A stretch of DNA of 52,081 nt from Cypionkella sp. Its GTDB lineage: Bacteria > Pseudomonadota > Alphaproteobacteria > Rhodobacterales > Rhodobacteraceae. Position 1 is the first letter of the stretch. Each line of letters starts with the position of its first letter. The notes beneath the pieces were generated by a model. That model saw only the letters and a list, made by a program, of their open reading frames with translations. It was not told the origin of the DNA and searched no databases. Of this stretch, positions 1 through 52,081 are shown one piece after another. Where the stretch lies: NCBI RefSeq assembly GCF_030652235.1, contig NZ_JAUSBA010000025.1, positions 1 through 52,081 on the forward strand, read 5' to 3'. A program made the position numbers and the translations under genes.

Positions 1-462
1 AACCAGAACCCACAAACCGTGAAGCTTTTAACTAGATCATCGGTAGCTCGCATTGCTGCAAATTCCCTACTAGCCCAGATATGCTAACAATTTCGACGCC
101 GATGCGCCCAAACCGCCCACATATCCCTTCAACTACTATCAGTTTCAAAGAGCTATCCTCTGACAAAAATTCCAACGGGCGCTAAACTCTTAGCGCTTCG
201 TCGAAGGCCTTATCTTCAGATTTTCCGAACCTTAACAACCGCTTACGCTTCGTTTCGTTTCGTCACCGTCACTATTTCGCTTCGGTAAGGCGGTGTTTAG
301 GGAAAGCCGCCGGAAGCCGCAATAGCAAAAAACACCTCTCAACTTACTTTTTTACAGATTTGTGAATTTATCCGTAAATTCGGTGGGTTGGCGGAAGCTT
401 CATCCGCGAACACCCCCTTTCGCGCAACAATCTTACCCCGGATCGCCGCGCTGCGGCGCGAC
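1..462. other. Left-edge non-coding stretch
   Basis: No convincing gene is visible. The stretch is visibly richer in A and T than the genes to its right. A perfect 7-bp hairpin (GCGCTAA, loop ACTC, TTAGCGC) lies at 179-196 without a T-run on either side. A short GC-rich dyad (CGCCGC/GCGGCG) at about 444-458, just past the msrQ stop, could weakly terminate msrPQ. Confidence 0.5.
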
Positions 463-1062
463 TCAGGCGGTTTGCAGTGCCTTTTTCCGGGCTTTGAGGC
501 GGCGGGCGATCAAAAGTCCCGCCACAGCGGCAAAATAAAGTGCTGATTCCAGCGTGTAGACCTTCCCGATCATCACAAAATGCACCGCGCCCGCCAAAGT
601 CGCCGGATAGGCCAGCCAATGCAGGCGTTTCCAGCGCAACGCGCCGAGTCGTTTCACCATCGCGTTGTTGGACGTCATGGCCAGAGGAATCAGCGCCACG
701 AAAGCCAGCATCCCCACAATGATAAAAGGCCGCTTGGTCAACTCGGTCAAAATCTCCGACCAGCGCAGCGCGAGATCCAGCACCACCCATGTCATCAGAT
801 GCAGGGCGATGAACATGAAACCCATCAGCCCCAGAGCGCGGCGGAATTTCAGCAGGTTGATGCCATACCAGCGCAGCGGCGTGATGCAGAGCGTGGCGAC
901 CAGAATTTGCAGACCCTTGGTGCCCAGATCGCGCTCCAGCACCTTGGCGGGGTCGGGGGTGGAGAGCGATGAATAGATCACCCAAGCCGCCAGCGCTATG
1001 CCAGCTATATATATAGTATAGGCCGGGATGCGGCGGGCCGTTTGGTTGAGGACGTTGAGCAT
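463..1062 (-). CDS. msrQ: MsrQ, heme-binding membrane subunit of the MsrPQ methionine sulfoxide reductase
   Basis: MsrQ (YedZ family) is the inner-membrane heme b protein that passes electrons from the quinone pool or flavin to periplasmic MsrP, which repairs oxidised methionine. The 199-residue protein is almost entirely hydrophobic with about six membrane segments. His88, His148 and His161 lie in the positions expected of heme ligands, and the FRRALGL stretch near residue 73 is typical of the family. A longer reading is open upstream, but the ATG at 1062 is chosen because it overlaps the msrP stop as TGATG, which implies translational coupling. The length matches the family. Identity is firm. 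Confidence 0.93.
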   Translation of the reverse strand: MLNVLNQTARRIPAYTIYIAGIALAAWVIYSSLSTPDPAKVLERDLGTKGLQILVATLCITPLRWYGINLLKFRRALGLMGFMFIALHLMTWVVLDLALRWSEILTELTKRPFIIVGMLAFVALIPLAMTSNNAMVKRLGALRWKRLHWLAYPATLAGAVHFVMIGKVYTLESALYFAAVAGLLIARRLKARKKALQTA

Positions 1063-1964
1063 CAGTAATCCCGCGTCAGATCTTGATCTGCATAAAGGCT
1101 CGCCACTTGATCGCCGTAGCCGTTGAACTTCACCGTATCGACGCGGCCTGCAAACAGGCCGCCGCCGATACGACGTTCCGAGGCTTGGCTCCAACGCGGG
1201 TGATCGACTTCGGGGTTCACGTTAGCATAGAAGCCGTATTCGTTGGCGGCGAGGGTGTTCCAAGTCGTCACCGGCTGCTCGGCCACTAGGCTAATCCGTA
1301 CAATCGACTTGATCGACTTGAAGCCATATTTCCATGGCACCACCAATCGGATCGGCGCGCCGTTCTGGTTGGGCATCGGCTTGCCATACAGGCCCGTCGC
1401 CATCAGGGTCAGCGGGTGCATCGCCTCGTCCAGCCGCAGCCCCTCGCGATACGGCCAGTCGATCATGCCGCCGTTGATGCCGGGCATCTCATCAGGGCGG
1501 ACCACGGTTTCGAATGACACATATTTCGCTTCCGGTTTCACCCCCAGCTTTTGCAGCAGGCCGGACAGTTGAAAGCCCTGCCACGGCACGATCATCGACC
1601 ATGCTTCCACACAGCGGAATCGATAGATGCGTTCCTCGGTGGGTTGGCCTGCGATCAGGTCGGCAAGCGAATAGATGCCGGGGTTATCGACGAGGCCGTC
1701 CACCGTGACAGACCAAGGGTCGGTTTTCAGCTTGCCTGCGTAGGCGGCGGGGTCGGCTTTGTCGTAGCCGAATTCGTAGTAGTTGTTGTAGGTGGTGATG
1801 TCTTCGAAAGTGTTCGGCGCTTCATCGGTGGAATAGGGGCTGATCTGGGCGAGGGCGGGGCTGGCGATGGAAAGCGCGGCGGCTCCGGCAATCAGGGCGC
1901 GGCGGTTCAGGAACAGGTGCTGCGGCGTGATGTCGGCGGGGGTGTATTCGGGGCGGTAGGGCAT
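1062..1964 (-). CDS. msrP: MsrP, periplasmic molybdopterin methionine sulfoxide reductase
   Basis: This is the catalytic subunit of the MsrPQ system, which reduces protein-bound methionine sulfoxide in the periplasm using a Mo-molybdopterin cofactor. The 300-residue protein begins with a twin-arginine signal (Arg21-Arg22, then a hydrophobic run ending ASPALA at about residue 39), consistent with export of a folded cofactor-bearing enzyme. Cys118 in the RFRCVEAW motif is the expected Mo ligand of the sulfite-oxidase fold. The frame stays open upstream to 2114. The ATG at 1964 is chosen for its GGAGA ribosome site and because it leaves a normal Tat leader. It is followed without a gap by msrQ. 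Confidence 0.94.
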
Positions 1965-2376
1965 GGCGGGTCTCCTCTGAAGCTTGAGGATTAAGATGAC
2001 GCAGGATTGGGAAAAGATAAAATCATCTGATCTCACATCTGTGACAGGGCGTTGAAACATATGGGTTGAGTGTGGTCCCGAGTTGGGACCATTTGAGATA
2101 TGTAACGATTTCAATTTGTTACGGGAAGGCGGTAAGTATCTGTTAAGGTTTGACCCGTGATCCTGTGCCGAGTTTCACCGACAAACTGCCCGATGAATGG
2201 CCATAGAAGGCGCTACGACATCTGCTAAAGCCGGATTTAGCAGCTTTGCCACGGATTGTTACTAACCCTGCGGTTCTTTAGGCCGCATAGCGGCGGTCTT
2301 GCGCAGCGATCCTTGGTTGGAACGGTTTGCGGAAACAGGCAGCCTTGCCCAACGTCAACAAGGCTGCCCGCACTTC
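1965..2376. other. Intergenic region between msrP and the liv/hyu operon
   Basis: This is 412 bases without a supported gene. It holds three perfect hairpins: GGTCCC-GAGTT-GGGACC at 2074-2090 (the same 17 bases recur at 28485-28501), CTGCTAAA-GCCGGA-TTTAGCAG at 2222-2243, and the terminator-like stem at 2338-2368 described separately. The msrP promoter should lie here, but no clear -35/-10 pair was assigned. Confidence 0.5.
2338..2368 (-). terminator. Probable terminator of the hyu-liv operon
   Basis: A perfect 10-bp stem, GGCAGCCTTG at 2338-2347 with CAAGGCTGCC at 2359-2368, has an 11-base loop. It sits 9 bases beyond the stop codon of the last operon gene. In the minus direction the stem is followed by only a short T-rich stretch (TGTTTCC), so termination is likely but not textbook. 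Confidence 0.65.
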
Positions 2377-3567
2377 TTACTTCATCAGGTCCGCGACCGG
2401 GATCGGGGCCGAGATCGTCCAGCTATCCACCACAGCAGGTTTGCCCTTTTCAGTATCGACAATCAGATATTTCGCCGAATTCTGGTGGTGCAGTTCAGAC
2501 GTGAAGGTGCGCGGGCCGAACAGGGTCGGCTCGTCCTTCATCTTCTCCAACTCGGCCACCACAGCGGCGGTTTCGGTGGTACCGGCACGCTCCACCGCTT
2601 TGGCCCATACGTCGATCATCACATAGCCGGGATAGACGTATTGGGTGGACGGGTCTGCGCCGGTTGCTTCTTTATACTTGGCGTTGAATTTGGTGACTTC
2701 CGGGTTCGGATCGTCGCCATAGACCGAGCCTTGCACCGGCACGTAGAAGTTCGACAGATCCGGAACCGCCGACTGCCAATAAGACCCATCGACGCCCGAG
2801 CCGTTCAGGATCATCGTATTGATCCCAGCGGCGCGGATCTGTTTGATCGCCGACACAGCGCCCGGCATCATGGTGCACAGCATGATCGCATCGGGTTCTT
2901 CTGGCAGAGATTTGATCCGGGTGATCTGCGCGGCAATCGAGGCATCTTCGTTCTTGAAGGTGTCTTCGCCGACCAGTGTTGCGCCCTCCAGTTTGGGCAG
3001 CATGTAATCAAAGCCGTCGCAGATGCCTTTGTTATACTCGGTCCAGGTATCCAGCAGGCGGTAATAGGTGCGGGCTTCTTTCTTGGTATAGGACCATTCG
3101 GCCATCGTGGCCCCCTGCACGGCAGCCAACACCGAGGCCGAGAACGAGTTCGGGCCAACGCCCTGAATCCCGGCCTTGATCGACTCGGCACAGAGGAAGA
3201 ACGAGGGCAGGCCCGCGCCTTCGGCCGCCAATGCCGCCGGGGCACCAAAGTCATAATCGCAGGATACCACGACCATATCAGCGCCCGCGTCGATCACCGA
3301 CAGGCCCGCTTTGGCCCCTTCAGCGCGGTCGGTCTTGGTGTCGGCATTGACGACTTCGATCTGCTTGCCGAGCAGACCACCCGCTTCGTTAATCTCCTTG
3401 ATGCGGATCATCGCGGCGTCTTGCGCGGGCTTGTCATAGCCCTGCATGAAGCCGGATTCGGCGGTGGCAAAGCCGACGATGATCTTGTCGTCATCTTGCG
3501 CAAGCGCCGGGGTGACAAGGGCAGTTGCGCCCAGCAGCGCGAGGCTGAGTTTGGTAAGGGTCTTCAT
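2377..3567 (-). CDS. Liv-type ABC transporter periplasmic substrate-binding protein
   Basis: This is the periplasmic binding component (type I fold, LivK/AmiC/UrtA group) of the importer encoded just upstream. Residues 1-23 form a Sec signal peptide ending in ALA before Gln24. The mature part starts DDDKIIVGFATAESG and carries the usual Liv-type stretch AGGLLGKQIEVV. The length, 396 residues, is normal. It is the last gene of the hyu-liv operon, which is unusual because the binding protein often comes first. Its ATG overlaps the livM stop as ATGA and has the ribosome site AAGGAG. The ligand cannot be read directly; operon context suggests a cyclic amide, amino acid or amide rather than branched-chain amino acids. 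Confidence 0.88.
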   Translation of the reverse strand: MKTLTKLSLALLGATALVTPALAQDDDKIIVGFATAESGFMQGYDKPAQDAAMIRIKEINEAGGLLGKQIEVVNADTKTDRAEGAKAGLSVIDAGADMVVVSCDYDFGAPAALAAEGAGLPSFFLCAESIKAGIQGVGPNSFSASVLAAVQGATMAEWSYTKKEARTYYRLLDTWTEYNKGICDGFDYMLPKLEGATLVGEDTFKNEDASIAAQITRIKSLPEEPDAIMLCTMMPGAVSAIKQIRAAGINTMILNGSGVDGSYWQSAVPDLSNFYVPVQGSVYGDDPNPEVTKFNAKYKEATGADPSTQYVYPGYVMIDVWAKAVERAGTTETAAVVAELEKMKDEPTLFGPRTFTSELHHQNSAKYLIVDTEKGKPAVVDSWTISAPIPVADLMK

Positions 3568-4646
3568 TTGGATACTCCTTGTTGGGTGGGCTTATTGCCG
3601 GGGTGTTCGCCCGGATTCTGTAGGTTGGCCGCTTCGGATCGGAAGCGCGGCCAGCGCAGTTCGGAATTGGCCATGATGCCAGCGGGGCGGCGGATCAAGA
3701 TCAGGATCATCACGATGCCCAAGGCGATCTCTTGCAGCCCGTTCGGGATGGCGAGGGTGGTGGTGCCGATGGTGACGCCTGCCTCTAGCCAGCGCAGGGC
3801 TTGGATCAGGCTGGACAAGATCACCACGCCCAGCACCGCGCCCGACAGGCTGCCGATGCCGCCGACGACCAACATCGACAGGGTGGTGAAGGTCAGGGTG
3901 AGGTAGAAGGTGTCGGGGGTGACGACACCGATCGAATGGGCGAACAGCGCGCCGCCCATGCCCATGACGGCACCCGACAGGATGAAGGCGATCAGGCGTT
4001 GCTTCGGAATATCGATGCCCGAGGCGGCTGCGGCGGTGGGTTCATCCCGGGCCGCGCGCAGGGCGAGGCCCGCGCGGGAAATCGCGTGTGCCCAAGCAAC
4101 GATCACCGCGATGATGGCGGCGATCAGATAGGGCCAGATCGAGCGGATGATCGGGATACCGACAACGGAGGAGGTGGCGGCAGTGACGCTCTCCCAGTTG
4201 GAATAGATCGTGTTGATCATCGCCAGCATGGCAAAGGTCGCGATGGATGCCGCGATGCCGGACAGCCGCATCAGGATTTTACCGAACAGCGCCGCCCAGA
4301 TCGCGGCCCAGATCGCGGCAAAGATTGCCCCGGCCCAGTAGGGCAATTGCGTGTTCATCAGCCAATCGGGCAGGCCCGGCAGCAGGGTTTGCTTCATCAT
4401 CGGCGGCATGGTCAGCCATGCGGCGGCGTAGGCGCCAAGGCAGGTGAAGCCGATATGGCCGAACGACATCACGCCGGAATTGCCGATGAAGATATAGAGG
4501 CCGACGACAAGGGTAACGCGCAGGAAGATGTCGATCACGGTCTGGTTAAACGGGCGCGAGCCTGCGGCGACCGCGATCAATGCGATGGCGATCAGGATCA
4601 GCGTCAGCAGGATCGGGGTGGAAATGGTGCGGCGGATCACCGACAT
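3564..4646 (-). CDS. livM: LivM-type ABC transporter permease
   Basis: This is one of the two membrane subunits of the branched-chain amino acid/amide (HAAT) type importer. The 360-residue protein has roughly ten hydrophobic segments and the family pattern NSGVMSFGHIGFTCLGAYAAA near residues 55-75. A second family region, GGIGSLSGAVLG, occurs near residue 262. The frame is open a little further upstream, but the ATG at 4646 starts one base past the livH stop. The C-terminal tail is hydrophilic. It pairs with the LivH-type permease upstream to form the channel through which the bound ligand is imported. Confidence 0.9.
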   Translation of the reverse strand: MSVIRRTISTPILLTLILIAIALIAVAAGSRPFNQTVIDIFLRVTLVVGLYIFIGNSGVMSFGHIGFTCLGAYAAAWLTMPPMMKQTLLPGLPDWLMNTQLPYWAGAIFAAIWAAIWAALFGKILMRLSGIAASIATFAMLAMINTIYSNWESVTAATSSVVGIPIIRSIWPYLIAAIIAVIVAWAHAISRAGLALRAARDEPTAAAASGIDIPKQRLIAFILSGAVMGMGGALFAHSIGVVTPDTFYLTLTFTTLSMLVVGGIGSLSGAVLGVVILSSLIQALRWLEAGVTIGTTTLAIPNGLQEIALGIVMILILIRRPAGIMANSELRWPRFRSEAANLQNPGEHPGNKPTQQGVSK

Positions 4647-4647
4647 G

Positions 4648-5553
4648 TCAGACCCTCTCTTTCGTGCCACGCGCGGCGATCAGGCCTTGCGGGCGGAAAA
4701 TCAACACGAGGATCACCGCGCCGTAGACGAAGGCATCACGGAACGGGCGGGCGTCTATGGGGAGAACGGTTTGCATGACGACCGAGGCCGCGCCGAGGAG
4801 GAAACCCGCGAGGACGGCTCCGGGCAGCGAGCCGAGGCCGCCGATCACCGTTGCGATGAAGGCCATCAGCATCACCGACGCGCCCATCTGGATGTCGACG
4901 GTGCCAGTTTGCGCGGCAAGGATCAGGCCGATGGCGGCGGCGAGTGCGCCGGACAGCGCGAAGGCTCCCATGATCACCCGATTGGCGCGGACGCCGAGCA
5001 TCCGGGCCATGGTGAAATTCTCCGCTGCTGCTCGCATCTCTAACCCGAAGCGGGTGCGTTTCAGGAAGGCGGTGAGGGCGAACAGGATGGCGATGGTGGC
5101 TGCGATGGTGATGACTTGAAGCAACGGAATCCGCGCGCCAAGGATTTCAACGGGTTGGCTGAGGGCAGGCAGCAGCGAGATCGACTTCGGGCGGCTGGAA
5201 AACAGCATCAGCAGGAAATAGCGGATCACGAAGCCCAGCGCGAAAGAGGCGATCATCATCGTCGCCGGATTGGCGCGGCGAAAGCGGCGGAACACGATGA
5301 TTTCCGACAGCACCGACAGGCCCGCCCCCATCGCCAGCACAAACGGGATCAGCAGGAACCACGGCAATTCGCCCGCGAACACGATGGCGACGGCATCAAC
5401 GGAAGGCCAAAGCAGCCCGAAGATGGAAAACGAAATCACATCGCCATGCGCGAAGTTCACCAACCGCATCACACCGAAAATCAGCGCGATGCCCAGCGCC
5501 CCAAGGGCATAAAGCGAACCAAGGCTGAGCGCGTCAAACAAGGTTTGCATCAA
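4648..5553 (-). CDS. livH: LivH-type ABC transporter permease
   Basis: This is the second membrane subunit of the Liv-type importer, 301 residues long and of normal length. It opens with the family signature GSLYALGALGIALIFGVMRLVNFAHGD (residues about 12-38), has about eight hydrophobic segments, and ends with the usual GGLGSLPGAVLAGFLLG and IFRPQGL stretches. It overlaps livF by four bases (ATGA), so the ATPase and permease are probably translated in a coupled way. Substrate specificity lies with the binding protein, not here. Confidence 0.92.
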   Translation of the reverse strand: MMQTLFDALSLGSLYALGALGIALIFGVMRLVNFAHGDVISFSIFGLLWPSVDAVAIVFAGELPWFLLIPFVLAMGAGLSVLSEIIVFRRFRRANPATMMIASFALGFVIRYFLLMLFSSRPKSISLLPALSQPVEILGARIPLLQVITIAATIAILFALTAFLKRTRFGLEMRAAAENFTMARMLGVRANRVIMGAFALSGALAAAIGLILAAQTGTVDIQMGASVMLMAFIATVIGGLGSLPGAVLAGFLLGAASVVMQTVLPIDARPFRDAFVYGAVILVLIFRPQGLIAARGTKERV

Positions 5554-6284
5554 TGCTCTCCATATCCAAAATAGGCGGCTTGCATGGCTTCGGATTGGCC
5601 CATGGCACGGGCGTCGCCGTCCAGCAGGATTTCACCACCCCGCATCAGGATCATCCGACCGCCAACCAGTTGCGCGCGGGTTGAAGATTGCTCGACAATC
5701 AGCAAGGTCAGCGCACGATGGCTGCGCAATGCGATCAAGCGTTCATAAACCTGATCGGTGATGTTGGGGGCAAGGCCGAGGCTGGGTTCGTCAATCGCGA
5801 TCAGGCGCGGGTTGGTCATCAGCGCCCGCCCGATCACCAGCATTTGCTGTTGGCCCCCCGACAGCAGGCCCGCCTGTGAATGGCGACGGTCTTTCAGGAT
5901 CGGGAAAGTGGCGTAAACCGCTTCCAACTCGGTCGCGGCACGGCTGCGCCAGTTGCGGGTGGCGGCGTGGATCCCCGTGCCGACCAGCAGGTTTTCCTCA
6001 ATAGTCAGGCTGCCGAACACCTCGCGCCCCTCGGGCACCATCGACAGGCCCATGCGGGCGATATCCTCGGGCGCGCGGCCTGTGATGTCTTGGCCTGCGA
6101 AATCAATCCGGCCCCCCGCGGGCGGCGTCACCCCCGCGATGGCGCGCAAAAGGCTGGATTTGCCCGCACCATTTGGCCCGGTGATGAACAGAATCTCGCC
6201 TTCGGTCAGGGTGAAGGTGACGTTGCGCACCGCCGATAAGCGGCCATAACGGATGGTCAGGTTCGATAGCGCAAGCAGGCTCAT
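5550..6284 (-). CDS. livF: LivF-type ABC transporter ATPase
   Basis: This is one of two cytoplasmic ATPases that power the Liv-type importer. It shows Walker A (GPNGAGKSS near residue 37), the signature LSGGQQQM, Walker B (LIAIDEPSLGL) and a switch region with LLIVEQS. The Q after the signature and the compact 244-residue length are typical of LivF. It overlaps livG by four bases at its start and livH by four at its end. Confidence 0.93.
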   Translation of the reverse strand: MSLLALSNLTIRYGRLSAVRNVTFTLTEGEILFITGPNGAGKSSLLRAIAGVTPPAGGRIDFAGQDITGRAPEDIARMGLSMVPEGREVFGSLTIEENLLVGTGIHAATRNWRSRAATELEAVYATFPILKDRRHSQAGLLSGGQQQMLVIGRALMTNPRLIAIDEPSLGLAPNITDQVYERLIALRSHRALTLLIVEQSSTRAQLVGGRMILMRGGEILLDGDARAMGQSEAMQAAYFGYGEH

Positions 6285-7045
6285 GCCAGCACCTCCAATA
6301 CCGGAAGGTTGGTCTCAGCGGCGGTGCCCATATAGGCGTGGCGGACTTTCTCGCTGACGCGGATGCTGGCGGGAACGCCCGTTTCAATCACCACACCGGA
6401 GTCCAGCACAACGATATGATCGCACAGGCTAAGGACCAGCCCGACGTTATGCTCGATCAGCAGCACACCACAGCCGATCTCGGCAGCGATGCGCCGGATC
6501 AGGGCGGCAAGGTCGGCGGCCTCTGGCCCAGACATGCCAGCGGCGGGTTCATCCAGAAGGATATAGTCAGGCTTGCCGATCAAAGCGCGGCCAATGGCGA
6601 CGCGACGTTCATCGGTATAGGGCAGGGTTCCGGCGATGCGGTTTTGCAGCGCGCCGATGCCGATCCAGTCCAGCATCGCGGCGGCCTCTGCCCGCGCTTT
6701 ACTGCGCGATTGGCCCAGACCCACGCCCGTCACTTCCAGATTGTCGATCACCGCCAGATCGCGAAACAACCGCCCGCCTTGAAAGGTGCGCGCGATGCCA
6801 CGGCGTCTGATCTCATACGGCTTCAGGCCAGACAGGTTCAGTTTGGCCGAGGCAGTGTCCAGCGACACCGCCCCGCCCGTGGGGGTTTGAAACCCGGTCA
6901 GCACGTTGACAAGCGTGGTTTTGCCCGCACCATTCGGGCCGATCAGCCCGGTGATCAGTCCGGGCGTGATCGTCAGATCAACATCCGACAGGGCCTTCAG
7001 CCCCGCGAAGGCAACCGACAGCTTGTCTGCGCTGAGTTGGCTCAT
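6281..7045 (-). CDS. livG: LivG-type ABC transporter ATPase
   Basis: This is the second ATPase of the importer, 254 residues long. Walker A (GPNGAGKTT), Walker B (YILLDEPAAGM) and the switch His (LLIEHNVGLVL) are intact. Where ABC proteins normally have LSGGQ and LivG usually has LPYGxQRR, this protein has LPYTDERRVAIGRAL. The residue pattern is divergent, but the open frame and other motifs argue for function. The frame extends upstream to 7102; the ATG at 7045 is preferred because it overlaps the hyuA stop by four bases and has a good ribosome site (AAGGAG). Confidence 0.9.
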   Translation of the reverse strand: MSQLSADKLSVAFAGLKALSDVDLTITPGLITGLIGPNGAGKTTLVNVLTGFQTPTGGAVSLDTASAKLNLSGLKPYEIRRRGIARTFQGGRLFRDLAVIDNLEVTGVGLGQSRSKARAEAAAMLDWIGIGALQNRIAGTLPYTDERRVAIGRALIGKPDYILLDEPAAGMSGPEAADLAALIRRIAAEIGCGVLLIEHNVGLVLSLCDHIVVLDSGVVIETGVPASIRVSEKVRHAYMGTAAETNLPVLEVLA

Positions 7046-9123
7046 TTTTTCTCCTTGCGGGTGATCAGATAAGAGCCGGAGGCGTCTAAAGTCGCGCTCC
7101 ACCCCGGCTCGATAACGATGGTGGTGGTGACTTCTTCGATCACCGCAGGGCCGTTGATCTCGGCCCCCGCGCCCAAGGCGCCGCCCTCGTATATCGGCGT
7201 GCGGGTGCGGCTGCCATCGGCGGAGAACACCGCATCGCGGTAGGCCTTGATCGCCTGATCAGTGGCTTTTCCGGCGGCGATGTGCATCCGCTTGGGTTTA
7301 TCGACCAGCCCGTAAACCGTGCTTTCGATGTTCACCACCTCGACCGTCGAATGCGGTTCCGAATAAGTGTAAAGCTGTTCGTGGCGGGCGTGGAAGGCGG
7401 CTTTGATCTGGTCGATGGTCTGCGCGTTCACCGGGAAGTTGCCAATTTCCACCGTACATTCATGGACTTGGCCGACATACCGCATATCAAGACTGCGCTT
7501 GATCAGGGTGTTGCCTGCGGCAAAGCCATCGGATGTCAGATGGGCGATACCTTGGGCTTCAATCTCGGTGAACAACTGGTCGATGCGGGTGTAGGCGGCA
7601 TCATTGTCCAGCCGCAGCACGGCGGTCGCCATGTAGTTATACTTCACATCCGAGATGATCTGACCAAAGGCGCACAAGCCCGAGGCGAGTTTCGGCAAGA
7701 CAATCGTGTCGATGCCCATATCGGCGGCAAGGGCCGTGATATGCGCCGCCGTCGCTCCACCTGCGCCCACCAGCACGAAATCACGCGGGTCATAGCCGCG
7801 TTCAATCGTAACCCGGCGGATGCCATTGACCATGTTGGCGTTGACGATGGTGAACATGCCATAGGCGGCGCGTTCCACCGACAGGCCCAAAGGATCAGCG
7901 ATGCTTTTCACCGCATCATAGGCCTTTTGCGCATCCAGCGGCAGACGGCCGCCGACAAGGCCATCCGGGTTCAGATAGCCCAGCACGATATTGGCGTCCG
8001 ACACCGTCGGCAGTTGCCCGCCCTGGCCGTAGCAGGCAGGCCCCGGATCGGACCCCGCCGATTGCGGACCCATTTGCAGCAGACCCATCTCGTCGATCCA
8101 GCCGATCGAGCCGCCGCCTGCGCCAAGAGTTTCGACCTGAATCATCGGCACACCGATGCGGTAGCGCAGGAAGTCGATGTTCTTGTTGATATTGGTCGAG
8201 CCGTCTTTAGTCAGCGTGATGTCAAACGAGGTGCCGCCCATATCCACCGTGATCACATCAGTTTTGCCGAACGGCGCGCAGACATAAAGGCCCGCCGCAG
8301 GGGCCGAGGCGGGGCCGGAGTTGATGGCGTAAACCGACCGATCCGTCATTGCCTGCCCAATCGCAAGCCCGCCGTTGGATTGGTAATAGCGCACAGGTTG
8401 TTTCGCGCCGAGCTGTTGGAAATAGGCATCCACCGCCGTGACATAGCGCTTCATAATGGGCGCGAGGTAGGCGTTGACCACCGCTGTCGAGGTGCGGGTG
8501 TATTCGCGGACCTGTGGGTAAAGCTCGGACCCCATCGTCAGGATCACCCCCGGCATCATCTCGCGCACGATCTCGCCCGCGCGGCGTTCATGGCTGGGGT
8601 CCAGTACCGACCAGACGAAACTGATCGCCACGGTTTCGACGCCTTCTGCAAGGAAAATCTCGCAGGCGGCGCGCACGTCGGCTTCGGTCAAGGGCGTGCG
8701 GATTTCGCCATTGGATAGGATACGCTCGCGCACGCCCCGGCGCAGGTAGCGCGGCACCAACATGGTGGCGGGCGGGTAATCGGGGTCGTAGCGGTAGCCG
8801 TCTTCCTTGTGACCAAGGCGGATTTCCAAGCTGTCCTCATGCCCCGCCGTGCAGATCAGCCCGGTTTTCGCGCCCTTGTGCTGGATCAGCGCATTCAGGC
8901 CCACGGTGGTGCCGTTGATGCAGAGATCGCAATTCGAGATGATCTCGGTGGCGGAAACCCCCAACTCCTCGGTCATCAAAGCAAGGCCGTTCTTGATCGC
9001 CAAGGTCGGGTCTTGCGGGGTGGACAGCGCCTTGAACAGCCGGACTTGTCCGGTTTGGTCGGCGAGGACGAAATCGGTGAAGGTGCCACCGGCATCAATG
9101 CCCAAACGGTAATCGGTCTTCAT
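7042..9123 (-). CDS. hyuA: Hydantoinase/oxoprolinase A subunit (HyuA family)
   Basis: This is the ATP-binding subunit of the hydantoinase/5-oxoprolinase/acetone-carboxylase superfamily, which uses ATP to open cyclic amides such as N-methylhydantoin or 5-oxoproline. The 693-residue protein begins with the actin-like phosphate-binding motif GIDAGGTFTDFVLAD (residues 8-22), then carries the second phosphate motif VDMGGTSFD near residue 293 and the glycine-rich GAGGGSIGW. Length matches the family. It follows hyuB after 12 bases with the strong ribosome site GGAGGG and overlaps livG. The exact ring compound is not readable; 5-oxoproline, a hydantoin or a related lactam are all possible. Confidence 0.9.
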   Translation of the reverse strand: MKTDYRLGIDAGGTFTDFVLADQTGQVRLFKALSTPQDPTLAIKNGLALMTEELGVSATEIISNCDLCINGTTVGLNALIQHKGAKTGLICTAGHEDSLEIRLGHKEDGYRYDPDYPPATMLVPRYLRRGVRERILSNGEIRTPLTEADVRAACEIFLAEGVETVAISFVWSVLDPSHERRAGEIVREMMPGVILTMGSELYPQVREYTRTSTAVVNAYLAPIMKRYVTAVDAYFQQLGAKQPVRYYQSNGGLAIGQAMTDRSVYAINSGPASAPAAGLYVCAPFGKTDVITVDMGGTSFDITLTKDGSTNINKNIDFLRYRIGVPMIQVETLGAGGGSIGWIDEMGLLQMGPQSAGSDPGPACYGQGGQLPTVSDANIVLGYLNPDGLVGGRLPLDAQKAYDAVKSIADPLGLSVERAAYGMFTIVNANMVNGIRRVTIERGYDPRDFVLVGAGGATAAHITALAADMGIDTIVLPKLASGLCAFGQIISDVKYNYMATAVLRLDNDAAYTRIDQLFTEIEAQGIAHLTSDGFAAGNTLIKRSLDMRYVGQVHECTVEIGNFPVNAQTIDQIKAAFHARHEQLYTYSEPHSTVEVVNIESTVYGLVDKPKRMHIAAGKATDQAIKAYRDAVFSADGSRTRTPIYEGGALGAGAEINGPAVIEEVTTTIVIEPGWSATLDASGSYLITRKEKK

Positions 9124-9135
9124 CGTAGCGCCCTC

Positions 9136-10920
9136 CTAGTTCGCGGCCACGGCGCGGCGACGCGCACGCAGGGTTTCGGTTGCCGCCATATCGACGGTCA
9201 GGCTTTCGGCATCGGTGACGATCACGCCGTAATCGGCTTCCGCCCCCTTCACCGAGACAAGGCCGTTCTTGATATCCCACACCACCTTTTCCACCGCCCG
9301 ATCCATCGGGTTGCCATAGCCGCCACCGCCGGGGTTCATGTTGGTGATCCGATCACCGGGTTTGATCACCTTGATCACGTTCTCGCGGATGGTCTCAGAG
9401 TGGTCGCCTTCCACCAGTTCCAGCCGCCCGACCTTCTCATCAATCATGGTCGAGGCTGCCCCCGCCGCGCCCACAGCCGGAATGCGGCGGCCTTCGCCGA
9501 AGGTGATGAAGGTCATGTCATCGCTCAGCGGCTCCACCTCCCACGCGGTGCCGGAACCGCCACGGAATTTGCCCGCACCGCCGCTATCGGTCATCAAAGA
9601 ATAGCGGTGGATGATGATCGGATAGCTGTATTCCAGCAACTCCACGTCACCCGAAGTCAGCGCGCCAAAGCAGCATTCCGGGCCACAGGCGTGCCAGCCG
9701 TCTTGCGCAGGCGTCGCCCCCGCGCCTGAGATGATGGTGGCCAGCACCATCGTCACATATTCCTCGTCGTGGCGCTTGTCCCATCCGGCGATGTTCAGCC
9801 CGTTGGCATGGCCCCAGCTGGCCGAAACCTTCGACGGCACGGCTTTCTCAAACGCCAGCCGCACCGCATCGGTCAGCGTCTCCATCGGCGTGGTGGTACA
9901 GTTCATATGCGGCGCGGGTTCGCGGGCGTTACACAGCGTCCCCTTCGGCCCCATATCAACCGAGATGCAGCGATACAGGCCTTCGTTGTACGGTGGCGGC
10001 AGTTGCGCAAACATCATCAAGCCAAGGTAAACGCCGGAGTAGGAATTTCCCTCATAACTGTTGATGAAATAAGGGATTTGCGGCGGGCTAGAGATTGCGA
10101 TGTGGCAGGTATCGGCCTTGATCGTCACCGTCGCGGTGATGGTCAGATCGCCAAAGCCATGGCCCGCATCTTCAACAATCGCCGAGCCTTCATAGGTGCC
10201 GTCGGGCACGGTGGAAATCAGGCTGCGCATTTGCTTTTCGGCCATGTCCAAAAGCGTGTCGATGCAGGCATCCACCACGTCTTCGCCATACTTATCCAGC
10301 ATCGCGATCAAGGCGCGCTCGCCGACCTGACAGGCCCCGATCAGCGCATTAAAGTCGCCCTCTTGGTCGCGCCGCGCCCGCATGTTGGTGAAGATGAAGT
10401 TCAGCACATCCTTACGCGGCACGCCACGGTCCCAGATTTTCACCGGCGGGATGCGCAGACATTCGGCGTAAATGTCCTTGGCATTGGGGTTATAGCCCGC
10501 AGGCACCGGGCCGCCAATGTCAGTCAGATGGCCTTTGCAGACGGTCCAATACTTCAGCTTTCCCTTGTAAAACACCGGCTTGTAAAAGCAGGTATCAATC
10601 GCGTGGCTGCCACCCCAAGCCGGATCGTTGTGGATCAGCAGATCGCCCTCAAAGATGTCGCCCTCAAAATAGCCCGCCACCACCTTCATCGCCGGGATCA
10701 GACTGCCAAGGTGGATCGGAATATCCTGCCCCTGCAAGATCATCTCGGGCCGCGCATTGAACAGCGCGGTGGAATAATCATGCGCCAAATTGAACACCGA
10801 CGAGCGCGCGGTTTTCTCAAGGCTCAGCGTCATTTCGCGCTGCGTGGTTTCCAGAATGCCGCGAACCACCGATAGCGTGATCGGATCAACCTTCGTGGCG
10901 GATGGTGTGGCGCTGGCCAT
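9136..10920 (-). CDS. hyuB: Hydantoinase/oxoprolinase B subunit (HyuB family)
   Basis: This is the second subunit of the ATP-dependent hydantoinase/5-oxoprolinase. It is 594 residues long, within the usual range. Family marks include NDPAWGGSHAIDTCF near residue 98, SDSGGAGKFRGGSG-type sequence in the C-terminal third (here TDSGGAGKFRGGSGT), and the terminal glycine motif NPGGGGYGNPMDR. It is the first gene of the seven-gene hyu-liv operon, so its upstream region should hold the operon promoter and the target of the divergent AraC regulator. HyuA and HyuB would act together as a cytoplasmic heteromer on ligand brought in by the Liv importer. Confidence 0.9.
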   Translation of the reverse strand: MASATPSATKVDPITLSVVRGILETTQREMTLSLEKTARSSVFNLAHDYSTALFNARPEMILQGQDIPIHLGSLIPAMKVVAGYFEGDIFEGDLLIHNDPAWGGSHAIDTCFYKPVFYKGKLKYWTVCKGHLTDIGGPVPAGYNPNAKDIYAECLRIPPVKIWDRGVPRKDVLNFIFTNMRARRDQEGDFNALIGACQVGERALIAMLDKYGEDVVDACIDTLLDMAEKQMRSLISTVPDGTYEGSAIVEDAGHGFGDLTITATVTIKADTCHIAISSPPQIPYFINSYEGNSYSGVYLGLMMFAQLPPPYNEGLYRCISVDMGPKGTLCNAREPAPHMNCTTTPMETLTDAVRLAFEKAVPSKVSASWGHANGLNIAGWDKRHDEEYVTMVLATIISGAGATPAQDGWHACGPECCFGALTSGDVELLEYSYPIIIHRYSLMTDSGGAGKFRGGSGTAWEVEPLSDDMTFITFGEGRRIPAVGAAGAASTMIDEKVGRLELVEGDHSETIRENVIKVIKPGDRITNMNPGGGGYGNPMDRAVEKVVWDIKNGLVSVKGAEADYGVIVTDAESLTVDMAATETLRARRRAVAAN

Positions 10921-10960
10921 GCCTATTCCCCTTCAAATGCGCGGCGCAAAAGGGGGGCTT

Positions 10961-10977
10961 TCGGGCAAATTGCCCGA
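10961..10977. promoter_or_regulatory. 17-bp perfect palindrome upstream of hyuB
   Basis: TCGGGCAA-A-TTGCCCGA is a perfect dyad about 40 bases upstream of the hyuB ATG, in the divergent hyuB/araC-type interval. A second imperfect dyad (GCGCATTT...AAATTGCGC) lies at 11092-11112, nearer the regulator. Either could be an operator or, for the first, a transcript hairpin. Assignment to the AraC protein is inference. Confidence 0.4.
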
Positions 10978-11174
10978 GACTTCCGCAAAAACTCCCCGTT
11001 GCGCGGCGTCTTCTGCACCGTTGCAGCGGTCAGGCTAGGCGGCGCGGGGGGCAGGCGTCTTTGCCCCAAGTGCACGGGTTTTTGTCGCAGAGCGCATTTT
11101 GACAAATTGCGCGAAAGCGGCGCTTTACAGAAAGAATATTGCGTGGCCAGATTGTGGAAACTGCGGAGGCTGCG

Positions 11175-12119
11175 ATGAAGACCACCATCACTACCAAAGG
11201 CATTGATCTGGCCGCGCGCAGCCGTCATTGGCACGAGGCGATTGGGCAGGCCTATTTCCCGCTGGACCTTAGCTTCCGCCGCCCCGAGGCGTTTGATGGC
11301 GAATTGAGCATGTGGCAATTGGGTGAGGTGTCGCTGTCGCGGCTGACCTCTGACGCCCTGATGTACCGCCGCCTGCCGAAGCATTTGCAGATCCAAGGCC
11401 CCGAGGAATTTCTGGTTACTCTGCCCGCGAAATCTGAACTGCTGTTTGCCCAAGGCGGGCGCGAGGTGCGCGCCAATCCCGGCGCGTTTTTCATCGAGCG
11501 CAGCCATGAACCCTATGAGTTCAGCCATGCCGAACCCGCCGATCTGTGGGTGATGAAGCTGTCGCTGGCCATGCTGGGCGGCCGGGTGCGCGCGCCGGAT
11601 CGGTTTTGCAGCTTGCAGTTTGATGCCACCAACGGTGCCAACGGGCTGTTCGTGGACATGGTGCATCTGATCCCGCAGCGCTATGACGCGATGAGCGAGG
11701 AAGCCCGCAGCATGGTCGGGCGGCAGTTGGCGGATTTGCTGGCGATGGCTTTGCAGTCGGATGAACGCGTGCTGAGTTCGGGCGGATCGACCGTGCGGAT
11801 GGCGCATTTGGCGCGGATCGAAAGCTTTGTGCGCCGCCATATCGACAACCCCGATCTGGGGCCGGATGAGGTGGCGGCAGGCTGTGGGGTCTCGGTGCGC
11901 TATCTGCACGAATTGCTGCGCGACACCAATCAGACCTTGGGCAGTTGGATCCGCGATCAGCGTCTGGCTGCGGCGCGCGAAGATCTGGGCAACCCGCGGG
12001 ATAAGCGTGCGATTGGCGAGATCGCCTATGCCCGCGGCTTTGCTGATCAGGCGCAGTTCAGCCGCGCATTTCGGCAGCGCTATGGCATCACCCCGAAGGA
12101 AGCGCGGGCGCAGGGGTGA
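11175..12119 (+). CDS. AraC-family transcriptional regulator
   Basis: This 314-residue regulator has an N-terminal AraC-binding-like ligand domain (roughly residues 15-190) and a C-terminal pair of helix-turn-helix motifs (about 210-314). The second carries the family pattern EIAYARGFADQAQFSRAFRQRYGITPKEAR. The frame is open from 11139, but the ATG at 11175 follows a clean GGAGG ribosome site six bases upstream. It is transcribed away from hyuB and lies between the hyu-liv operon and the pxp/biotin-enzyme operon. It most likely controls hyu-liv and may also respond to the same substrate for the neighbouring operon. The inducer is unknown. Confidence 0.9.
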   Translation: MKTTITTKGIDLAARSRHWHEAIGQAYFPLDLSFRRPEAFDGELSMWQLGEVSLSRLTSDALMYRRLPKHLQIQGPEEFLVTLPAKSELLFAQGGREVRANPGAFFIERSHEPYEFSHAEPADLWVMKLSLAMLGGRVRAPDRFCSLQFDATNGANGLFVDMVHLIPQRYDAMSEEARSMVGRQLADLLAMALQSDERVLSSGGSTVRMAHLARIESFVRRHIDNPDLGPDEVAAGCGVSVRYLHELLRDTNQTLGSWIRDQRLAAAREDLGNPRDKRAIGEIAYARGFADQAQFSRAFRQRYGITPKEARAQG

Positions 12120-12155
12120 AGGGGAAACGGTGATGCGCATCGTCCCCCCCTTTCC

Positions 12156-13124
12156 TTAGCGCTGGAGATGGGCGCGGACGCGGGCAATCGCGGCTTGGCG
12201 ATCATGGCGCGCGGTAAGGGCCTGATCCAACGTCACCTCGACAAACCGCGCCGGGCTGTGCGGCTGCAACTGGCCGATCAGGTCCATATCCGCCGAAATG
12301 ATCGTGCCCAGCATCATATAGCCGCCGCCCGACACCGCATCGCGGTGCAGCACGATGGGTTCGGTGCCGGATGGCACTTGCACCGAGCCGTAGGGATAGC
12401 AGGCATCGACGATATTCGACGGGTCCGACCCCGCCCCGAACGGCGGTGTGCGGGGCACGAAATCCAGCGCTTTGCCGCCTTTGAAGCGGTAGCCGATGCG
12501 ATCAGCCTCGGGGGCGACTTTCCAGGTGTCGGCGAAGAACTGTTTGCCCGCCTCGGCCGTGACGCGGTGCCAATATAGCCCCGGCAGCATCCGCAACTCT
12601 GCCGGATTACCCGGACCACGGCGCAGGTTTGCGGGAACCGAGCCTTTGCCCGAGCCGCCCTGTCCCAGCGGCAACCTATCGCCCGCCTTGAGCGCACGGC
12701 CGTCATGCCCGCCCAGCGCGCCCAAAGTGTAGGTGGAGCGTGAGCCAAGTTTCAGCGGCACATCAATGCCGCCTGAGACGGCAATATAGGCCCGCGCGCC
12801 GGATTTCAGGAAACCAAACGACAGCTTGTCACCGGCTTTCACCGGGAAAGCCTCCCATGTCGCGCGTTCATCGCCGTTGACTTTGGGCGGCAGGTCACCG
12901 CCCGTCACCGCCACCGTCGCGGCTGTGGTGAACTCAATCTCTGGCCCCATGAACACCGCTTCCAGCACGGCGGCGCCTTCATCATTGCCGACCAGCATAT
13001 TGGCGGCGCGCAACGCAAAGCGGTCCATCCCGCCGGAAATCGGGATGCCGAGGTGATAATAACCGGGACGGCCAAGGTCTTGCACGGTGGTCGACAGGCC
13101 GGGGGTAAGGATCTTAACGGCCAT
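12156..13124 (-). CDS. pxpC: AHS2/KipA-type carboxyltransferase-like subunit (PxpC family)
   Basis: This 322-residue protein belongs to the AHS2 family: KipA, 5-oxoprolinase subunit PxpC, and the carboxyltransferase domain of urea carboxylase. It starts with the family pattern ILTPGLSTTVQDLGRPGY and has GIPISGGMDRFALRAANMLVGN and SGGIDVP in the expected places. In the PxpABC enzyme this subunit helps cleave 5-oxoproline with ATP. In urea carboxylase the same fold receives carboxyl from biotin. Because biotin carboxylase and biotin carrier genes are directly upstream here, the second role is a real possibility. It overlaps the AHS1 gene by 11 bases and is last in its operon. Confidence 0.86.
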   Translation of the reverse strand: MAVKILTPGLSTTVQDLGRPGYYHLGIPISGGMDRFALRAANMLVGNDEGAAVLEAVFMGPEIEFTTAATVAVTGGDLPPKVNGDERATWEAFPVKAGDKLSFGFLKSGARAYIAVSGGIDVPLKLGSRSTYTLGALGGHDGRALKAGDRLPLGQGGSGKGSVPANLRRGPGNPAELRMLPGLYWHRVTAEAGKQFFADTWKVAPEADRIGYRFKGGKALDFVPRTPPFGAGSDPSNIVDACYPYGSVQVPSGTEPIVLHRDAVSGGGYMMLGTIISADMDLIGQLQPHSPARFVEVTLDQALTARHDRQAAIARVRAHLQR

Positions 13125-13989
13125 GAAGAACCTCCATCAGCTTGGCATTGGTGGCATCGATGTCTTTGTTGAACTCGGTCAGCGAAAAGCTGGCCTCGCG
13201 GATGGTGGGCAGGAATTTATTCTCATTCACCGCCTCAATATCCGCGTCATATTGATCGCGGTTGATCGGCTTCCACTTCACGATGTCACCAGGTCGGAAC
13301 AGGCACATCTCCTCTTGCAGATAGCTCACCTGCTGGTTCGGATCATAAATCGGCATCGGCGTGACGCCGAACATCTGATAACCGCCCGCGCCCCGCACCG
13401 AATAGATGCAGCTAAAGCAACCGCCGTGACCGATGGTCAGCTTTGGCGTGTCGGTGCGCGGGCGCAGGTATTTCGGCACCTGCAACTGCCGTTTACGCTC
13501 CACCATCTGATACAGGAACGGCAGGCCAGCGACGAAACCCACCATCGAGACAAACCACGGCTGGCTGGAATGCGCCTGCACGAAATCCTCAACGCTGCCC
13601 AGACCGTTCACCGCTGCGGCATATTCCAGATCGGTGGCTTTGGGGTCTTGGTGACGCTCGCGAAACCGCATCAAAGTCTCATGCGTCCACGGGTCTTGAT
13701 AATAGACCGGAATTTCCATGATGCGGGTTTTCAGCGTGGCGTCGGATTTGCTCGCCGCCCCCTCCATCGACTGCAATTCGCGCAGCAGGTCGGCGGGCTT
13801 GATCTGGTCGGGGTCGTATTTGACCTGAAAGCTGGCGTTGGCTGGGCAAATCTCGGTCACGCCGCGTATCCCTGCTTGCTTGACCGCATTGGTCATCGAC
13901 AGGCTGGTAAAAAAAGCCTCAAGCGACATTTCTTCCGAAACCTCCGCGAAGATGTGTTCGTCGCCACCAAAGCTGAAACGGATCGACAT
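13114..13989 (-). CDS. pxpB: AHS1/KipI-type carboxyltransferase-like subunit (PxpB family, divergent)
   Basis: This is the AHS1 partner of the downstream AHS2 protein, 291 residues long against about 220-240 for a classical KipI/PxpB. The AHS1 core is visible in GFVAGLPFLYQM and GAGGYQMFGVTPMPIYDP, where canonical PxpB has forms such as GFxPGFPYL and GGWxLIGxTP. The extra N-terminal region (about residues 1-85) and these substitutions set it apart from ordinary PxpB, closer in outline to the AHS1 part of urea-carboxylase-like enzymes. Start at 13989 follows a GGAG-like site, with ten bases to the biotin carboxylase stop. Exact substrate unknown. Confidence 0.83.
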   Translation of the reverse strand: MSIRFSFGGDEHIFAEVSEEMSLEAFFTSLSMTNAVKQAGIRGVTEICPANASFQVKYDPDQIKPADLLRELQSMEGAASKSDATLKTRIMEIPVYYQDPWTHETLMRFRERHQDPKATDLEYAAAVNGLGSVEDFVQAHSSQPWFVSMVGFVAGLPFLYQMVERKRQLQVPKYLRPRTDTPKLTIGHGGCFSCIYSVRGAGGYQMFGVTPMPIYDPNQQVSYLQEEMCLFRPGDIVKWKPINRDQYDADIEAVNENKFLPTIREASFSLTEFNKDIDATNAKLMEVLHGR

Positions 13990-13998
13990 GGGCTTCTC

Positions 13999-15375
13999 CT
14001 ACGGTTCAAGATTGGGGGTCAGGCGGGCGGCATGGTGTTCCAACCAGCCTTCCAGCCAACGGGTGTGAAAATCGCCTGCCTGCACCGAAGGGTCGGCGGC
14101 CAGCGCCTGAAACAGCGGCTTGGTGGTTTTCAACCCGACGATTTGCAATTCCGACAGTGCGCGGGCCATGCGGGTGATCGCCGCCTCGCGGGTTTCGGCA
14201 TGAACGATCAGCTTGGCCAGAAGCGAGTCGTAGAACGGCGGTACAGTGTAGCCGGGGTACAGCATCGAATCGAAGCGGACGCCGGGGCCACCGGGGATGC
14301 GCAAGCTGTCCACCGTGCCGGGGAAGGGTGCGAAATCGCGGGCGGGGTCTTCGGCGTTCAGGCGCACTTCGATGGCATGGCCTTTGACGGTGACATCCGC
14401 TTGGGTCAGCCGCAAAGGCTCGCCCCCCGCGATGCGCAGCATTTCAGCGACCAGATCAATGCCGGTGATCATCTCGGTCACCGGATGTTCGACCTGAATC
14501 CGTGTGTTCATCTCGATGAAATAGAAGCGGTCGGCGTCTTCGTCATAAAGATATTCCACTGTCCCCGCGCCGGAGTAGTTCACCGCAAGCGCCAGACGCA
14601 CAGCACTGCTGCACAGCTCATCGCGCAACTGCGGCGACAGCGCGCGCGAGGGCGCTTCCTCCCACACCTTCTGGCGGCGACGTTGCAGGCTACATTCGCG
14701 CTCGTAGCAATGGATGGCGTCGGTGCCATCGGCAAGCACCTGCACCTCGATATGCCGCGCCTTGGTGATGACCTTTTCCATATAAAGGCCACCGTCACCA
14801 AAGGCCGCCAAAGCCTCGGCCTGCGCTTGCGGGAAGGCTTGTTCAAACGCAGCCAAGTCCTGCGCGATGCGGATGCCGCGCCCGCCACCGCCCGCTGCGG
14901 CTTTGATCATCACCGGAAAGCCAGTATCGGCCAAAATCGCGCGCCCCGCGTCGATACTGTCCACCCGCCCGAGCGATCCGGGCACAATCGGCACCCCCGC
15001 CGCATGGGCCGCACCCCGCGCGGCAACCTTGTCGCCCATCAGCCGGATTGCATCACCGGAGGGCCCAACAAAGATCAGACCCGCCGCCGTCACCGCATCG
15101 GAAAAGCCCGCATTTTCGGCCAGAAAGCCATAGCCCGGATGCACGGAATCGCAGCCCGTCTCCGCTGCCGCCTTCAGAATCGCCGCGATGTTCAGATAGC
15201 TTTTCTTCGCCGCTGGCGGGCCGATGTTCACCGCCTCATCCGCCAGTTGCACATGCAAAGCGGTGGCGTCGGCATCGGAATACACCGCCACCGTGGCAAT
15301 CCCCAGATCGCGGGCGGCGCGGATGATCCGCACCGCAATCTCGCCCCGGTTGGCAATCAGCAGCTTTTTCAGCAT
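13999..15375 (-). CDS. Biotin carboxylase (AccC-like)
   Basis: This is an ATP-grasp enzyme that carboxylates biotin using bicarbonate and ATP. The 458-residue protein has the usual order: N-terminal LLIANRGEIAVRIIRAARDLGI, GYGFLAEN near residue 82, the ATP-binding glycine loop AAAGGGGRGIR near residue 160, and the catalytic EMNTRIQVEHPVTEMITG near residue 288. Its start overlaps the biotin-carrier stop by one base (TGATG). Genome context, between a free biotin carrier and AHS1/AHS2 subunits and far from fatty-acid genes, suggests it serves a dedicated amide carboxylase rather than the housekeeping acetyl-CoA carboxylase. Confidence 0.9.
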   Translation of the reverse strand: MLKKLLIANRGEIAVRIIRAARDLGIATVAVYSDADATALHVQLADEAVNIGPPAAKKSYLNIAAILKAAAETGCDSVHPGYGFLAENAGFSDAVTAAGLIFVGPSGDAIRLMGDKVAARGAAHAAGVPIVPGSLGRVDSIDAGRAILADTGFPVMIKAAAGGGGRGIRIAQDLAAFEQAFPQAQAEALAAFGDGGLYMEKVITKARHIEVQVLADGTDAIHCYERECSLQRRRQKVWEEAPSRALSPQLRDELCSSAVRLALAVNYSGAGTVEYLYDEDADRFYFIEMNTRIQVEHPVTEMITGIDLVAEMLRIAGGEPLRLTQADVTVKGHAIEVRLNAEDPARDFAPFPGTVDSLRIPGGPGVRFDSMLYPGYTVPPFYDSLLAKLIVHAETREAAITRMARALSELQIVGLKTTKPLFQALAADPSVQAGDFHTRWLEGWLEHHAARLTPNLEP

Positions 15376-15608
15376 CAGGACAGTTCCGCCAGAACCGTGC
15401 CCGCCATCACCGGGTCTTCGTTGTCGGTCACGAAATGAATGGCGCTGCCCGCGACTTCGGATTTCACCTCGTGGAAGCTTTTCATCACCTCGATCAGTCC
15501 AATCACATCGCCCACCGCCACCGCATCGCCCTCGGCCTTAAACGGTGGGGTGTCGGGGGAGGATGAGCGGTAGAAGGTGCCGGGAAGCGGGGATTGGATG
15601 ACGGGCAT
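15375..15608 (-). CDS. Stand-alone biotin carboxyl carrier protein
   Basis: This is a 77-residue protein consisting only of the biotinyl domain. The attachment lysine sits in IEVMKSFHEV (about residue 44), matching the EVMK form of the biotinylation motif, and SPLPGTFYRSSSP near the start is typical of AccB-type carriers. It lacks the N-terminal extension and linker of housekeeping AccB (about 150-160 residues). Spacing to pxpA is 11 bases and it overlaps the biotin carboxylase by one base, so carrier and carboxylase are made together. Confidence 0.9.
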   Translation of the reverse strand: MPVIQSPLPGTFYRSSSPDTPPFKAEGDAVAVGDVIGLIEVMKSFHEVKSEVAGSAIHFVTDNEDPVMAGTVLAELS

Positions 15609-15619
15609 TTTGGCCTCCG

Positions 15620-16333
15620 TTAAGAAAGGATAGCGCGCACGGCGCGGGCAATGTCGATGGCATTGGGCGTATCAGAATGGATGCACACCGTATCGCAACG
15701 CACGGATATGTCGCTGCCATCTATCGCGGTGCCGAGGTTTTCTTGCATGGCCCGGCGCACGCGGGCGGCCATCAAAGCGGGGTCTTTGGCATCATGCTCG
15801 CGGGTGACGATCAGGCTGCCATCGGGGCGATATTCCAGATCGCCATAGAATTCGGCAATGAAAGCGTGACCGCGCGCGGGGTAGATGGTTTCGTGCAACG
15901 TGCCCGTCATGCCCAGCAGCGGCACGCCATACACATCGGCGGCGTCACAGACCGCGTGGGCAATATCTTCCTGCCGCGCCGCCATACCGTAGAGGCTGCC
16001 ATGCGGCTTGATATGGTTCAACTCGACCCCTTCGGCGCGCAGAAACCCGCAGAGCGCGCCGATCTGGTAGATCATGCAGTTGGCCATTTCCACGCGGCCC
16101 ATTTTCATCTCACGCCGCCCAAAGCCTTGCAGATCGGGCAAAGACGGATGCGCGCCAACCTTGACGCCATGCTGTTTCGCCAAGCGCACCGTGGCGCGCA
16201 TGTGATCGAAATCGCTGGCGTGAAAGCCGCAAGCGACGTTGGCGATGTCGATAAACGGCATCATTCCGGCATCATCGCCCATCCGATACAGCCCAAAGCT
16301 TTCGCCCATGTCGCAGTTGATGGTTACAGCCAT
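15620..16333 (-). CDS. pxpA: LamB/YcsF family protein (5-oxoprolinase subunit A)
   Basis: PxpA is the LamB/YcsF-family component of the PxpABC 5-oxoprolinase. The 237-residue protein opens with the family signature INCDMGESFGLYRMGDD and continues with NVACGFHASDFDHM and KVGAHPSLPDLQGFGRR, all normally conserved; the length is slightly under the usual 245-255. It is the first gene of a five-gene leftward operon (pxpA, biotin carrier, biotin carboxylase, AHS1, AHS2) and is divergent from a LysR regulator. It may hydrolyse or prepare the ring after activation by the other subunits. Confidence 0.92.
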   Translation of the reverse strand: MAVTINCDMGESFGLYRMGDDAGMMPFIDIANVACGFHASDFDHMRATVRLAKQHGVKVGAHPSLPDLQGFGRREMKMGRVEMANCMIYQIGALCGFLRAEGVELNHIKPHGSLYGMAARQEDIAHAVCDAADVYGVPLLGMTGTLHETIYPARGHAFIAEFYGDLEYRPDGSLIVTREHDAKDPALMAARVRRAMQENLGTAIDGSDISVRCDTVCIHSDTPNAIDIARAVRAILS

Positions 16334-16379
16334 AGTTCCCCCAAGGCGTTGACGTAAGGTAGCCTGCGACGGGTTAGTT

Positions 16380-16393
16380 ATATTGTAAAATAT
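16380..16393. promoter_or_regulatory. Candidate LysR-type operator
   Basis: ATATT-GTAA-AATAT is a 14-base dyad fitting the T-N11-A pattern recognised by LysR-type proteins. It lies 48 bases upstream of the LysR start and 47 upstream of the pxpA start, the usual place for an autoregulated divergent control site. Binding is inferred. Confidence 0.5.
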
Positions 16394-16440
16394 CGTTTTT
16401 TGTGGTTCGTTATCTAAAATTCAGATGCACAGGTGACGCG

Positions 16441-17346
16441 ATGGCTTTAACCTTGAAACAGTTACGCTATTTCATGGCGGCGGCGGAAACCGGGCAGATC
16501 AGCCATGCCGCGATGGAGCTAAACATCTCACAATCCGCGATCACCACCGCCGTGCAGGGGCTGGAATCGCAACTGGGCGTACGGCTGTTTGACCGCTCCG
16601 CACAGGGCGTCGTGCCGACGATCGAAGGCGCGCGATTCCTCAACCACGCGCGCAACATCTTGGCGGCGGTGGAAGATGCCGAGCGTTTGCCGCTGGGGCA
16701 GGATCGGCAGGTGTCGGGGCGGCTGCGCTTGGGCACCACCTATACCGTTGCGGGCTATTTCATGTCGCGCCACTACGCCCGCTTCCGCCGCGCCCATCCT
16801 GATATCCAGCTTGAAATGATGGAAATGCCGCGGCTTGCGGTTGAGGAAGGTCTGGCAACCGGCAGTCTCGATATGGCGGTGATGCTGGTGTCGAACCTTG
16901 CCAACTCTGCCGGGCTTGAACAGGAAATTCTGATGCGCTCGCGCAGGCGGCTGTGGTTGCCGACCGAGCATCCGTTGTTGTCGCAAGAGCGGATCACCCT
17001 GTGCGATGTCGCGGACCAGCCCTATGTGATGCTGACGGTGGATGAGGCGAAGGATACCGCCAGCCGCTATTGGGCGAAGACCGGGTTTGCGCCTTCGGTT
17101 TGCTTTACCACCAGTTCGGTTGAGGCGGTGCGCTCGATGGTCGCCAATGGGGTCGGGGTGACGATTCTGTCCGATATGGTGTATCGGCCATGGTCGCTGG
17201 AAGGCCAGCGGATCGAAATACGCGCCCTGGCTGATACGATCCCCAGCATGGATGTGGGGCTCGCGTGGCGCAAATCGCAGGGTCTGACCGCCACTGCCGC
17301 CGTGTTTCGTGCCTTTATGTCGGTGGCGATGGGCGGCGGGGGATAG
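16441..17346 (+). CDS. LysR-family transcriptional regulator
   Basis: This is a 301-residue LysR-type regulator. The N-terminal winged helix-turn-helix (TLKQLRYFMAAAETGQISHAA, then LNISQSAITTAVQGLE) covers residues 3-62, followed by the two-lobed effector domain. An upstream in-frame start at 16402 is possible, but the ATG at 16441 gives the family-standard N-terminus. Divergent placement makes it the likely regulator of the pxpA-biotin enzyme operon. Its inducer would presumably be that pathway's substrate or product. Confidence 0.92.
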   Translation: MALTLKQLRYFMAAAETGQISHAAMELNISQSAITTAVQGLESQLGVRLFDRSAQGVVPTIEGARFLNHARNILAAVEDAERLPLGQDRQVSGRLRLGTTYTVAGYFMSRHYARFRRAHPDIQLEMMEMPRLAVEEGLATGSLDMAVMLVSNLANSAGLEQEILMRSRRRLWLPTEHPLLSQERITLCDVADQPYVMLTVDEAKDTASRYWAKTGFAPSVCFTTSSVEAVRSMVANGVGVTILSDMVYRPWSLEGQRIEIRALADTIPSMDVGLAWRKSQGLTATAAVFRAFMSVAMGGGG

Positions 17347-17348
17347 GT

Positions 17349-17780
17349 TTAGTCAATCGGCGCGGTGTGATGATCCTGCGCGCATTGGCCGTGATCGCCC
17401 AAAACCTCAATCACCCGACAATCGGCGATGGTGCCATGGGCGCATTGCACGACCATGCGCTGCAACTCTTGCTCCAGTGCTTTCAACTGCGTGATCCGCG
17501 CCTGCACGGCGGCAAGCTGGGCTTTGGCAATCGCATCGGCGGCAGAACAGGGCAGCTCAGGTCGGTCCGACAGGCTGAGCAGATCGCGGATCGCCTCCAG
17601 CGGAAAGCCCAGCGCGCGGGCATGACGGATGAAGGCCAAGCGCTGCCGTGCCAGCGGGCCATACAGCCGCTGATTGCCGCGGCTGCGTTCGGGCGGCGGC
17701 AGCAGGCCAATCTGCTCATAATACCGCACAGTCGGCACCTTCACCCCGGTCTCCGCGGCCAATTTCCCGATGGTCAGCAA
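17349..17780 (-). CDS. MerR-family metal-responsive regulator
   Basis: This is a 143-residue MerR-type activator. The DNA-binding domain reads LTIGKLAAETGVKVPTVRYYEQIGLLPPPERS at the N-terminus, followed by the long dimerisation helix and a C-terminal part with Cys residues (ELPCSA, VQCAHGTIADCRV, GDHGQC) suitable for metal binding. No ATG gives the expected N-terminus. A TTG at 17780, preceded six bases away by AAGAGG, is chosen. The cysteine pattern and divergence from a P1B ATPase point to Zn, Cd or Pb sensing, as in ZntR/PbrR/CadR. The exact metal is not readable. Confidence 0.88.
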   Translation of the reverse strand: MLTIGKLAAETGVKVPTVRYYEQIGLLPPPERSRGNQRLYGPLARQRLAFIRHARALGFPLEAIRDLLSLSDRPELPCSAADAIAKAQLAAVQARITQLKALEQELQRMVVQCAHGTIADCRVIEVLGDHGQCAQDHHTAPID

Positions 17781-17790
17781 AAGAAACCTC

Positions 17791-17821
17791 TTGAAGCTAT
17801 AGTTACTAGAGACATTAGCTT
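17791..17821 (+). promoter_or_regulatory. MerR-type zntA promoter with overlong spacer
   Basis: A -35 element TTGAAG (17791-17796) and a -10-like TAGCTT (17816-17821) are separated by 19 bases, the long spacing characteristic of MerR-activated promoters. Between them is the dyad CTATAGT-T-ACTAGAG (17797-17811), nearly the same as the core of known PbrR/ZntR-type operators. It lies 51 bases upstream of the zntA ATG and directly before the regulator start. Confidence 0.85.
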
Positions 17822-17871
17822 TAGGGTTCAAAGACGGCAAGTGGCATGTCGCAAGAACGCAAGAGGCTGAA

Positions 17872-20037
17872 ATGACTGACCTATCCGGCAACGACTCACA
17901 CGAGTGGCGCATCTCTGGCATGGATTGCGCCGCCTGTACCCGCAAAATCCAGACCGCGGTTGAACGTTTGCCGGGCGTCAGCGGCGTTGAAATCACCCTG
18001 ATGAATGAACGCCTGCGGCTGAATCTCGCGCCGGAAACCACCGCGCCCGATCAGATCGAACGCGCCGTGCAAGCACTCGGCTATGGCATCACCGCGCCCG
18101 CCGCAGCGGCACCCGAAGCCCCGACCGATGCCCACTGCACCGATATCCACGCCGATCATACCGCCCACAACCATGCCGACCTGGCAACGGATGTACGCTG
18201 GTATCACACCGCCAAGGCGCGCTTGGTGTTTTTCACCGGCATCCTGCTGGCCGCCAGTCAGATCGCGAAATGGACTTTTCTTGCAGACCATGCCATCTGG
18301 GCGTTCACGCTGGCCTGCCTGATCGGCCTGCTGTCCGTGGCGCGCAAAGCGCTGGCGGCGCTGCGGGCCGGGATGCCGTTTACCATCGAAATGCTGATGA
18401 CCATCGCCGCAACCGGGGCTTTGCTGATCGGCGCCGCCGAGGAAGCCGCCTTGGTGGTCTTCCTGTTCGCGGTGGGCGAATTGCTGGAGGGTGTGGCCAC
18501 CAATATGGCCCGCGACGGCATCCGCGCCTTGGCCAAACTGGTGCCCGCCACGGCTTTGTTGGAGCATGACGGCCACAGCCACGAAGTTGCCGCCGAAACC
18601 CTGAGGCCCGGCCAGATCATCCAAGTGCGCCCCGGCGACCGGATGGCGGTCGATGGCGAAATCATCGAGGGCACCTCGAGCATCGACGAAAGTGCGGTAA
18701 CCGGCGAAAGCATCCCTGTGACCAAAGGGCCGGGGGCCGCCGTGCTGGCGGGCACGATCAACACCGAAGCCGTGCTGCGTGTGCGCGTGGCGAAGGCCAG
18801 CGCCGACAGCACCCTCGCCCGCATCGCCCAGATGGTCGCCGATGCCGAAGCCGCCCGCGCGCCGACCGAACGCTTCATCGACCGTTTCAGCCGCTGGTAT
18901 ATGCCCGCCATTGTCGGCGTGGCGCTGTTGGTCGCCTTGCTGCCGCCCCTGACCATCGGCGCGGATTGGGGCACTTGGACCTACCGCGCGCTGGCGCTGT
19001 TGCTGATCGGCTGCCCCTGCGCGATGGTGATCTCGGTCCCCGCCGCCGTCGCCGCAGCCCTGTCCACCGGGGCGCGGCACGGCCTGCTGATCAAAGGCGG
19101 TGCGGTGATCGAAGCGATGGCAAATCTGCACACCATCGCGCTGGACAAAACCGGCACCCTGACCGAAGGCCGCCCGGTACTGACCGACACCCTGCCCGCC
19201 GAGGGAATCCCTGCGGCCACATTGTTGCAATTGGCCGCCACGGTCGAGGCAGGCTCCACCCATCCGCTCGCCAAAGCGATCCTCGCGCAAGCCAAGGTTG
19301 ACGGGTTGGCGCTGCTGGCCAACCAAGACGCCCGCGCTTTTCCCGGTAAGGGGGTGGAAGCGATGATCGCCGGCGCGCTGGTGCATGTCGGCGTGGCTGA
19401 TGCCGCTGACCCGGCGGTCGCCCAGCTTCAGGCGGACGGCAAAACGGTGGTCAAGGTCACCCGGGACGGCGTGGCCCTTGGACTGCTTGCCCTGCGGGAC
19501 GAGCCGCGTGCTGAAGCCGCCGAGGCGTTGCAGCAGTTGAAGGCGCTGGGGTTGCAGGTGGTGATGCTGACCGGAGATAATCTTGGCTCTGCCACGGCAG
19601 TCGCGACCCGGTTGGGCATCCAAGCGCGGGCGGGGCTGCTGCCTGAAGGTAAGATCGCCGCCATTCAGAAGCTCGCGGCAGAGGGCGGCGTGATGATGGT
19701 CGGTGACGGCATCAACGACGCCCCCGCCTTGCGGCAGGCCAGCGTGGGCGTGGCAATGGGGGCGGGCACCGATGTGGCGCTGGAGACCGCCGATGCCGCG
19801 ATCCTGCGCAACAAACTGACCGACCTGCCCGCGATGATCCGGCTGTCGCGCGCCGCGATGGCCAATATCCGGCAGAATGTGGCGGTGGCTTTGGGATTGA
19901 AAGCCGTGTTTCTGGTGACCTCGGTTCTGGGCCTGACTGGCCTTTGGATCGCGGTGCTGGCCGATACTGGGGCCACCGTGCTGGTCACCCTGAACGCGAT
20001 GCGGCTTCTGGCGCGGGATCCCCGGAAGGGAGGGTGA
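17872..20037 (+). CDS. zntA: Zn/Cd/Pb-exporting P1B-type ATPase
   Basis: This is a heavy-metal efflux pump of the inner membrane, 721 residues long. It carries an N-terminal HMA domain with the metal-binding DCAAC (residues 18-22), then a His-rich linker (about residues 84-103, many His and Asp) likely to bind Zn. Downstream are TGES, the transmembrane metal site CPC (Cys381-Pro-Cys383), the phosphorylated Asp425 in DKTGT, and GDGINDAP. The last membrane helix reads LADTGATVLVTLNAMRLL, a hallmark of the Zn/Cd/Pb (P1B-2) subgroup rather than copper pumps. Start follows AAGAGG. It is controlled by the divergent MerR protein. A long open frame on the other strand is a shadow. Confidence 0.95.
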   Translation: MTDLSGNDSHEWRISGMDCAACTRKIQTAVERLPGVSGVEITLMNERLRLNLAPETTAPDQIERAVQALGYGITAPAAAAPEAPTDAHCTDIHADHTAHNHADLATDVRWYHTAKARLVFFTGILLAASQIAKWTFLADHAIWAFTLACLIGLLSVARKALAALRAGMPFTIEMLMTIAATGALLIGAAEEAALVVFLFAVGELLEGVATNMARDGIRALAKLVPATALLEHDGHSHEVAAETLRPGQIIQVRPGDRMAVDGEIIEGTSSIDESAVTGESIPVTKGPGAAVLAGTINTEAVLRVRVAKASADSTLARIAQMVADAEAARAPTERFIDRFSRWYMPAIVGVALLVALLPPLTIGADWGTWTYRALALLLIGCPCAMVISVPAAVAAALSTGARHGLLIKGGAVIEAMANLHTIALDKTGTLTEGRPVLTDTLPAEGIPAATLLQLAATVEAGSTHPLAKAILAQAKVDGLALLANQDARAFPGKGVEAMIAGALVHVGVADAADPAVAQLQADGKTVVKVTRDGVALGLLALRDEPRAEAAEALQQLKALGLQVVMLTGDNLGSATAVATRLGIQARAGLLPEGKIAAIQKLAAEGGVMMVGDGINDAPALRQASVGVAMGAGTDVALETADAAILRNKLTDLPAMIRLSRAAMANIRQNVAVALGLKAVFLVTSVLGLTGLWIAVLADTGATVLVTLNAMRLLARDPRKGG

Positions 20038-20113
20038 GTATCCACGTGAGGACAGGGTGGATGTGTTGAGGATTTCAACAGGTTAGGGATGGGCGTTAGG
20101 GAGGTGTTAAGGG

Positions 20114-20323
20114 TTGGGGAGGTTGGTTTGCGCTCGCACGGCCGAGACGCATCTCCAGACAAAGGTCGAATGTATCAAAGCTGGAAAAAAACAGGCCACT
20201 AGGGAGGTAATTCGGGGTGATCTGAAAAAGGTTTGGAAAAGCTATCAGGCCGCTCTTTCCAAAGTCCCTGAAAAAGATCGTTGGAGGGACCCCAAACTTG
20301 CGACGGTTGATTTTGGCGTTTGA
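20114..20323 (+). CDS. Small hypothetical open frame, doubtful
   Basis: A 69-codon frame lies in the low-GC segment after zntA. Its second half is rich in Lys, Arg, Glu and Trp (for example REVIRGDLKKVWKSYQAAL), which looks more protein-like than chance. There is no clear ribosome site, the start is a weak TTG, and the opposite strand is also partly open. It could be a real small gene, the tail of an older gene, or noise. No function is proposed. Confidence 0.22.
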   Translation: MGRLVCARTAETHLQTKVECIKAGKKQATREVIRGDLKKVWKSYQAALSKVPEKDRWRDPKLATVDFGV

Positions 20324-20650
20324 GCTTGTACGCATAAAAGTATGTGTGTGTGACACTTTCGTGTCGCCCTCCCCAAAACGTGGCGCAGCACTTCGAGTTT
20401 CGGGAGTAGGCGCTGCGACAAATGCACGGCAACGGAACCAACATGAGGGCAGCGCCTGACCGCCGGGTGGGCGCTGCAACATCCGTTCTAGGCGCTTTAT
20501 GCATCAGCCTCCCCCTCCAGAAGTTCGGCGCGGGACGCTGCAAAAGCGCCTGCCCGATGGGGCGGCAGGCGCTGCCCGGCGGGCTTCGCCCTTGATTCCG
20601 GGCGGTGGGTGGTTTGCTTGGCAGGTGTGAACGGGGATGCGGTGCAAATG

Positions 20651-20681
20651 GAAAACGCCTGCCCAAGCGAATGGGCAGGCG
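20651..20681 (-). terminator. Rho-independent terminator of the sugar ABC operon
   Basis: A perfect 10-bp stem, CGCCTGCCCA at 20656-20665 and TGGGCAGGCG at 20672-20681, has a 6-base loop. In the minus direction it is followed by TTTT. It sits 20 bases beyond the stop of the sugar-binding protein gene. Confidence 0.85.
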
Positions 20682-20700
20682 CACATCGTTAACCCAAGCC

Positions 20701-21654
20701 TTAGAACGGCGAGTCGGGGAAGTAGTAAGCGGCGGCGTTGTCTTTGGTGATCAGCGTCGCGTCCAAGGTGAAGGTGCCGCGCATCGGCACTTGGCCGTAG
20801 AGGTTGGCCACCGTCATCTCCAACGCGGTGCCGACCATCGCTGGCGGATACAACACGTCAACCGGGATCATCTTGTCGCCGTCCATGACCTTCTTGATCA
20901 TGTCTTTCGACCCAGCCCCTGCCACGACATATTGAATATCGGTGCGGCCCGATTGCTCGATCGCCTGCAACACGCCGACGGCCATGTCATCATCCTGGCA
21001 CCAAACCACGTCGATTTTCGGGAATTTGGTCAGGTAATCCTGCATGACTTTGAAGGCGTCATCGCGGTTCCAGTTGCCGAACTGACGGTCCAGCACTTTC
21101 ACGCCCGAACCTTCAATCGCCTTGTCAAAACCGTCCTGACGGGTTTGGTCAATCGGAATAGGCAGGCCACGAATCACCACAACTTCGGCCTCCGGGGTGG
21201 TGGCTTTGATGTAGTTGCCAGCGGTCTCCCCAAGCGAGAAGTTGTTGCCGGCGATATACAGATCGCGCACCGAGTCGTCATTCACCGACGGCGCACGGTC
21301 AACGATGGTCACAAAGGTGCCCTAGGATTTGATCTCTTTGATCGAGTTGACCAGCGGATCAGGGTCGCTTGGCAGGATGACCAGCGCGTCAATGCCTTGG
21401 GTTTCAAGATCTTGCAGCGCGTTGGCCTGAGATGCCGGATCGGGCGAGGTTTTGACGATGATGGTCAGCCCCGGATGCTGCGCCATCAACACTTCGGCCA
21501 CACGGTTGGCATGGAACACCACGCCCGAAGTCCAGCCGTGATCGGCTGCGGGGATCGAGACGCCAATCGTATAGGCTTTGTCCTCGGCAAAGCCCGCCGT
21601 GCTGCCCATTGCCAGTGCGGCAACGGTCACAAGGCTCAATAGTCCTTTACGCAT
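20701..21654 (-). pseudogene. Sugar ABC transporter binding protein interrupted by an in-frame TAG
   Basis: This would be the periplasmic ribose/xylose-type binding protein of the adjacent importer, about 316 residues. A good ribosome site (GGGAGGA) precedes the ATG at 21654, and a signal peptide ends GSTAGFA. The frame runs 110 codons to VNSIKEIKS, then meets TAG at 21322-21324, and resumes in the same frame as GTFVTIVDRAPS up to the TAA at 20701. The sequence on both sides is typical of the family, so only the single amber codon breaks it. Either the gene is a recent pseudogene, the stop is suppressed, or the base is wrong. The permease, ATPase and regulator next to it are intact. Confidence 0.88.
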
Positions 21655-21719
21655 TTTAGTCCTCCCTTTGGTTGGGTCTGGCAGTAAGCGGCCGGGCGAC
21701 CCAAACCCCGGCCGAAATT

Positions 21720-22730
21720 TCAGGATTTCCGCACCAGTGAGCGTTGCACCAACATCGCAATGATGATGATCGCGCCTTGGATCGCGCCGATCAGGTATTC
21801 GGAAATGAAATTCGACAGCAGCATGATGTTGCCGACCAGTTCCAGAATGAACGCGCCGCAGATCGTGCCCCAGACCCGGCTTGCGCCACCTTTCAAAGCG
21901 GTGCCGCCGATGACGACAGCGGTGATCGCCTGCAACTCCCACAATATCCCTGTGGTGGCCGAGGTTGAGCCCAAGCGCGGCACATAGAGCATCACCGCGA
22001 TGGCAACGCAGACGCCTTGGATCACGAACGCCGTGGTGCGGACGCGGTCGACCTTGATGCCGGAATAGCGCGCGACATTGGGGTTAGAGCCAACCGCCAC
22101 AACATGACGGCCATAGCGCATCCGATAGAGCACAAAGGCGGCCACTGAAGTCACCGCCAGCACGACAATGATCGGCACTGGCACGCCCAAGATCACGCCG
22201 AAATAGGCCGGGCGGTACAGGTCTTGCTGCTCGGCCGATTGCAGGGTGATTGCCCCGCCTTGGGAAAGCCATGTGGTCAAACCGCGATAGATGCCCATGG
22301 TGCCCAGCGTGGCGATGAAGGGTTCTATCTTGCCGACTGTGGTGATCAATCCGTTCGCCAGCCCGCACAAAGCCCCCACCACAAGCGCGAGCAGCATCGC
22401 GGCGGCGATCATCATGCCGGGATCAGCGATGGCGTTAGAATTCATGAACAAGATCATCAGGCTGGCGACAAAGGCCACCATCGAGCCCACCGACAAATCC
22501 AGATCGCCCGAGGAAATCACAAAGGTCGCCCCCACCGCGATCAGCGCGATAAAGGCGCTGCGGGTGGCGACATTGGCAAGGTTGTTCAGGCTGATGAAGT
22601 TAGAGTTTACCATCGCCCCCAGCAGCAGCAGCAAGGCCAGCGCCACAAACGGGGCCACCGCGCGCAGGTCCACATCCTGCCAGCGCCGCTTCGGTTCTGC
22701 CTGATCTTCGGTTGTCACATTCGCCCCCAT
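21720..22730 (-). CDS. Ribose-type sugar ABC transporter permease
   Basis: This is the membrane subunit of a sugar importer of the RbsC/XylH/AraH type. The 336-residue protein has about ten hydrophobic segments and the family stretches DLDLSVGSMVAFVA near residue 77, LCGLANGLITTVGKIEPFIATLGTM near 120, and GGTALKGGASRVWGT near 272. It starts one base past the ATPase stop. It cannot import without a working binding protein, whose gene downstream carries a stop. The sugar is unknown. Confidence 0.9.
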   Translation of the reverse strand: MGANVTTEDQAEPKRRWQDVDLRAVAPFVALALLLLLGAMVNSNFISLNNLANVATRSAFIALIAVGATFVISSGDLDLSVGSMVAFVASLMILFMNSNAIADPGMMIAAAMLLALVVGALCGLANGLITTVGKIEPFIATLGTMGIYRGLTTWLSQGGAITLQSAEQQDLYRPAYFGVILGVPVPIIVVLAVTSVAAFVLYRMRYGRHVVAVGSNPNVARYSGIKVDRVRTTAFVIQGVCVAIAVMLYVPRLGSTSATTGILWELQAITAVVIGGTALKGGASRVWGTICGAFILELVGNIMLLSNFISEYLIGAIQGAIIIIAMLVQRSLVRKS

Positions 22731-22731
22731 C

Positions 22732-24306
22732 TCAAGCCACAGCCTTCTGCTTCAACCCTGCCGAATAGCGCATGATTTCCTGCTCATTAATCTCATCGCC
22801 TTCCAGCACGCCAACGATCCGCCCCGCCCGCATCACGACAATCCGGGTGCAAAGGCCAATGATTTCAGGCATTTCCGACGACACCACGATGATCGAACAG
22901 CCCTCGCGCGCCAAAGCCGCGATGAAATGGTAAATCTGTTGCTTGGTGCCCACGTCGATGCCGCGCGTCGGCTCGTCGATGATCAGGATTTTTGGGGTGA
23001 TTTCCATCACCTTGGCCAGCAGCAGCTTTTGCTGGTTGCCGCCCGACATCCGCCCCGCCACCACAGAAGCATCGCGCACCCGAATGTCAAACCGCCGCCG
23101 CGCGCGGGCCAGCGCCTTACGCTCGCTCGCAGGGCTGAGATAGCCAAAGCGGCCATGCTGATCCAAGGATTGCAGCGTCAGATTGCTGGTCATATCCGAC
23201 CCCAGCAGCAGACCCTTGGATTTGCGATCCTTGGTCATATAGGCCAGACCCGCCGCCTTGGTCGCCTGAATATCCCCCGGAGGCATCAGTTGATCACCAA
23301 TCCGCACCTCTCCCGAGACCCGTGGATAAAGCCCAGCAATCGCCTCCATCAACTCGCTGCGACCCGAGCCGATCATGCCGGAAAACCCCAAAATCTCGCC
23401 CCTACGCAGATCGAAATGTGCATCGCGGACATGCGCGGTGTTCAGACCCACCACAGACAGCACGCGGGCCTCATCAACGTTTGGCTCTGACTTCTGCGGA
23501 TACAGGCTGGAAAGTTCCCGCCCGACCATCAGCTGGGCAATCGACTCGCCATCCAGCAGCGCGGTCGGTGCGGTTTTCACCCATTGGCCGTCGCGCAGCA
23601 CCGTCACCCGGTCGGACAATTCCGTCACCTCATCCAGCTTGTGCGAGACGAACACAAAGCTGGTGCCCAGATCACGCAGCTTGCGCACCTGCTTGAACAA
23701 AGCCTCGGTTTCACCCCGCGACAGCACGGCGGTCGGCTCGTCCATGAACACGATGCGGGCGTCGCGGCTGATCGCCTTGGCAATCTCGACCATCTGCTTG
23801 TCGGCCACGGTCAGCGAGCCGATCACTGCGTTTTCGCTGATATGCGAGCCGAGCATGTCCAGCACGCGCCGCGTCTCGCGCCGCATGTATTTGCGGTCCA
23901 GCAAGCCAAAATGCGCAACTTCACGGGCCAAGAACAGGCTTTCGGTGACAGTCAGATGTTCCGCAAGGTTAAATTCCTGATGGATCACCACGATGCCCAA
24001 AGCCTCAGCCGCGCCATTCGGCGGTAGCTTGACCGGCTTGCCATCCAAGAGAATTTCGCCCGAGGTGGGTTGCTCAAACCCGGATAGCACTTTCACCAGA
24101 GTCGACTTACCCGCGCCATTCTCGCCCATCAGTGCGTGAATCTCCCCCCGCCGCAGGTCGAAATCGACGCTGAACAGCACCTGCACGCCGCCAAAGGATT
24201 TGCTGACCCGCTGCGCGGATAAAACCACGTCGCCCTGCGCCCCTGACACGCTTTGATCGCGTGCAGACAGCACAATGTCGCCACCGCCGACAGGCTCTGA
24301 CTCCAT
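22732..24306 (-). CDS. Ribose-type sugar ABC transporter ATPase (two-domain)
   Basis: This is a 524-residue RbsA/MglA-type ATPase with two fused ABC domains. The first has Walker A GENGAGKST, the variant signature LTVADKQMVEIAKAI and Walker B IVFMDEPTAVL. The second has the degenerate Walker A GMIGSGRSE, signature MSGGNQQKLLLAKVM and Walker B ILIIDEPTRGID; this asymmetry is normal for the family. The frame is open to 24357. The ATG at 24306 is chosen for its GAGGGGGGAAG ribosome site. It is the first gene of the operon, downstream of the paired LacI-type operators. Confidence 0.92.
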   Translation of the reverse strand: MESEPVGGGDIVLSARDQSVSGAQGDVVLSAQRVSKSFGGVQVLFSVDFDLRRGEIHALMGENGAGKSTLVKVLSGFEQPTSGEILLDGKPVKLPPNGAAEALGIVVIHQEFNLAEHLTVTESLFLAREVAHFGLLDRKYMRRETRRVLDMLGSHISENAVIGSLTVADKQMVEIAKAISRDARIVFMDEPTAVLSRGETEALFKQVRKLRDLGTSFVFVSHKLDEVTELSDRVTVLRDGQWVKTAPTALLDGESIAQLMVGRELSSLYPQKSEPNVDEARVLSVVGLNTAHVRDAHFDLRRGEILGFSGMIGSGRSELMEAIAGLYPRVSGEVRIGDQLMPPGDIQATKAAGLAYMTKDRKSKGLLLGSDMTSNLTLQSLDQHGRFGYLSPASERKALARARRRFDIRVRDASVVAGRMSGGNQQKLLLAKVMEITPKILIIDEPTRGIDVGTKQQIYHFIAALAREGCSIIVVSSEMPEIIGLCTRIVVMRAGRIVGVLEGDEINEQEIMRYSAGLKQKAVA

Positions 24307-24342
24307 GACTTCCCCCCTCGCGGCTCCTCTCCGCCGCTTAGG

Positions 24343-24378
24343 TGTAAACCTTTGCATTTTTCATGTAAAGGTTTACAT
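24343..24378. promoter_or_regulatory. Two phased LacI-family operators
   Basis: Two copies of a TGTAAA-NN-TTTACA palindrome lie between the ATPase and lacI-type genes. The right one, ATGTAAA-GG-TTTACAT at 24363-24378, is perfect. The left one, TGTAAA-CC-TTTGCA at 24343-24356, has one mismatch. Their centres are 21 bases (two helical turns) apart, so two dimers could bind one face of the DNA. The outer arms also form an 11-base inverted repeat (24343-24353 with 24367-24377). Confidence 0.8.
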
Positions 24379-24455
24379 TTTGATAATCCCACGTCCGCTT
24401 TGCACCTTGCCCCGCCACCCTGTAGCATCCGGGCAAGCAATCAAAGGCCCGCCCC

Positions 24456-25472
24456 TTGTCGAACTCCCCCGCCACCATCGAAGACGTTGCCCGCATTGCG
24501 GAGGTGTCGATCGCCACAGTGTCCCGCGCGATTCATCTGCCCGAAAAGGTCGCGGTGTCGACCCGGCTGAAGGTCAACCAAGCGATTGCGCTGACCGGAT
24601 ACACCCCGAACGCCATGGCGCGCAGCCTGCGCTTGGGCAAATCCAACATGATCCTTGTGGTGGCCCCCGACATCGGTGATCCCAACTTTTCCAGCATCCT
24701 CGTGGGGTTAGAAAACGAAGCCCGCGCGCATGGCTACGGTGTGCTGATCGGCCATACCCAGAATGACGCCCAGCGCGGTATGGAATATCTGAAATTCTTC
24801 AGCTCGAACCAAGCCGCTGGGATGATCCTGTTCACCGGGATTCTACCTTTTGGCCACCAGTCAATGACCGCCCGCCTGCCGCCCACCGTGGGCGTGTTTG
24901 AACCCGTGTTCAACGGCGGCATCCCTTACGTTGGCGTCGATGATCTGGAAGGCGCGCGCAAGGCGGTCGAATTGCTGATCTCGGAAGGCCACCGCAAAAT
25001 TGCCTTCATCGGCGAGAATCGCAGCCGCCTCGCCTATTCCCGCCGCCGCCTGGGATGCGAGGCGGGTCTGGACGCCGCAGGGATTCCGGCGGCGTCCCGG
25101 ATGGTGATCGAAGGCGATGGCACCATCGAAAGCGGGCGGCTGGCGGTGGATCAATTGTTTCTGCGTGACACCCTGCCCACCGCCTTCATGTGCGTCAACG
25201 ACCAGACCGCCATCGGCGTGATGCTCGGCCTGACCGCGCGCGGCTACGACGTGCCGCGCGATTTCTCGGTGACCGGGTTTGACGATGTGCCGCAGGCCTC
25301 GTTCATCCAGCCCTCATTGACCACGATCCGCCAACCACGCGGACTGATTGGCAAACACGCGATGACATTGCTGTTGCAACTGTTGTCCGACACCCAACCG
25401 GATAAAACCGAAATCCTGCTGCGCCCTGATCTGGTGGTACGCAATTCGGTCGGCCCGCCGCCGCGTCGCTAA
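24456..25472 (+). CDS. LacI-family transcriptional regulator
   Basis: This is a 338-residue repressor. The helix-turn-helix and hinge (TIEDVARIAEVSIATVSRAI, then YTPNAMARSLRLG) occupy about residues 7-60, followed by a periplasmic-binding-protein-like effector domain. It starts with TTG at 24456; no nearby ATG gives a complete DNA-binding domain. It is divergent from the sugar ABC operon and faces the paired operators at 24343-24378, so it most likely represses that transporter and itself. Its stop overlaps the convergent polysaccharide-type gene by four bases. Confidence 0.9.
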   Translation: MSNSPATIEDVARIAEVSIATVSRAIHLPEKVAVSTRLKVNQAIALTGYTPNAMARSLRLGKSNMILVVAPDIGDPNFSSILVGLENEARAHGYGVLIGHTQNDAQRGMEYLKFFSSNQAAGMILFTGILPFGHQSMTARLPPTVGVFEPVFNGGIPYVGVDDLEGARKAVELLISEGHRKIAFIGENRSRLAYSRRRLGCEAGLDAAGIPAASRMVIEGDGTIESGRLAVDQLFLRDTLPTAFMCVNDQTAIGVMLGLTARGYDVPRDFSVTGFDDVPQASFIQPSLTTIRQPRGLIGKHAMTLLLQLLSDTQPDKTEILLRPDLVVRNSVGPPPRR

Positions 25473-26413
25473 CGCAACCCCAACCGCGCCGCATCAAAGC
25501 CAGCCTCGGCAAAGATCGCCAACAGGCGCGCATCGAAACTGTCCGCCGTCATATCCAGACAGTTCAGCCCGAAATACCAATACAACGCCCGCGCATAATC
25601 GGGCGGATCGGCCAAAGCCCGCGCCAAAGCCGCCTCAAACCCGGCAGGAGCCTGCGCGGTCTGCACAAACGCCGCAAAATCAGATCGTCCGAACAGCACC
25701 GCCGGTTTGCCGTGCAAAAACCCCTCTAACGCCGTTGCCGAATTGATCGACACCGTAGCGACACAAGCGGCCAGAATGTCATGCACATTGGCATCTGTGG
25801 CGATCGGCGCATGGCCTTTCGTCCGCACCGCTGCGATGATCTCCGCGCCCAACTCTGGCTTCAACGGATGCGGCTTGACCAGCACCGGACGGCCCCCAGC
25901 GCCCACGCAAACCGCCTCGACCATCGCCGCAAAGCTGCAATAGGCCTGCCCATTCCTTTGCGGCGCTGGCCCTTGCAGGAAAACCGCAATCGCGCCCTGC
26001 GGCAGATCGCTGACCGCACGCACCTGCTTATAGCGCGAGCGTCGTGGCACCGCGAAGCGCTGCTGCAACGCGCCCAGATGGGCCACCGCCGCCACCCCAT
26101 CAACCGCCGCCGGATCATAGTGCAAGCTGCCAATCCGGCTCGCCGCTTGAATCCCCACCGGATCGACGTGGAAAAACCCCTCCAGATAGGCCGTCGCTGC
26201 GTTCAGAACTCCAAGGCGCTCGCCGCTGCCGTTCTCGACGATATGCAGATTGCCGTCCGGGCGATAGCGCTTGCCATCGAAGCCCTCAATCAGATCAACC
26301 ACCCCGCCCCGCGCCACAATGCTGTCGCGAATCCGGCTATAAAGCAGTGCGTTGCCTGCCTCTAGCCGCGCCAGCATGTAGCCAGGGAGATGCAGCACAA
26401 CCTGGGCTGTCAC
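25469..26413 (-). CDS. Capsule polysaccharide biosynthesis-like protein
   Basis: This 314-residue protein shows marks of the KpsC/KpsS-like Kdo-transferase family: [11 protein letters not shown] near residue 178 and [25 protein letters not shown] near residue 230, the nucleotide-sugar-binding half of a GT-B fold. It lacks a signal peptide. No other capsule gene is nearby. Instead it overlaps cmk by four bases (ATGA), and CMP kinase supplies the nucleotide for CMP-Kdo, which makes the pairing suggestive. Function as a transferase is inferred, not shown. Confidence 0.75.
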
Positions 26414-26997
26414 AGCCGCGCCTCGACCACCGCCACCGCCGCCGCGATCGCGGCCTCTATCGGCAACTCTGACGTATCAATCACCACTGCATCAGAGGCT
26501 GGCCGTAACGGAGCCTCCGCCCGCCCCATATCCCGCGCATCGCGTTCCATCACTTCCGCCAGCACCCGCGCCGCATCGCCGCCGACCTCCAGCCAGCGCC
26601 GATGCGCCCGCACTTCCGCGCTGGCGGTGACATACAGCTTCACCTCGGCCTGCGGACAAATCACCGTGCCAATGTCGCGGCCATCCAGCACGGCACCACC
26701 CTGCGCCCGTGCAAACCGCCGCTGAAAATCGACCAAAGCCGCCCGCACCTCTGGGATCACCGCCACCACACTCGCCGCCTGCCCCGCCGCAAGCGAGCGC
26801 AGATCATCCCGCGCCAAATCTGCCGCCGTCAAACCTCGCGCCGCCACCACCGGATCACCGCCCAACGCGCCAACCGCCCGATACAACAGCCCGGTATCCA
26901 GATGCGCAAAGCCAAACCGCGCCGCCAGGGCCCGCCCAATCGTGCCCTTGCCCGCCGCCGCAGGCCCATCAATGGCCACTGTAAAGCGCATGGTCAT
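26410..26997 (-). CDS. cmk: (d)CMP kinase
   Basis: Cytidylate kinase phosphorylates CMP and dCMP with ATP in pyrimidine nucleotide supply. The P-loop [17 protein letters not shown] lies at residues 8-24, the substrate region [11 protein letters not shown] at about 34-44, and [22 protein letters not shown] at about 104-125. At 195 residues it is a little shorter than the common 210-230. An alternative start two codons in (MRF) is possible. Confidence 0.93.
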
Positions 26998-27009
26998 CCT
27001 CTGTGCTCA

Positions 27010-27080
27010 AATATCCTGAGGGTGCGTAGAAGTTTGCTACGAAGTAGCGAAGAAACTTCGTAGCGGGGGGCTAGCCCCCA
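27010..27080. repeat. Rhodobacterales-type intergenic palindrome block
   Basis: Between the cmk start and the stop of the acidic protein are stacked palindromes: GGGGGCTAGCCCCC at 27066-27079 (perfect 14 bases), CTACGAAG/CTTCGTAG at about 27037-27063, and an overlapping GAAGTTT/AAACTTC pair. The block ends in CCTCAGGATATTTGAG when read on the minus strand. This arrangement recalls the GC palindrome plus GGAGTATTT repeats common between genes in this bacterial group. It may also terminate the acidic-protein transcript. Confidence 0.6.
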
Positions 27081-27092
27081 AGTCGCCCTAAC

Positions 27093-27752
27093 CTAGCTGT
27101 CCAGCTTACGCGGCGCTTCCGGGGGATAGGCATAGGCGTTCGACACGATCATGCCGCCCTGCTCCAACACTTCCGACACCGCATCATCTTCCTCGAACTG
27201 GAATTCATAGGCGTCAAACGGAAACGCCTTGGCATCCACCAAGCCTTCCAGCGAGATAATCACAATGCCCTCGGCCTCAAAATCCTCGACCAACTGCTGC
27301 AAGGCTGCGGCAGCGGTTTCGGCCTTGATCACCGCCAGCTGATAATGCCCGCCGTATTCGCCTTCATCCTCATCGGCCCATTCCATATCAAACGCGTCGA
27401 TGCAGACAGCATAACAGCCCGAGGCCACGCCATCCGACTCGTCCGGCTCGAACGGATGCGCTTCCGAGACACAAATCTCGCCCGAGCCTTGGGCGGTTTC
27501 CGCCATGTCATCAATGTCGACCTCAAACGGCAGAATGTCATCTTCAAACGCCTCAACCGCACCGGCGTGCAGCACGCGGTCCAGCCGCAAGCCATTGACA
27601 GAAATCGAATTTGCCAAGGTTGCCAAGGCTTCCGACAGATCCTCTGCCGTCAGCACAAAAAACCGCGCCTCGCCGCCATAATCCGCGCCATCTGGCATAT
27701 TGGCCGGGCCTTCCGGGTCGAACACCTCGACGGCTGCATAAAAAGTTCCCAT
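27093..27752 (-). CDS. Acidic hypothetical protein with internal duplication
   Basis: This 219-residue, strongly acidic cytoplasmic-looking protein has no known motif. It consists of two similar halves. Residues about 4-105 (FYAAVEVFD..., YGGEARFFVLTAEDLSEAL..., ending GEICVSEAHPF) match residues about 113-216 (CYAVCIDAFD..., YGGHYQLAVIKAETAAAAL..., ending GMIVSNAYAYP) in order and spacing. No signal peptide or membrane segment is present. Start at 27752 follows AGGAAGG. It is a single gene between cmk and a small membrane protein. No function can be assigned; the duplicated fold suggests a binding protein or a two-domain scaffold. Confidence 0.8.
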   Translation of the reverse strand: MGTFYAAVEVFDPEGPANMPDGADYGGEARFFVLTAEDLSEALATLANSISVNGLRLDRVLHAGAVEAFEDDILPFEVDIDDMAETAQGSGEICVSEAHPFEPDESDGVASGCYAVCIDAFDMEWADEDEGEYGGHYQLAVIKAETAAAALQQLVEDFEAEGIVIISLEGLVDAKAFPFDAYEFQFEEDDAVSEVLEQGGMIVSNAYAYPPEAPRKLDS

Positions 27753-27890
27753 CTGATGCCCTTCCTATGGCGTAAGAACAGGCCGCACCTGCGCGCCTTT
27801 GCGCCTCTATACTCCGCCGCGAAACCAAGCGCCACCAGACCTAAGGCCATCGTTGGCGTAGGGTGGGGTTTCACCCCACCGCACCGTGCA

Positions 27891-28358
27891 TCAGCCGTGC
27901 ACGTCCTGTTTTCGCCACAGACTCCACAGCGCCAAAGCCACTGCCAGCCCCAGACAGACAAATTTCAGCCCCGTCACCACCATCAGCCGCGCCGTTTCGC
28001 CGCCCGCGCCTTTGATGCCAAATTCCAGCAAGCTTGCAACGGCCCTGTTCTCGATCACATCGAAGCCAATAAAGCACACGGCGGGTACAGCCCAGACCCA
28101 ACCCCGCCGCCAAACCGCCGCGATCAAGGTCGCCGCAAGGCAGATCATCAAGGCAGAGTCGGCGGTATGAAGTCGGCCAAGGTAGGTGGCTTTGGCAGCC
28201 GGGGGCAGGTCGGCAAGATAGGTCTGCGCCTGCTCCAGGCTGTAAAGATGCAGATCGAACGGCGGCAGATCCCCGACATAAACCTGCGCCGCGTAGGATC
28301 GCCAAACGCCGTAAGCAAGCGCGGTGGCTATCGGCAGAACCCAATACAGATATTTCAT
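27891..28358 (-). CDS. Small integral membrane protein, unknown function
   Basis: This is a 155-residue protein with four hydrophobic segments (about residues 3-20, 66-83, 88-105 and 128-146) and a hydrophilic loop between the first two. The frame is open to a TTG at 28412. The ATG at 28358 is preferred because it places the first membrane helix at the N-terminus and has a G-rich upstream stretch. It has no recognised motif. It lies between the acidic protein and aroA, separated from aroA by a terminator. Confidence 0.65.
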   Translation of the reverse strand: MKYLYWVLPIATALAYGVWRSYAAQVYVGDLPPFDLHLYSLEQAQTYLADLPPAAKATYLGRLHTADSALMICLAATLIAAVWRRGWVWAVPAVCFIGFDVIENRAVASLLEFGIKGAGGETARLMVVTGLKFVCLGLAVALALWSLWRKQDVHG

Positions 28359-28479
28359 CCCACCCCCCGCCATTGTTGCGGCAAGGCGATCATGCTCTGT
28401 CGGTTCGGTCAAGCATGCTGCATCAAAGGTTAAGAAAGCCTTAAATCGACTACCCTAACCTATTGATTTTATGGGATGT

Positions 28480-28503
28480 AAAAAGGTCCCGAGTTGGGAC
28501 CCC
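28480..28503 (-). terminator. Rho-independent terminator of aroA
   Basis: Read on the minus strand, the stem GGTCCC-AACTC-GGGACC (28485-28501) is followed by TTTTT. It starts 10 bases past the aroA stop. The same 17-base hairpin occurs at 2074-2090 without the T-run. Confidence 0.85.
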
Positions 28504-28510
28504 CCAAATC

Positions 28511-29863
28511 CTACTGCCCGCCCTGGCTCAAAGTTGCGCCCAAGCCGGTCATCAAGCCCTCAAAGATCGGGAACGACGTCACGATGGGTGAGGCATCATC
28601 AACCGAAACCGGGTTCTTCGCAGCCATCCCCAGCACCAGAAAAGACATCGCAATCCTGTGATCAATATGGGTCGCACAGGTCGCCCCACCCGGAACGCCG
28701 CCAGCCCCCAAACCGTAGACGATGAGAGTATCCTCATCTTCCTCGATCTTCACGCCGCAAGCCTCAAGTCCCCGCGCCATCGCGTCGATGCGGTCGGATT
28801 CCTTGACCCGAAGCTCCTTCACCCCGCGCATGATCGTTTTGCCCGTCGAACAGGCCGCCACCACCGACAGGATCGGATATTCATCAATCATCGACGGCGC
28901 GCGCTCGGGCGGCACCTCGATGCCCTTCATGTTGTCACTGAAGCGCACCCGCAGATCAGCGACAGGCTCGCCCCCCTCGGTGCGCGGGTTTTGAAACTCA
29001 ATCTGCGCACCCATCTCGACCAACGTCAGATAGAGGCCGTTGCGGGTCAGGTTCTGGCTGACGCCAGGCACGAAAATGTCCGAACCTTCGACGATCAACG
29101 CCGCGCACACCGGAAACGCCGCCGAAGAGGGATCACGCGGCACCGCCACGGTTTGCGGGCGCAGTTCGGGCTGTCCGGTCAAAGTGATGACATTGCCCTC
29201 GGTGGTTTTCTCGACGGTCAGTTGCGCGCCAAAGCCCAGCAGCATCCGCTCGGAATGATCCCGCGTCGGTTCGCGTTCAATCACCACCGTCTGCCCCGGC
29301 GCGTTCAGTCCCGCCAACAGCACCGCCGATTTCACCTGCGCCGAAGCCACCGGAAGCGCATAGCGCACCGGAACCGGATTGGCGGCACCCACCACAGTCA
29401 TCGGCAAGCGCCCACCTTTACGCCCGTAAGCCTGCGTGCCGAACAGGCTGAGCGGATCGGTCACCCGCCCCATTGGCCGCTTGCGCAAAGACGCATCGCC
29501 GGTGAAGGTCGCGGTCATTGGCGTCGTCGCCATCGTCCCCATGATCAAGCGCACGCCAGTGCCCGAGTTGCCGCAATCAATCACATCGCTGGGTTCCTGA
29601 AAGCCACCCACGCCGACGCCAAGCACCGACCAAGCCCCCGGCCCATGCTGCAGAACTGTCGCCCCAAACGCCCGCATTGCTTTGGCGGTATCCAGCACGT
29701 CTTGGCCTTCCAGCAGCCCGGTGATCTTGGTCTCGCCCACCGCCATCGCGCCAAAAATCAGCGCACGGTGGCTGATCGACTTGTCCCCCGGCACCGAAGC
29801 GGTGCCTTTCAGTGGCCCAGATTTCGAGGCGGTCATCGGTTGGGCGGTGGCATAGGCGGACAT
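28511..29863 (-). CDS. aroA: 3-phosphoshikimate 1-carboxyvinyltransferase (EPSP synthase), class II
   Basis: This enzyme joins shikimate 3-phosphate and phosphoenolpyruvate in aromatic amino acid synthesis. The 450-residue protein has [11 protein letters not shown] at about 25-35, GNSGTG at 98-103, [34 protein letters not shown] and LRVKESDRI, the motif set of class II enzymes. The residue aligned with the key active-site position of this class is Gly101, the ordinary form. The frame is open to 29977, but the ATG at 29863 has the ribosome site AGGAGAG and gives a family-like N-terminus. Confidence 0.95.
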
Positions 29864-30033
29864 CGGCACTCTCCTGCGCGGAATTTGCAAGCCTGATAGC
29901 GCAAGCAAGGGCCGGGGTCCACGGTTGACCTGACAAGGGCTGCGTGCTTGGCCCCCATCGAGGGGGCACGCGCACACTGCTGCCGCAGGATGGGTTTGTT
30001 GCGTGGGGTTGGGGCGACATCGTAGAGCCTCCG

Positions 30034-30093
30034 GCGGGAGTATTTCAAAAAGAGCAACTACTTAAGGATTTGCTCTTTCTGAAATACTCCCGC
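30034..30093. repeat. 60-base near-perfect inverted repeat between trmB and aroA
   Basis: Arms of 24 bases (30034-30057 and 30070-30093) pair with one mismatch around a 12-base loop. The arms begin GCGGGAGTATTTCA and end AAAGAGCAA. The preceding CCTCCGGCGGGAGTATTT context is the common Rhodobacterales intergenic repeat. It lies 24 bases past the trmB stop and so may end the trmB transcript, and it would fold in either direction. Confidence 0.85.
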
Positions 30094-30116
30094 GCGGAGC
30101 GCATCCGACTGGTGTT

Positions 30117-30803
30117 TCAGGCGTTACGCTGGAAGGTTAGGTAATGCGGTGGGCGGCCTTCGCGCAGGGCTTTTTGCTCGTAACGAGTCGAGAGCCAATC
30201 TAACCACGGCTGCTCGCCCTGATCCAGCAAGGTGAATCCCGCTTGTGGGACTTCTTCCAGCGTTTGGCGGACGTAATCGGGGATGTCGGTGGCGACGCGG
30301 AGTTCGGCACCGGGTTGCAAGGTGCGCGCAAGGGCGGTCAGGTAGCCTTGGGTGACGAAGCGGCGGCGGTGGTGGCGGGCTTTCGGCCAAGGGTCGGGGT
30401 AGTTCAGAAAGGCTTTGGCGATGGATGCCGGGGGCAACACGTCGAACAGTTCGCGTACATCGCCGGGGTGGATGGCGAGGTTGGTGACGTTTGCGGCGCG
30501 GATTTTGCCCAGAAGCATGGCGATGCCATTCACAAAGGGCTCGCAGCCGATAATGGCGATATCGGGATAGGTGGCGGCCATGTGGACCAAATGCTCGCCA
30601 CCGCCGAAGCCGATTTCCAGCCAGAGCGGCTTGTCTTCAAAGCGCGCAAGTTCGACGGGCAGGCGTTCGGGGTTATCTTCCCGCGCCACACCCGGCAGGC
30701 TGAGGCGGTCGAGGTCTTCCTCCAGATAGGTCTTCTGGCTGGCGCGCAGGGTTTTGCCATGCACGCGACCGTAGAAATTGCGGCGTTCAACGGGATCATA
30801 CAT
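30117..30803 (-). CDS. trmB: tRNA (guanine-N7-)-methyltransferase
   Basis: TrmB forms 7-methylguanosine at position 46 of tRNA using S-adenosylmethionine. The 228-residue protein has the SAM-binding stretch LWLEIGFGGGEHLVHMA (residues 60-76), the GCEPF strand end near residue 96, and the catalytic region LNYPDPWPKARHHRRRFV. The RNA-binding N-terminus begins YGRVHGKTLR. It lies in the same direction as metK and the upstream translation/modification genes. Confidence 0.94.
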   Translation of the reverse strand: MYDPVERRNFYGRVHGKTLRASQKTYLEEDLDRLSLPGVAREDNPERLPVELARFEDKPLWLEIGFGGGEHLVHMAATYPDIAIIGCEPFVNGIAMLLGKIRAANVTNLAIHPGDVRELFDVLPPASIAKAFLNYPDPWPKARHHRRRFVTQGYLTALARTLQPGAELRVATDIPDYVRQTLEEVPQAGFTLLDQGEQPWLDWLSTRYEQKALREGRPPHYLTFQRNA

Positions 30804-30856
30804 GGCTTTGGCCTCGTGGTTGGACTGTCGCCTCTAGCCTTGGTTTGCGGTCTGCG

Positions 30857-31323
30857 TCAACCCCGGCCCCGATAGATAGGGGGCAACGCCTTGGTTGGGA
30901 GTCAGACGGCTTCGGGCGGGGTTCCGGTCTGCCAGAACACATCAATCGGGATGCCACCGCGTGGAAACCAATATGCGCCGATGCTCAGCCAGACCGGATC
31001 AATCAGGGCGACCAGTTTCTTGCCGATGTCCAAGGTGCAATCCTCGTGGAACGCGCCGTGGTTGCGGAAACTGCCAAGGTAAAGTTTCAGCGATTTGCTC
31101 TCGACCAGTCAGCGCGCGGCACATAGTCGATGACGATATGGGCAAAATCTGGTTGGCCAGTCATCGGGTAGATCGAGGTGAAATCAGGCGCGGTCAAGCG
31201 CACGCAAAAGAGTGTGCCGGCATGGCCTGCGGGTACTTTTTCGAGCACAGCTTGATCGGGGCCTGCGGGCAAAGCCGTGGCCGCACCCAACTGGGCGAGG
31301 CCGGATACATCTTTGCTGGTCAT
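30857..31323 (-). pseudogene. queF: Decayed queF, 7-cyano-7-deazaguanine reductase
   Basis: QueF makes preQ1 from preQ0 in queuosine biosynthesis. Matching the family in three frames gives [13 protein letters not shown] from the ATG at 31323, [21 protein letters not shown], then [21 protein letters not shown] and [18 protein letters not shown]. Lesions: the catalytic Cys of the CPxTGQPDFA motif is Tyr (codon TAC); about four bases are missing near 31108 (one CTGG copy), shifting frame; a TGA at 30902-30904 replaces the expected Trp codon; further small indels precede the ancestral stop at 30857-30859. Several independent hits mean it is inactive. Confidence 0.9.
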
Positions 31324-31386
31324 TCTGCTATCCTCGCGACGAAGGGGGCGACCGAGCACCGCTGGAGTAAGCCGTCAAGCAAAGGC

Positions 31387-31836
31387 TCAGCCGCGTTGAA
31401 TCAGCGCAAGGCCCCCAACCATCGCCAAAAGCCCCGCCGCACGGGTGACGGTGACAGTGTGCACCGCCGCGCCGAACAGGCCGAACTGGTCGATCAGGGT
31501 GGCTGCGATCATTTGGCCAAGCAGCACGCAGAACACCGCATTGCCGACGCCAAAGCGCGGCGCGACAAAGGTGATCGACAACACATAGAAGGCGACGAAC
31601 AGGCCCGCTGCAAACAGATGTTTCGGCTGCGCAGGCATGGCGGCGAAGGCTGAAGCCTGACCGGAAAACACCAGTACGAGGACGCAGGCCAGTAAGGCAA
31701 CTGTGAACAGCACCACCGATGCCGCCACCGGTGCGCCAATCCGTGCGCCCAGCTGGGAATTGAGTGCCGCGAGGATCGGGATGCCGATGCCCGCCAGCAG
31801 CATGATCAGGGCGTACCGCGTTGTGTCACTATGCAT
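31387..31836 (-). CDS. DMT-superfamily transporter of the DUF606/YdcZ type
   Basis: This is a 149-residue membrane protein with about five hydrophobic segments covering nearly the whole chain. The N-terminal half (ALNSQLGARIGAPVAASVVLFTVALLACV) and the C-terminal GLFGAAVHTVTVTRAAGLLAMVGG fit the small YdcZ/DUF606 family of the drug/metabolite transporter superfamily, normally about 140-150 residues. The start at 31836 is preferred over a TTG five codons earlier. Substrate unknown. Confidence 0.8.
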   Translation of the reverse strand: MHSDTTRYALIMLLAGIGIPILAALNSQLGARIGAPVAASVVLFTVALLACVLVLVFSGQASAFAAMPAQPKHLFAAGLFVAFYVLSITFVAPRFGVGNAVFCVLLGQMIAATLIDQFGLFGAAVHTVTVTRAAGLLAMVGGLALIQRG

Positions 31837-31927
31837 TTGGCGGATTCCCAAGGCTGTGATGTCTGGCGTCCGGTTGGCGCGGATGCGCCTTGGTCTTGAA
31901 ACCCGTTGATTTCGCCAGATGCATTGC

Positions 31928-31973
31928 CTTGCGGGCGGCGACGTGGGTAAACCAAGCCATCGCCGCCCGCAAG
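31928..31973. terminator. Strong hairpin after metK
   Basis: A perfect 14-bp stem (CTTGCGGGCGGCGA at 31928-31941 with TCGCCGCCCGCAAG at 31960-31973) has an 18-base loop. It starts eight bases past the metK stop. There is no T-run on the minus side, so it may be a terminator of the non-canonical kind or a 3' end stabiliser. Confidence 0.6.
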
Positions 31974-31980
31974 TTCGGAA

Positions 31981-33147
<1,167 letters not shown>

Positions 33148-33152
33148 GGGGA

Positions 33153-33199
33153 AGTGCTCCGTTGGGTTATCCTCGCACGCCAGGAAGCCGTTGTGCGGG
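33153..33199 (-). ncRNA. SAM/SAH riboswitch in the metK leader
   Basis: Read on the minus strand, the leader has CGCAC (33197-33193), the loop AACGGCTTCCTGGC, the closing GTGCG (33178-33174), and GGAGCAC just before the metK ATG. This matches the known short SAM/SAH aptamer, whose core is ACAACGGCTTCCTGGCG followed by GGAGCA. GGAG (33157-33160) is also the metK ribosome site, so ligand binding through the pseudoknot would hide it. The linker before GGAGCA is somewhat longer than in the best-known examples. Confidence 0.87.
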
Positions 33200-33237
33200 T
33201 TTTATCGGTCTGCCTTAGACCCAATCCAGCGTAAAGG

Positions 33238-34713
33238 TCAAGGGTGGGACCGTTTGCGTGGCCGGATCAGGGCGGCTGCGAGTCCGGCCAGCAACACCAG
33301 AAGCGGGATCTCGCCGAATCGCGCGTAGGGGGTGGCAGGCAAGGCGGCGGGAAGGGGCGCGTCAAGGTAGCTGGCGATTTCAAATGGCAGGCTGGCGGTG
33401 ATACGGCCGCGTGCATCATAGACCGCTGTAACGCCGGTATTGCCGACGCGGACCAGCGGCAGTCCCTGTTCAATCGCGCGCAGGCGGGCTTGGGCGGCGT
33501 GCTGATACGGCCCGGTCCACCGGCCAAACCACGCGTCATTGGTGATTTGCAGCAGCCAATCGGGCCGCTCGGTGCCCCGCAGGTCTTGTGGGAACACCGC
33601 CTCGTAGCAGATCAGCGGCAGAGCGCGCCCCAGTTTCGGGCCAAGATCAAGCAGTTGCGGACCGGGCCCGGCCATATAGCCATTGCCAACCTGTGACGCA
33701 AAAGCCGAGATATTGGCCCATTGGAACAACGCGTCACCCAACGGGATGTATTCACCGAACGGCACAAGATGGTGCTTGTCATAGGTGGCGCTTGTCTTGC
33801 CATCCGGGGCGATCACCGCGAGCGAGTTCCACGCCTTGTCACCCTCCACCCGCTGCATCCCGATAGCGACCGGGGCGCCACCGCCCGCACTGGCGATCAT
33901 GCCGCCGATTTCGGGGTGACGGTCGAGCAGATAGGGCAATGCGGTTTCTGGCCAGATCACCAAATCGGGGGTGGGTTTCACCGCAGTCAGGCTAAGCAGG
34001 CGGTCAAAGAACTGCTGCGCAAGCGCTGGGTCCCATTTCGCCTGCTGTTCGGCATTTGGCTGCACAAGGCGCAGGGTGACGAGGCGGTCAGCGGGCATCG
34101 GTTGCGCGAGGGCCCATGCGCCAAAGCCCCAAGCGGCGGCGAGGCTGGCTAGTGCCAAGCCCACTGACAGCGGGCGGCACAAGGCAAGGCCAGCAGCAAG
34201 CAATCCTGTCAGCAGCGATAGCCCGCTTGGCCCGAGATATGCCGCCAGTTGCGCGACGGGGGTGTCGATCCAGATATGGCCGATCAGCGTCCACGGAAAT
34301 CCGGTCAGCACATAGCCGCGCAAAAGGTCGGTGGCAGCGAGGGCGATCGCGAAGCCGAGCGTGGGGTTGCGACAGTAGCGGCTTAAAAAACCTGCCAAAG
34401 CCCAAAACAACGCCATTCCGAAGGCCATGATCACCAGCGCGAACGGGGCCATCCAGCCATCGCGCGCGGCATCGACCATGAAGGGCTGCACGATCCAGTT
34501 GAGGGCGGCGGCGAAATACCCGGCGCCTGCGAACCATGCCAGCCAGATCGGCGCAGGACTGCGCCCGATCAGCCTGCACAACCCTGCCAAGGCGGGGAGG
34601 CTAAGATACCATGCCCCTAGCGGTGCCTGGCCACAGGCTGCCAGCACCCCCAGTACAGCCGCCAAGCCAACGCCCGACAGACCGGGCCAGCCCGCCCTGA
34701 TCTTGCGGAGCAT
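33238..34713 (-). CDS. lnt: Apolipoprotein N-acyltransferase
   Basis: Lnt adds the third acyl chain to lipoproteins at the inner membrane. The 491-residue protein has several N-terminal membrane helices (to about residue 200) and then a nitrilase-like periplasmic domain with the Glu in VIWPETALPYL, a Lys in YDKHHLVPFGEY, and the Cys in LPLICYEAVFPQ, the Glu-Lys-Cys triad. A last helix (PLLVLLAGLAAAL) is at the C-terminus. It follows corC by one base. Confidence 0.94.
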   Translation of the reverse strand: MLRKIRAGWPGLSGVGLAAVLGVLAACGQAPLGAWYLSLPALAGLCRLIGRSPAPIWLAWFAGAGYFAAALNWIVQPFMVDAARDGWMAPFALVIMAFGMALFWALAGFLSRYCRNPTLGFAIALAATDLLRGYVLTGFPWTLIGHIWIDTPVAQLAAYLGPSGLSLLTGLLAAGLALCRPLSVGLALASLAAAWGFGAWALAQPMPADRLVTLRLVQPNAEQQAKWDPALAQQFFDRLLSLTAVKPTPDLVIWPETALPYLLDRHPEIGGMIASAGGGAPVAIGMQRVEGDKAWNSLAVIAPDGKTSATYDKHHLVPFGEYIPLGDALFQWANISAFASQVGNGYMAGPGPQLLDLGPKLGRALPLICYEAVFPQDLRGTERPDWLLQITNDAWFGRWTGPYQHAAQARLRAIEQGLPLVRVGNTGVTAVYDARGRITASLPFEIASYLDAPLPAALPATPYARFGEIPLLVLLAGLAAALIRPRKRSHP

Positions 34714-34714
34714 C

Positions 34715-35632
34715 TTAGCCTTCCACCTCGGGCACCACAGCCTGGGCCACCACCGGCGCTATCGCCCCCGGCAGCCGCACCCGCAGGCGTTTGATCCGGC
34801 GCGGGTCAGCATCCAACACCTCAAACTCCGCCCCGGATTCATGCGGCACGATCTCACCCCGCACCGGAACCCGACCCGTGCGCAGGAACACCAGCCCACC
34901 CAAAGTGTCGATATCCTCGTCATCTTCGCCATTGCGCAGGGTCATGCCGATGGCAGCCTCGAAATCATCTAGCGACACGGTGGACTGTGCCACGAACACA
35001 CCCGGCGATTCCTCGCTCCAGAGCGCGCCTTCAATCTCGTCGTGTTCGTCCTCAATCTCGCCAATCACCGTCTCGATCAGGTCTTCGATGGTCACCAAAC
35101 CGTCAACGCCGCCGTATTCGTCGATCACCAAAGCCATATGTACTCGGTCGCGCTGCATCTTCTGCAACAAGGTCGCGGCGGGCATCGACGGCGGCGCGAA
35201 CAACACCGGACGCAGCAGTTTCTTCAGCGAGAACCGCCCAGACGCGCCAAAACCATGCTGCAAGGCCAGATCCTTCAGTAAAACCAAGCCCTGCGGATGA
35301 TCCAACGTGCCCTTGTAGACCGGCAAGCGACTAAAGCCATGCTGGCGAAACGCCTCAACCAGATCCTCCTTGCCGATGTCCAGCGGCACGGCGGCAATTT
35401 CGACCTTGGGGATGGCGACATCATCGACCCGCAATCTGCGCAGGTTGCTTAACCCCAGCAGGCCGCCTTTTGCGGGCGTCAGCGCCGCCGCTTCCTCGTC
35501 GCCCTCGCTGCTGTCAGAGGAGTTGAAGGCGGACAACAGCCGCCCGAAGAATCCGCGTGTCGAGGCCTCGGCCTCATCGGCATCCGCGCGCGACTTTGGC
35601 GCTGCGGGTAACCCGTCGTTGCTACTGCCCAT
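34715..35632 (-). CDS. corC: CBS-domain protein of the CorC/hemolysin family
   Basis: This is a 305-residue cytoplasmic CorC/YbeX-type protein. An acidic, low-complexity N-terminus of about 60 residues precedes two CBS domains (about residues 65-190, with VPLDIGKEDLVEAFRQHGFSRLPVY and ALVIDEYGGVDGLVTIEDLIETVIGEIEDEHD) and a C-terminal CorC_HlyC domain. ATG 35632 follows AAGGACC. It sits between ybeY and lnt, the standard ybeZ-ybeY-ybeX-lnt order. The family is tied to magnesium/cobalt handling and ribosome-related functions. Confidence 0.92.
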   Translation of the reverse strand: MGSSNDGLPAAPKSRADADEAEASTRGFFGRLLSAFNSSDSSEGDEEAAALTPAKGGLLGLSNLRRLRVDDVAIPKVEIAAVPLDIGKEDLVEAFRQHGFSRLPVYKGTLDHPQGLVLLKDLALQHGFGASGRFSLKKLLRPVLFAPPSMPAATLLQKMQRDRVHMALVIDEYGGVDGLVTIEDLIETVIGEIEDEHDEIEGALWSEESPGVFVAQSTVSLDDFEAAIGMTLRNGEDDEDIDTLGGLVFLRTGRVPVRGEIVPHESGAEFEVLDADPRRIKRLRVRLPGAIAPVVAQAVVPEVEG

Positions 35633-35670
35633 TGGTCCTTGTTCCAAAACGCCCCGAGGGGCCAATGCTC

Positions 35671-36171
35671 TTAGTATGGGTCAGAAAGCCCTAGACGCGC
35701 AAGTATCCGCACCTCGGTGGCTTCCATCAGATCGCCGTCCGCGGCACGGATGTGATCATAACCCAGCAGATGTAACAGCCCATGCACGATCAAATGTGTC
35801 ACATGTTCGGCCAAGGGCTTGCCCGCTTCGGTCGCCTCAAGCGCGCAAGTGTCATAAGAGATCGCGATGTCGCCCAGGGATTCGGGATCGTCCGCCGAAC
35901 CCGGTTGCGGCAGATCGGGCACTTCGCCCGCATCCGCGCCACGTTCTTCCGATGGCCAACTCAGCACATTGGTCGGCTTGGCCTTGCCGCGAAAATCGCC
36001 GTTCAGCTCTAGAATCCGCGCATCATTGCAGCCCATCAGACACAGGGTAAAGCCTCCCTCGGCCAGCCCAAGTTCTGCAAAACTTGCGCGCACAGCGGGT
36101 TCAGCGAGGGATTGCAGCCCCAAAGCTTCCCAACGCGCATCTTCAAAGACGATATCAACAAGTGGTTCCAT
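35671..36171 (-). CDS. ybeY: Endoribonuclease YbeY
   Basis: YbeY is a zinc-dependent RNase needed for 16S rRNA 3' maturation and ribosome quality control. The 166-residue protein ends with the metal site HGLLHLLGYDH (His130, His134, His140). TNVLSWPSEE near residue 67 and LGDIAISYDT near 99 are also family marks. It follows phoH after a 116-base gap that contains a large inverted repeat. Confidence 0.95.
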   Translation of the reverse strand: MEPLVDIVFEDARWEALGLQSLAEPAVRASFAELGLAEGGFTLCLMGCNDARILELNGDFRGKAKPTNVLSWPSEERGADAGEVPDLPQPGSADDPESLGDIAISYDTCALEATEAGKPLAEHVTHLIVHGLLHLLGYDHIRAADGDLMEATEVRILARLGLSDPY

Positions 36172-36192
36172 CTCGCCTAGCTATAGAGACTG

Positions 36193-36285
36193 GGCGCGCT
36201 CATCAAGCCTATCGGCTTTGTTCGCTTCAAATGGCGCACCCGTGCCACGCCGCGAACAAAACCGTCAGGCTTGATGAGCCGCGCG
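36193..36285. repeat. Long inverted repeat between phoH and ybeY
   Basis: Arms at 36193-36225 and 36252-36285 pair over about 32 bases with a few mismatches. The cores are CTCATCAAGCC/GGCTTGATGAG and TTGTTCGC/GCGAACAA, with a loop of 26 bases. It fills the gap just after the phoH stop. It could limit transcription into ybeY, be a processing site, or be a small mobile palindrome. Confidence 0.8.
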
Positions 36286-36287
36286 TA

Positions 36288-37304
36288 TCAGCCTTGCGCT
36301 TCGTCGCGCTCGTAAGCCTCGATCACGCGCGCCACCAGCGGGTGCCGCACCACGTCTTTCGAGGTGAAATAGTTGAAAGTCACGCCCTTCACCCCTTTCA
36401 AAATCCGCTCGGCATCTTGCAACCCGGACGCGGTGCCACGCGGCAAATCGACCTGCGTGCGGTCACCGGTGATCACCATGCGCGAACCCTCCCCAAGACG
36501 GGTCAGGAACATCTTCATCTGCATGGTGGTGGAGTTTTGTGCCTCATCCAGCACCACGAAAGCATTGGACAAAGTGCGGCCCCGCATAAAGGCCAGCGGT
36601 GCAATTTCGATGCGTTTTTCCTCCAGCAGCTTTTGGATCTGCTTTGCGGGCAAGAAATCGTTCAGCGCATCGTACAAAGGCTGCATATAGGGGTCGATTT
36701 TTTCCTTCATATCGCCGGGCAGAAAGCCCAACCGCTCGCCCGCTTCGACCGCCGGACGCGACAGGATGATCTTTTCGACCGCGCCCGAGATCAGCATGGT
36801 GACGCCAACAGCGACCGCGAGATAGGTCTTCCCCGTACCCGCAGGCCCGATGCCAAAGCCCATCTCATTGGCGAAAAGGTTTTTCACATACTCCTTCTGC
36901 GCCTCGGTCCGCGGTTCAATCGGCTTTTTACGGGTGCGGAGTTCGATGCCACCGCCGGTAAACATCTCAATCTGATCAGAGGCTTCCAGTTTGGTATCCG
37001 GCATTGGCCGCCCCATCCGCATCGCGCCGTCAATGTCGCCCGCCGCTACGCTGCGGCCCTGTTCAAGCCGCGCATACAAAGACCGCAGCACCGCCGCCGC
37101 CTGTTCGCGCGCGCCCTTGTCGCCGATGACGGACAAGCGGTTGCCCCGTCGCAGCACATGCACCCCCATCTGGTGCTCGATCTGCGCCAAATTGCGGTCA
37201 AACTCGCCGCAAAGGCTGATCAAAAGCCGGTTATCGGGAAATTCGAGGACAGTCTCGACAATATCCTCGGAACGGGTCGGGGGCGTTAGCGCGCTGATGC
37301 CCAA
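36288..37304 (-). CDS. phoH: PhoH-family ATPase (YbeZ type)
   Basis: This is a 338-residue PhoH-like ATPase with an N-terminal KH-like region (FPDNRLLISLCGEFDRNLAQIEHQMGVHVLRRGNR) and a helicase-type P-loop GIGPAGTGKTYLAVAVG near residue 158. The Walker B stretch is AFVVLDEAQNSTTMQMKMFLTR near residue 250, followed by VITGDRTQVDLPRG. Family members act with YbeY in RNA maturation, and the adjacent ybeY supports that. Start at 37304 gives the usual family N-terminus. Confidence 0.93.
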   Translation of the reverse strand: MGISALTPPTRSEDIVETVLEFPDNRLLISLCGEFDRNLAQIEHQMGVHVLRRGNRLSVIGDKGAREQAAAVLRSLYARLEQGRSVAAGDIDGAMRMGRPMPDTKLEASDQIEMFTGGGIELRTRKKPIEPRTEAQKEYVKNLFANEMGFGIGPAGTGKTYLAVAVGVTMLISGAVEKIILSRPAVEAGERLGFLPGDMKEKIDPYMQPLYDALNDFLPAKQIQKLLEEKRIEIAPLAFMRGRTLSNAFVVLDEAQNSTTMQMKMFLTRLGEGSRMVITGDRTQVDLPRGTASGLQDAERILKGVKGVTFNYFTSKDVVRHPLVARVIEAYERDEAQG

Positions 37305-37432
37305 AGGGATCTCCTTGCGGTTCAGGTGACGTCTAAATGTAGTGTAGACCTGCCAAAGACTCTGGCAAGAACAACCTGCATGGTCTTGATATCAAAGTGA
37401 TGACAGCGACATCTTTGCGCAAGAACCGGGCA

Positions 37433-37465
37433 ATAAAAAAAGACCACGGAAGCATCCCGTGGTCT
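37433..37465 (-). terminator. Rho-independent terminator of the OmpA/lipoprotein pair
   Basis: The stem AGACCACGG (37441-37449) and CCGTGGTCT (37457-37465) has a 7-base loop and is followed on the minus strand by a run of six or more T. It lies 29 bases past the lipoprotein stop. This is a textbook terminator. Confidence 0.92.
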
Positions 37466-37493
37466 GTGCTATGTTTTAGCCTGTGCGCGACGA

Positions 37494-37853
37494 TTAGCGG
37501 ACGTTCGGCACCCAGTCTTTGATCGGTGCCGACGAGGTCTGGTAATTGCCCAAAACCGTTCCCGGCGGATAGTGGTTGTTGCAGACCGGCAGGCCAGACA
37601 CCGGATCGTAACGGCGACCAGAATAGCCTTCGATACCGTCATCAATGATCCAGCCTTGACAACCATCAGGGTCATAGGCGATGGCGGCTTCGCCTTCGAC
37701 CAAAGCAGAGCTATCCCGGCCCGTGTCATGCGCGGCTGCAATCACAGTATTCGGACTTGCTGTGTACGGAACAAGGCCAGTGCCCTCGCAGGCGCTGAGG
37801 CTGATTGCGGCAAGTGCCAGAAGCGGAAAAGCTTTGAGTTTTGACATGTTCAT
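37494..37853 (-). CDS. Small lipoprotein with a two-cysteine motif
   Basis: This is a 119-residue predicted lipoprotein: a charged start, a hydrophobic stretch and lipobox LSAC with Cys22. The mature part has Cys65 and Cys91, within DGCQGWIIDDGIEGY and SGLPVC. The neighbouring OmpA protein has the same motif with the same 26-residue cysteine spacing. Several in-frame starts are possible (GTG 37865, ATG 37859, 37853, 37847); 37853 is a compromise, and the gene start overlaps the OmpA stop region, so the two are coupled. Probably an outer-membrane partner of the OmpA-like protein; function otherwise unknown. Confidence 0.75.
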   Translation of the reverse strand: MNMSKLKAFPLLALAAISLSACEGTGLVPYTASPNTVIAAAHDTGRDSSALVEGEAAIAYDPDGCQGWIIDDGIEGYSGRRYDPVSGLPVCNNHYPPGTVLGNYQTSSAPIKDWVPNVR

Positions 37854-37858
37854 CACCA

Positions 37859-38428
37859 TCACCACTTGTAGCAGACGACTTCGACGCGGCGGTTTTGCTG
37901 CATCCCTTCGGCGGTTGCGTTGGTGGCGCGCGGCTGACGCTCACCATAGCCAATCTCACGATCCACCATGGCGCCGACCGAGCGGGCAACAGCAGCAACC
38001 GAAGCAGCACGGCGCTGCGACAGTTTGATGTTGTACTCATCCGAGGCGCGGCTGTCGGTGTGGCCATAAACGGCATAACCAAACGCGCCCGAATTCTGGA
38101 AGAAATCGGTCAGGTAGCGGCGGCCATAAGCGGTCAGCTTAGAGCTGTCGGTGGCAAACAATGTGTCGGTGTTTTGCACCAGACAGGTGTTGCGCTTCAG
38201 ACAAACAGGCTTGCCTGTCTTGGGATTAACACGGTCGAGCATATAGCCTTCGGCACCGCCATCTGCCCACCAGTGCATACAGCCGTCGTCATCAACCCAT
38301 ACGCCCCACTGGATCTTGCCGGCGATTTGCGGCGCTGTCTGCGCCACCGCCCCACTTGCCATCATCAGGCCCGCAGCCATTGCTGCGCCCCCGATTGCCA
38401 TTCGCACTGCTCTGGAAAAACGCTCCAC
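37859..38428 (-). CDS. OmpA-family peptidoglycan-binding protein with N-terminal two-cysteine motif
   Basis: This 189-residue envelope protein has a signal peptide ending ASGAVA (about residue 29). An N-terminal segment with Cys50 and Cys76 (DGCMHWWADGGAEGY then TGKPVC) precedes an OmpA C-terminal domain from about residue 85. The OmpA core is visible as YAVYGHTDSRASDEYNIKLSQRRAASVA and the closing QNRRVEVVCY. The OmpA domain normally binds peptidoglycan. A beta-barrel is absent, so it is more like a soluble or Pal-type anchor. It is followed immediately by the lipoprotein with the same N-terminal motif. Confidence 0.87.
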   Translation of the reverse strand: MERFSRAVRMAIGGAAMAAGLMMASGAVAQTAPQIAGKIQWGVWVDDDGCMHWWADGGAEGYMLDRVNPKTGKPVCLKRNTCLVQNTDTLFATDSSKLTAYGRRYLTDFFQNSGAFGYAVYGHTDSRASDEYNIKLSQRRAASVAAVARSVGAMVDREIGYGERQPRATNATAEGMQQNRRVEVVCYKW

Positions 38429-38620
38429 TGTGGCAGCTCCCCTTTAACCATTCGGAATTCACATAGATATGAGCGAAGGTTTGCCGAGGCGGTCTTGTGA
38501 AGTAAAGCAAAATCTATGGGTTTATGGCTTTTTCAAGACTAATTGTTGCGTGTCTGACTATAAATTTGGCCCGCGCAACGCACTGCTGGCGGAATGGAAA
38601 CGATGCCGGTTGCATGGCAA

Positions 38621-39919
38621 TCAGGAAATACGCCCGCCTGCCAAAGAGTTGGACGACGAAGCTAAGATTCTCACCCGCACCATCTCTCCCACCTTGCCAT
38701 TCGGATCATTGACGAACACCGCATGCAGGTGATCAGACTTGCCAATCATCTGCCCAGCCTCACGCCCGGCCTTCTCATAAAGCACGCTCACTTCGCGCCC
38801 GACCATCGAATGTTGCACGCCGCGCTGTTGTTCGGTGAGCAGGGCTTGCAGGGTTTGCAGGCGGGCATCGGCGACGGCGCTGTCGATCTCGGGCTTTTCC
38901 GCAGCCGGAGTGCCGGGGCGGGCGGAGTATTTGAAGCTGTAGGCCATGCCATAGTTAACCGTGCGGATCAGTGCCAGGGTGTCTTCAAAATCCTGATCGG
39001 TTTCGCCGGGGAACCCGACGATAAAATCTGATGACAGCAAAATATCTGGCCGCGCCGCACGGATGCGTTCGATCAGGCGCAGGTAGGCTTCGGCGGTGTG
39101 CTTGCGATTCATCGCCTTCAGGATGCGATCCGAGCCCGACTGCACGGGCAGGTGAAGATAGGGCATCAATTTCGGCAGATCGCCATGTGCTGCGATCAGG
39201 TCGTCATCCATATCGTTGGGGTGACTGGTTGTGTAACGGATGCGCTGCAACCCGTCGATTTCAGCGAGTTCGCGGATCAGGCGAGACAGCGTCCAGCCGC
39301 CGCCGTGATACGCATTCACATTCTGCCCCAGCAGGGTCAGATCGCGCACGCCTTTTTCGACCAAGCCGCGCGCTTCGGTCAGGATGCGCTGCGGGTCACG
39401 CGATACCTCGGAACCACGGGTATAGGGCACCACGCAGAAGGCGCAGAACTTGTCGCAGCCTTCCTGCACGGTCAGAAACGCCATAGGGCCACGGCTGGCC
39501 TTCCGCTCGGGCAAAAGATCGAACTTATCTTCCAGCGGGAAATCGGTATCGACCTGCGGCGTGCCTGCCCGCGCCATTTCCGGCAAGCGGTGATAGGATT
39601 GTGGCCCAACTACCAGATCAACAATCGGCATCCGCCGCATGATCTCGGCACCTTCGGCCTGCGCCACGCAGCCCGCCACGCCGATCTTCACATCCGGCCG
39701 CGCCAGTTTCAGCTTTTTCAGCCGCCCCAGATCGGAATACAGCTTTTCACCCGCCTTCTCGCGAATGTGGCAAGTGTTCAGCAGTACCATATCGGCGTCT
39801 TCGGCAGTGTCGGTCGTGACATAGCCATCCGCGCCCATAGCCTCGGCCATACGCTCGGAATCATAGACGTTCATCTGACAGCCGTATGTCTTGATGAACA
39901 ATTTCTTCGGATCGGCCAT
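38621..39919 (-). CDS. miaB: tRNA-2-methylthio-N6-dimethylallyladenosine synthase
   Basis: MiaB is a radical SAM methylthiotransferase acting on A37 of tRNAs. The 432-residue protein has the N-terminal Cys set of the auxiliary cluster ([25 protein letters not shown]), the radical SAM motif [15 protein letters not shown] near residue 157, and a C-terminal TRAM domain. It is the first of the leftward translation-related genes. The length is normal. Confidence 0.96.
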
Positions 39920-40042
39920 GACGCACCCCTGTCTGGGCTGTTGATCTATGCCAAACAGCGCCCCTTCGCAACGCCGGGGCTTGCGTTGCAGGGATTGTTA
40001 ACGGATTCTGCCGCAAATAAGCCAAAGGCAGTTGGGCAGGGC

Positions 40043-40912
40043 ATGAAGTATACGTCGCTTAATCAGTTTCTGGCCGAGGCCAAGGGTGCCTTGGCGAAAG
40101 GCCCGCTTGCCTTGATCTTTGCCGAAGACGCGGTTGAGGTGGATACCACCGTCCGCCACCATCTTGAGGCTGGCTTCGTGCAGCTTGCCCTGTTTGCCCC
40201 CGATGCCATTCCAGTATCGGCAGAACTAGAGGCGAAAATCCACCGCATCCCCTATGAGGCCCCGACGGTGGAGGCTTTGGTCGAGGCGGTGAACAAGGTG
40301 ATCGCCGCCGCCCCCGGCATTTGGCTTTATTACTGCTACAACACCGAATATCTGTTCTTCCCGTTCTGCGAGACCCGCAATATCCGCGAAATGCTGTCCT
40401 TCCACAGCGAAGAACGCCGCGATGCAGTGCTGTCTTATGTCGTCGATCTGTACGCCAATGACCTGAACATCTATCCCAATGCGGTGTCACTGGATCATGC
40501 GCACCTGGACAAATCCGGCTATTACGCCTTGGGTCGGCCTGATCTGGCGAACCACAACTACCCGAAAGAGCGTCAGTTGGATTTCTTTGGCGGGCTGCGC
40601 TGGCGGTTTGAAGAACATATCCCAGTGCCGCGCCGCAAGATTGATCGGATTGCTTTGTTCCGTACCAAACCGGGGCTAACCCTTCGATCGGATTTTACTT
40701 TGTCGGATGAAGAATACAACACCTACGCCTGCCCGTGGCACCACAACATCACCACCGCCATCGTCAGCTTTCGCACCGCGAAAGCCCTGCGCTCGAACGC
40801 GGGCTCGCGCTTTGATATCCTTGATTTCAAATGGCACAACTCGACGCCGTTTGATTGGCACAGCCAGCAGTTGATGGATCTGGGGCTGATGGAGCCTGGG
40901 CAGTGGTTTTAA
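40043..40912 (+). CDS. Conserved-looking hypothetical protein
   Basis: This is a 289-residue soluble protein divergent from miaB. The frame stays open far upstream (to 39098), but that part is antisense to miaB; the ATG at 40043 begins a sequence that reads as a normal protein. The second half is rich in Tyr, His, Trp and Arg (for example NTEYLFFPFCETRNIREML and SEERRDAVLSYVVDLYANDL), faintly like the C-terminal part of some glycosyltransferase-2-like proteins. No catalytic motif is certain. It has no signal peptide or membrane helix and converges with the aldo/keto reductase with a 4-base overlap. Confidence 0.72.
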   Translation: MKYTSLNQFLAEAKGALAKGPLALIFAEDAVEVDTTVRHHLEAGFVQLALFAPDAIPVSAELEAKIHRIPYEAPTVEALVEAVNKVIAAAPGIWLYYCYNTEYLFFPFCETRNIREMLSFHSEERRDAVLSYVVDLYANDLNIYPNAVSLDHAHLDKSGYYALGRPDLANHNYPKERQLDFFGGLRWRFEEHIPVPRRKIDRIALFRTKPGLTLRSDFTLSDEEYNTYACPWHHNITTAIVSFRTAKALRSNAGSRFDILDFKWHNSTPFDWHSQQLMDLGLMEPGQWF

Positions 40913-41775
40913 GCCCGTGCAGCGATGGCGTTGAGTTGAGCCAAGTGGCCTTCGTCTAGCCTTAGGCTCGCCGCCGCGATATTGCCGCGCAGATGGGCGC
41001 GGCGCGACGTGCCGGGGATCAGCAGAATGTTCGGGCTGCGCTGCAACAGCCACGTGAGGGCCACAGCTTGCGCGGTTTGGCCCAGATCATCCGCCACTTG
41101 CTTCAGCCCATCGCTTTGCAGTGGCGTGAAGCCACCCAGCGGGAAATACGGTACATAGGCGATGCCATCCGCCGCCAAGGCGTCAACCATCGCGTCATCG
41201 GCGCGGTGGACCAGATTGTAGTGATTCTGCACACAGACAATCGGCGCAATGTCGCGGGCGACGGCAAGCTGAGCTGCATCCACCGTGCTGACGCCGATAT
41301 GTGCGATCATCCCTTCGTCTTGCATCTGCCGCATCACCTGCATCGGCGCGGCAATGTCATCGGCGGGGCCACCCATCCGCAGGTTTACAATCGCCATTTG
41401 GTCAAGGCCCAGCCGTTTCAGATTGTCCTCAACCGATTGGCGCAGAAAATCGGCGCTACGGTCCAGAATCCAGCCGCCCTTGTCATCGCGCCAAGCGCCG
41501 ATTTTGGTCACCAACACCAGATTGGCGGTATAAGGAAACAACGCCTCGCGGATCAATGCGTTGGTCACAAACGGGCCGTAGAAATCGCTGGTGTCGATAT
41601 GATCGACCCCCAAAGCCAAAGCCTCGCGCAGCACGGCGCGAGCCTCATCTGGGTCGGCGGGCGGGCCGAAGGCATGATGCCCGGCCAGTTGCATCGCGCC
41701 ATAGCCCATGCGATTGACGGAAAGTTCGGTGCTGGGGAAGGTGAAACGCCCGGCGGCTGCGGCTGTCTTGGTCAT
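40909..41775 (-). CDS. Aldo/keto reductase
   Basis: This is a 288-residue NADPH-type oxidoreductase of the aldo/keto reductase superfamily (TIM barrel). Visible marks are DHIDTSDFYGP (Asp and Tyr of the tetrad, about residue 61), NLVLVTKIG (Lys) and GTSRRAHLRGNIAA near the C-terminus for cofactor binding. Where the catalytic His normally stands, the protein has VNLRMGG, so Asn takes its place, as in some family branches. It is divergent from a LysR regulator that probably controls it. Substrate unknown. Confidence 0.88.
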   Translation of the reverse strand: MTKTAAAAGRFTFPSTELSVNRMGYGAMQLAGHHAFGPPADPDEARAVLREALALGVDHIDTSDFYGPFVTNALIREALFPYTANLVLVTKIGAWRDDKGGWILDRSADFLRQSVEDNLKRLGLDQMAIVNLRMGGPADDIAAPMQVMRQMQDEGMIAHIGVSTVDAAQLAVARDIAPIVCVQNHYNLVHRADDAMVDALAADGIAYVPYFPLGGFTPLQSDGLKQVADDLGQTAQAVALTWLLQRSPNILLIPGTSRRAHLRGNIAAASLRLDEGHLAQLNAIAARA

Positions 41776-41856
41776 GGTGTTGCTCCTGTTGATACGCCAA
41801 AAATAGCCGTTCGGTAGAAATTGATAATCCGCCAGAATCCGAATAGGTTGATCGGC

Positions 41857-42795
41857 ATGTCGAACAATGCCGCCTCGCTTGACGATCTACAGGTATTTCT
41901 TGCCGTGACCGAGGCAGGCGGTTTTCGCACAGCCGCGCGCCGCTTGGGTCTGTCGGCCTCAACTGTCAGCGAAACCATCACCCGGCTGGAGACCAGCATC
42001 GGCGCGCCCTTGCTGACCCGCACCACCCGCAGCGTGATGCCGACTGAGGCCGGGCGCATCCTTGCCGCCCGGATCGCGCCGCTGCTGTCCGAGACGCGAG
42101 CGGCGCTGAACGATGCCCAAAGCGTGCAAGGGCAGGTGCGCGGCAGGCTGAAGCTGAACGTGCCCGGAGCCGTGATGGTGGATATTTTACCGCCACTGCT
42201 CGACCTCTATATGGCGCGTTACCCCGAGGTTCGGGTCGAGGTGGTGGTGGATGACCGCCTTGTCGATGTCACCGCCGCCGATTGCGACGCGGGCATCCGC
42301 TATGGCGAGCATCTGGCGCAGGATATGATCGCGGTGCCGATTGGCCCCGTCGTGCAACATGCTGCACTGGTCGCAGCGCCCGCCTATCTGGCCGCACACG
42401 GAACACCGCTGCACCCGAATGATCTCACCGTGCATTGCTGCATCCGCACCCGCTTTTCCAGCGGAGCCTTGACCGACTGGACGTTTCAGCGTGGGGCCGA
42501 GGTGATAGCCCTTGATCCAACCGCCAAGCTGGTGCTTGGCACTGCCGCGTCCGCCGCCGCGATCAACCTTGCCATCGCCGGACGCGGTCTGATCTTTGCC
42601 TTTCAGAACTGGCTACAACCGCATCTGGACAGCGGCGCGCTGGTGGCGGTGCTGCCCGAGTGGTGGCCGGAATTTGACGGCCCCCGGCTGTATTTCTCCA
42701 GTCGGTTCATGCCCGCCCCATTGCGCGCCTTCGTGGAGCTGGTAGCGGAAGATCGCGCCAAACGGCCCAGCCTTAGACCAGCGCAGCCCGGTTGA
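41857..42795 (+). CDS. LysR-family transcriptional regulator
   Basis: This is a 312-residue LysR regulator. The N-terminal helix-turn-helix ([39 protein letters not shown]) fills residues 7-45, followed by the effector domain. ATG 41857 gives the standard N-terminus; the frame is open to 41821. Divergent from the aldo/keto reductase, its most likely target. The last codons overlap the convergent broken dehydrogenase gene by 23 bases. Confidence 0.9.
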
Positions 42796-43683
42796 CGATC
42801 AGTGCCGGGTCAAGTTTGCCGTTGAGGAAATCCAACACATCCTGCACCGAAGCCACCGCCATCCGCTCGGCACTTTCCGCGGTCAGCCCGGCGATGTTTG
42901 GCGTCAGGATCACCTGATCAAACCCCAGAAGCGGGTGATCTGGCAAGGGTGGTTCGGCCTCGAACACATCCAACCCCGCAGCACCGCTATGGCCCAAGCG
43001 CAAGGCCCGCACCAAGGCGAGTTCATCGAGAATGCCGCCGCGCGCCGCGTTGATCACGATGCTCCCCGGCTTCATCTGCGCCATCTCCACCGCGCCCAAG
43101 CCAGCCCGTCAGCCAGCGCAGCCACCGAGGCAACCGTCCCCTTCGGCCAGCCCTGCGCCGCAAGGTAAGGGTCATGCGCATGGATCTCCATGCCGAACCC
43201 CGAAGCCATCCGCGCCAGATGGTGCCCGATCCGGCTATAGCCCAAGATCATCAGGCGCTTGCCAGAAATCTCGCTCGCCTTTAGCCGATTGCGCCAACCC
43301 CATGGCCCCTGCCGGGTGCTGGCATCCGCCCGGATCAAGCGCTTTGCACAAGCCAAGAACAGCATCATCGCGTGTTCGGCCACCGAGACCGAATTCACAT
43401 CGCCCACGATGCACAGCGGAATCCGCCGCGCGTTCAGCGCCATCAGATCGACCGCATCATAGCCAACGCCATGACGTGAGACGATTTGCAACTCGCGCGC
43501 GCGGGAGATGCTGGCGGCGTCCAGCGGTTGGGTGCGGATCACCAGCGCATCGGCGCGGGCCAGATAGGGCTGATGCGAGGCCTCGGAAATCTCCTCAATA
43601 TGGTCAAACGTCACGCCCTCTGCGGCGCCCAGCAGCGCCAACCCTGCCGGATGCAACTTCCCCGCCACCACGATTTGCGGCAT
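42773..43683 (-). pseudogene. Broken D-2-hydroxyacid dehydrogenase (PGDH-like)
   Basis: This would be an NAD-dependent D-2-hydroxyacid dehydrogenase. The first frame from the ATG at 43683 carries MPQIVVAGKLHPAGL, SRHGVGYDAVDL and the nucleotide-binding MILGYSRIGHHLARMASGFGM, then fails at about 43095-43105. The rest (GAVEMAQMKPGSIVINAARGGILDE to RAALV) continues in another frame. About 12-16 residues, covering the strand after ADGLAWA, are missing in addition to the shift, so this is a real deletion rather than a one-base error. The start overlaps the ancestral stop of the aldolase as TGATG. Confidence 0.88.
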
Positions 43684-44492
43684 CAATAGGCCCCCTTTTC
43701 GACCTTGGCCTCGCTGTTGGTCAGAACGCGAAACCGGGTCACCGCCGCCCCGGCAGAGCCGCCGCCAGAAAACGCCCCCCCACTATGGTCAGAAACCCCC
43801 AGCCAATCGCACGGGCCGCATACTCGGCGTGCCGCAATGCAACCCCGCGCGCAGGCCATTCGCTTTGCACGCGGCGAGAATCTGCTGAATGGCGGCGATC
43901 ATCTCGGGTTCCTTGCGGTCAAAACCCCCCGGAGCCAACTTGCCCCCCGTCAGCGACAAGGTCAGACCGGCTGGCCCGATATACAGCCCATCCAAGGCCG
44001 GCGTGGTAGCAATCGCGTCCAAATTTGCCATTGCTTCGGCGGTCTCGATCATCGCGAAGCCAAGGATATTGTCATGCGCCTCGCCCGCGTAATTCGCCCC
44101 CGCCGCAAACGAGACCCGTGTCGGCACAAAGCTGCGCTGGCCCAAAAGGGGATAGCGCAGGTAGCTAACGAAACGCACGGCATCCTCGGCGGTGTTGACC
44201 ATCGGGCCGATGATGCCATACGCTCCGGCATCCAGCGCCTTCATCACGATCCCCGGCTCGTTCCACGGCACACGCGCCATCAGCACAGCACCACTCGCCC
44301 GCATCGCTTGGAACATCGGCAGCAGGTTGGAATAATCCAAAGCGCCGTGCTGCATATTAATATATCAATGGTCACAGAATCAAAGCCCTGAGCCGCCATG
44401 ATCTCGGCGGTGAACGGATTGCCGATGCTGCACCACCCGTTGATCGCAGGTTTACCCTGTGCCCAGAGCGCTTTCAGTGTGTTCGCGATCAT
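43683..44492 (-). pseudogene. Broken HpcH/HpaI-family aldolase
   Basis: This would be a class II pyruvate aldolase of the HpaI type (about 265 residues). From ATG 44492 (ribosome site GGAGG) the frame reads to GFDSVTID, where an 8-base insertion (ATTAATAT on the plus strand, 44356-44363) shifts it. The next frame starts MQHGALDYSNLLPMFQAM and runs through GLYIGPAGLTLSL to CGTPS. A one-base loss near 43822 and a further small indel near 43756 are needed to read the expected C-terminus AARAIGWGF and VTRFRVLTNSEAKVEKGAY. At least three lesions, so it is inactive. Confidence 0.88.
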
Positions 44493-44597
44493 GTCCTTGC
44501 CTCCAATCGACATTGCAGCAATCGTTGCGAAGATTTTACATTGTCAATAATCCATCCCAATGGCTACGATCTGCCCAAGAGATTGGGAGGAGCCCGC

Positions 44598-46468
44598 ATG
44601 TCTACCGGCACAACGCGCCTGACGATGAGCCAAGCGCTGGTGCGCTGGTTGACCGCGCAGATGACCGAAATTGACGGCCAGTGCGTGCCGCTGTTTGCGG
44701 GCGTGTTCTGCATCTTTGGTCATGGCAACGTGACCTGTCTGTCCGAAGCTTTGGCGGCCGTGCAAGACCGGCTGCCGACATGGCGCGGGCAGAATGAACA
44801 GTCGATGGCATGGGCCGCGATTGGCTTTGCCAAGGCGAAGCGGCAGCGTCAGGTCATGATTGCCACCTCTTCGATTGGGCCGGGGCGCTGAACATGGTGA
44901 TGGCGGCGGGCACTGCCCACGCCAACCGCCTACCGGTTCTGTTGATCGCGGGCGACACGTTCAGCGACCGCCTGCCCGATCCGGTGCTGCAACAGGTGGA
45001 GCATTACAGTGACCCGACGCTGACGGTGAACGATACCTTCAAGGCGGTCACCCGGTACTGGGATCCCATCACCCATCCGGCGCAGATTATCTCATCCTTG
45101 CCGCAAGCTGTGGCGGCGATGCTGGACCCTGCCGATTGCGGCCCGGCCTTTATTGCCTTGCCACAAGATATGCAGGAATTGACGTTTGATTGCCCCGAAG
45201 TGTTCTTTGAGGAGCGTCTGTGGACGATTCCTCGCCCGCGCGCCGACCGCAGCGCTTTGGCGCAAGCGGTTGATCTGCTGAAATCCGCCAAAGCGCCGCT
45301 GATCATCGCAGGCGGCGGCGTGCGCTATTCCGGAGCCGAGGCGGCGGTCGCCGAATTTACCGCTGCGCGCGGGATTCCGGTGGTTGAGACGAATGCAGGC
45401 AAGGGCGGCCCGACGCATTATCATCCGGTGCATTGCGGCCCGCTTGGAATTATCGGATCGACCTCTGCCAATGCTTTGACTGCTGGGGCGGATGTTATCG
45501 TGGCGATAGGCAGAAGGTTGCAGGATTTCACCACAGAATCATGGACCGCCTTTGCGCAAGACGCCCGCTTTATCAGCATCAACGCGGCCCGCTGCGACGC
45601 CACCAAACACCGGGCTTTGGCGGTGGTGGGGGATGCCTTGGAAACCGTCATCGAGTTGAACGTGGGCCTTGGCGAGTGGCACGCCGACCCCGCCTACCTG
45701 CCCCGCGCCAAGGCGTTGGTTGCCGATTGGGATGCGCTGCTCGATAGCCACCAGGCCTCCACCAACACGCCCGTTCCGACCTATGCGCAAGTCGTTGACC
45801 AAGTGAACATCGCCGCCGGCGAACATGACACGCTGATTTCTGCCGCTGGCGGCCTACCCGGCGAAGTTGCCAAAAGCTGGCGAGTCAAAGCCCCGCAAAC
45901 TTGTGATCTGGAGTTTGGGTTTTCCTGCATGGGCTACGAGATTGCCGCAGGCTGGGGCTGTGCGATGGCGCAAAGCGGCCCCGGAACAGTAGGAGGGACG
46001 CCTATCGTCATGCTCGGCGATAGCACCTATATGATGATGAATTCTGACATCTATTCTTCGGTGCTGTCGGGTCACAAAATGATCATCGTGGTCTGCGACA
46101 AAGGCGGCCATGCAGAAATCAGCCGCCTGCAGCAGGCCAAAAGTGTGCCGGGGTTCAATAATTTGCTGAAAGATTGCCCTGTGCAGAAGCCCTCGGCCCC
46201 ACTACATGTCGATTTCGCGTCCTATGCGGCGGCGATGGGGGCCGCCAGCCGCCAGGTCGAAAGCCTCTCTGACCTTGCCACAGCGCTTGAATGGGCCAAG
46301 ACCACCGACCGCACCACCGTCATCTCGATCACCACCGACGCCTTTGCTTGGGTGCCCGATGATGCCAATTGGGATGTCGGCGTGCCTCAGGTATCCACCC
46401 GCAAGGGCGTGCGCCAAGCCCGCGCCCATCAGGAACAAATCCGCGCCAAGCAGCGCATTGGAGTTTGA
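44598..46468 (+). pseudogene. iolD: Frameshifted iolD, trihydroxycyclohexanedione hydrolase
   Basis: IolD is the thiamine-diphosphate enzyme that opens the ring in myo-inositol breakdown. From ATG 44598 (ribosome site GGAGGAG) the first frame shows LTMSQALVRWL, LFAGVFCIFGHGNVTCLSEAL and RGQNEQSMAWAAIGFAKAK, ending at SSIGPG. A single G appears missing from a G run at 44882-44885, producing a TGA at 44889-44891. The continuing frame begins ALNMVMAAGTAHANRLPVLL and is intact to 46468. Restored length would be about 623 residues, normal for IolD. A one-base homopolymer change could also be a sequencing error; the broken neighbours make decay more likely. Confidence 0.88.
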
Positions 46469-46469
46469 T

Positions 46470-47387
46470 ATGAACACCAAATCCCCTCTGAAAGCCAAAC
46501 TCGGCATCGCCCCTATCGCGTGGTGGAACGACGATCTGGCGGAACTGTCCGAAGATGTAACGCTAGAGGAATGTCTGCGGCAGGCGTCCGTGGCAGGCTT
46601 CACCGGCATGGAGACGGGCCGCCGCTTTCCGATGGATATGGCCGAGTTGGGGCCGATCCTGAACCGCTACGGCATTTCGGTCTGTGGTGGTTGGTTTTCT
46701 GGCACCGTGCTGGACGATGGCATTGCGCTGAACAAAGACCGTATCCGCGCCCAAATGGATTTCTTCATCGCCGCAGGCGCGCCCTGCATCGTTTACGGCG
46801 AAGTTGCCCGCTCGATCCAAGGCGACCGCTCTAAACCCTTCGCCAGCAAACCCAAGCTGTCCGAAGATCAAATCCGCGCCTATGCCCATGACATGACCAC
46901 CTTTGGTGAATGGTGCGCCGAGCAGGGCATGCCTTTGTCCTATCATCACCACATGGCGGCGGTGATTGAGACCGAGGCTGAACTCGATCTGTTCATGAAA
47001 CACTCCGGCGCGGGCATCCCGCTGCTGTTCGATGCAGGCCATATGGCTTTTGCCGGTGGCGATGTGCTGCGGGTGTTGGACAACCATCACAAACGCATCA
47101 GCCATGTGCACTCAAAGGACGTGCGGATGCAGGTGATAAACGGCTTGGATCGCTCGCGTGAGAGTTTTCTCGATGCGGTGATGAAAGGCGCGCTTACCGT
47201 GCCGAACGATGGTTCGCTTGACTTTGAAACCATCGTCAAGCGCTGTGCTTCTTACGGCTATGAAGGCTGGTTTGTGGTTGAGGCCGAGCAAGACCCCAAT
47301 ATCTCGCCGCCGTTAGAGATGGCGCAAAAGGGCCATAGAGAACTGCTGCGCGTCATGGCAGCGGCAGGATATGAGGTTGTGCAATGA
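46470..47387 (+). CDS. iolE: Myo-inosose-2 dehydratase (IolE)
   Basis: IolE removes water from scyllo-inosose in myo-inositol catabolism, producing the substrate of IolD. The 305-residue TIM-barrel protein begins LKAKLGIAPIAWWNDDLAELSEDVTLEECLRQ, the usual IolE opening, and has SYHHHMAAVIETEAELDLFM and LLFDAGHMAFAGGD with probable metal-binding residues. The ATG at 46470 follows GGAG and starts just after the iolD stop. An open frame extends upstream into iolD but is not used. Intact although iolD before it is frameshifted. Confidence 0.92.
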   Translation: MNTKSPLKAKLGIAPIAWWNDDLAELSEDVTLEECLRQASVAGFTGMETGRRFPMDMAELGPILNRYGISVCGGWFSGTVLDDGIALNKDRIRAQMDFFIAAGAPCIVYGEVARSIQGDRSKPFASKPKLSEDQIRAYAHDMTTFGEWCAEQGMPLSYHHHMAAVIETEAELDLFMKHSGAGIPLLFDAGHMAFAGGDVLRVLDNHHKRISHVHSKDVRMQVINGLDRSRESFLDAVMKGALTVPNDGSLDFETIVKRCASYGYEGWFVVEAEQDPNISPPLEMAQKGHRELLRVMAAAGYEVVQ

Positions 47388-48208
47388 CATTTTCCGGCAA
47401 CCGCATGGACGGTAAAATCTGCGTAGTCACCGGGGCGACGCAGGGGCTTGGTGCTGCCATCGCACACCGCTTGGCCGCAGCGGGGGCGGCGGGCATCATC
47501 GTCACCGGGCGCAACGCTGCGCGCGGTGAGGCTGTGGCGCAAGCCCTTCACCAAACCCACGGCACCAAAACGCATTTCATCGTTGCCGATTTCGGCACGG
47601 TGGAGGATTGCCGGGCTGCCATAGCCCACACCGACCGCCTGTTTGGCCGCCTTGATGTGCTGGTCAACGCAGGGGCTTTGACCGATCGCGGCACCATTCT
47701 GGATACCTCCCCCGCGCTCTTTGACCGCATGTTTGCCGTCAACGTCCGTGGCCCGTATTTCTTGATGCAAGACACGATCAAGCTGATGATCCGTGATGGA
47801 ATCCAAGGCGCGATCTACAACATCGGTTCCATTTCGGCGCTGGCGGGGCAACCCTTCATCAACGCCTATTGCGCCAGCAAAGGCGCGCTGACCACCCTGA
47901 CCACCAACACCGCGTTTTCGGTGATGGCCAACCGCATCCGGGTCAATCAGTTGAACATCGGCTGGATGTCATCCGACCACGAACGCGAACTGCAAGCCGC
48001 AACGGGTGGCGCGGATTGGGAGGCTGAGGCCGCCGCCAAACTGCCGTTTGGCCGCTTGGTTGACCCCGCCGAGGCTGCGCGCGCGGTCAACTTCCTTGTC
48101 TCGGACGACGCTGGCCTGATGACCGGGGCTGTGGTCAACTTCGATCAATCGGTCTGGGGCGCAGTTGCGGGCGGGATGCCAGTGCCGGATGGCCCGATGA
48201 CCCTGTAA
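47384..48208 (+). CDS. Short-chain dehydrogenase/reductase
   Basis: This is a 274-residue NAD(P)-dependent oxidoreductase of the classical SDR family. The cofactor motif TGATQGLG is at residues 16-23, NAGA at about 95-98, and the catalytic Ser149, Tyr162 and Lys166 (YCASK) are in place. It overlaps iolE by four bases, so the two are translated together, and it is probably an inositol or sugar-alcohol dehydrogenase of the same pathway. The exact substrate is unknown. Confidence 0.9.
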   Translation: MTFSGNRMDGKICVVTGATQGLGAAIAHRLAAAGAAGIIVTGRNAARGEAVAQALHQTHGTKTHFIVADFGTVEDCRAAIAHTDRLFGRLDVLVNAGALTDRGTILDTSPALFDRMFAVNVRGPYFLMQDTIKLMIRDGIQGAIYNIGSISALAGQPFINAYCASKGALTTLTTNTAFSVMANRIRVNQLNIGWMSSDHERELQAATGGADWEAEAAAKLPFGRLVDPAEAARAVNFLVSDDAGLMTGAVVNFDQSVWGAVAGGMPVPDGPMTL

Positions 48209-49078
48209 TCAGCGCGCTGTCACAATCGGAATGCGCGGCGCGCCTGCGGTGTTTTGCAGCCGCGCCGTCAAGGCCACCGTCAGGGCCCGCGCCAGACAGA
48301 TCGGCGCCGACAAAGACCGCGGGAAAGTATATTCATGCTAGGGCACCGCGAACAACACCTGCGCGTTCTTCGTCAGCGGCGACAGAGTGTTGTCACTAAT
48401 CGCCACAATCGGCACCCCCGCGCTGCGACATCCTCGACGATATTCACCACCTCGGCCGCGTAGAGCCGGAAGCTGACCGCAAACCGCAGATCGCCCGGCT
48501 GCATCGTCCGCGCCATATGCGTCGCCAAGCCGCCGCCGGGATCCAGCAAAACCACCCTTTTGCCCAGCATAGCCAGCACATAGCACAGCAAATCCACCAC
48601 CGGGGCGGATCGAAGTTGCCCCAGCAGATAGATCGTATCCGCCACCTCCATCAGATCCACCACACGGGCGATTTGCGCCGCGTCAATCGAGGCCAGCAAA
48701 TCCTGCAACGAGGTCAGATCCCGCACCACCAGATCGCGCAGAAAGCCGATCTCGGAATGATCTGCCCGCCCGCGCAGTTCGGCCTCCAATGCCCGCACAC
48801 GCGCATCAAAACCGGGGGCTGCGGCGGACAGCCTGCGCTGAAACAACACCTGCAATTCCTTGAACCCGCAATAGCCCAAGGCCTGCGCGAACCGCACGAA
48901 GCTCGACGCATGCACGTCGCATTTCACCGCCAGCGCCGTGACGCTCAGCACCGCCACATCGTTTGGGTTCTGCGTCAGATAGCGCGCGATGATCGATAGG
49001 ACTTGCTCAGGGCCTCATAGCGGTCATGGATCAGACGGATCAGGTTTCATGGCTGTGCGGAACATCGGCGTCTTGCAT
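48209..49078 (-). pseudogene. Broken RpiR-family regulator of the iol region
   Basis: This would be a 285-290-residue RpiR/MurR-type regulator with an N-terminal helix-turn-helix and C-terminal sugar-phosphate (SIS) domain. Reading from ATG 49078, the family sequence needs frame changes near 49045 (before LIRLIHDRYEALSKSY), near 48993 (before IIARYLTQNPNDVAVLSVTALAVKCDVHASSFVRFAQALGY), and in a G run near 48425 (before VPIVAISDNTLSPLTKNAQVLFAVP). An in-frame TAG follows near 48338. The C-terminal HEYTFPRSLSAPICLARALTVAL lies beyond it. Four lesions of different kinds mark it as dead. It faces the iol genes convergently. Confidence 0.88.
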
Positions 49079-49271
49079 CTGGAAATCACCCTCTCCCCTG
49101 TTTCCTATGACAAAGCCGCGCGACTGCAACAGAATTTACCGCCACGCCCGCTGATGGCTTTTGACGAGACTTTGGCCCTGCCAAAGATCACACGCTTGAC
49201 CAAACCAAGCCCCAACCCTATCGCGGATTTCATCCCGAAACCGCAGTTTACCCCCATAAGGATGCCCCAAG

Positions 49272-50390
49272 ATGAGCAAACCAAAACTTCGCATCGGCCT
49301 GATTGGCACGGGCTTTATGGGCAAGGCGCATGTGTTTGGCTTCACCTCGGCCCCTCGGGTGTTCGAGCTTCCCTGTGATCTTGAATTGCACACGGTGGCC
49401 GATATCACGGATGAGGCGGCAGCGCGCGCGGCGCAGACTTTGGGCTTTGCCCATGCCACCGCCGACTGGCGCACCATCATGGCAGACCCTTCGATTGATT
49501 TGGTGTCGATCACCGCGCCGAACGCCCTGCACAAGGAAATGTCGCTGGCCGCGATTGCCGCTGGCAAGCATGTGTATTGCGAGAAACCGTTGGCCCCGAT
49601 GGCGGCTGACGCCTTGGAAATGACCCTCGCCGCCGAGGCCCGTGGGGTGAAAACCCAAGTGGGTTTCAACTACCTGTGCAACCCGATGCTGGCCTTGGCC
49701 CGGGAGATAATTCAGGCGGGCGAGTTGGGCGAAATCCGTGGCTACCGTGGCCTGCACGCCGAAGATTACATGGCGGATGCCAACGGCCCCTATGGCTTCC
49801 GACACGACCCGGCGGGCGGCGGGGCTTTGGCCGATGTCGGCAGCCATGCCCTCGCCACCGCGGAATTCCTCTGCGGCCCTATCACCCGCGTGATGGGCGA
49901 CGTTGTGACAATGATTGCCGAGCGTCCCGATGGCAAAGGCGGTCGCAAAGCCGTGACGGTGGACGATGTGGGCCGCGCTTTCCTGCGGTTTGAAAATGGT
50001 GCCACGGGCAGCATTGAAGGCAACTGGATCGCCACTGGCCGGAAGATGCAGCATGATTTTGAGGTCTATGGCACCAAGGGCGCGCTGGCGTTCAGTCAGG
50101 AACATTTCAACGTCCTCAATTACTTCTCTACCGCCGATGCGAAAGGCCGCCAAGGTTTCCGCCGCATCGAGGCTGGCCCGGATCATGCCCCCTACGGGTT
50201 GTTCTGCGTTGCCGCGGGTCATCAGATCGGCTTCAACGACCTGAAGGCGATCGAGGTCGCGGGCTACATCAATGCCATCGCCGGCAAAGCGTCCGAGCCG
50301 TTCAACTTCCGCAAGGGCCTGCGGATTCAGACCTTGGTGGAGGCCATACAAGCCTCGTCGCAACAGCAAAGCTGGCTCGACATCGCCTAG
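49272..50390 (+). CDS. Gfo/Idh/MocA-family oxidoreductase
   Basis: This is a 372-residue NAD(P)-dependent dehydrogenase of the family that includes inositol 2-dehydrogenase and glucose-fructose oxidoreductase. The Rossmann motif GTGFMG is at residues 12-17, EKP at 104-106 (CEKPLAP) holds the catalytic Lys, and GGGALADVGSHAL carries the conserved His. The start at 49272 follows an AAGGATG-type site. The gene is intact and its place beside iolE, an SDR and the broken RpiR suggests a role in inositol or sugar-acid oxidation. It is not close enough to canonical IolG to name. Confidence 0.9.
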   Translation: MSKPKLRIGLIGTGFMGKAHVFGFTSAPRVFELPCDLELHTVADITDEAAARAAQTLGFAHATADWRTIMADPSIDLVSITAPNALHKEMSLAAIAAGKHVYCEKPLAPMAADALEMTLAAEARGVKTQVGFNYLCNPMLALAREIIQAGELGEIRGYRGLHAEDYMADANGPYGFRHDPAGGGALADVGSHALATAEFLCGPITRVMGDVVTMIAERPDGKGGRKAVTVDDVGRAFLRFENGATGSIEGNWIATGRKMQHDFEVYGTKGALAFSQEHFNVLNYFSTADAKGRQGFRRIEAGPDHAPYGLFCVAAGHQIGFNDLKAIEVAGYINAIAGKASEPFNFRKGLRIQTLVEAIQASSQQQSWLDIA

Positions 50391-50409
50391 GGCGCAAAAC
50401 CACCGTCCC

Positions 50410-50450
50410 CTGTCGCTGATCGGATTGACAGCGGCAGGCAAACGCCCTCT
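50410..50450 (+). terminator. Weak terminator-like hairpin
   Basis: CTGTCGCTG (50410-50418) pairs with CAGCGGCAG (50429-50437) with one G-T pair. A CTCTTTT stretch follows about ten bases later. It is 20 bases past the Gfo/Idh/MocA stop and just before the cobalamin riboswitch. Confidence 0.35.
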
Positions 50451-50468
50451 TTTAGCGGCGATGGTTCC

Positions 50469-50642
50469 GGCAGGTGCAAAGCTGCGTCGGATCAAAAGGG
50501 AATACGGTATGGTGTAGGCATTAGCCGCCAAATCCGTGACTGCCCCCGCAACTGTAAGCGGTGAGCGAACCTGCAAAGTCCACTGCCCCGACGGGGTGGG
50601 AAGGCGCAGGCAAGCCACGACCCGCGAGTCAGGAGACCTGCC
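50469..50642 (+). ncRNA. Cobalamin riboswitch
   Basis: The region holds the classic cobalamin elements in order: GGCAGGT at 50469-50475 (P1), GCCACTG-like and GACTGCCCCCGCAACTGTAAGCGG at about 50537-50561, GGGAAGGCG at about 50598-50606, and the B12 box AGTCAGGAGACCTGCC at 50627-50642. ACCTGCC (50636-50642) closes P1 with GGCAGGT. It should shut off the downstream ABC transporter genes when B12 is plentiful. Confidence 0.95.
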
Positions 50643-50690
50643 ATCATAGCCGAAACAACCGACCGGGCGGGGCGCCTGGGGAAGGATGCT

Positions 50691-50768
50691 ATGATGACTA
50701 TGTACGGGCCCCTGATGGCCCAAATCGCTGACATCCGTCAGAGCAACTCCTTTGTACAGAGGGGTTAA
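50691..50768 (+). CDS. Possible 25-residue leader or remnant open frame
   Basis: A short frame starts with ATG after GGGGAAGG (50679-50686) and ends at TAA 50766-50768, four bases before the ATPase start. It encodes about 25 residues including YGPLMAQIADIRQSNSF. It could be a leader peptide that couples riboswitch control to the ATPase, the stump of a deleted gene, or chance. No family was recognised. Confidence 0.3.
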   Translation: MMTMYGPLMAQIADIRQSNSFVQRG

Positions 50769-50771
50769 GCA

Positions 50772-51539
50772 ATGATCCACCCCATATTGGAAGCGCGCGG
50801 CCTGTGCTGGGCCCCTCCGCGCAGGCCTGACATTTTGACCGACATCAACTTTGCGCTGGCTGAAGGCGACGTGATGGCGATTTGCGGTGCGAATGGCGCG
50901 GGCAAATCCTCTCTGCTGCGAATGCTCTACCGCTATGTCGCGCCCCGAAAGGGCACTGTCAGCCTGATGGGGCGCGATATCTGGCTGCACTCCGCCCGCG
51001 AAACCGCCCGCTTGGTCGCCGCTGTGCTGCAAGAACAGCCCACGGATTTCGCTCTGACCGCGCGGCAGATCGTGGCGCTGGGTCGCCTGCCGCATCGTGC
51101 GGGATTTGCCGCCGCCAGCCTGCGCGATGCCGAGGTGATCAGCGCCGCCCTCAGCCGCCTCGACCTTGACCGCTTCGCTGACCATGCCTTCGGCACGCTT
51201 TCGGGCGGTGAGAAACAGCGCGTCATGGTCGCCCGCGCCTTGGCGCAAGAACCCCGCGTGTTGATCTTGGACGAGCCGACCAACCATCTGGACATCCGTC
51301 ACCAGCTTGAACTTCTGGCGCTTCTGCGCGGCCTTGGCCTCACGGTGATCTGCACCCTGCACGACCTCACCTTAGCGGCGCAATTCGCCGACCGAGTGTT
51401 GGTGCTGGCCAATGGCCGCGTGCTGTCCGACGGCCCGCCAGACCAAGCGCTGTCAGTGCATCACATCGCCACCGCCTTCAATGTCACCGCCCGCGTCGAC
51501 CGTTCCGGTGCTTCGCCGCGCTTTTCCTTCCATCTTTAG
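50772..51539 (+). CDS. Fe-siderophore/B12-type ABC transporter ATPase
   Basis: This is a 255-residue ATPase of the FecE/BtuD/FhuC group. Walker A GANGAGKSS (residues 39-47), signature LSGGEKQRVMVARAL, Walker B VLILDEPTNHLDIRHQ and the switch His in CTLHDLTLA are complete. The start follows AGAGGGG. Control by the cobalamin riboswitch suggests it imports a corrinoid, or a metal chelate regulated with B12. No permease gene of this system is in the window; it may lie beyond the IS element. Confidence 0.92.
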   Translation: MIHPILEARGLCWAPPRRPDILTDINFALAEGDVMAICGANGAGKSSLLRMLYRYVAPRKGTVSLMGRDIWLHSARETARLVAAVLQEQPTDFALTARQIVALGRLPHRAGFAAASLRDAEVISAALSRLDLDRFADHAFGTLSGGEKQRVMVARALAQEPRVLILDEPTNHLDIRHQLELLALLRGLGLTVICTLHDLTLAAQFADRVLVLANGRVLSDGPPDQALSVHHIATAFNVTARVDRSGASPRFSFHL

Positions 51540-51548
51540 GATTTCTCC

Positions 51549-51942
51549 ATGAAACTCGCCCTGATTGCCCTGCTGCTCTCGGCCACCTCTGTCGCCGCTT
51601 TTCCCGTGACGGTGAAAAGCTGCAACCGCGAGGTGACCTTCGACGCCGCCCCCACCGCTGCTATTTCCAACGATGTGAACCTGACCGAGATGATGCTGGT
51701 GCTGGGCCTGCGTGATCATATGGTCGGCTACACGGGCATTTCCGGCTGGAAGACCCTCGATCCCGAAATGCGCGAAGGCGTGGCGGAACTGCCAGAACTT
51801 TCCGCTAAATACCCGACCAAAGAGGTGCTGGCGGGCGCAGATGCCGATTTCTTCTTTGCTGGCTGGGACTATGGCATGAAGGTCGGCGGCGAGGTGACGC
51901 CTGAAACGCTGGAGCCTTTGGGCATCAAAACCTATGAGTTAT
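51549..51942 (+). pseudogene. Metal-chelate/B12 substrate-binding protein cut by an IS630 element
   Basis: This is the first 130 or so residues of a periplasmic FecB/BtuF-type binding protein: a signal peptide (residues 1-18, ending SVAA), then VTFDAAPTAAISNDVNLTEMMLVLGL and LAGADADFFFAGWDYGM, typical of the fold. A family member would be about 290-320 residues. The reading ends abruptly after KTYEL, where the sequence becomes that of an insertion element; the last codons to the TAG at 51954 belong to the IS end. The rest of the gene is presumably beyond the element. It starts nine bases past the ATPase. Confidence 0.85.
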
Positions 51943-52081
51943 ACCAACGGCCCTAGATATTGACCGTTGCCCAGTCTCTGGACATGATCGAGGTTATCGC
52001 TGCCGGTTCGTTCGCGAAGAAGTTCCAGGCTGCGGCGCATTGGTCGAGGATTTTATCGTAGCTGTCGAAGACGGTGTTGGC
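51940..52081 (-). mobile_element. IS630-family insertion sequence, partial
   Basis: The sequence from about 51940 to the window edge is an IS end. The junction has TATA at 51940-51943, fitting the TA target preference of this family, and a transposase C-terminus points out of the window. The other end and the target duplicate are not visible. Confidence 0.8.
51953..52081 (-). CDS. IS630-family transposase, C-terminal part
   Basis: Read on the minus strand from the window edge, 42 codons end at TAG (51953-51955). The residues NTVFDSYDKILDQ, AAAWNFFANEP and TSIMSRDWATVNI match the C-terminal end of IS630-type DDE transposases. The catalytic residues lie outside the window. It is a fragment only because the window ends here. 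Confidence 0.85.
   Translation of the reverse strand, partial: ANTVFDSYDKILDQCAAAWNFFANEPAAITSIMSRDWATVNI

Follow-up and report, generated by a model that had tools for sequence, protein, structure and literature searches.

A stretch of 52,081 nucleotides from Cypionkella sp. (contig NZ_JAUSBA010000025.1), here called the window, carries a tight group of five genes on its minus strand (16333-12156) which database labels split between two other enzymes, 'acetyl-CoA carboxylase' and 'PxpA'. The locus raises the question whether the five products form a single enzyme and, if so, on which class of substrate such an enzyme acts.

Five separate subunits

The first gene encodes the LamB/YcsF protein PxpA (15620-16333, minus strand; 237 aa; PF03746, 1.5e-87) and is followed on the same strand by the genes for a biotin carrier, BCCP (15375-15608; 77 aa; PF00364, Biotin_lipoyl, 7.4e-13), an AccC-type biotin carboxylase, BC (13999-15375; 458 aa) with all three BC Pfam domains, AHS1, equivalent to subdomains C and D of a carboxyltransferase, CT (13114-13989; 291 aa; PF02682, CT_C_D, 5.5e-41), and AHS2, equivalent to CT subdomains A and B (12156-13124; 322 aa; PF02626, CT_A_B, 1e-86). 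BCCP and BC overlap by 1 bp and AHS1 and AHS2 by 11 bp, while gaps of 11 bp and 9 bp separate PxpA from BCCP and BC from AHS1, in agreement with the initial annotation, which described overlapping or closely spaced genes for separate subunits. Comparison establishes the gene set, the identity of its subunits, a CT related to that of urea carboxylase and the presence of the catalytic residues.

BCCP exceeds the cut-off of model NF005457 (114.6 bits; cut-off 87), and its predicted biotin site is Lys43 within an EVMK motif, which is found in 92/94 sequences, the remaining two reading GVMK and ELMK. The BC of the window possesses the glycine loop, the EMNTRIQVEH motif and Arg338. In the BC tree, which includes all but one of the 20 urea carboxylases, that one being too short, the BCs of type I loci (those with separate genes as in the window) form their own clade adjoining AccC, with the urea carboxylase BCs apart; as the BC stems from the AccC branch, the enzyme would be a mosaic. 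PxpA reaches the cut-offs of both NF003814 (264.1 bits; cut-off 226) and NF003816 (226 bits; cut-off 213), with its HGD motif varied to HSD, whereby Ser220 is present in 93/94 type I proteins compared to Gly in 29/29 plain PxpA proteins. A loss of an invariant Arg in type I PxpA (Thr177) was considered and dropped, as an Arg is mostly found at position 178 and the assignment depends on the alignment.

The same genome encodes the ligase BirA and, besides the five-gene set, an ordinary pxpABC. The housekeeping acc genes, comprising the closest match to accC and an ORF of the accB type, are located together on contig C7, separate from the BC and BCCP genes of the window.

Kinship of the carboxyltransferase pair

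Judged by their sequences, AHS1 and AHS2 are distinct from PxpB and PxpC and kin to the CT of urea carboxylase. AHS1 groups with the CT domains of urea and guanidine carboxylases with a support of 99, and AHS2 does so with a support of 95, in trees that both contain long branches (the CT and BC trees were built on subsets of 86, 61 and 70 rows). Topologies placing AHS1 among PxpB (p-AU 0.00095) or AHS2 among PxpC (p-AU 5.3e-5) are rejected, and the tree check proposed with the initial annotation thus puts the pair outside PxpBC, beside the CT domains of urea and guanidine carboxylases. AHS1 scores 111.1 bits with the urea carboxylase model and 75.7 bits with the PxpB model TIGR00370, below its cut-off of 145.55, and AHS2 scores 229 bits with the former and 212.1 bits with the PxpC model NF045499, below its cut-off of 500; the cut-off of the urea carboxylase model TIGR02712 (1303.85) likewise lies far above the scores of the two CT halves (229 and 111.1 bits).

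AHS1 (291 aa) is indeed longer than the PxpB encoded in this genome (228 aa), as had been noted with an estimate of about 50-70 residues; the surplus includes an insertion near 101-116 and a C-terminal segment, at both of which PxpB shows gaps in the alignment. Lys173 of AHS1 aligns with Lys1605 of KlUA, the general base; Lys occupies this column in 96/97 type I proteins (the remaining one, L065, has a gap there and is retained in the 97) and in 20/20 urea carboxylases, and Arg in 30/30 PxpB proteins. At the column of KlUA 1584 (AHS1 152), 97/97 type I proteins have Phe as in PxpB and not the Asp of urea carboxylases, so that the pocket is only partly urea-carboxylase-like. Asp1584 is not claimed here as a urea/guanidine specificity residue, as the available text of a review reports an Asp/Asn difference without its position (PMC12186494). 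The altered core motifs of the initial annotation turn out to be divided: GGYQ, as well as PKY, is urea-carboxylase-like, but GFVAGLPFL is PxpB-like, with the 20 urea carboxylases showing GLGDVYL[GD]AP at this place. The predicted structure of AHS1 finds its best match in urea carboxylase (K. lactis, PDB 3va7), whereby only the ranking of structural matches is used because the model is weak in its core (mean pLDDT 63.7; residues 172-229 below 50).

With the urea and guanidine carboxylases the five-gene set shares the kinship of both CT halves, the general-base Lys, GGYQ, the insertion and the C-terminal part, and the presence of BC and BCCP; it differs in consisting of five chains instead of a single BC-CT-BCCP chain, in its AccC-branch BC, in the Phe at KlUA 1584 and in its PxpA partner. 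PxpA, AHS1 and AHS2 are homologous to PxpA, PxpB and PxpC of the 5-oxoprolinase, but in the five-gene CT Lys replaces Arg and Tyr replaces Trp, and BC and BCCP are added.

The CT kinship and the general-base Lys would suit a split urea- or guanidine-type carboxylase that transfers the carboxyl group to a linear molecule, be it a urea, a guanidine, a ureido compound or an amide; PxpA would then substitute for allophanate hydrolase or carboxyguanidine deiminase. Against this reading, which is considered unlikely, speak the Phe in place of the urea carboxylase Asp and a hydrolase partner known for the opening of lactams, and no allophanate hydrolase is found among the annotated neighbours of the loci inspected (one record being without annotation).

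Conservation and neighbourhood of the gene set

The full set is present in 93/97 related loci, the remaining 4 being truncated at contig ends; because the majority of type I loci are closely related, these counts are not independent, and the 97 include both L094 and L087, which are duplicates from the same plasmid record, and both L129 and L052, which lie on equally long contigs. A separate draw provided 18 further loci, with BCCP in 18/18, BC in 17/18 and PxpA in 18/18, and an even draw of the class yields the five-gene set in 20/385 genomes. The five genes co-occur more often than expected by chance, and the association of BC and BCCP with this AHS1 branch, which the initial annotation had proposed to examine, extends to nearly all loci covered. 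The set is observed in many bacteria and some salt-loving archaea; one of the loci, L095, belongs to pRL12 of Rhizobium johnstonii 3841. One locus, L131, has PxpA, AHS1 and AHS2 without an adjacent BC or BCCP, and a BCCP of the same family above the model cut-off was not found in its genome. Although this locus and the database labels could speak for an ordinary biotin-independent PxpABC into which acetyl-CoA carboxylase genes were interposed by accident, such an explanation is rejected as extremely improbable on the conservation of the set, the trees, the PxpB and PxpC scores below cut-off and the separate accBC.

For comparison, 33 plain-Pxp loci (L133-L165) were hand-picked among the shorter-ORF rows and thus represent a part of such rows; two with a nearby BC (L147, L163) were counted apart, leaving 31, while L165 escaped the AHS1 profile, so that the AHS1 alignment contains 30, and a PxpA match is present in 29. 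As the plain loci were fetched with approximately 6 kb on each side, only a comparison within 6 kb is fair. BioY is encoded at a distance of up to 6 kb from 11/101 loci (L094 left out) versus 0/31 plain-Pxp loci, a comparison that links the five-gene set to biotin supply. Amidases are not enriched near the loci (4/101 versus 2/31) and the gene neighbours vary from lineage to lineage, on which grounds the naming of a single substrate from context was rejected.

An ordinary pxpABC is found also in at least 4 of 7 type I genomes examined. A second, biotin-dependent 5-oxoprolinase that performs the overall reaction of PxpABC by carboxylation instead of phosphorylation is conceivable, as PxpA belongs to a 5-oxoprolinase subunit family and 5-oxoproline is a lactam; the presence of pxpABC in this and other type I genomes and the deviation of PxpA at the HGD motif render it improbable.

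The proposed distinction from the biotin-free PxpABC stands insofar as a separate pxpABC is encoded in the genome, but is less sharp than initially stated, since fused AHS1-AHS2 genes adjoin BC in 11/11 cases and yet are PxpB-like. These type II loci, with the fused gene beside a BC gene and pxpA (both adjacent in 11/11), comprise all rows of a phylum draw whose open frame measures 537-815 aa, and the profile recognises a BCCP part in 5/11. Apart from the fusion, they differ from the five-gene set by the PxpB-like Arg and Trp and by a separate clade in both CT trees. As they retain Arg beside BC, Lys is not necessary for every biotin link and was rejected as a general marker of such a link. 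An AHS pair in contact with a biotin-dependent carboxylase is also described in available information on the acyl-CoA carboxylase complex of M. smegmatis, to which MSMEG_0435-0436 is bound (PDB 9yx5, 2025), where, unlike in the five-gene set, the residues are PxpB-like, with VPRR in place of VPKY.

This association with a long-chain acyl-CoA carboxylase complex, together with a PxpA gene located approximately 6 kb (L132) or 5 kb (L268) from the CT genes, would be compatible with a carboxylase that acts on some non-amide substrate, such as a carbon acid, while PxpA serves a separate step. As nitrogen is the atom carboxylated by the nearest characterized CTs (those for urea and guanidine) and the type I CT is accompanied by the PxpA signature, this alternative is given very little weight.

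Upstream of the operon, a divergent LysR regulator (16402-17346, plus strand; PF03466, PF00126) has a LysR match at this place in most loci. On the other side, an AraC-family regulator (11139-12119, plus strand; PF14525, PF12833) separates the operon from a CapB-like protein of the caprolactamase beta/hydantoinase B family (9136-10920, minus strand; NF050157, 1089.4 bits, cut-off 1000) and a CapA-like protein of the caprolactamase alpha/hydantoinase A family (7042-9123, minus strand; NF050156, 1247.8 bits, cut-off 1000), followed by ORFs for a Liv/Urt-type ABC importer (2377-7102, minus strand) with a binding protein (Peripla_BP_6), two permeases and two ATPases. The Liv/Urt models stay below their cut-offs for the four importer genes scanned (all but the ORF 6281-7102). 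The CapB-like, CapA-like and importer genes may be functionally linked to the operon. For the split urea- or guanidine-type carboxylase, an importer of this kind would be fitting, though below the urea-model cut-offs, and the hydantoinase-like neighbour could provide a ureido compound. The five-gene set often has genes for a molybdenum hydroxylase and for a class III aminotransferase as its neighbours.

A candidate lactam N-carboxylase and its implications

The reading that we favour as the probable one is that the five gene products make up a single N-carboxylase, dependent on biotin and equipped with a hydrolase of its own, PxpA, the substrate most likely being a lactam or a similar cyclic amide; the formation of a complex, the order of steps and the class of substrate are inferred. 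BC would use ATP and bicarbonate to carboxylate biotin on Lys43 of BCCP, and AHS1 and AHS2 would jointly act as carboxyltransferase, with Lys173 of AHS1 as the putative general base, to transfer CO2 to the amide nitrogen by analogy with urea and guanidine carboxylase. PxpA would subsequently hydrolyse the N-carboxylated amide, and the resulting carbamate would lose CO2, so that the net reaction would be an ATP-driven opening of the amide with bicarbonate as a catalyst.

An opening of lactams dependent on ATP and bicarbonate is described, as far as the available text of the report goes, for the caprolactamase CapAB (PMC8453981), and a CapAB-like pair adjoins the five-gene operon, but CapAB belongs to Pfam families unrelated to those of the five-gene set and acts without a biotin enzyme. 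The 'caprolactamase' label of the neighbours was not taken as an assignment of substrate, as proteins with 80-86% identity are reported in the same text to be inactive on expression. More tentatively, and with somewhat less than even confidence, the set may represent a widespread class of five-subunit biotin-dependent lactam N-carboxylases/hydrolases, in which a urea-carboxylase-type CT pair has been joined to an AccC-type BC, on a route from cyclic imine via lactam to omega-amino acid.

In the available text of their study, Lombard and Moreira (2011) noted homologues of the urea-carboxylase-type CT that are encoded as two individual genes and whose function was unknown, without deciding whether they partner with other biotin carboxylases (PMC3199775); a published characterization of the five-gene set was not found among open-licence PubMed Central papers. 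The type I branch, with a dedicated BC and BCCP accompanying the CT pair in nearly all loci checked, makes this question directly testable. If the favoured reading is true, biotin-dependent N-carboxylation would extend beyond urea and guanidine, many proteins presently labelled 'acetyl-CoA carboxylase' and 'PxpA' would gain a function, and an additional route for the breakdown of lactams would be gained.

The five-gene operon and its distribution

The operon lies on the minus strand of the window (contig C37; genome size 4.8 Mb) and encodes in gene order PxpA (15620-16333), the biotin carrier BCCP (15375-15608), the biotin carboxylase BC (13999-15375) and the two carboxyltransferase (CT) halves AHS1 (13114-13989) and AHS2 (12156-13124), with each of these five assignments of the initial annotation confirmed by Pfam and NCBIfam. 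A divergent LysR gene (16402-17346) is located upstream and an AraC gene (11139-12119), on the strand opposite to the operon, downstream. Opposite AHS1 and BC, a 783-aa plus-strand open frame (13087-15438) has the codon composition of an antisense shadow. Adjoining the operon (17349-20037), translations judged by eye indicate a MerR-like regulator opposite a heavy-metal P-type ATPase, genes apparently unrelated to the operon. No published description of the five-gene set was found in a search of open-licence PubMed Central papers.

Among the closest relatives listed, the AHS1 of Pseudorhodobacter sp. PARRP1 matches the window AHS1 at 97%. A scan of species genomes recovered at least 576 stretches encoding a relative, of which the best 80, together with 11 plasmid loci, 5 loci from a phylum draw and the window, constitute the 97 checked loci. 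All five genes are present in 93 of the 97, the remaining four (L012, L013, L051, L128) being interrupted by contig ends. In the window's class, loci with window-like AHS1/AHS2 (type I) occur in 20 of 385 genomes and more distant relatives (type Ib) in five; 18 of these type I loci were new and encode BCCP in 18/18, BC in 17/18 (the exception, L275, is a 4.7 kb contig) and PxpA in 18/18, counting L268, where PxpA is seen in part about 5 kb away. BC and BCCP co-occur with this AHS1 branch in nearly all loci examined, a point that the initial annotation had proposed to check. When AHS1 matches in an even phylum draw of 299 genomes were sorted by bits, type I reached 486-573 bits in seven genomes including the window's own, type Ib was a single match of 212 bits, long, urea carboxylase-like open frames gave 86-118 bits and all others stayed below 76.

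Beyond Alphaproteobacteria, plasmid records hold the set's genes in haloarchaea, Rubrobacter and Diaphorobacter, with a different gene order in the former two. The annotation of 15 kb around the Natrialba AHS1 carries no BC label; an inverted 'ATP-binding protein' gene is located near AHS1. On an Agrobacterium plasmid (L005), an annotated CBASS-type defence cluster (1765-6112) is located upstream of the operon, about 1.5 kb from PxpA.

A putative biotin-dependent N-carboxylase of mosaic origin

That the five-gene set includes a biotin-dependent N-carboxylase is, on sequence grounds, well supported. Of 94 BCCPs (93 type I and locus L132), 92 carry the motif EVMK and the remaining two GVMK or ELMK. 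The window BC keeps the glycine loop, EMNTRIQVEH and Arg338, which we take to be the BC catalytic motifs. A gene for the biotin transporter BioY is found within 6 kb of AHS1 in 11/101 loci versus 0/31 plain Pxp (ordinary pxpABC control) loci and 0/11 loci with fused AHS1-AHS2 genes (type II); ten of the 11 follow AHS2 on the same strand within about 130 bp, and in Acidiphilium bioB comes after AHS2.

In the CT, AHS1 Lys173 aligns with Lys1605 of Kluyveromyces lactis urea carboxylase (KlUA), which PMC5770610 describes as the probable general base in the transfer of the carboxyl group. This column is Lys in 96/97 type I loci (a gap in L065), in L131, L132 and 20/20 urea carboxylases, and Arg in 30/30 PxpB, 11/11 type II, L147 and L163. 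AHS1 Tyr174 and Tyr204 are shared by 96/97 type I and 20/20 urea carboxylases versus 0/30 PxpB, AHS2 Asp240 by 95/97 and 20/20 (Ser in 31/31 PxpC) and AHS2 Ser265 by 94/97 and 20/20 versus 1/31 PxpC. A separate draw gave Lys-Tyr in 18/18 type I and 15/15 Ib-type copies. The PxpA motif HSD is present in 93/94 type I proteins, the archaeal L006 excepted, versus 0/29 plain PxpA, which has HGD.

In the BC tree, 16/17 type I BCs and Ib form one clade (100) beside AccC (97), 19 urea carboxylase BCs form a separate clade and the archaeal L006 BC is placed elsewhere. The BC thus does not share the urea carboxylase kinship of the CT.

Contig C40 of the same genome carries an ordinary pxpABC set, and neither BC nor BCCP was detected within the surrounding 12.7 kb. 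The genome also encodes an accC together with an accB-type ORF on contig C7, and a BirA ligase. The AHS1 profile matched the window copy alone and PF02682 matched just the window AHS1 and the C40 PxpB, so that no urea carboxylase was detected in this genome. The window set is no duplicate of functions known in the same genome.

Exceptions and wider biotin linkage

Locus L131 (8512-11176 for PxpA-AHS1-AHS2, CT of the Lys type), in an order with type I in 2/145 genomes, has LysR, PxpA, AHS1 and AHS2 without BC and BCCP, leaving a 35 bp gap at their usual place. No BCCP above the family cut-off was found elsewhere in its genome; the locus may use a borrowed BC or be a relic. In some alphaproteobacterial genomes of family f180 (L284-L286, L287-L294), type Ib AHS1-AHS2 pairs occur with neither BC nor BCCP nearby, and several of these pairs are arranged in tandem. 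Of the four genomes with such pairs, three additionally have one cluster that includes BC and BCCP; a single BC may serve several CT pairs.

BC is also near two of 33 plain Pxp loci, L147 and L163. At L147 (4281-8714), a PxpB-like AHS pair stands beside an AccB-like open frame (173 aa) and an AccC-type BC, which groups with AccC. In all 11 type II loci of the phylum draw (L226-L236), a BC gene (open frames of 583-888 aa) and pxpA adjoin the fused AHS1-AHS2, whose CT carries the PxpB-like Arg and Trp; judged by these residues and neighbours, type II is a second, separate biotin-linked branch. By its title, PDB 9yx5 (2025) is a Mycobacterium smegmatis long-chain acyl-CoA carboxylase complex with the AHS pair MSMEG_0435-0436 bound. 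Given L147/L163, type II with Arg and this structure, biotin linkage is wider than the type I branch.

Substrate and proposed mechanism

The column of KlUA 1584, Asp in KlUA, is Phe in 97/97 type I proteins, which counts against a urea enzyme. Neighbouring genes within 6 kb comprise LivF-like (34 of 101 type I versus 0 of 31 plain Pxp loci), CapA/hydantoinase A-like (19 versus 0), class III aminotransferase (11 versus 0) and molybdenum hydroxylase (9 versus 1) genes, with no enrichment of amidases (4/101 versus 2/31). Within 10 kb, type I counts rise to 64, 33, 32 and 28, respectively, the plain Pxp comparison covering the 6 kb range. Downstream of the window operon are a Liv/Urt-type ABC importer and CapB- and CapA-like genes scoring above the caprolactamase cut-offs; identity between the window pair and the hydantoinase-like pairs at Bradyrhizobium loci is only about 33%. 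As CapAB itself is ATP- and bicarbonate-dependent (PMC8453981), two unrelated bicarbonate-using systems may adjoin in the window. A pathway would result from a molybdenum hydroxylase that produces a lactam, an enzyme that opens the lactam and an omega-aminotransferase.

We infer that the substrate would be a lactam, carboxylated before hydrolysis by PxpA. BC would charge BCCP, AHS1/AHS2 would carboxylate the amide nitrogen and PxpA would hydrolyse the activated amide with release of CO2. Published work on plain PxpABC (PMC13274462) assumes that PxpBC phosphorylates and PxpA opens, whereas in the five-gene set carboxylation would stand in the place of phosphorylation.
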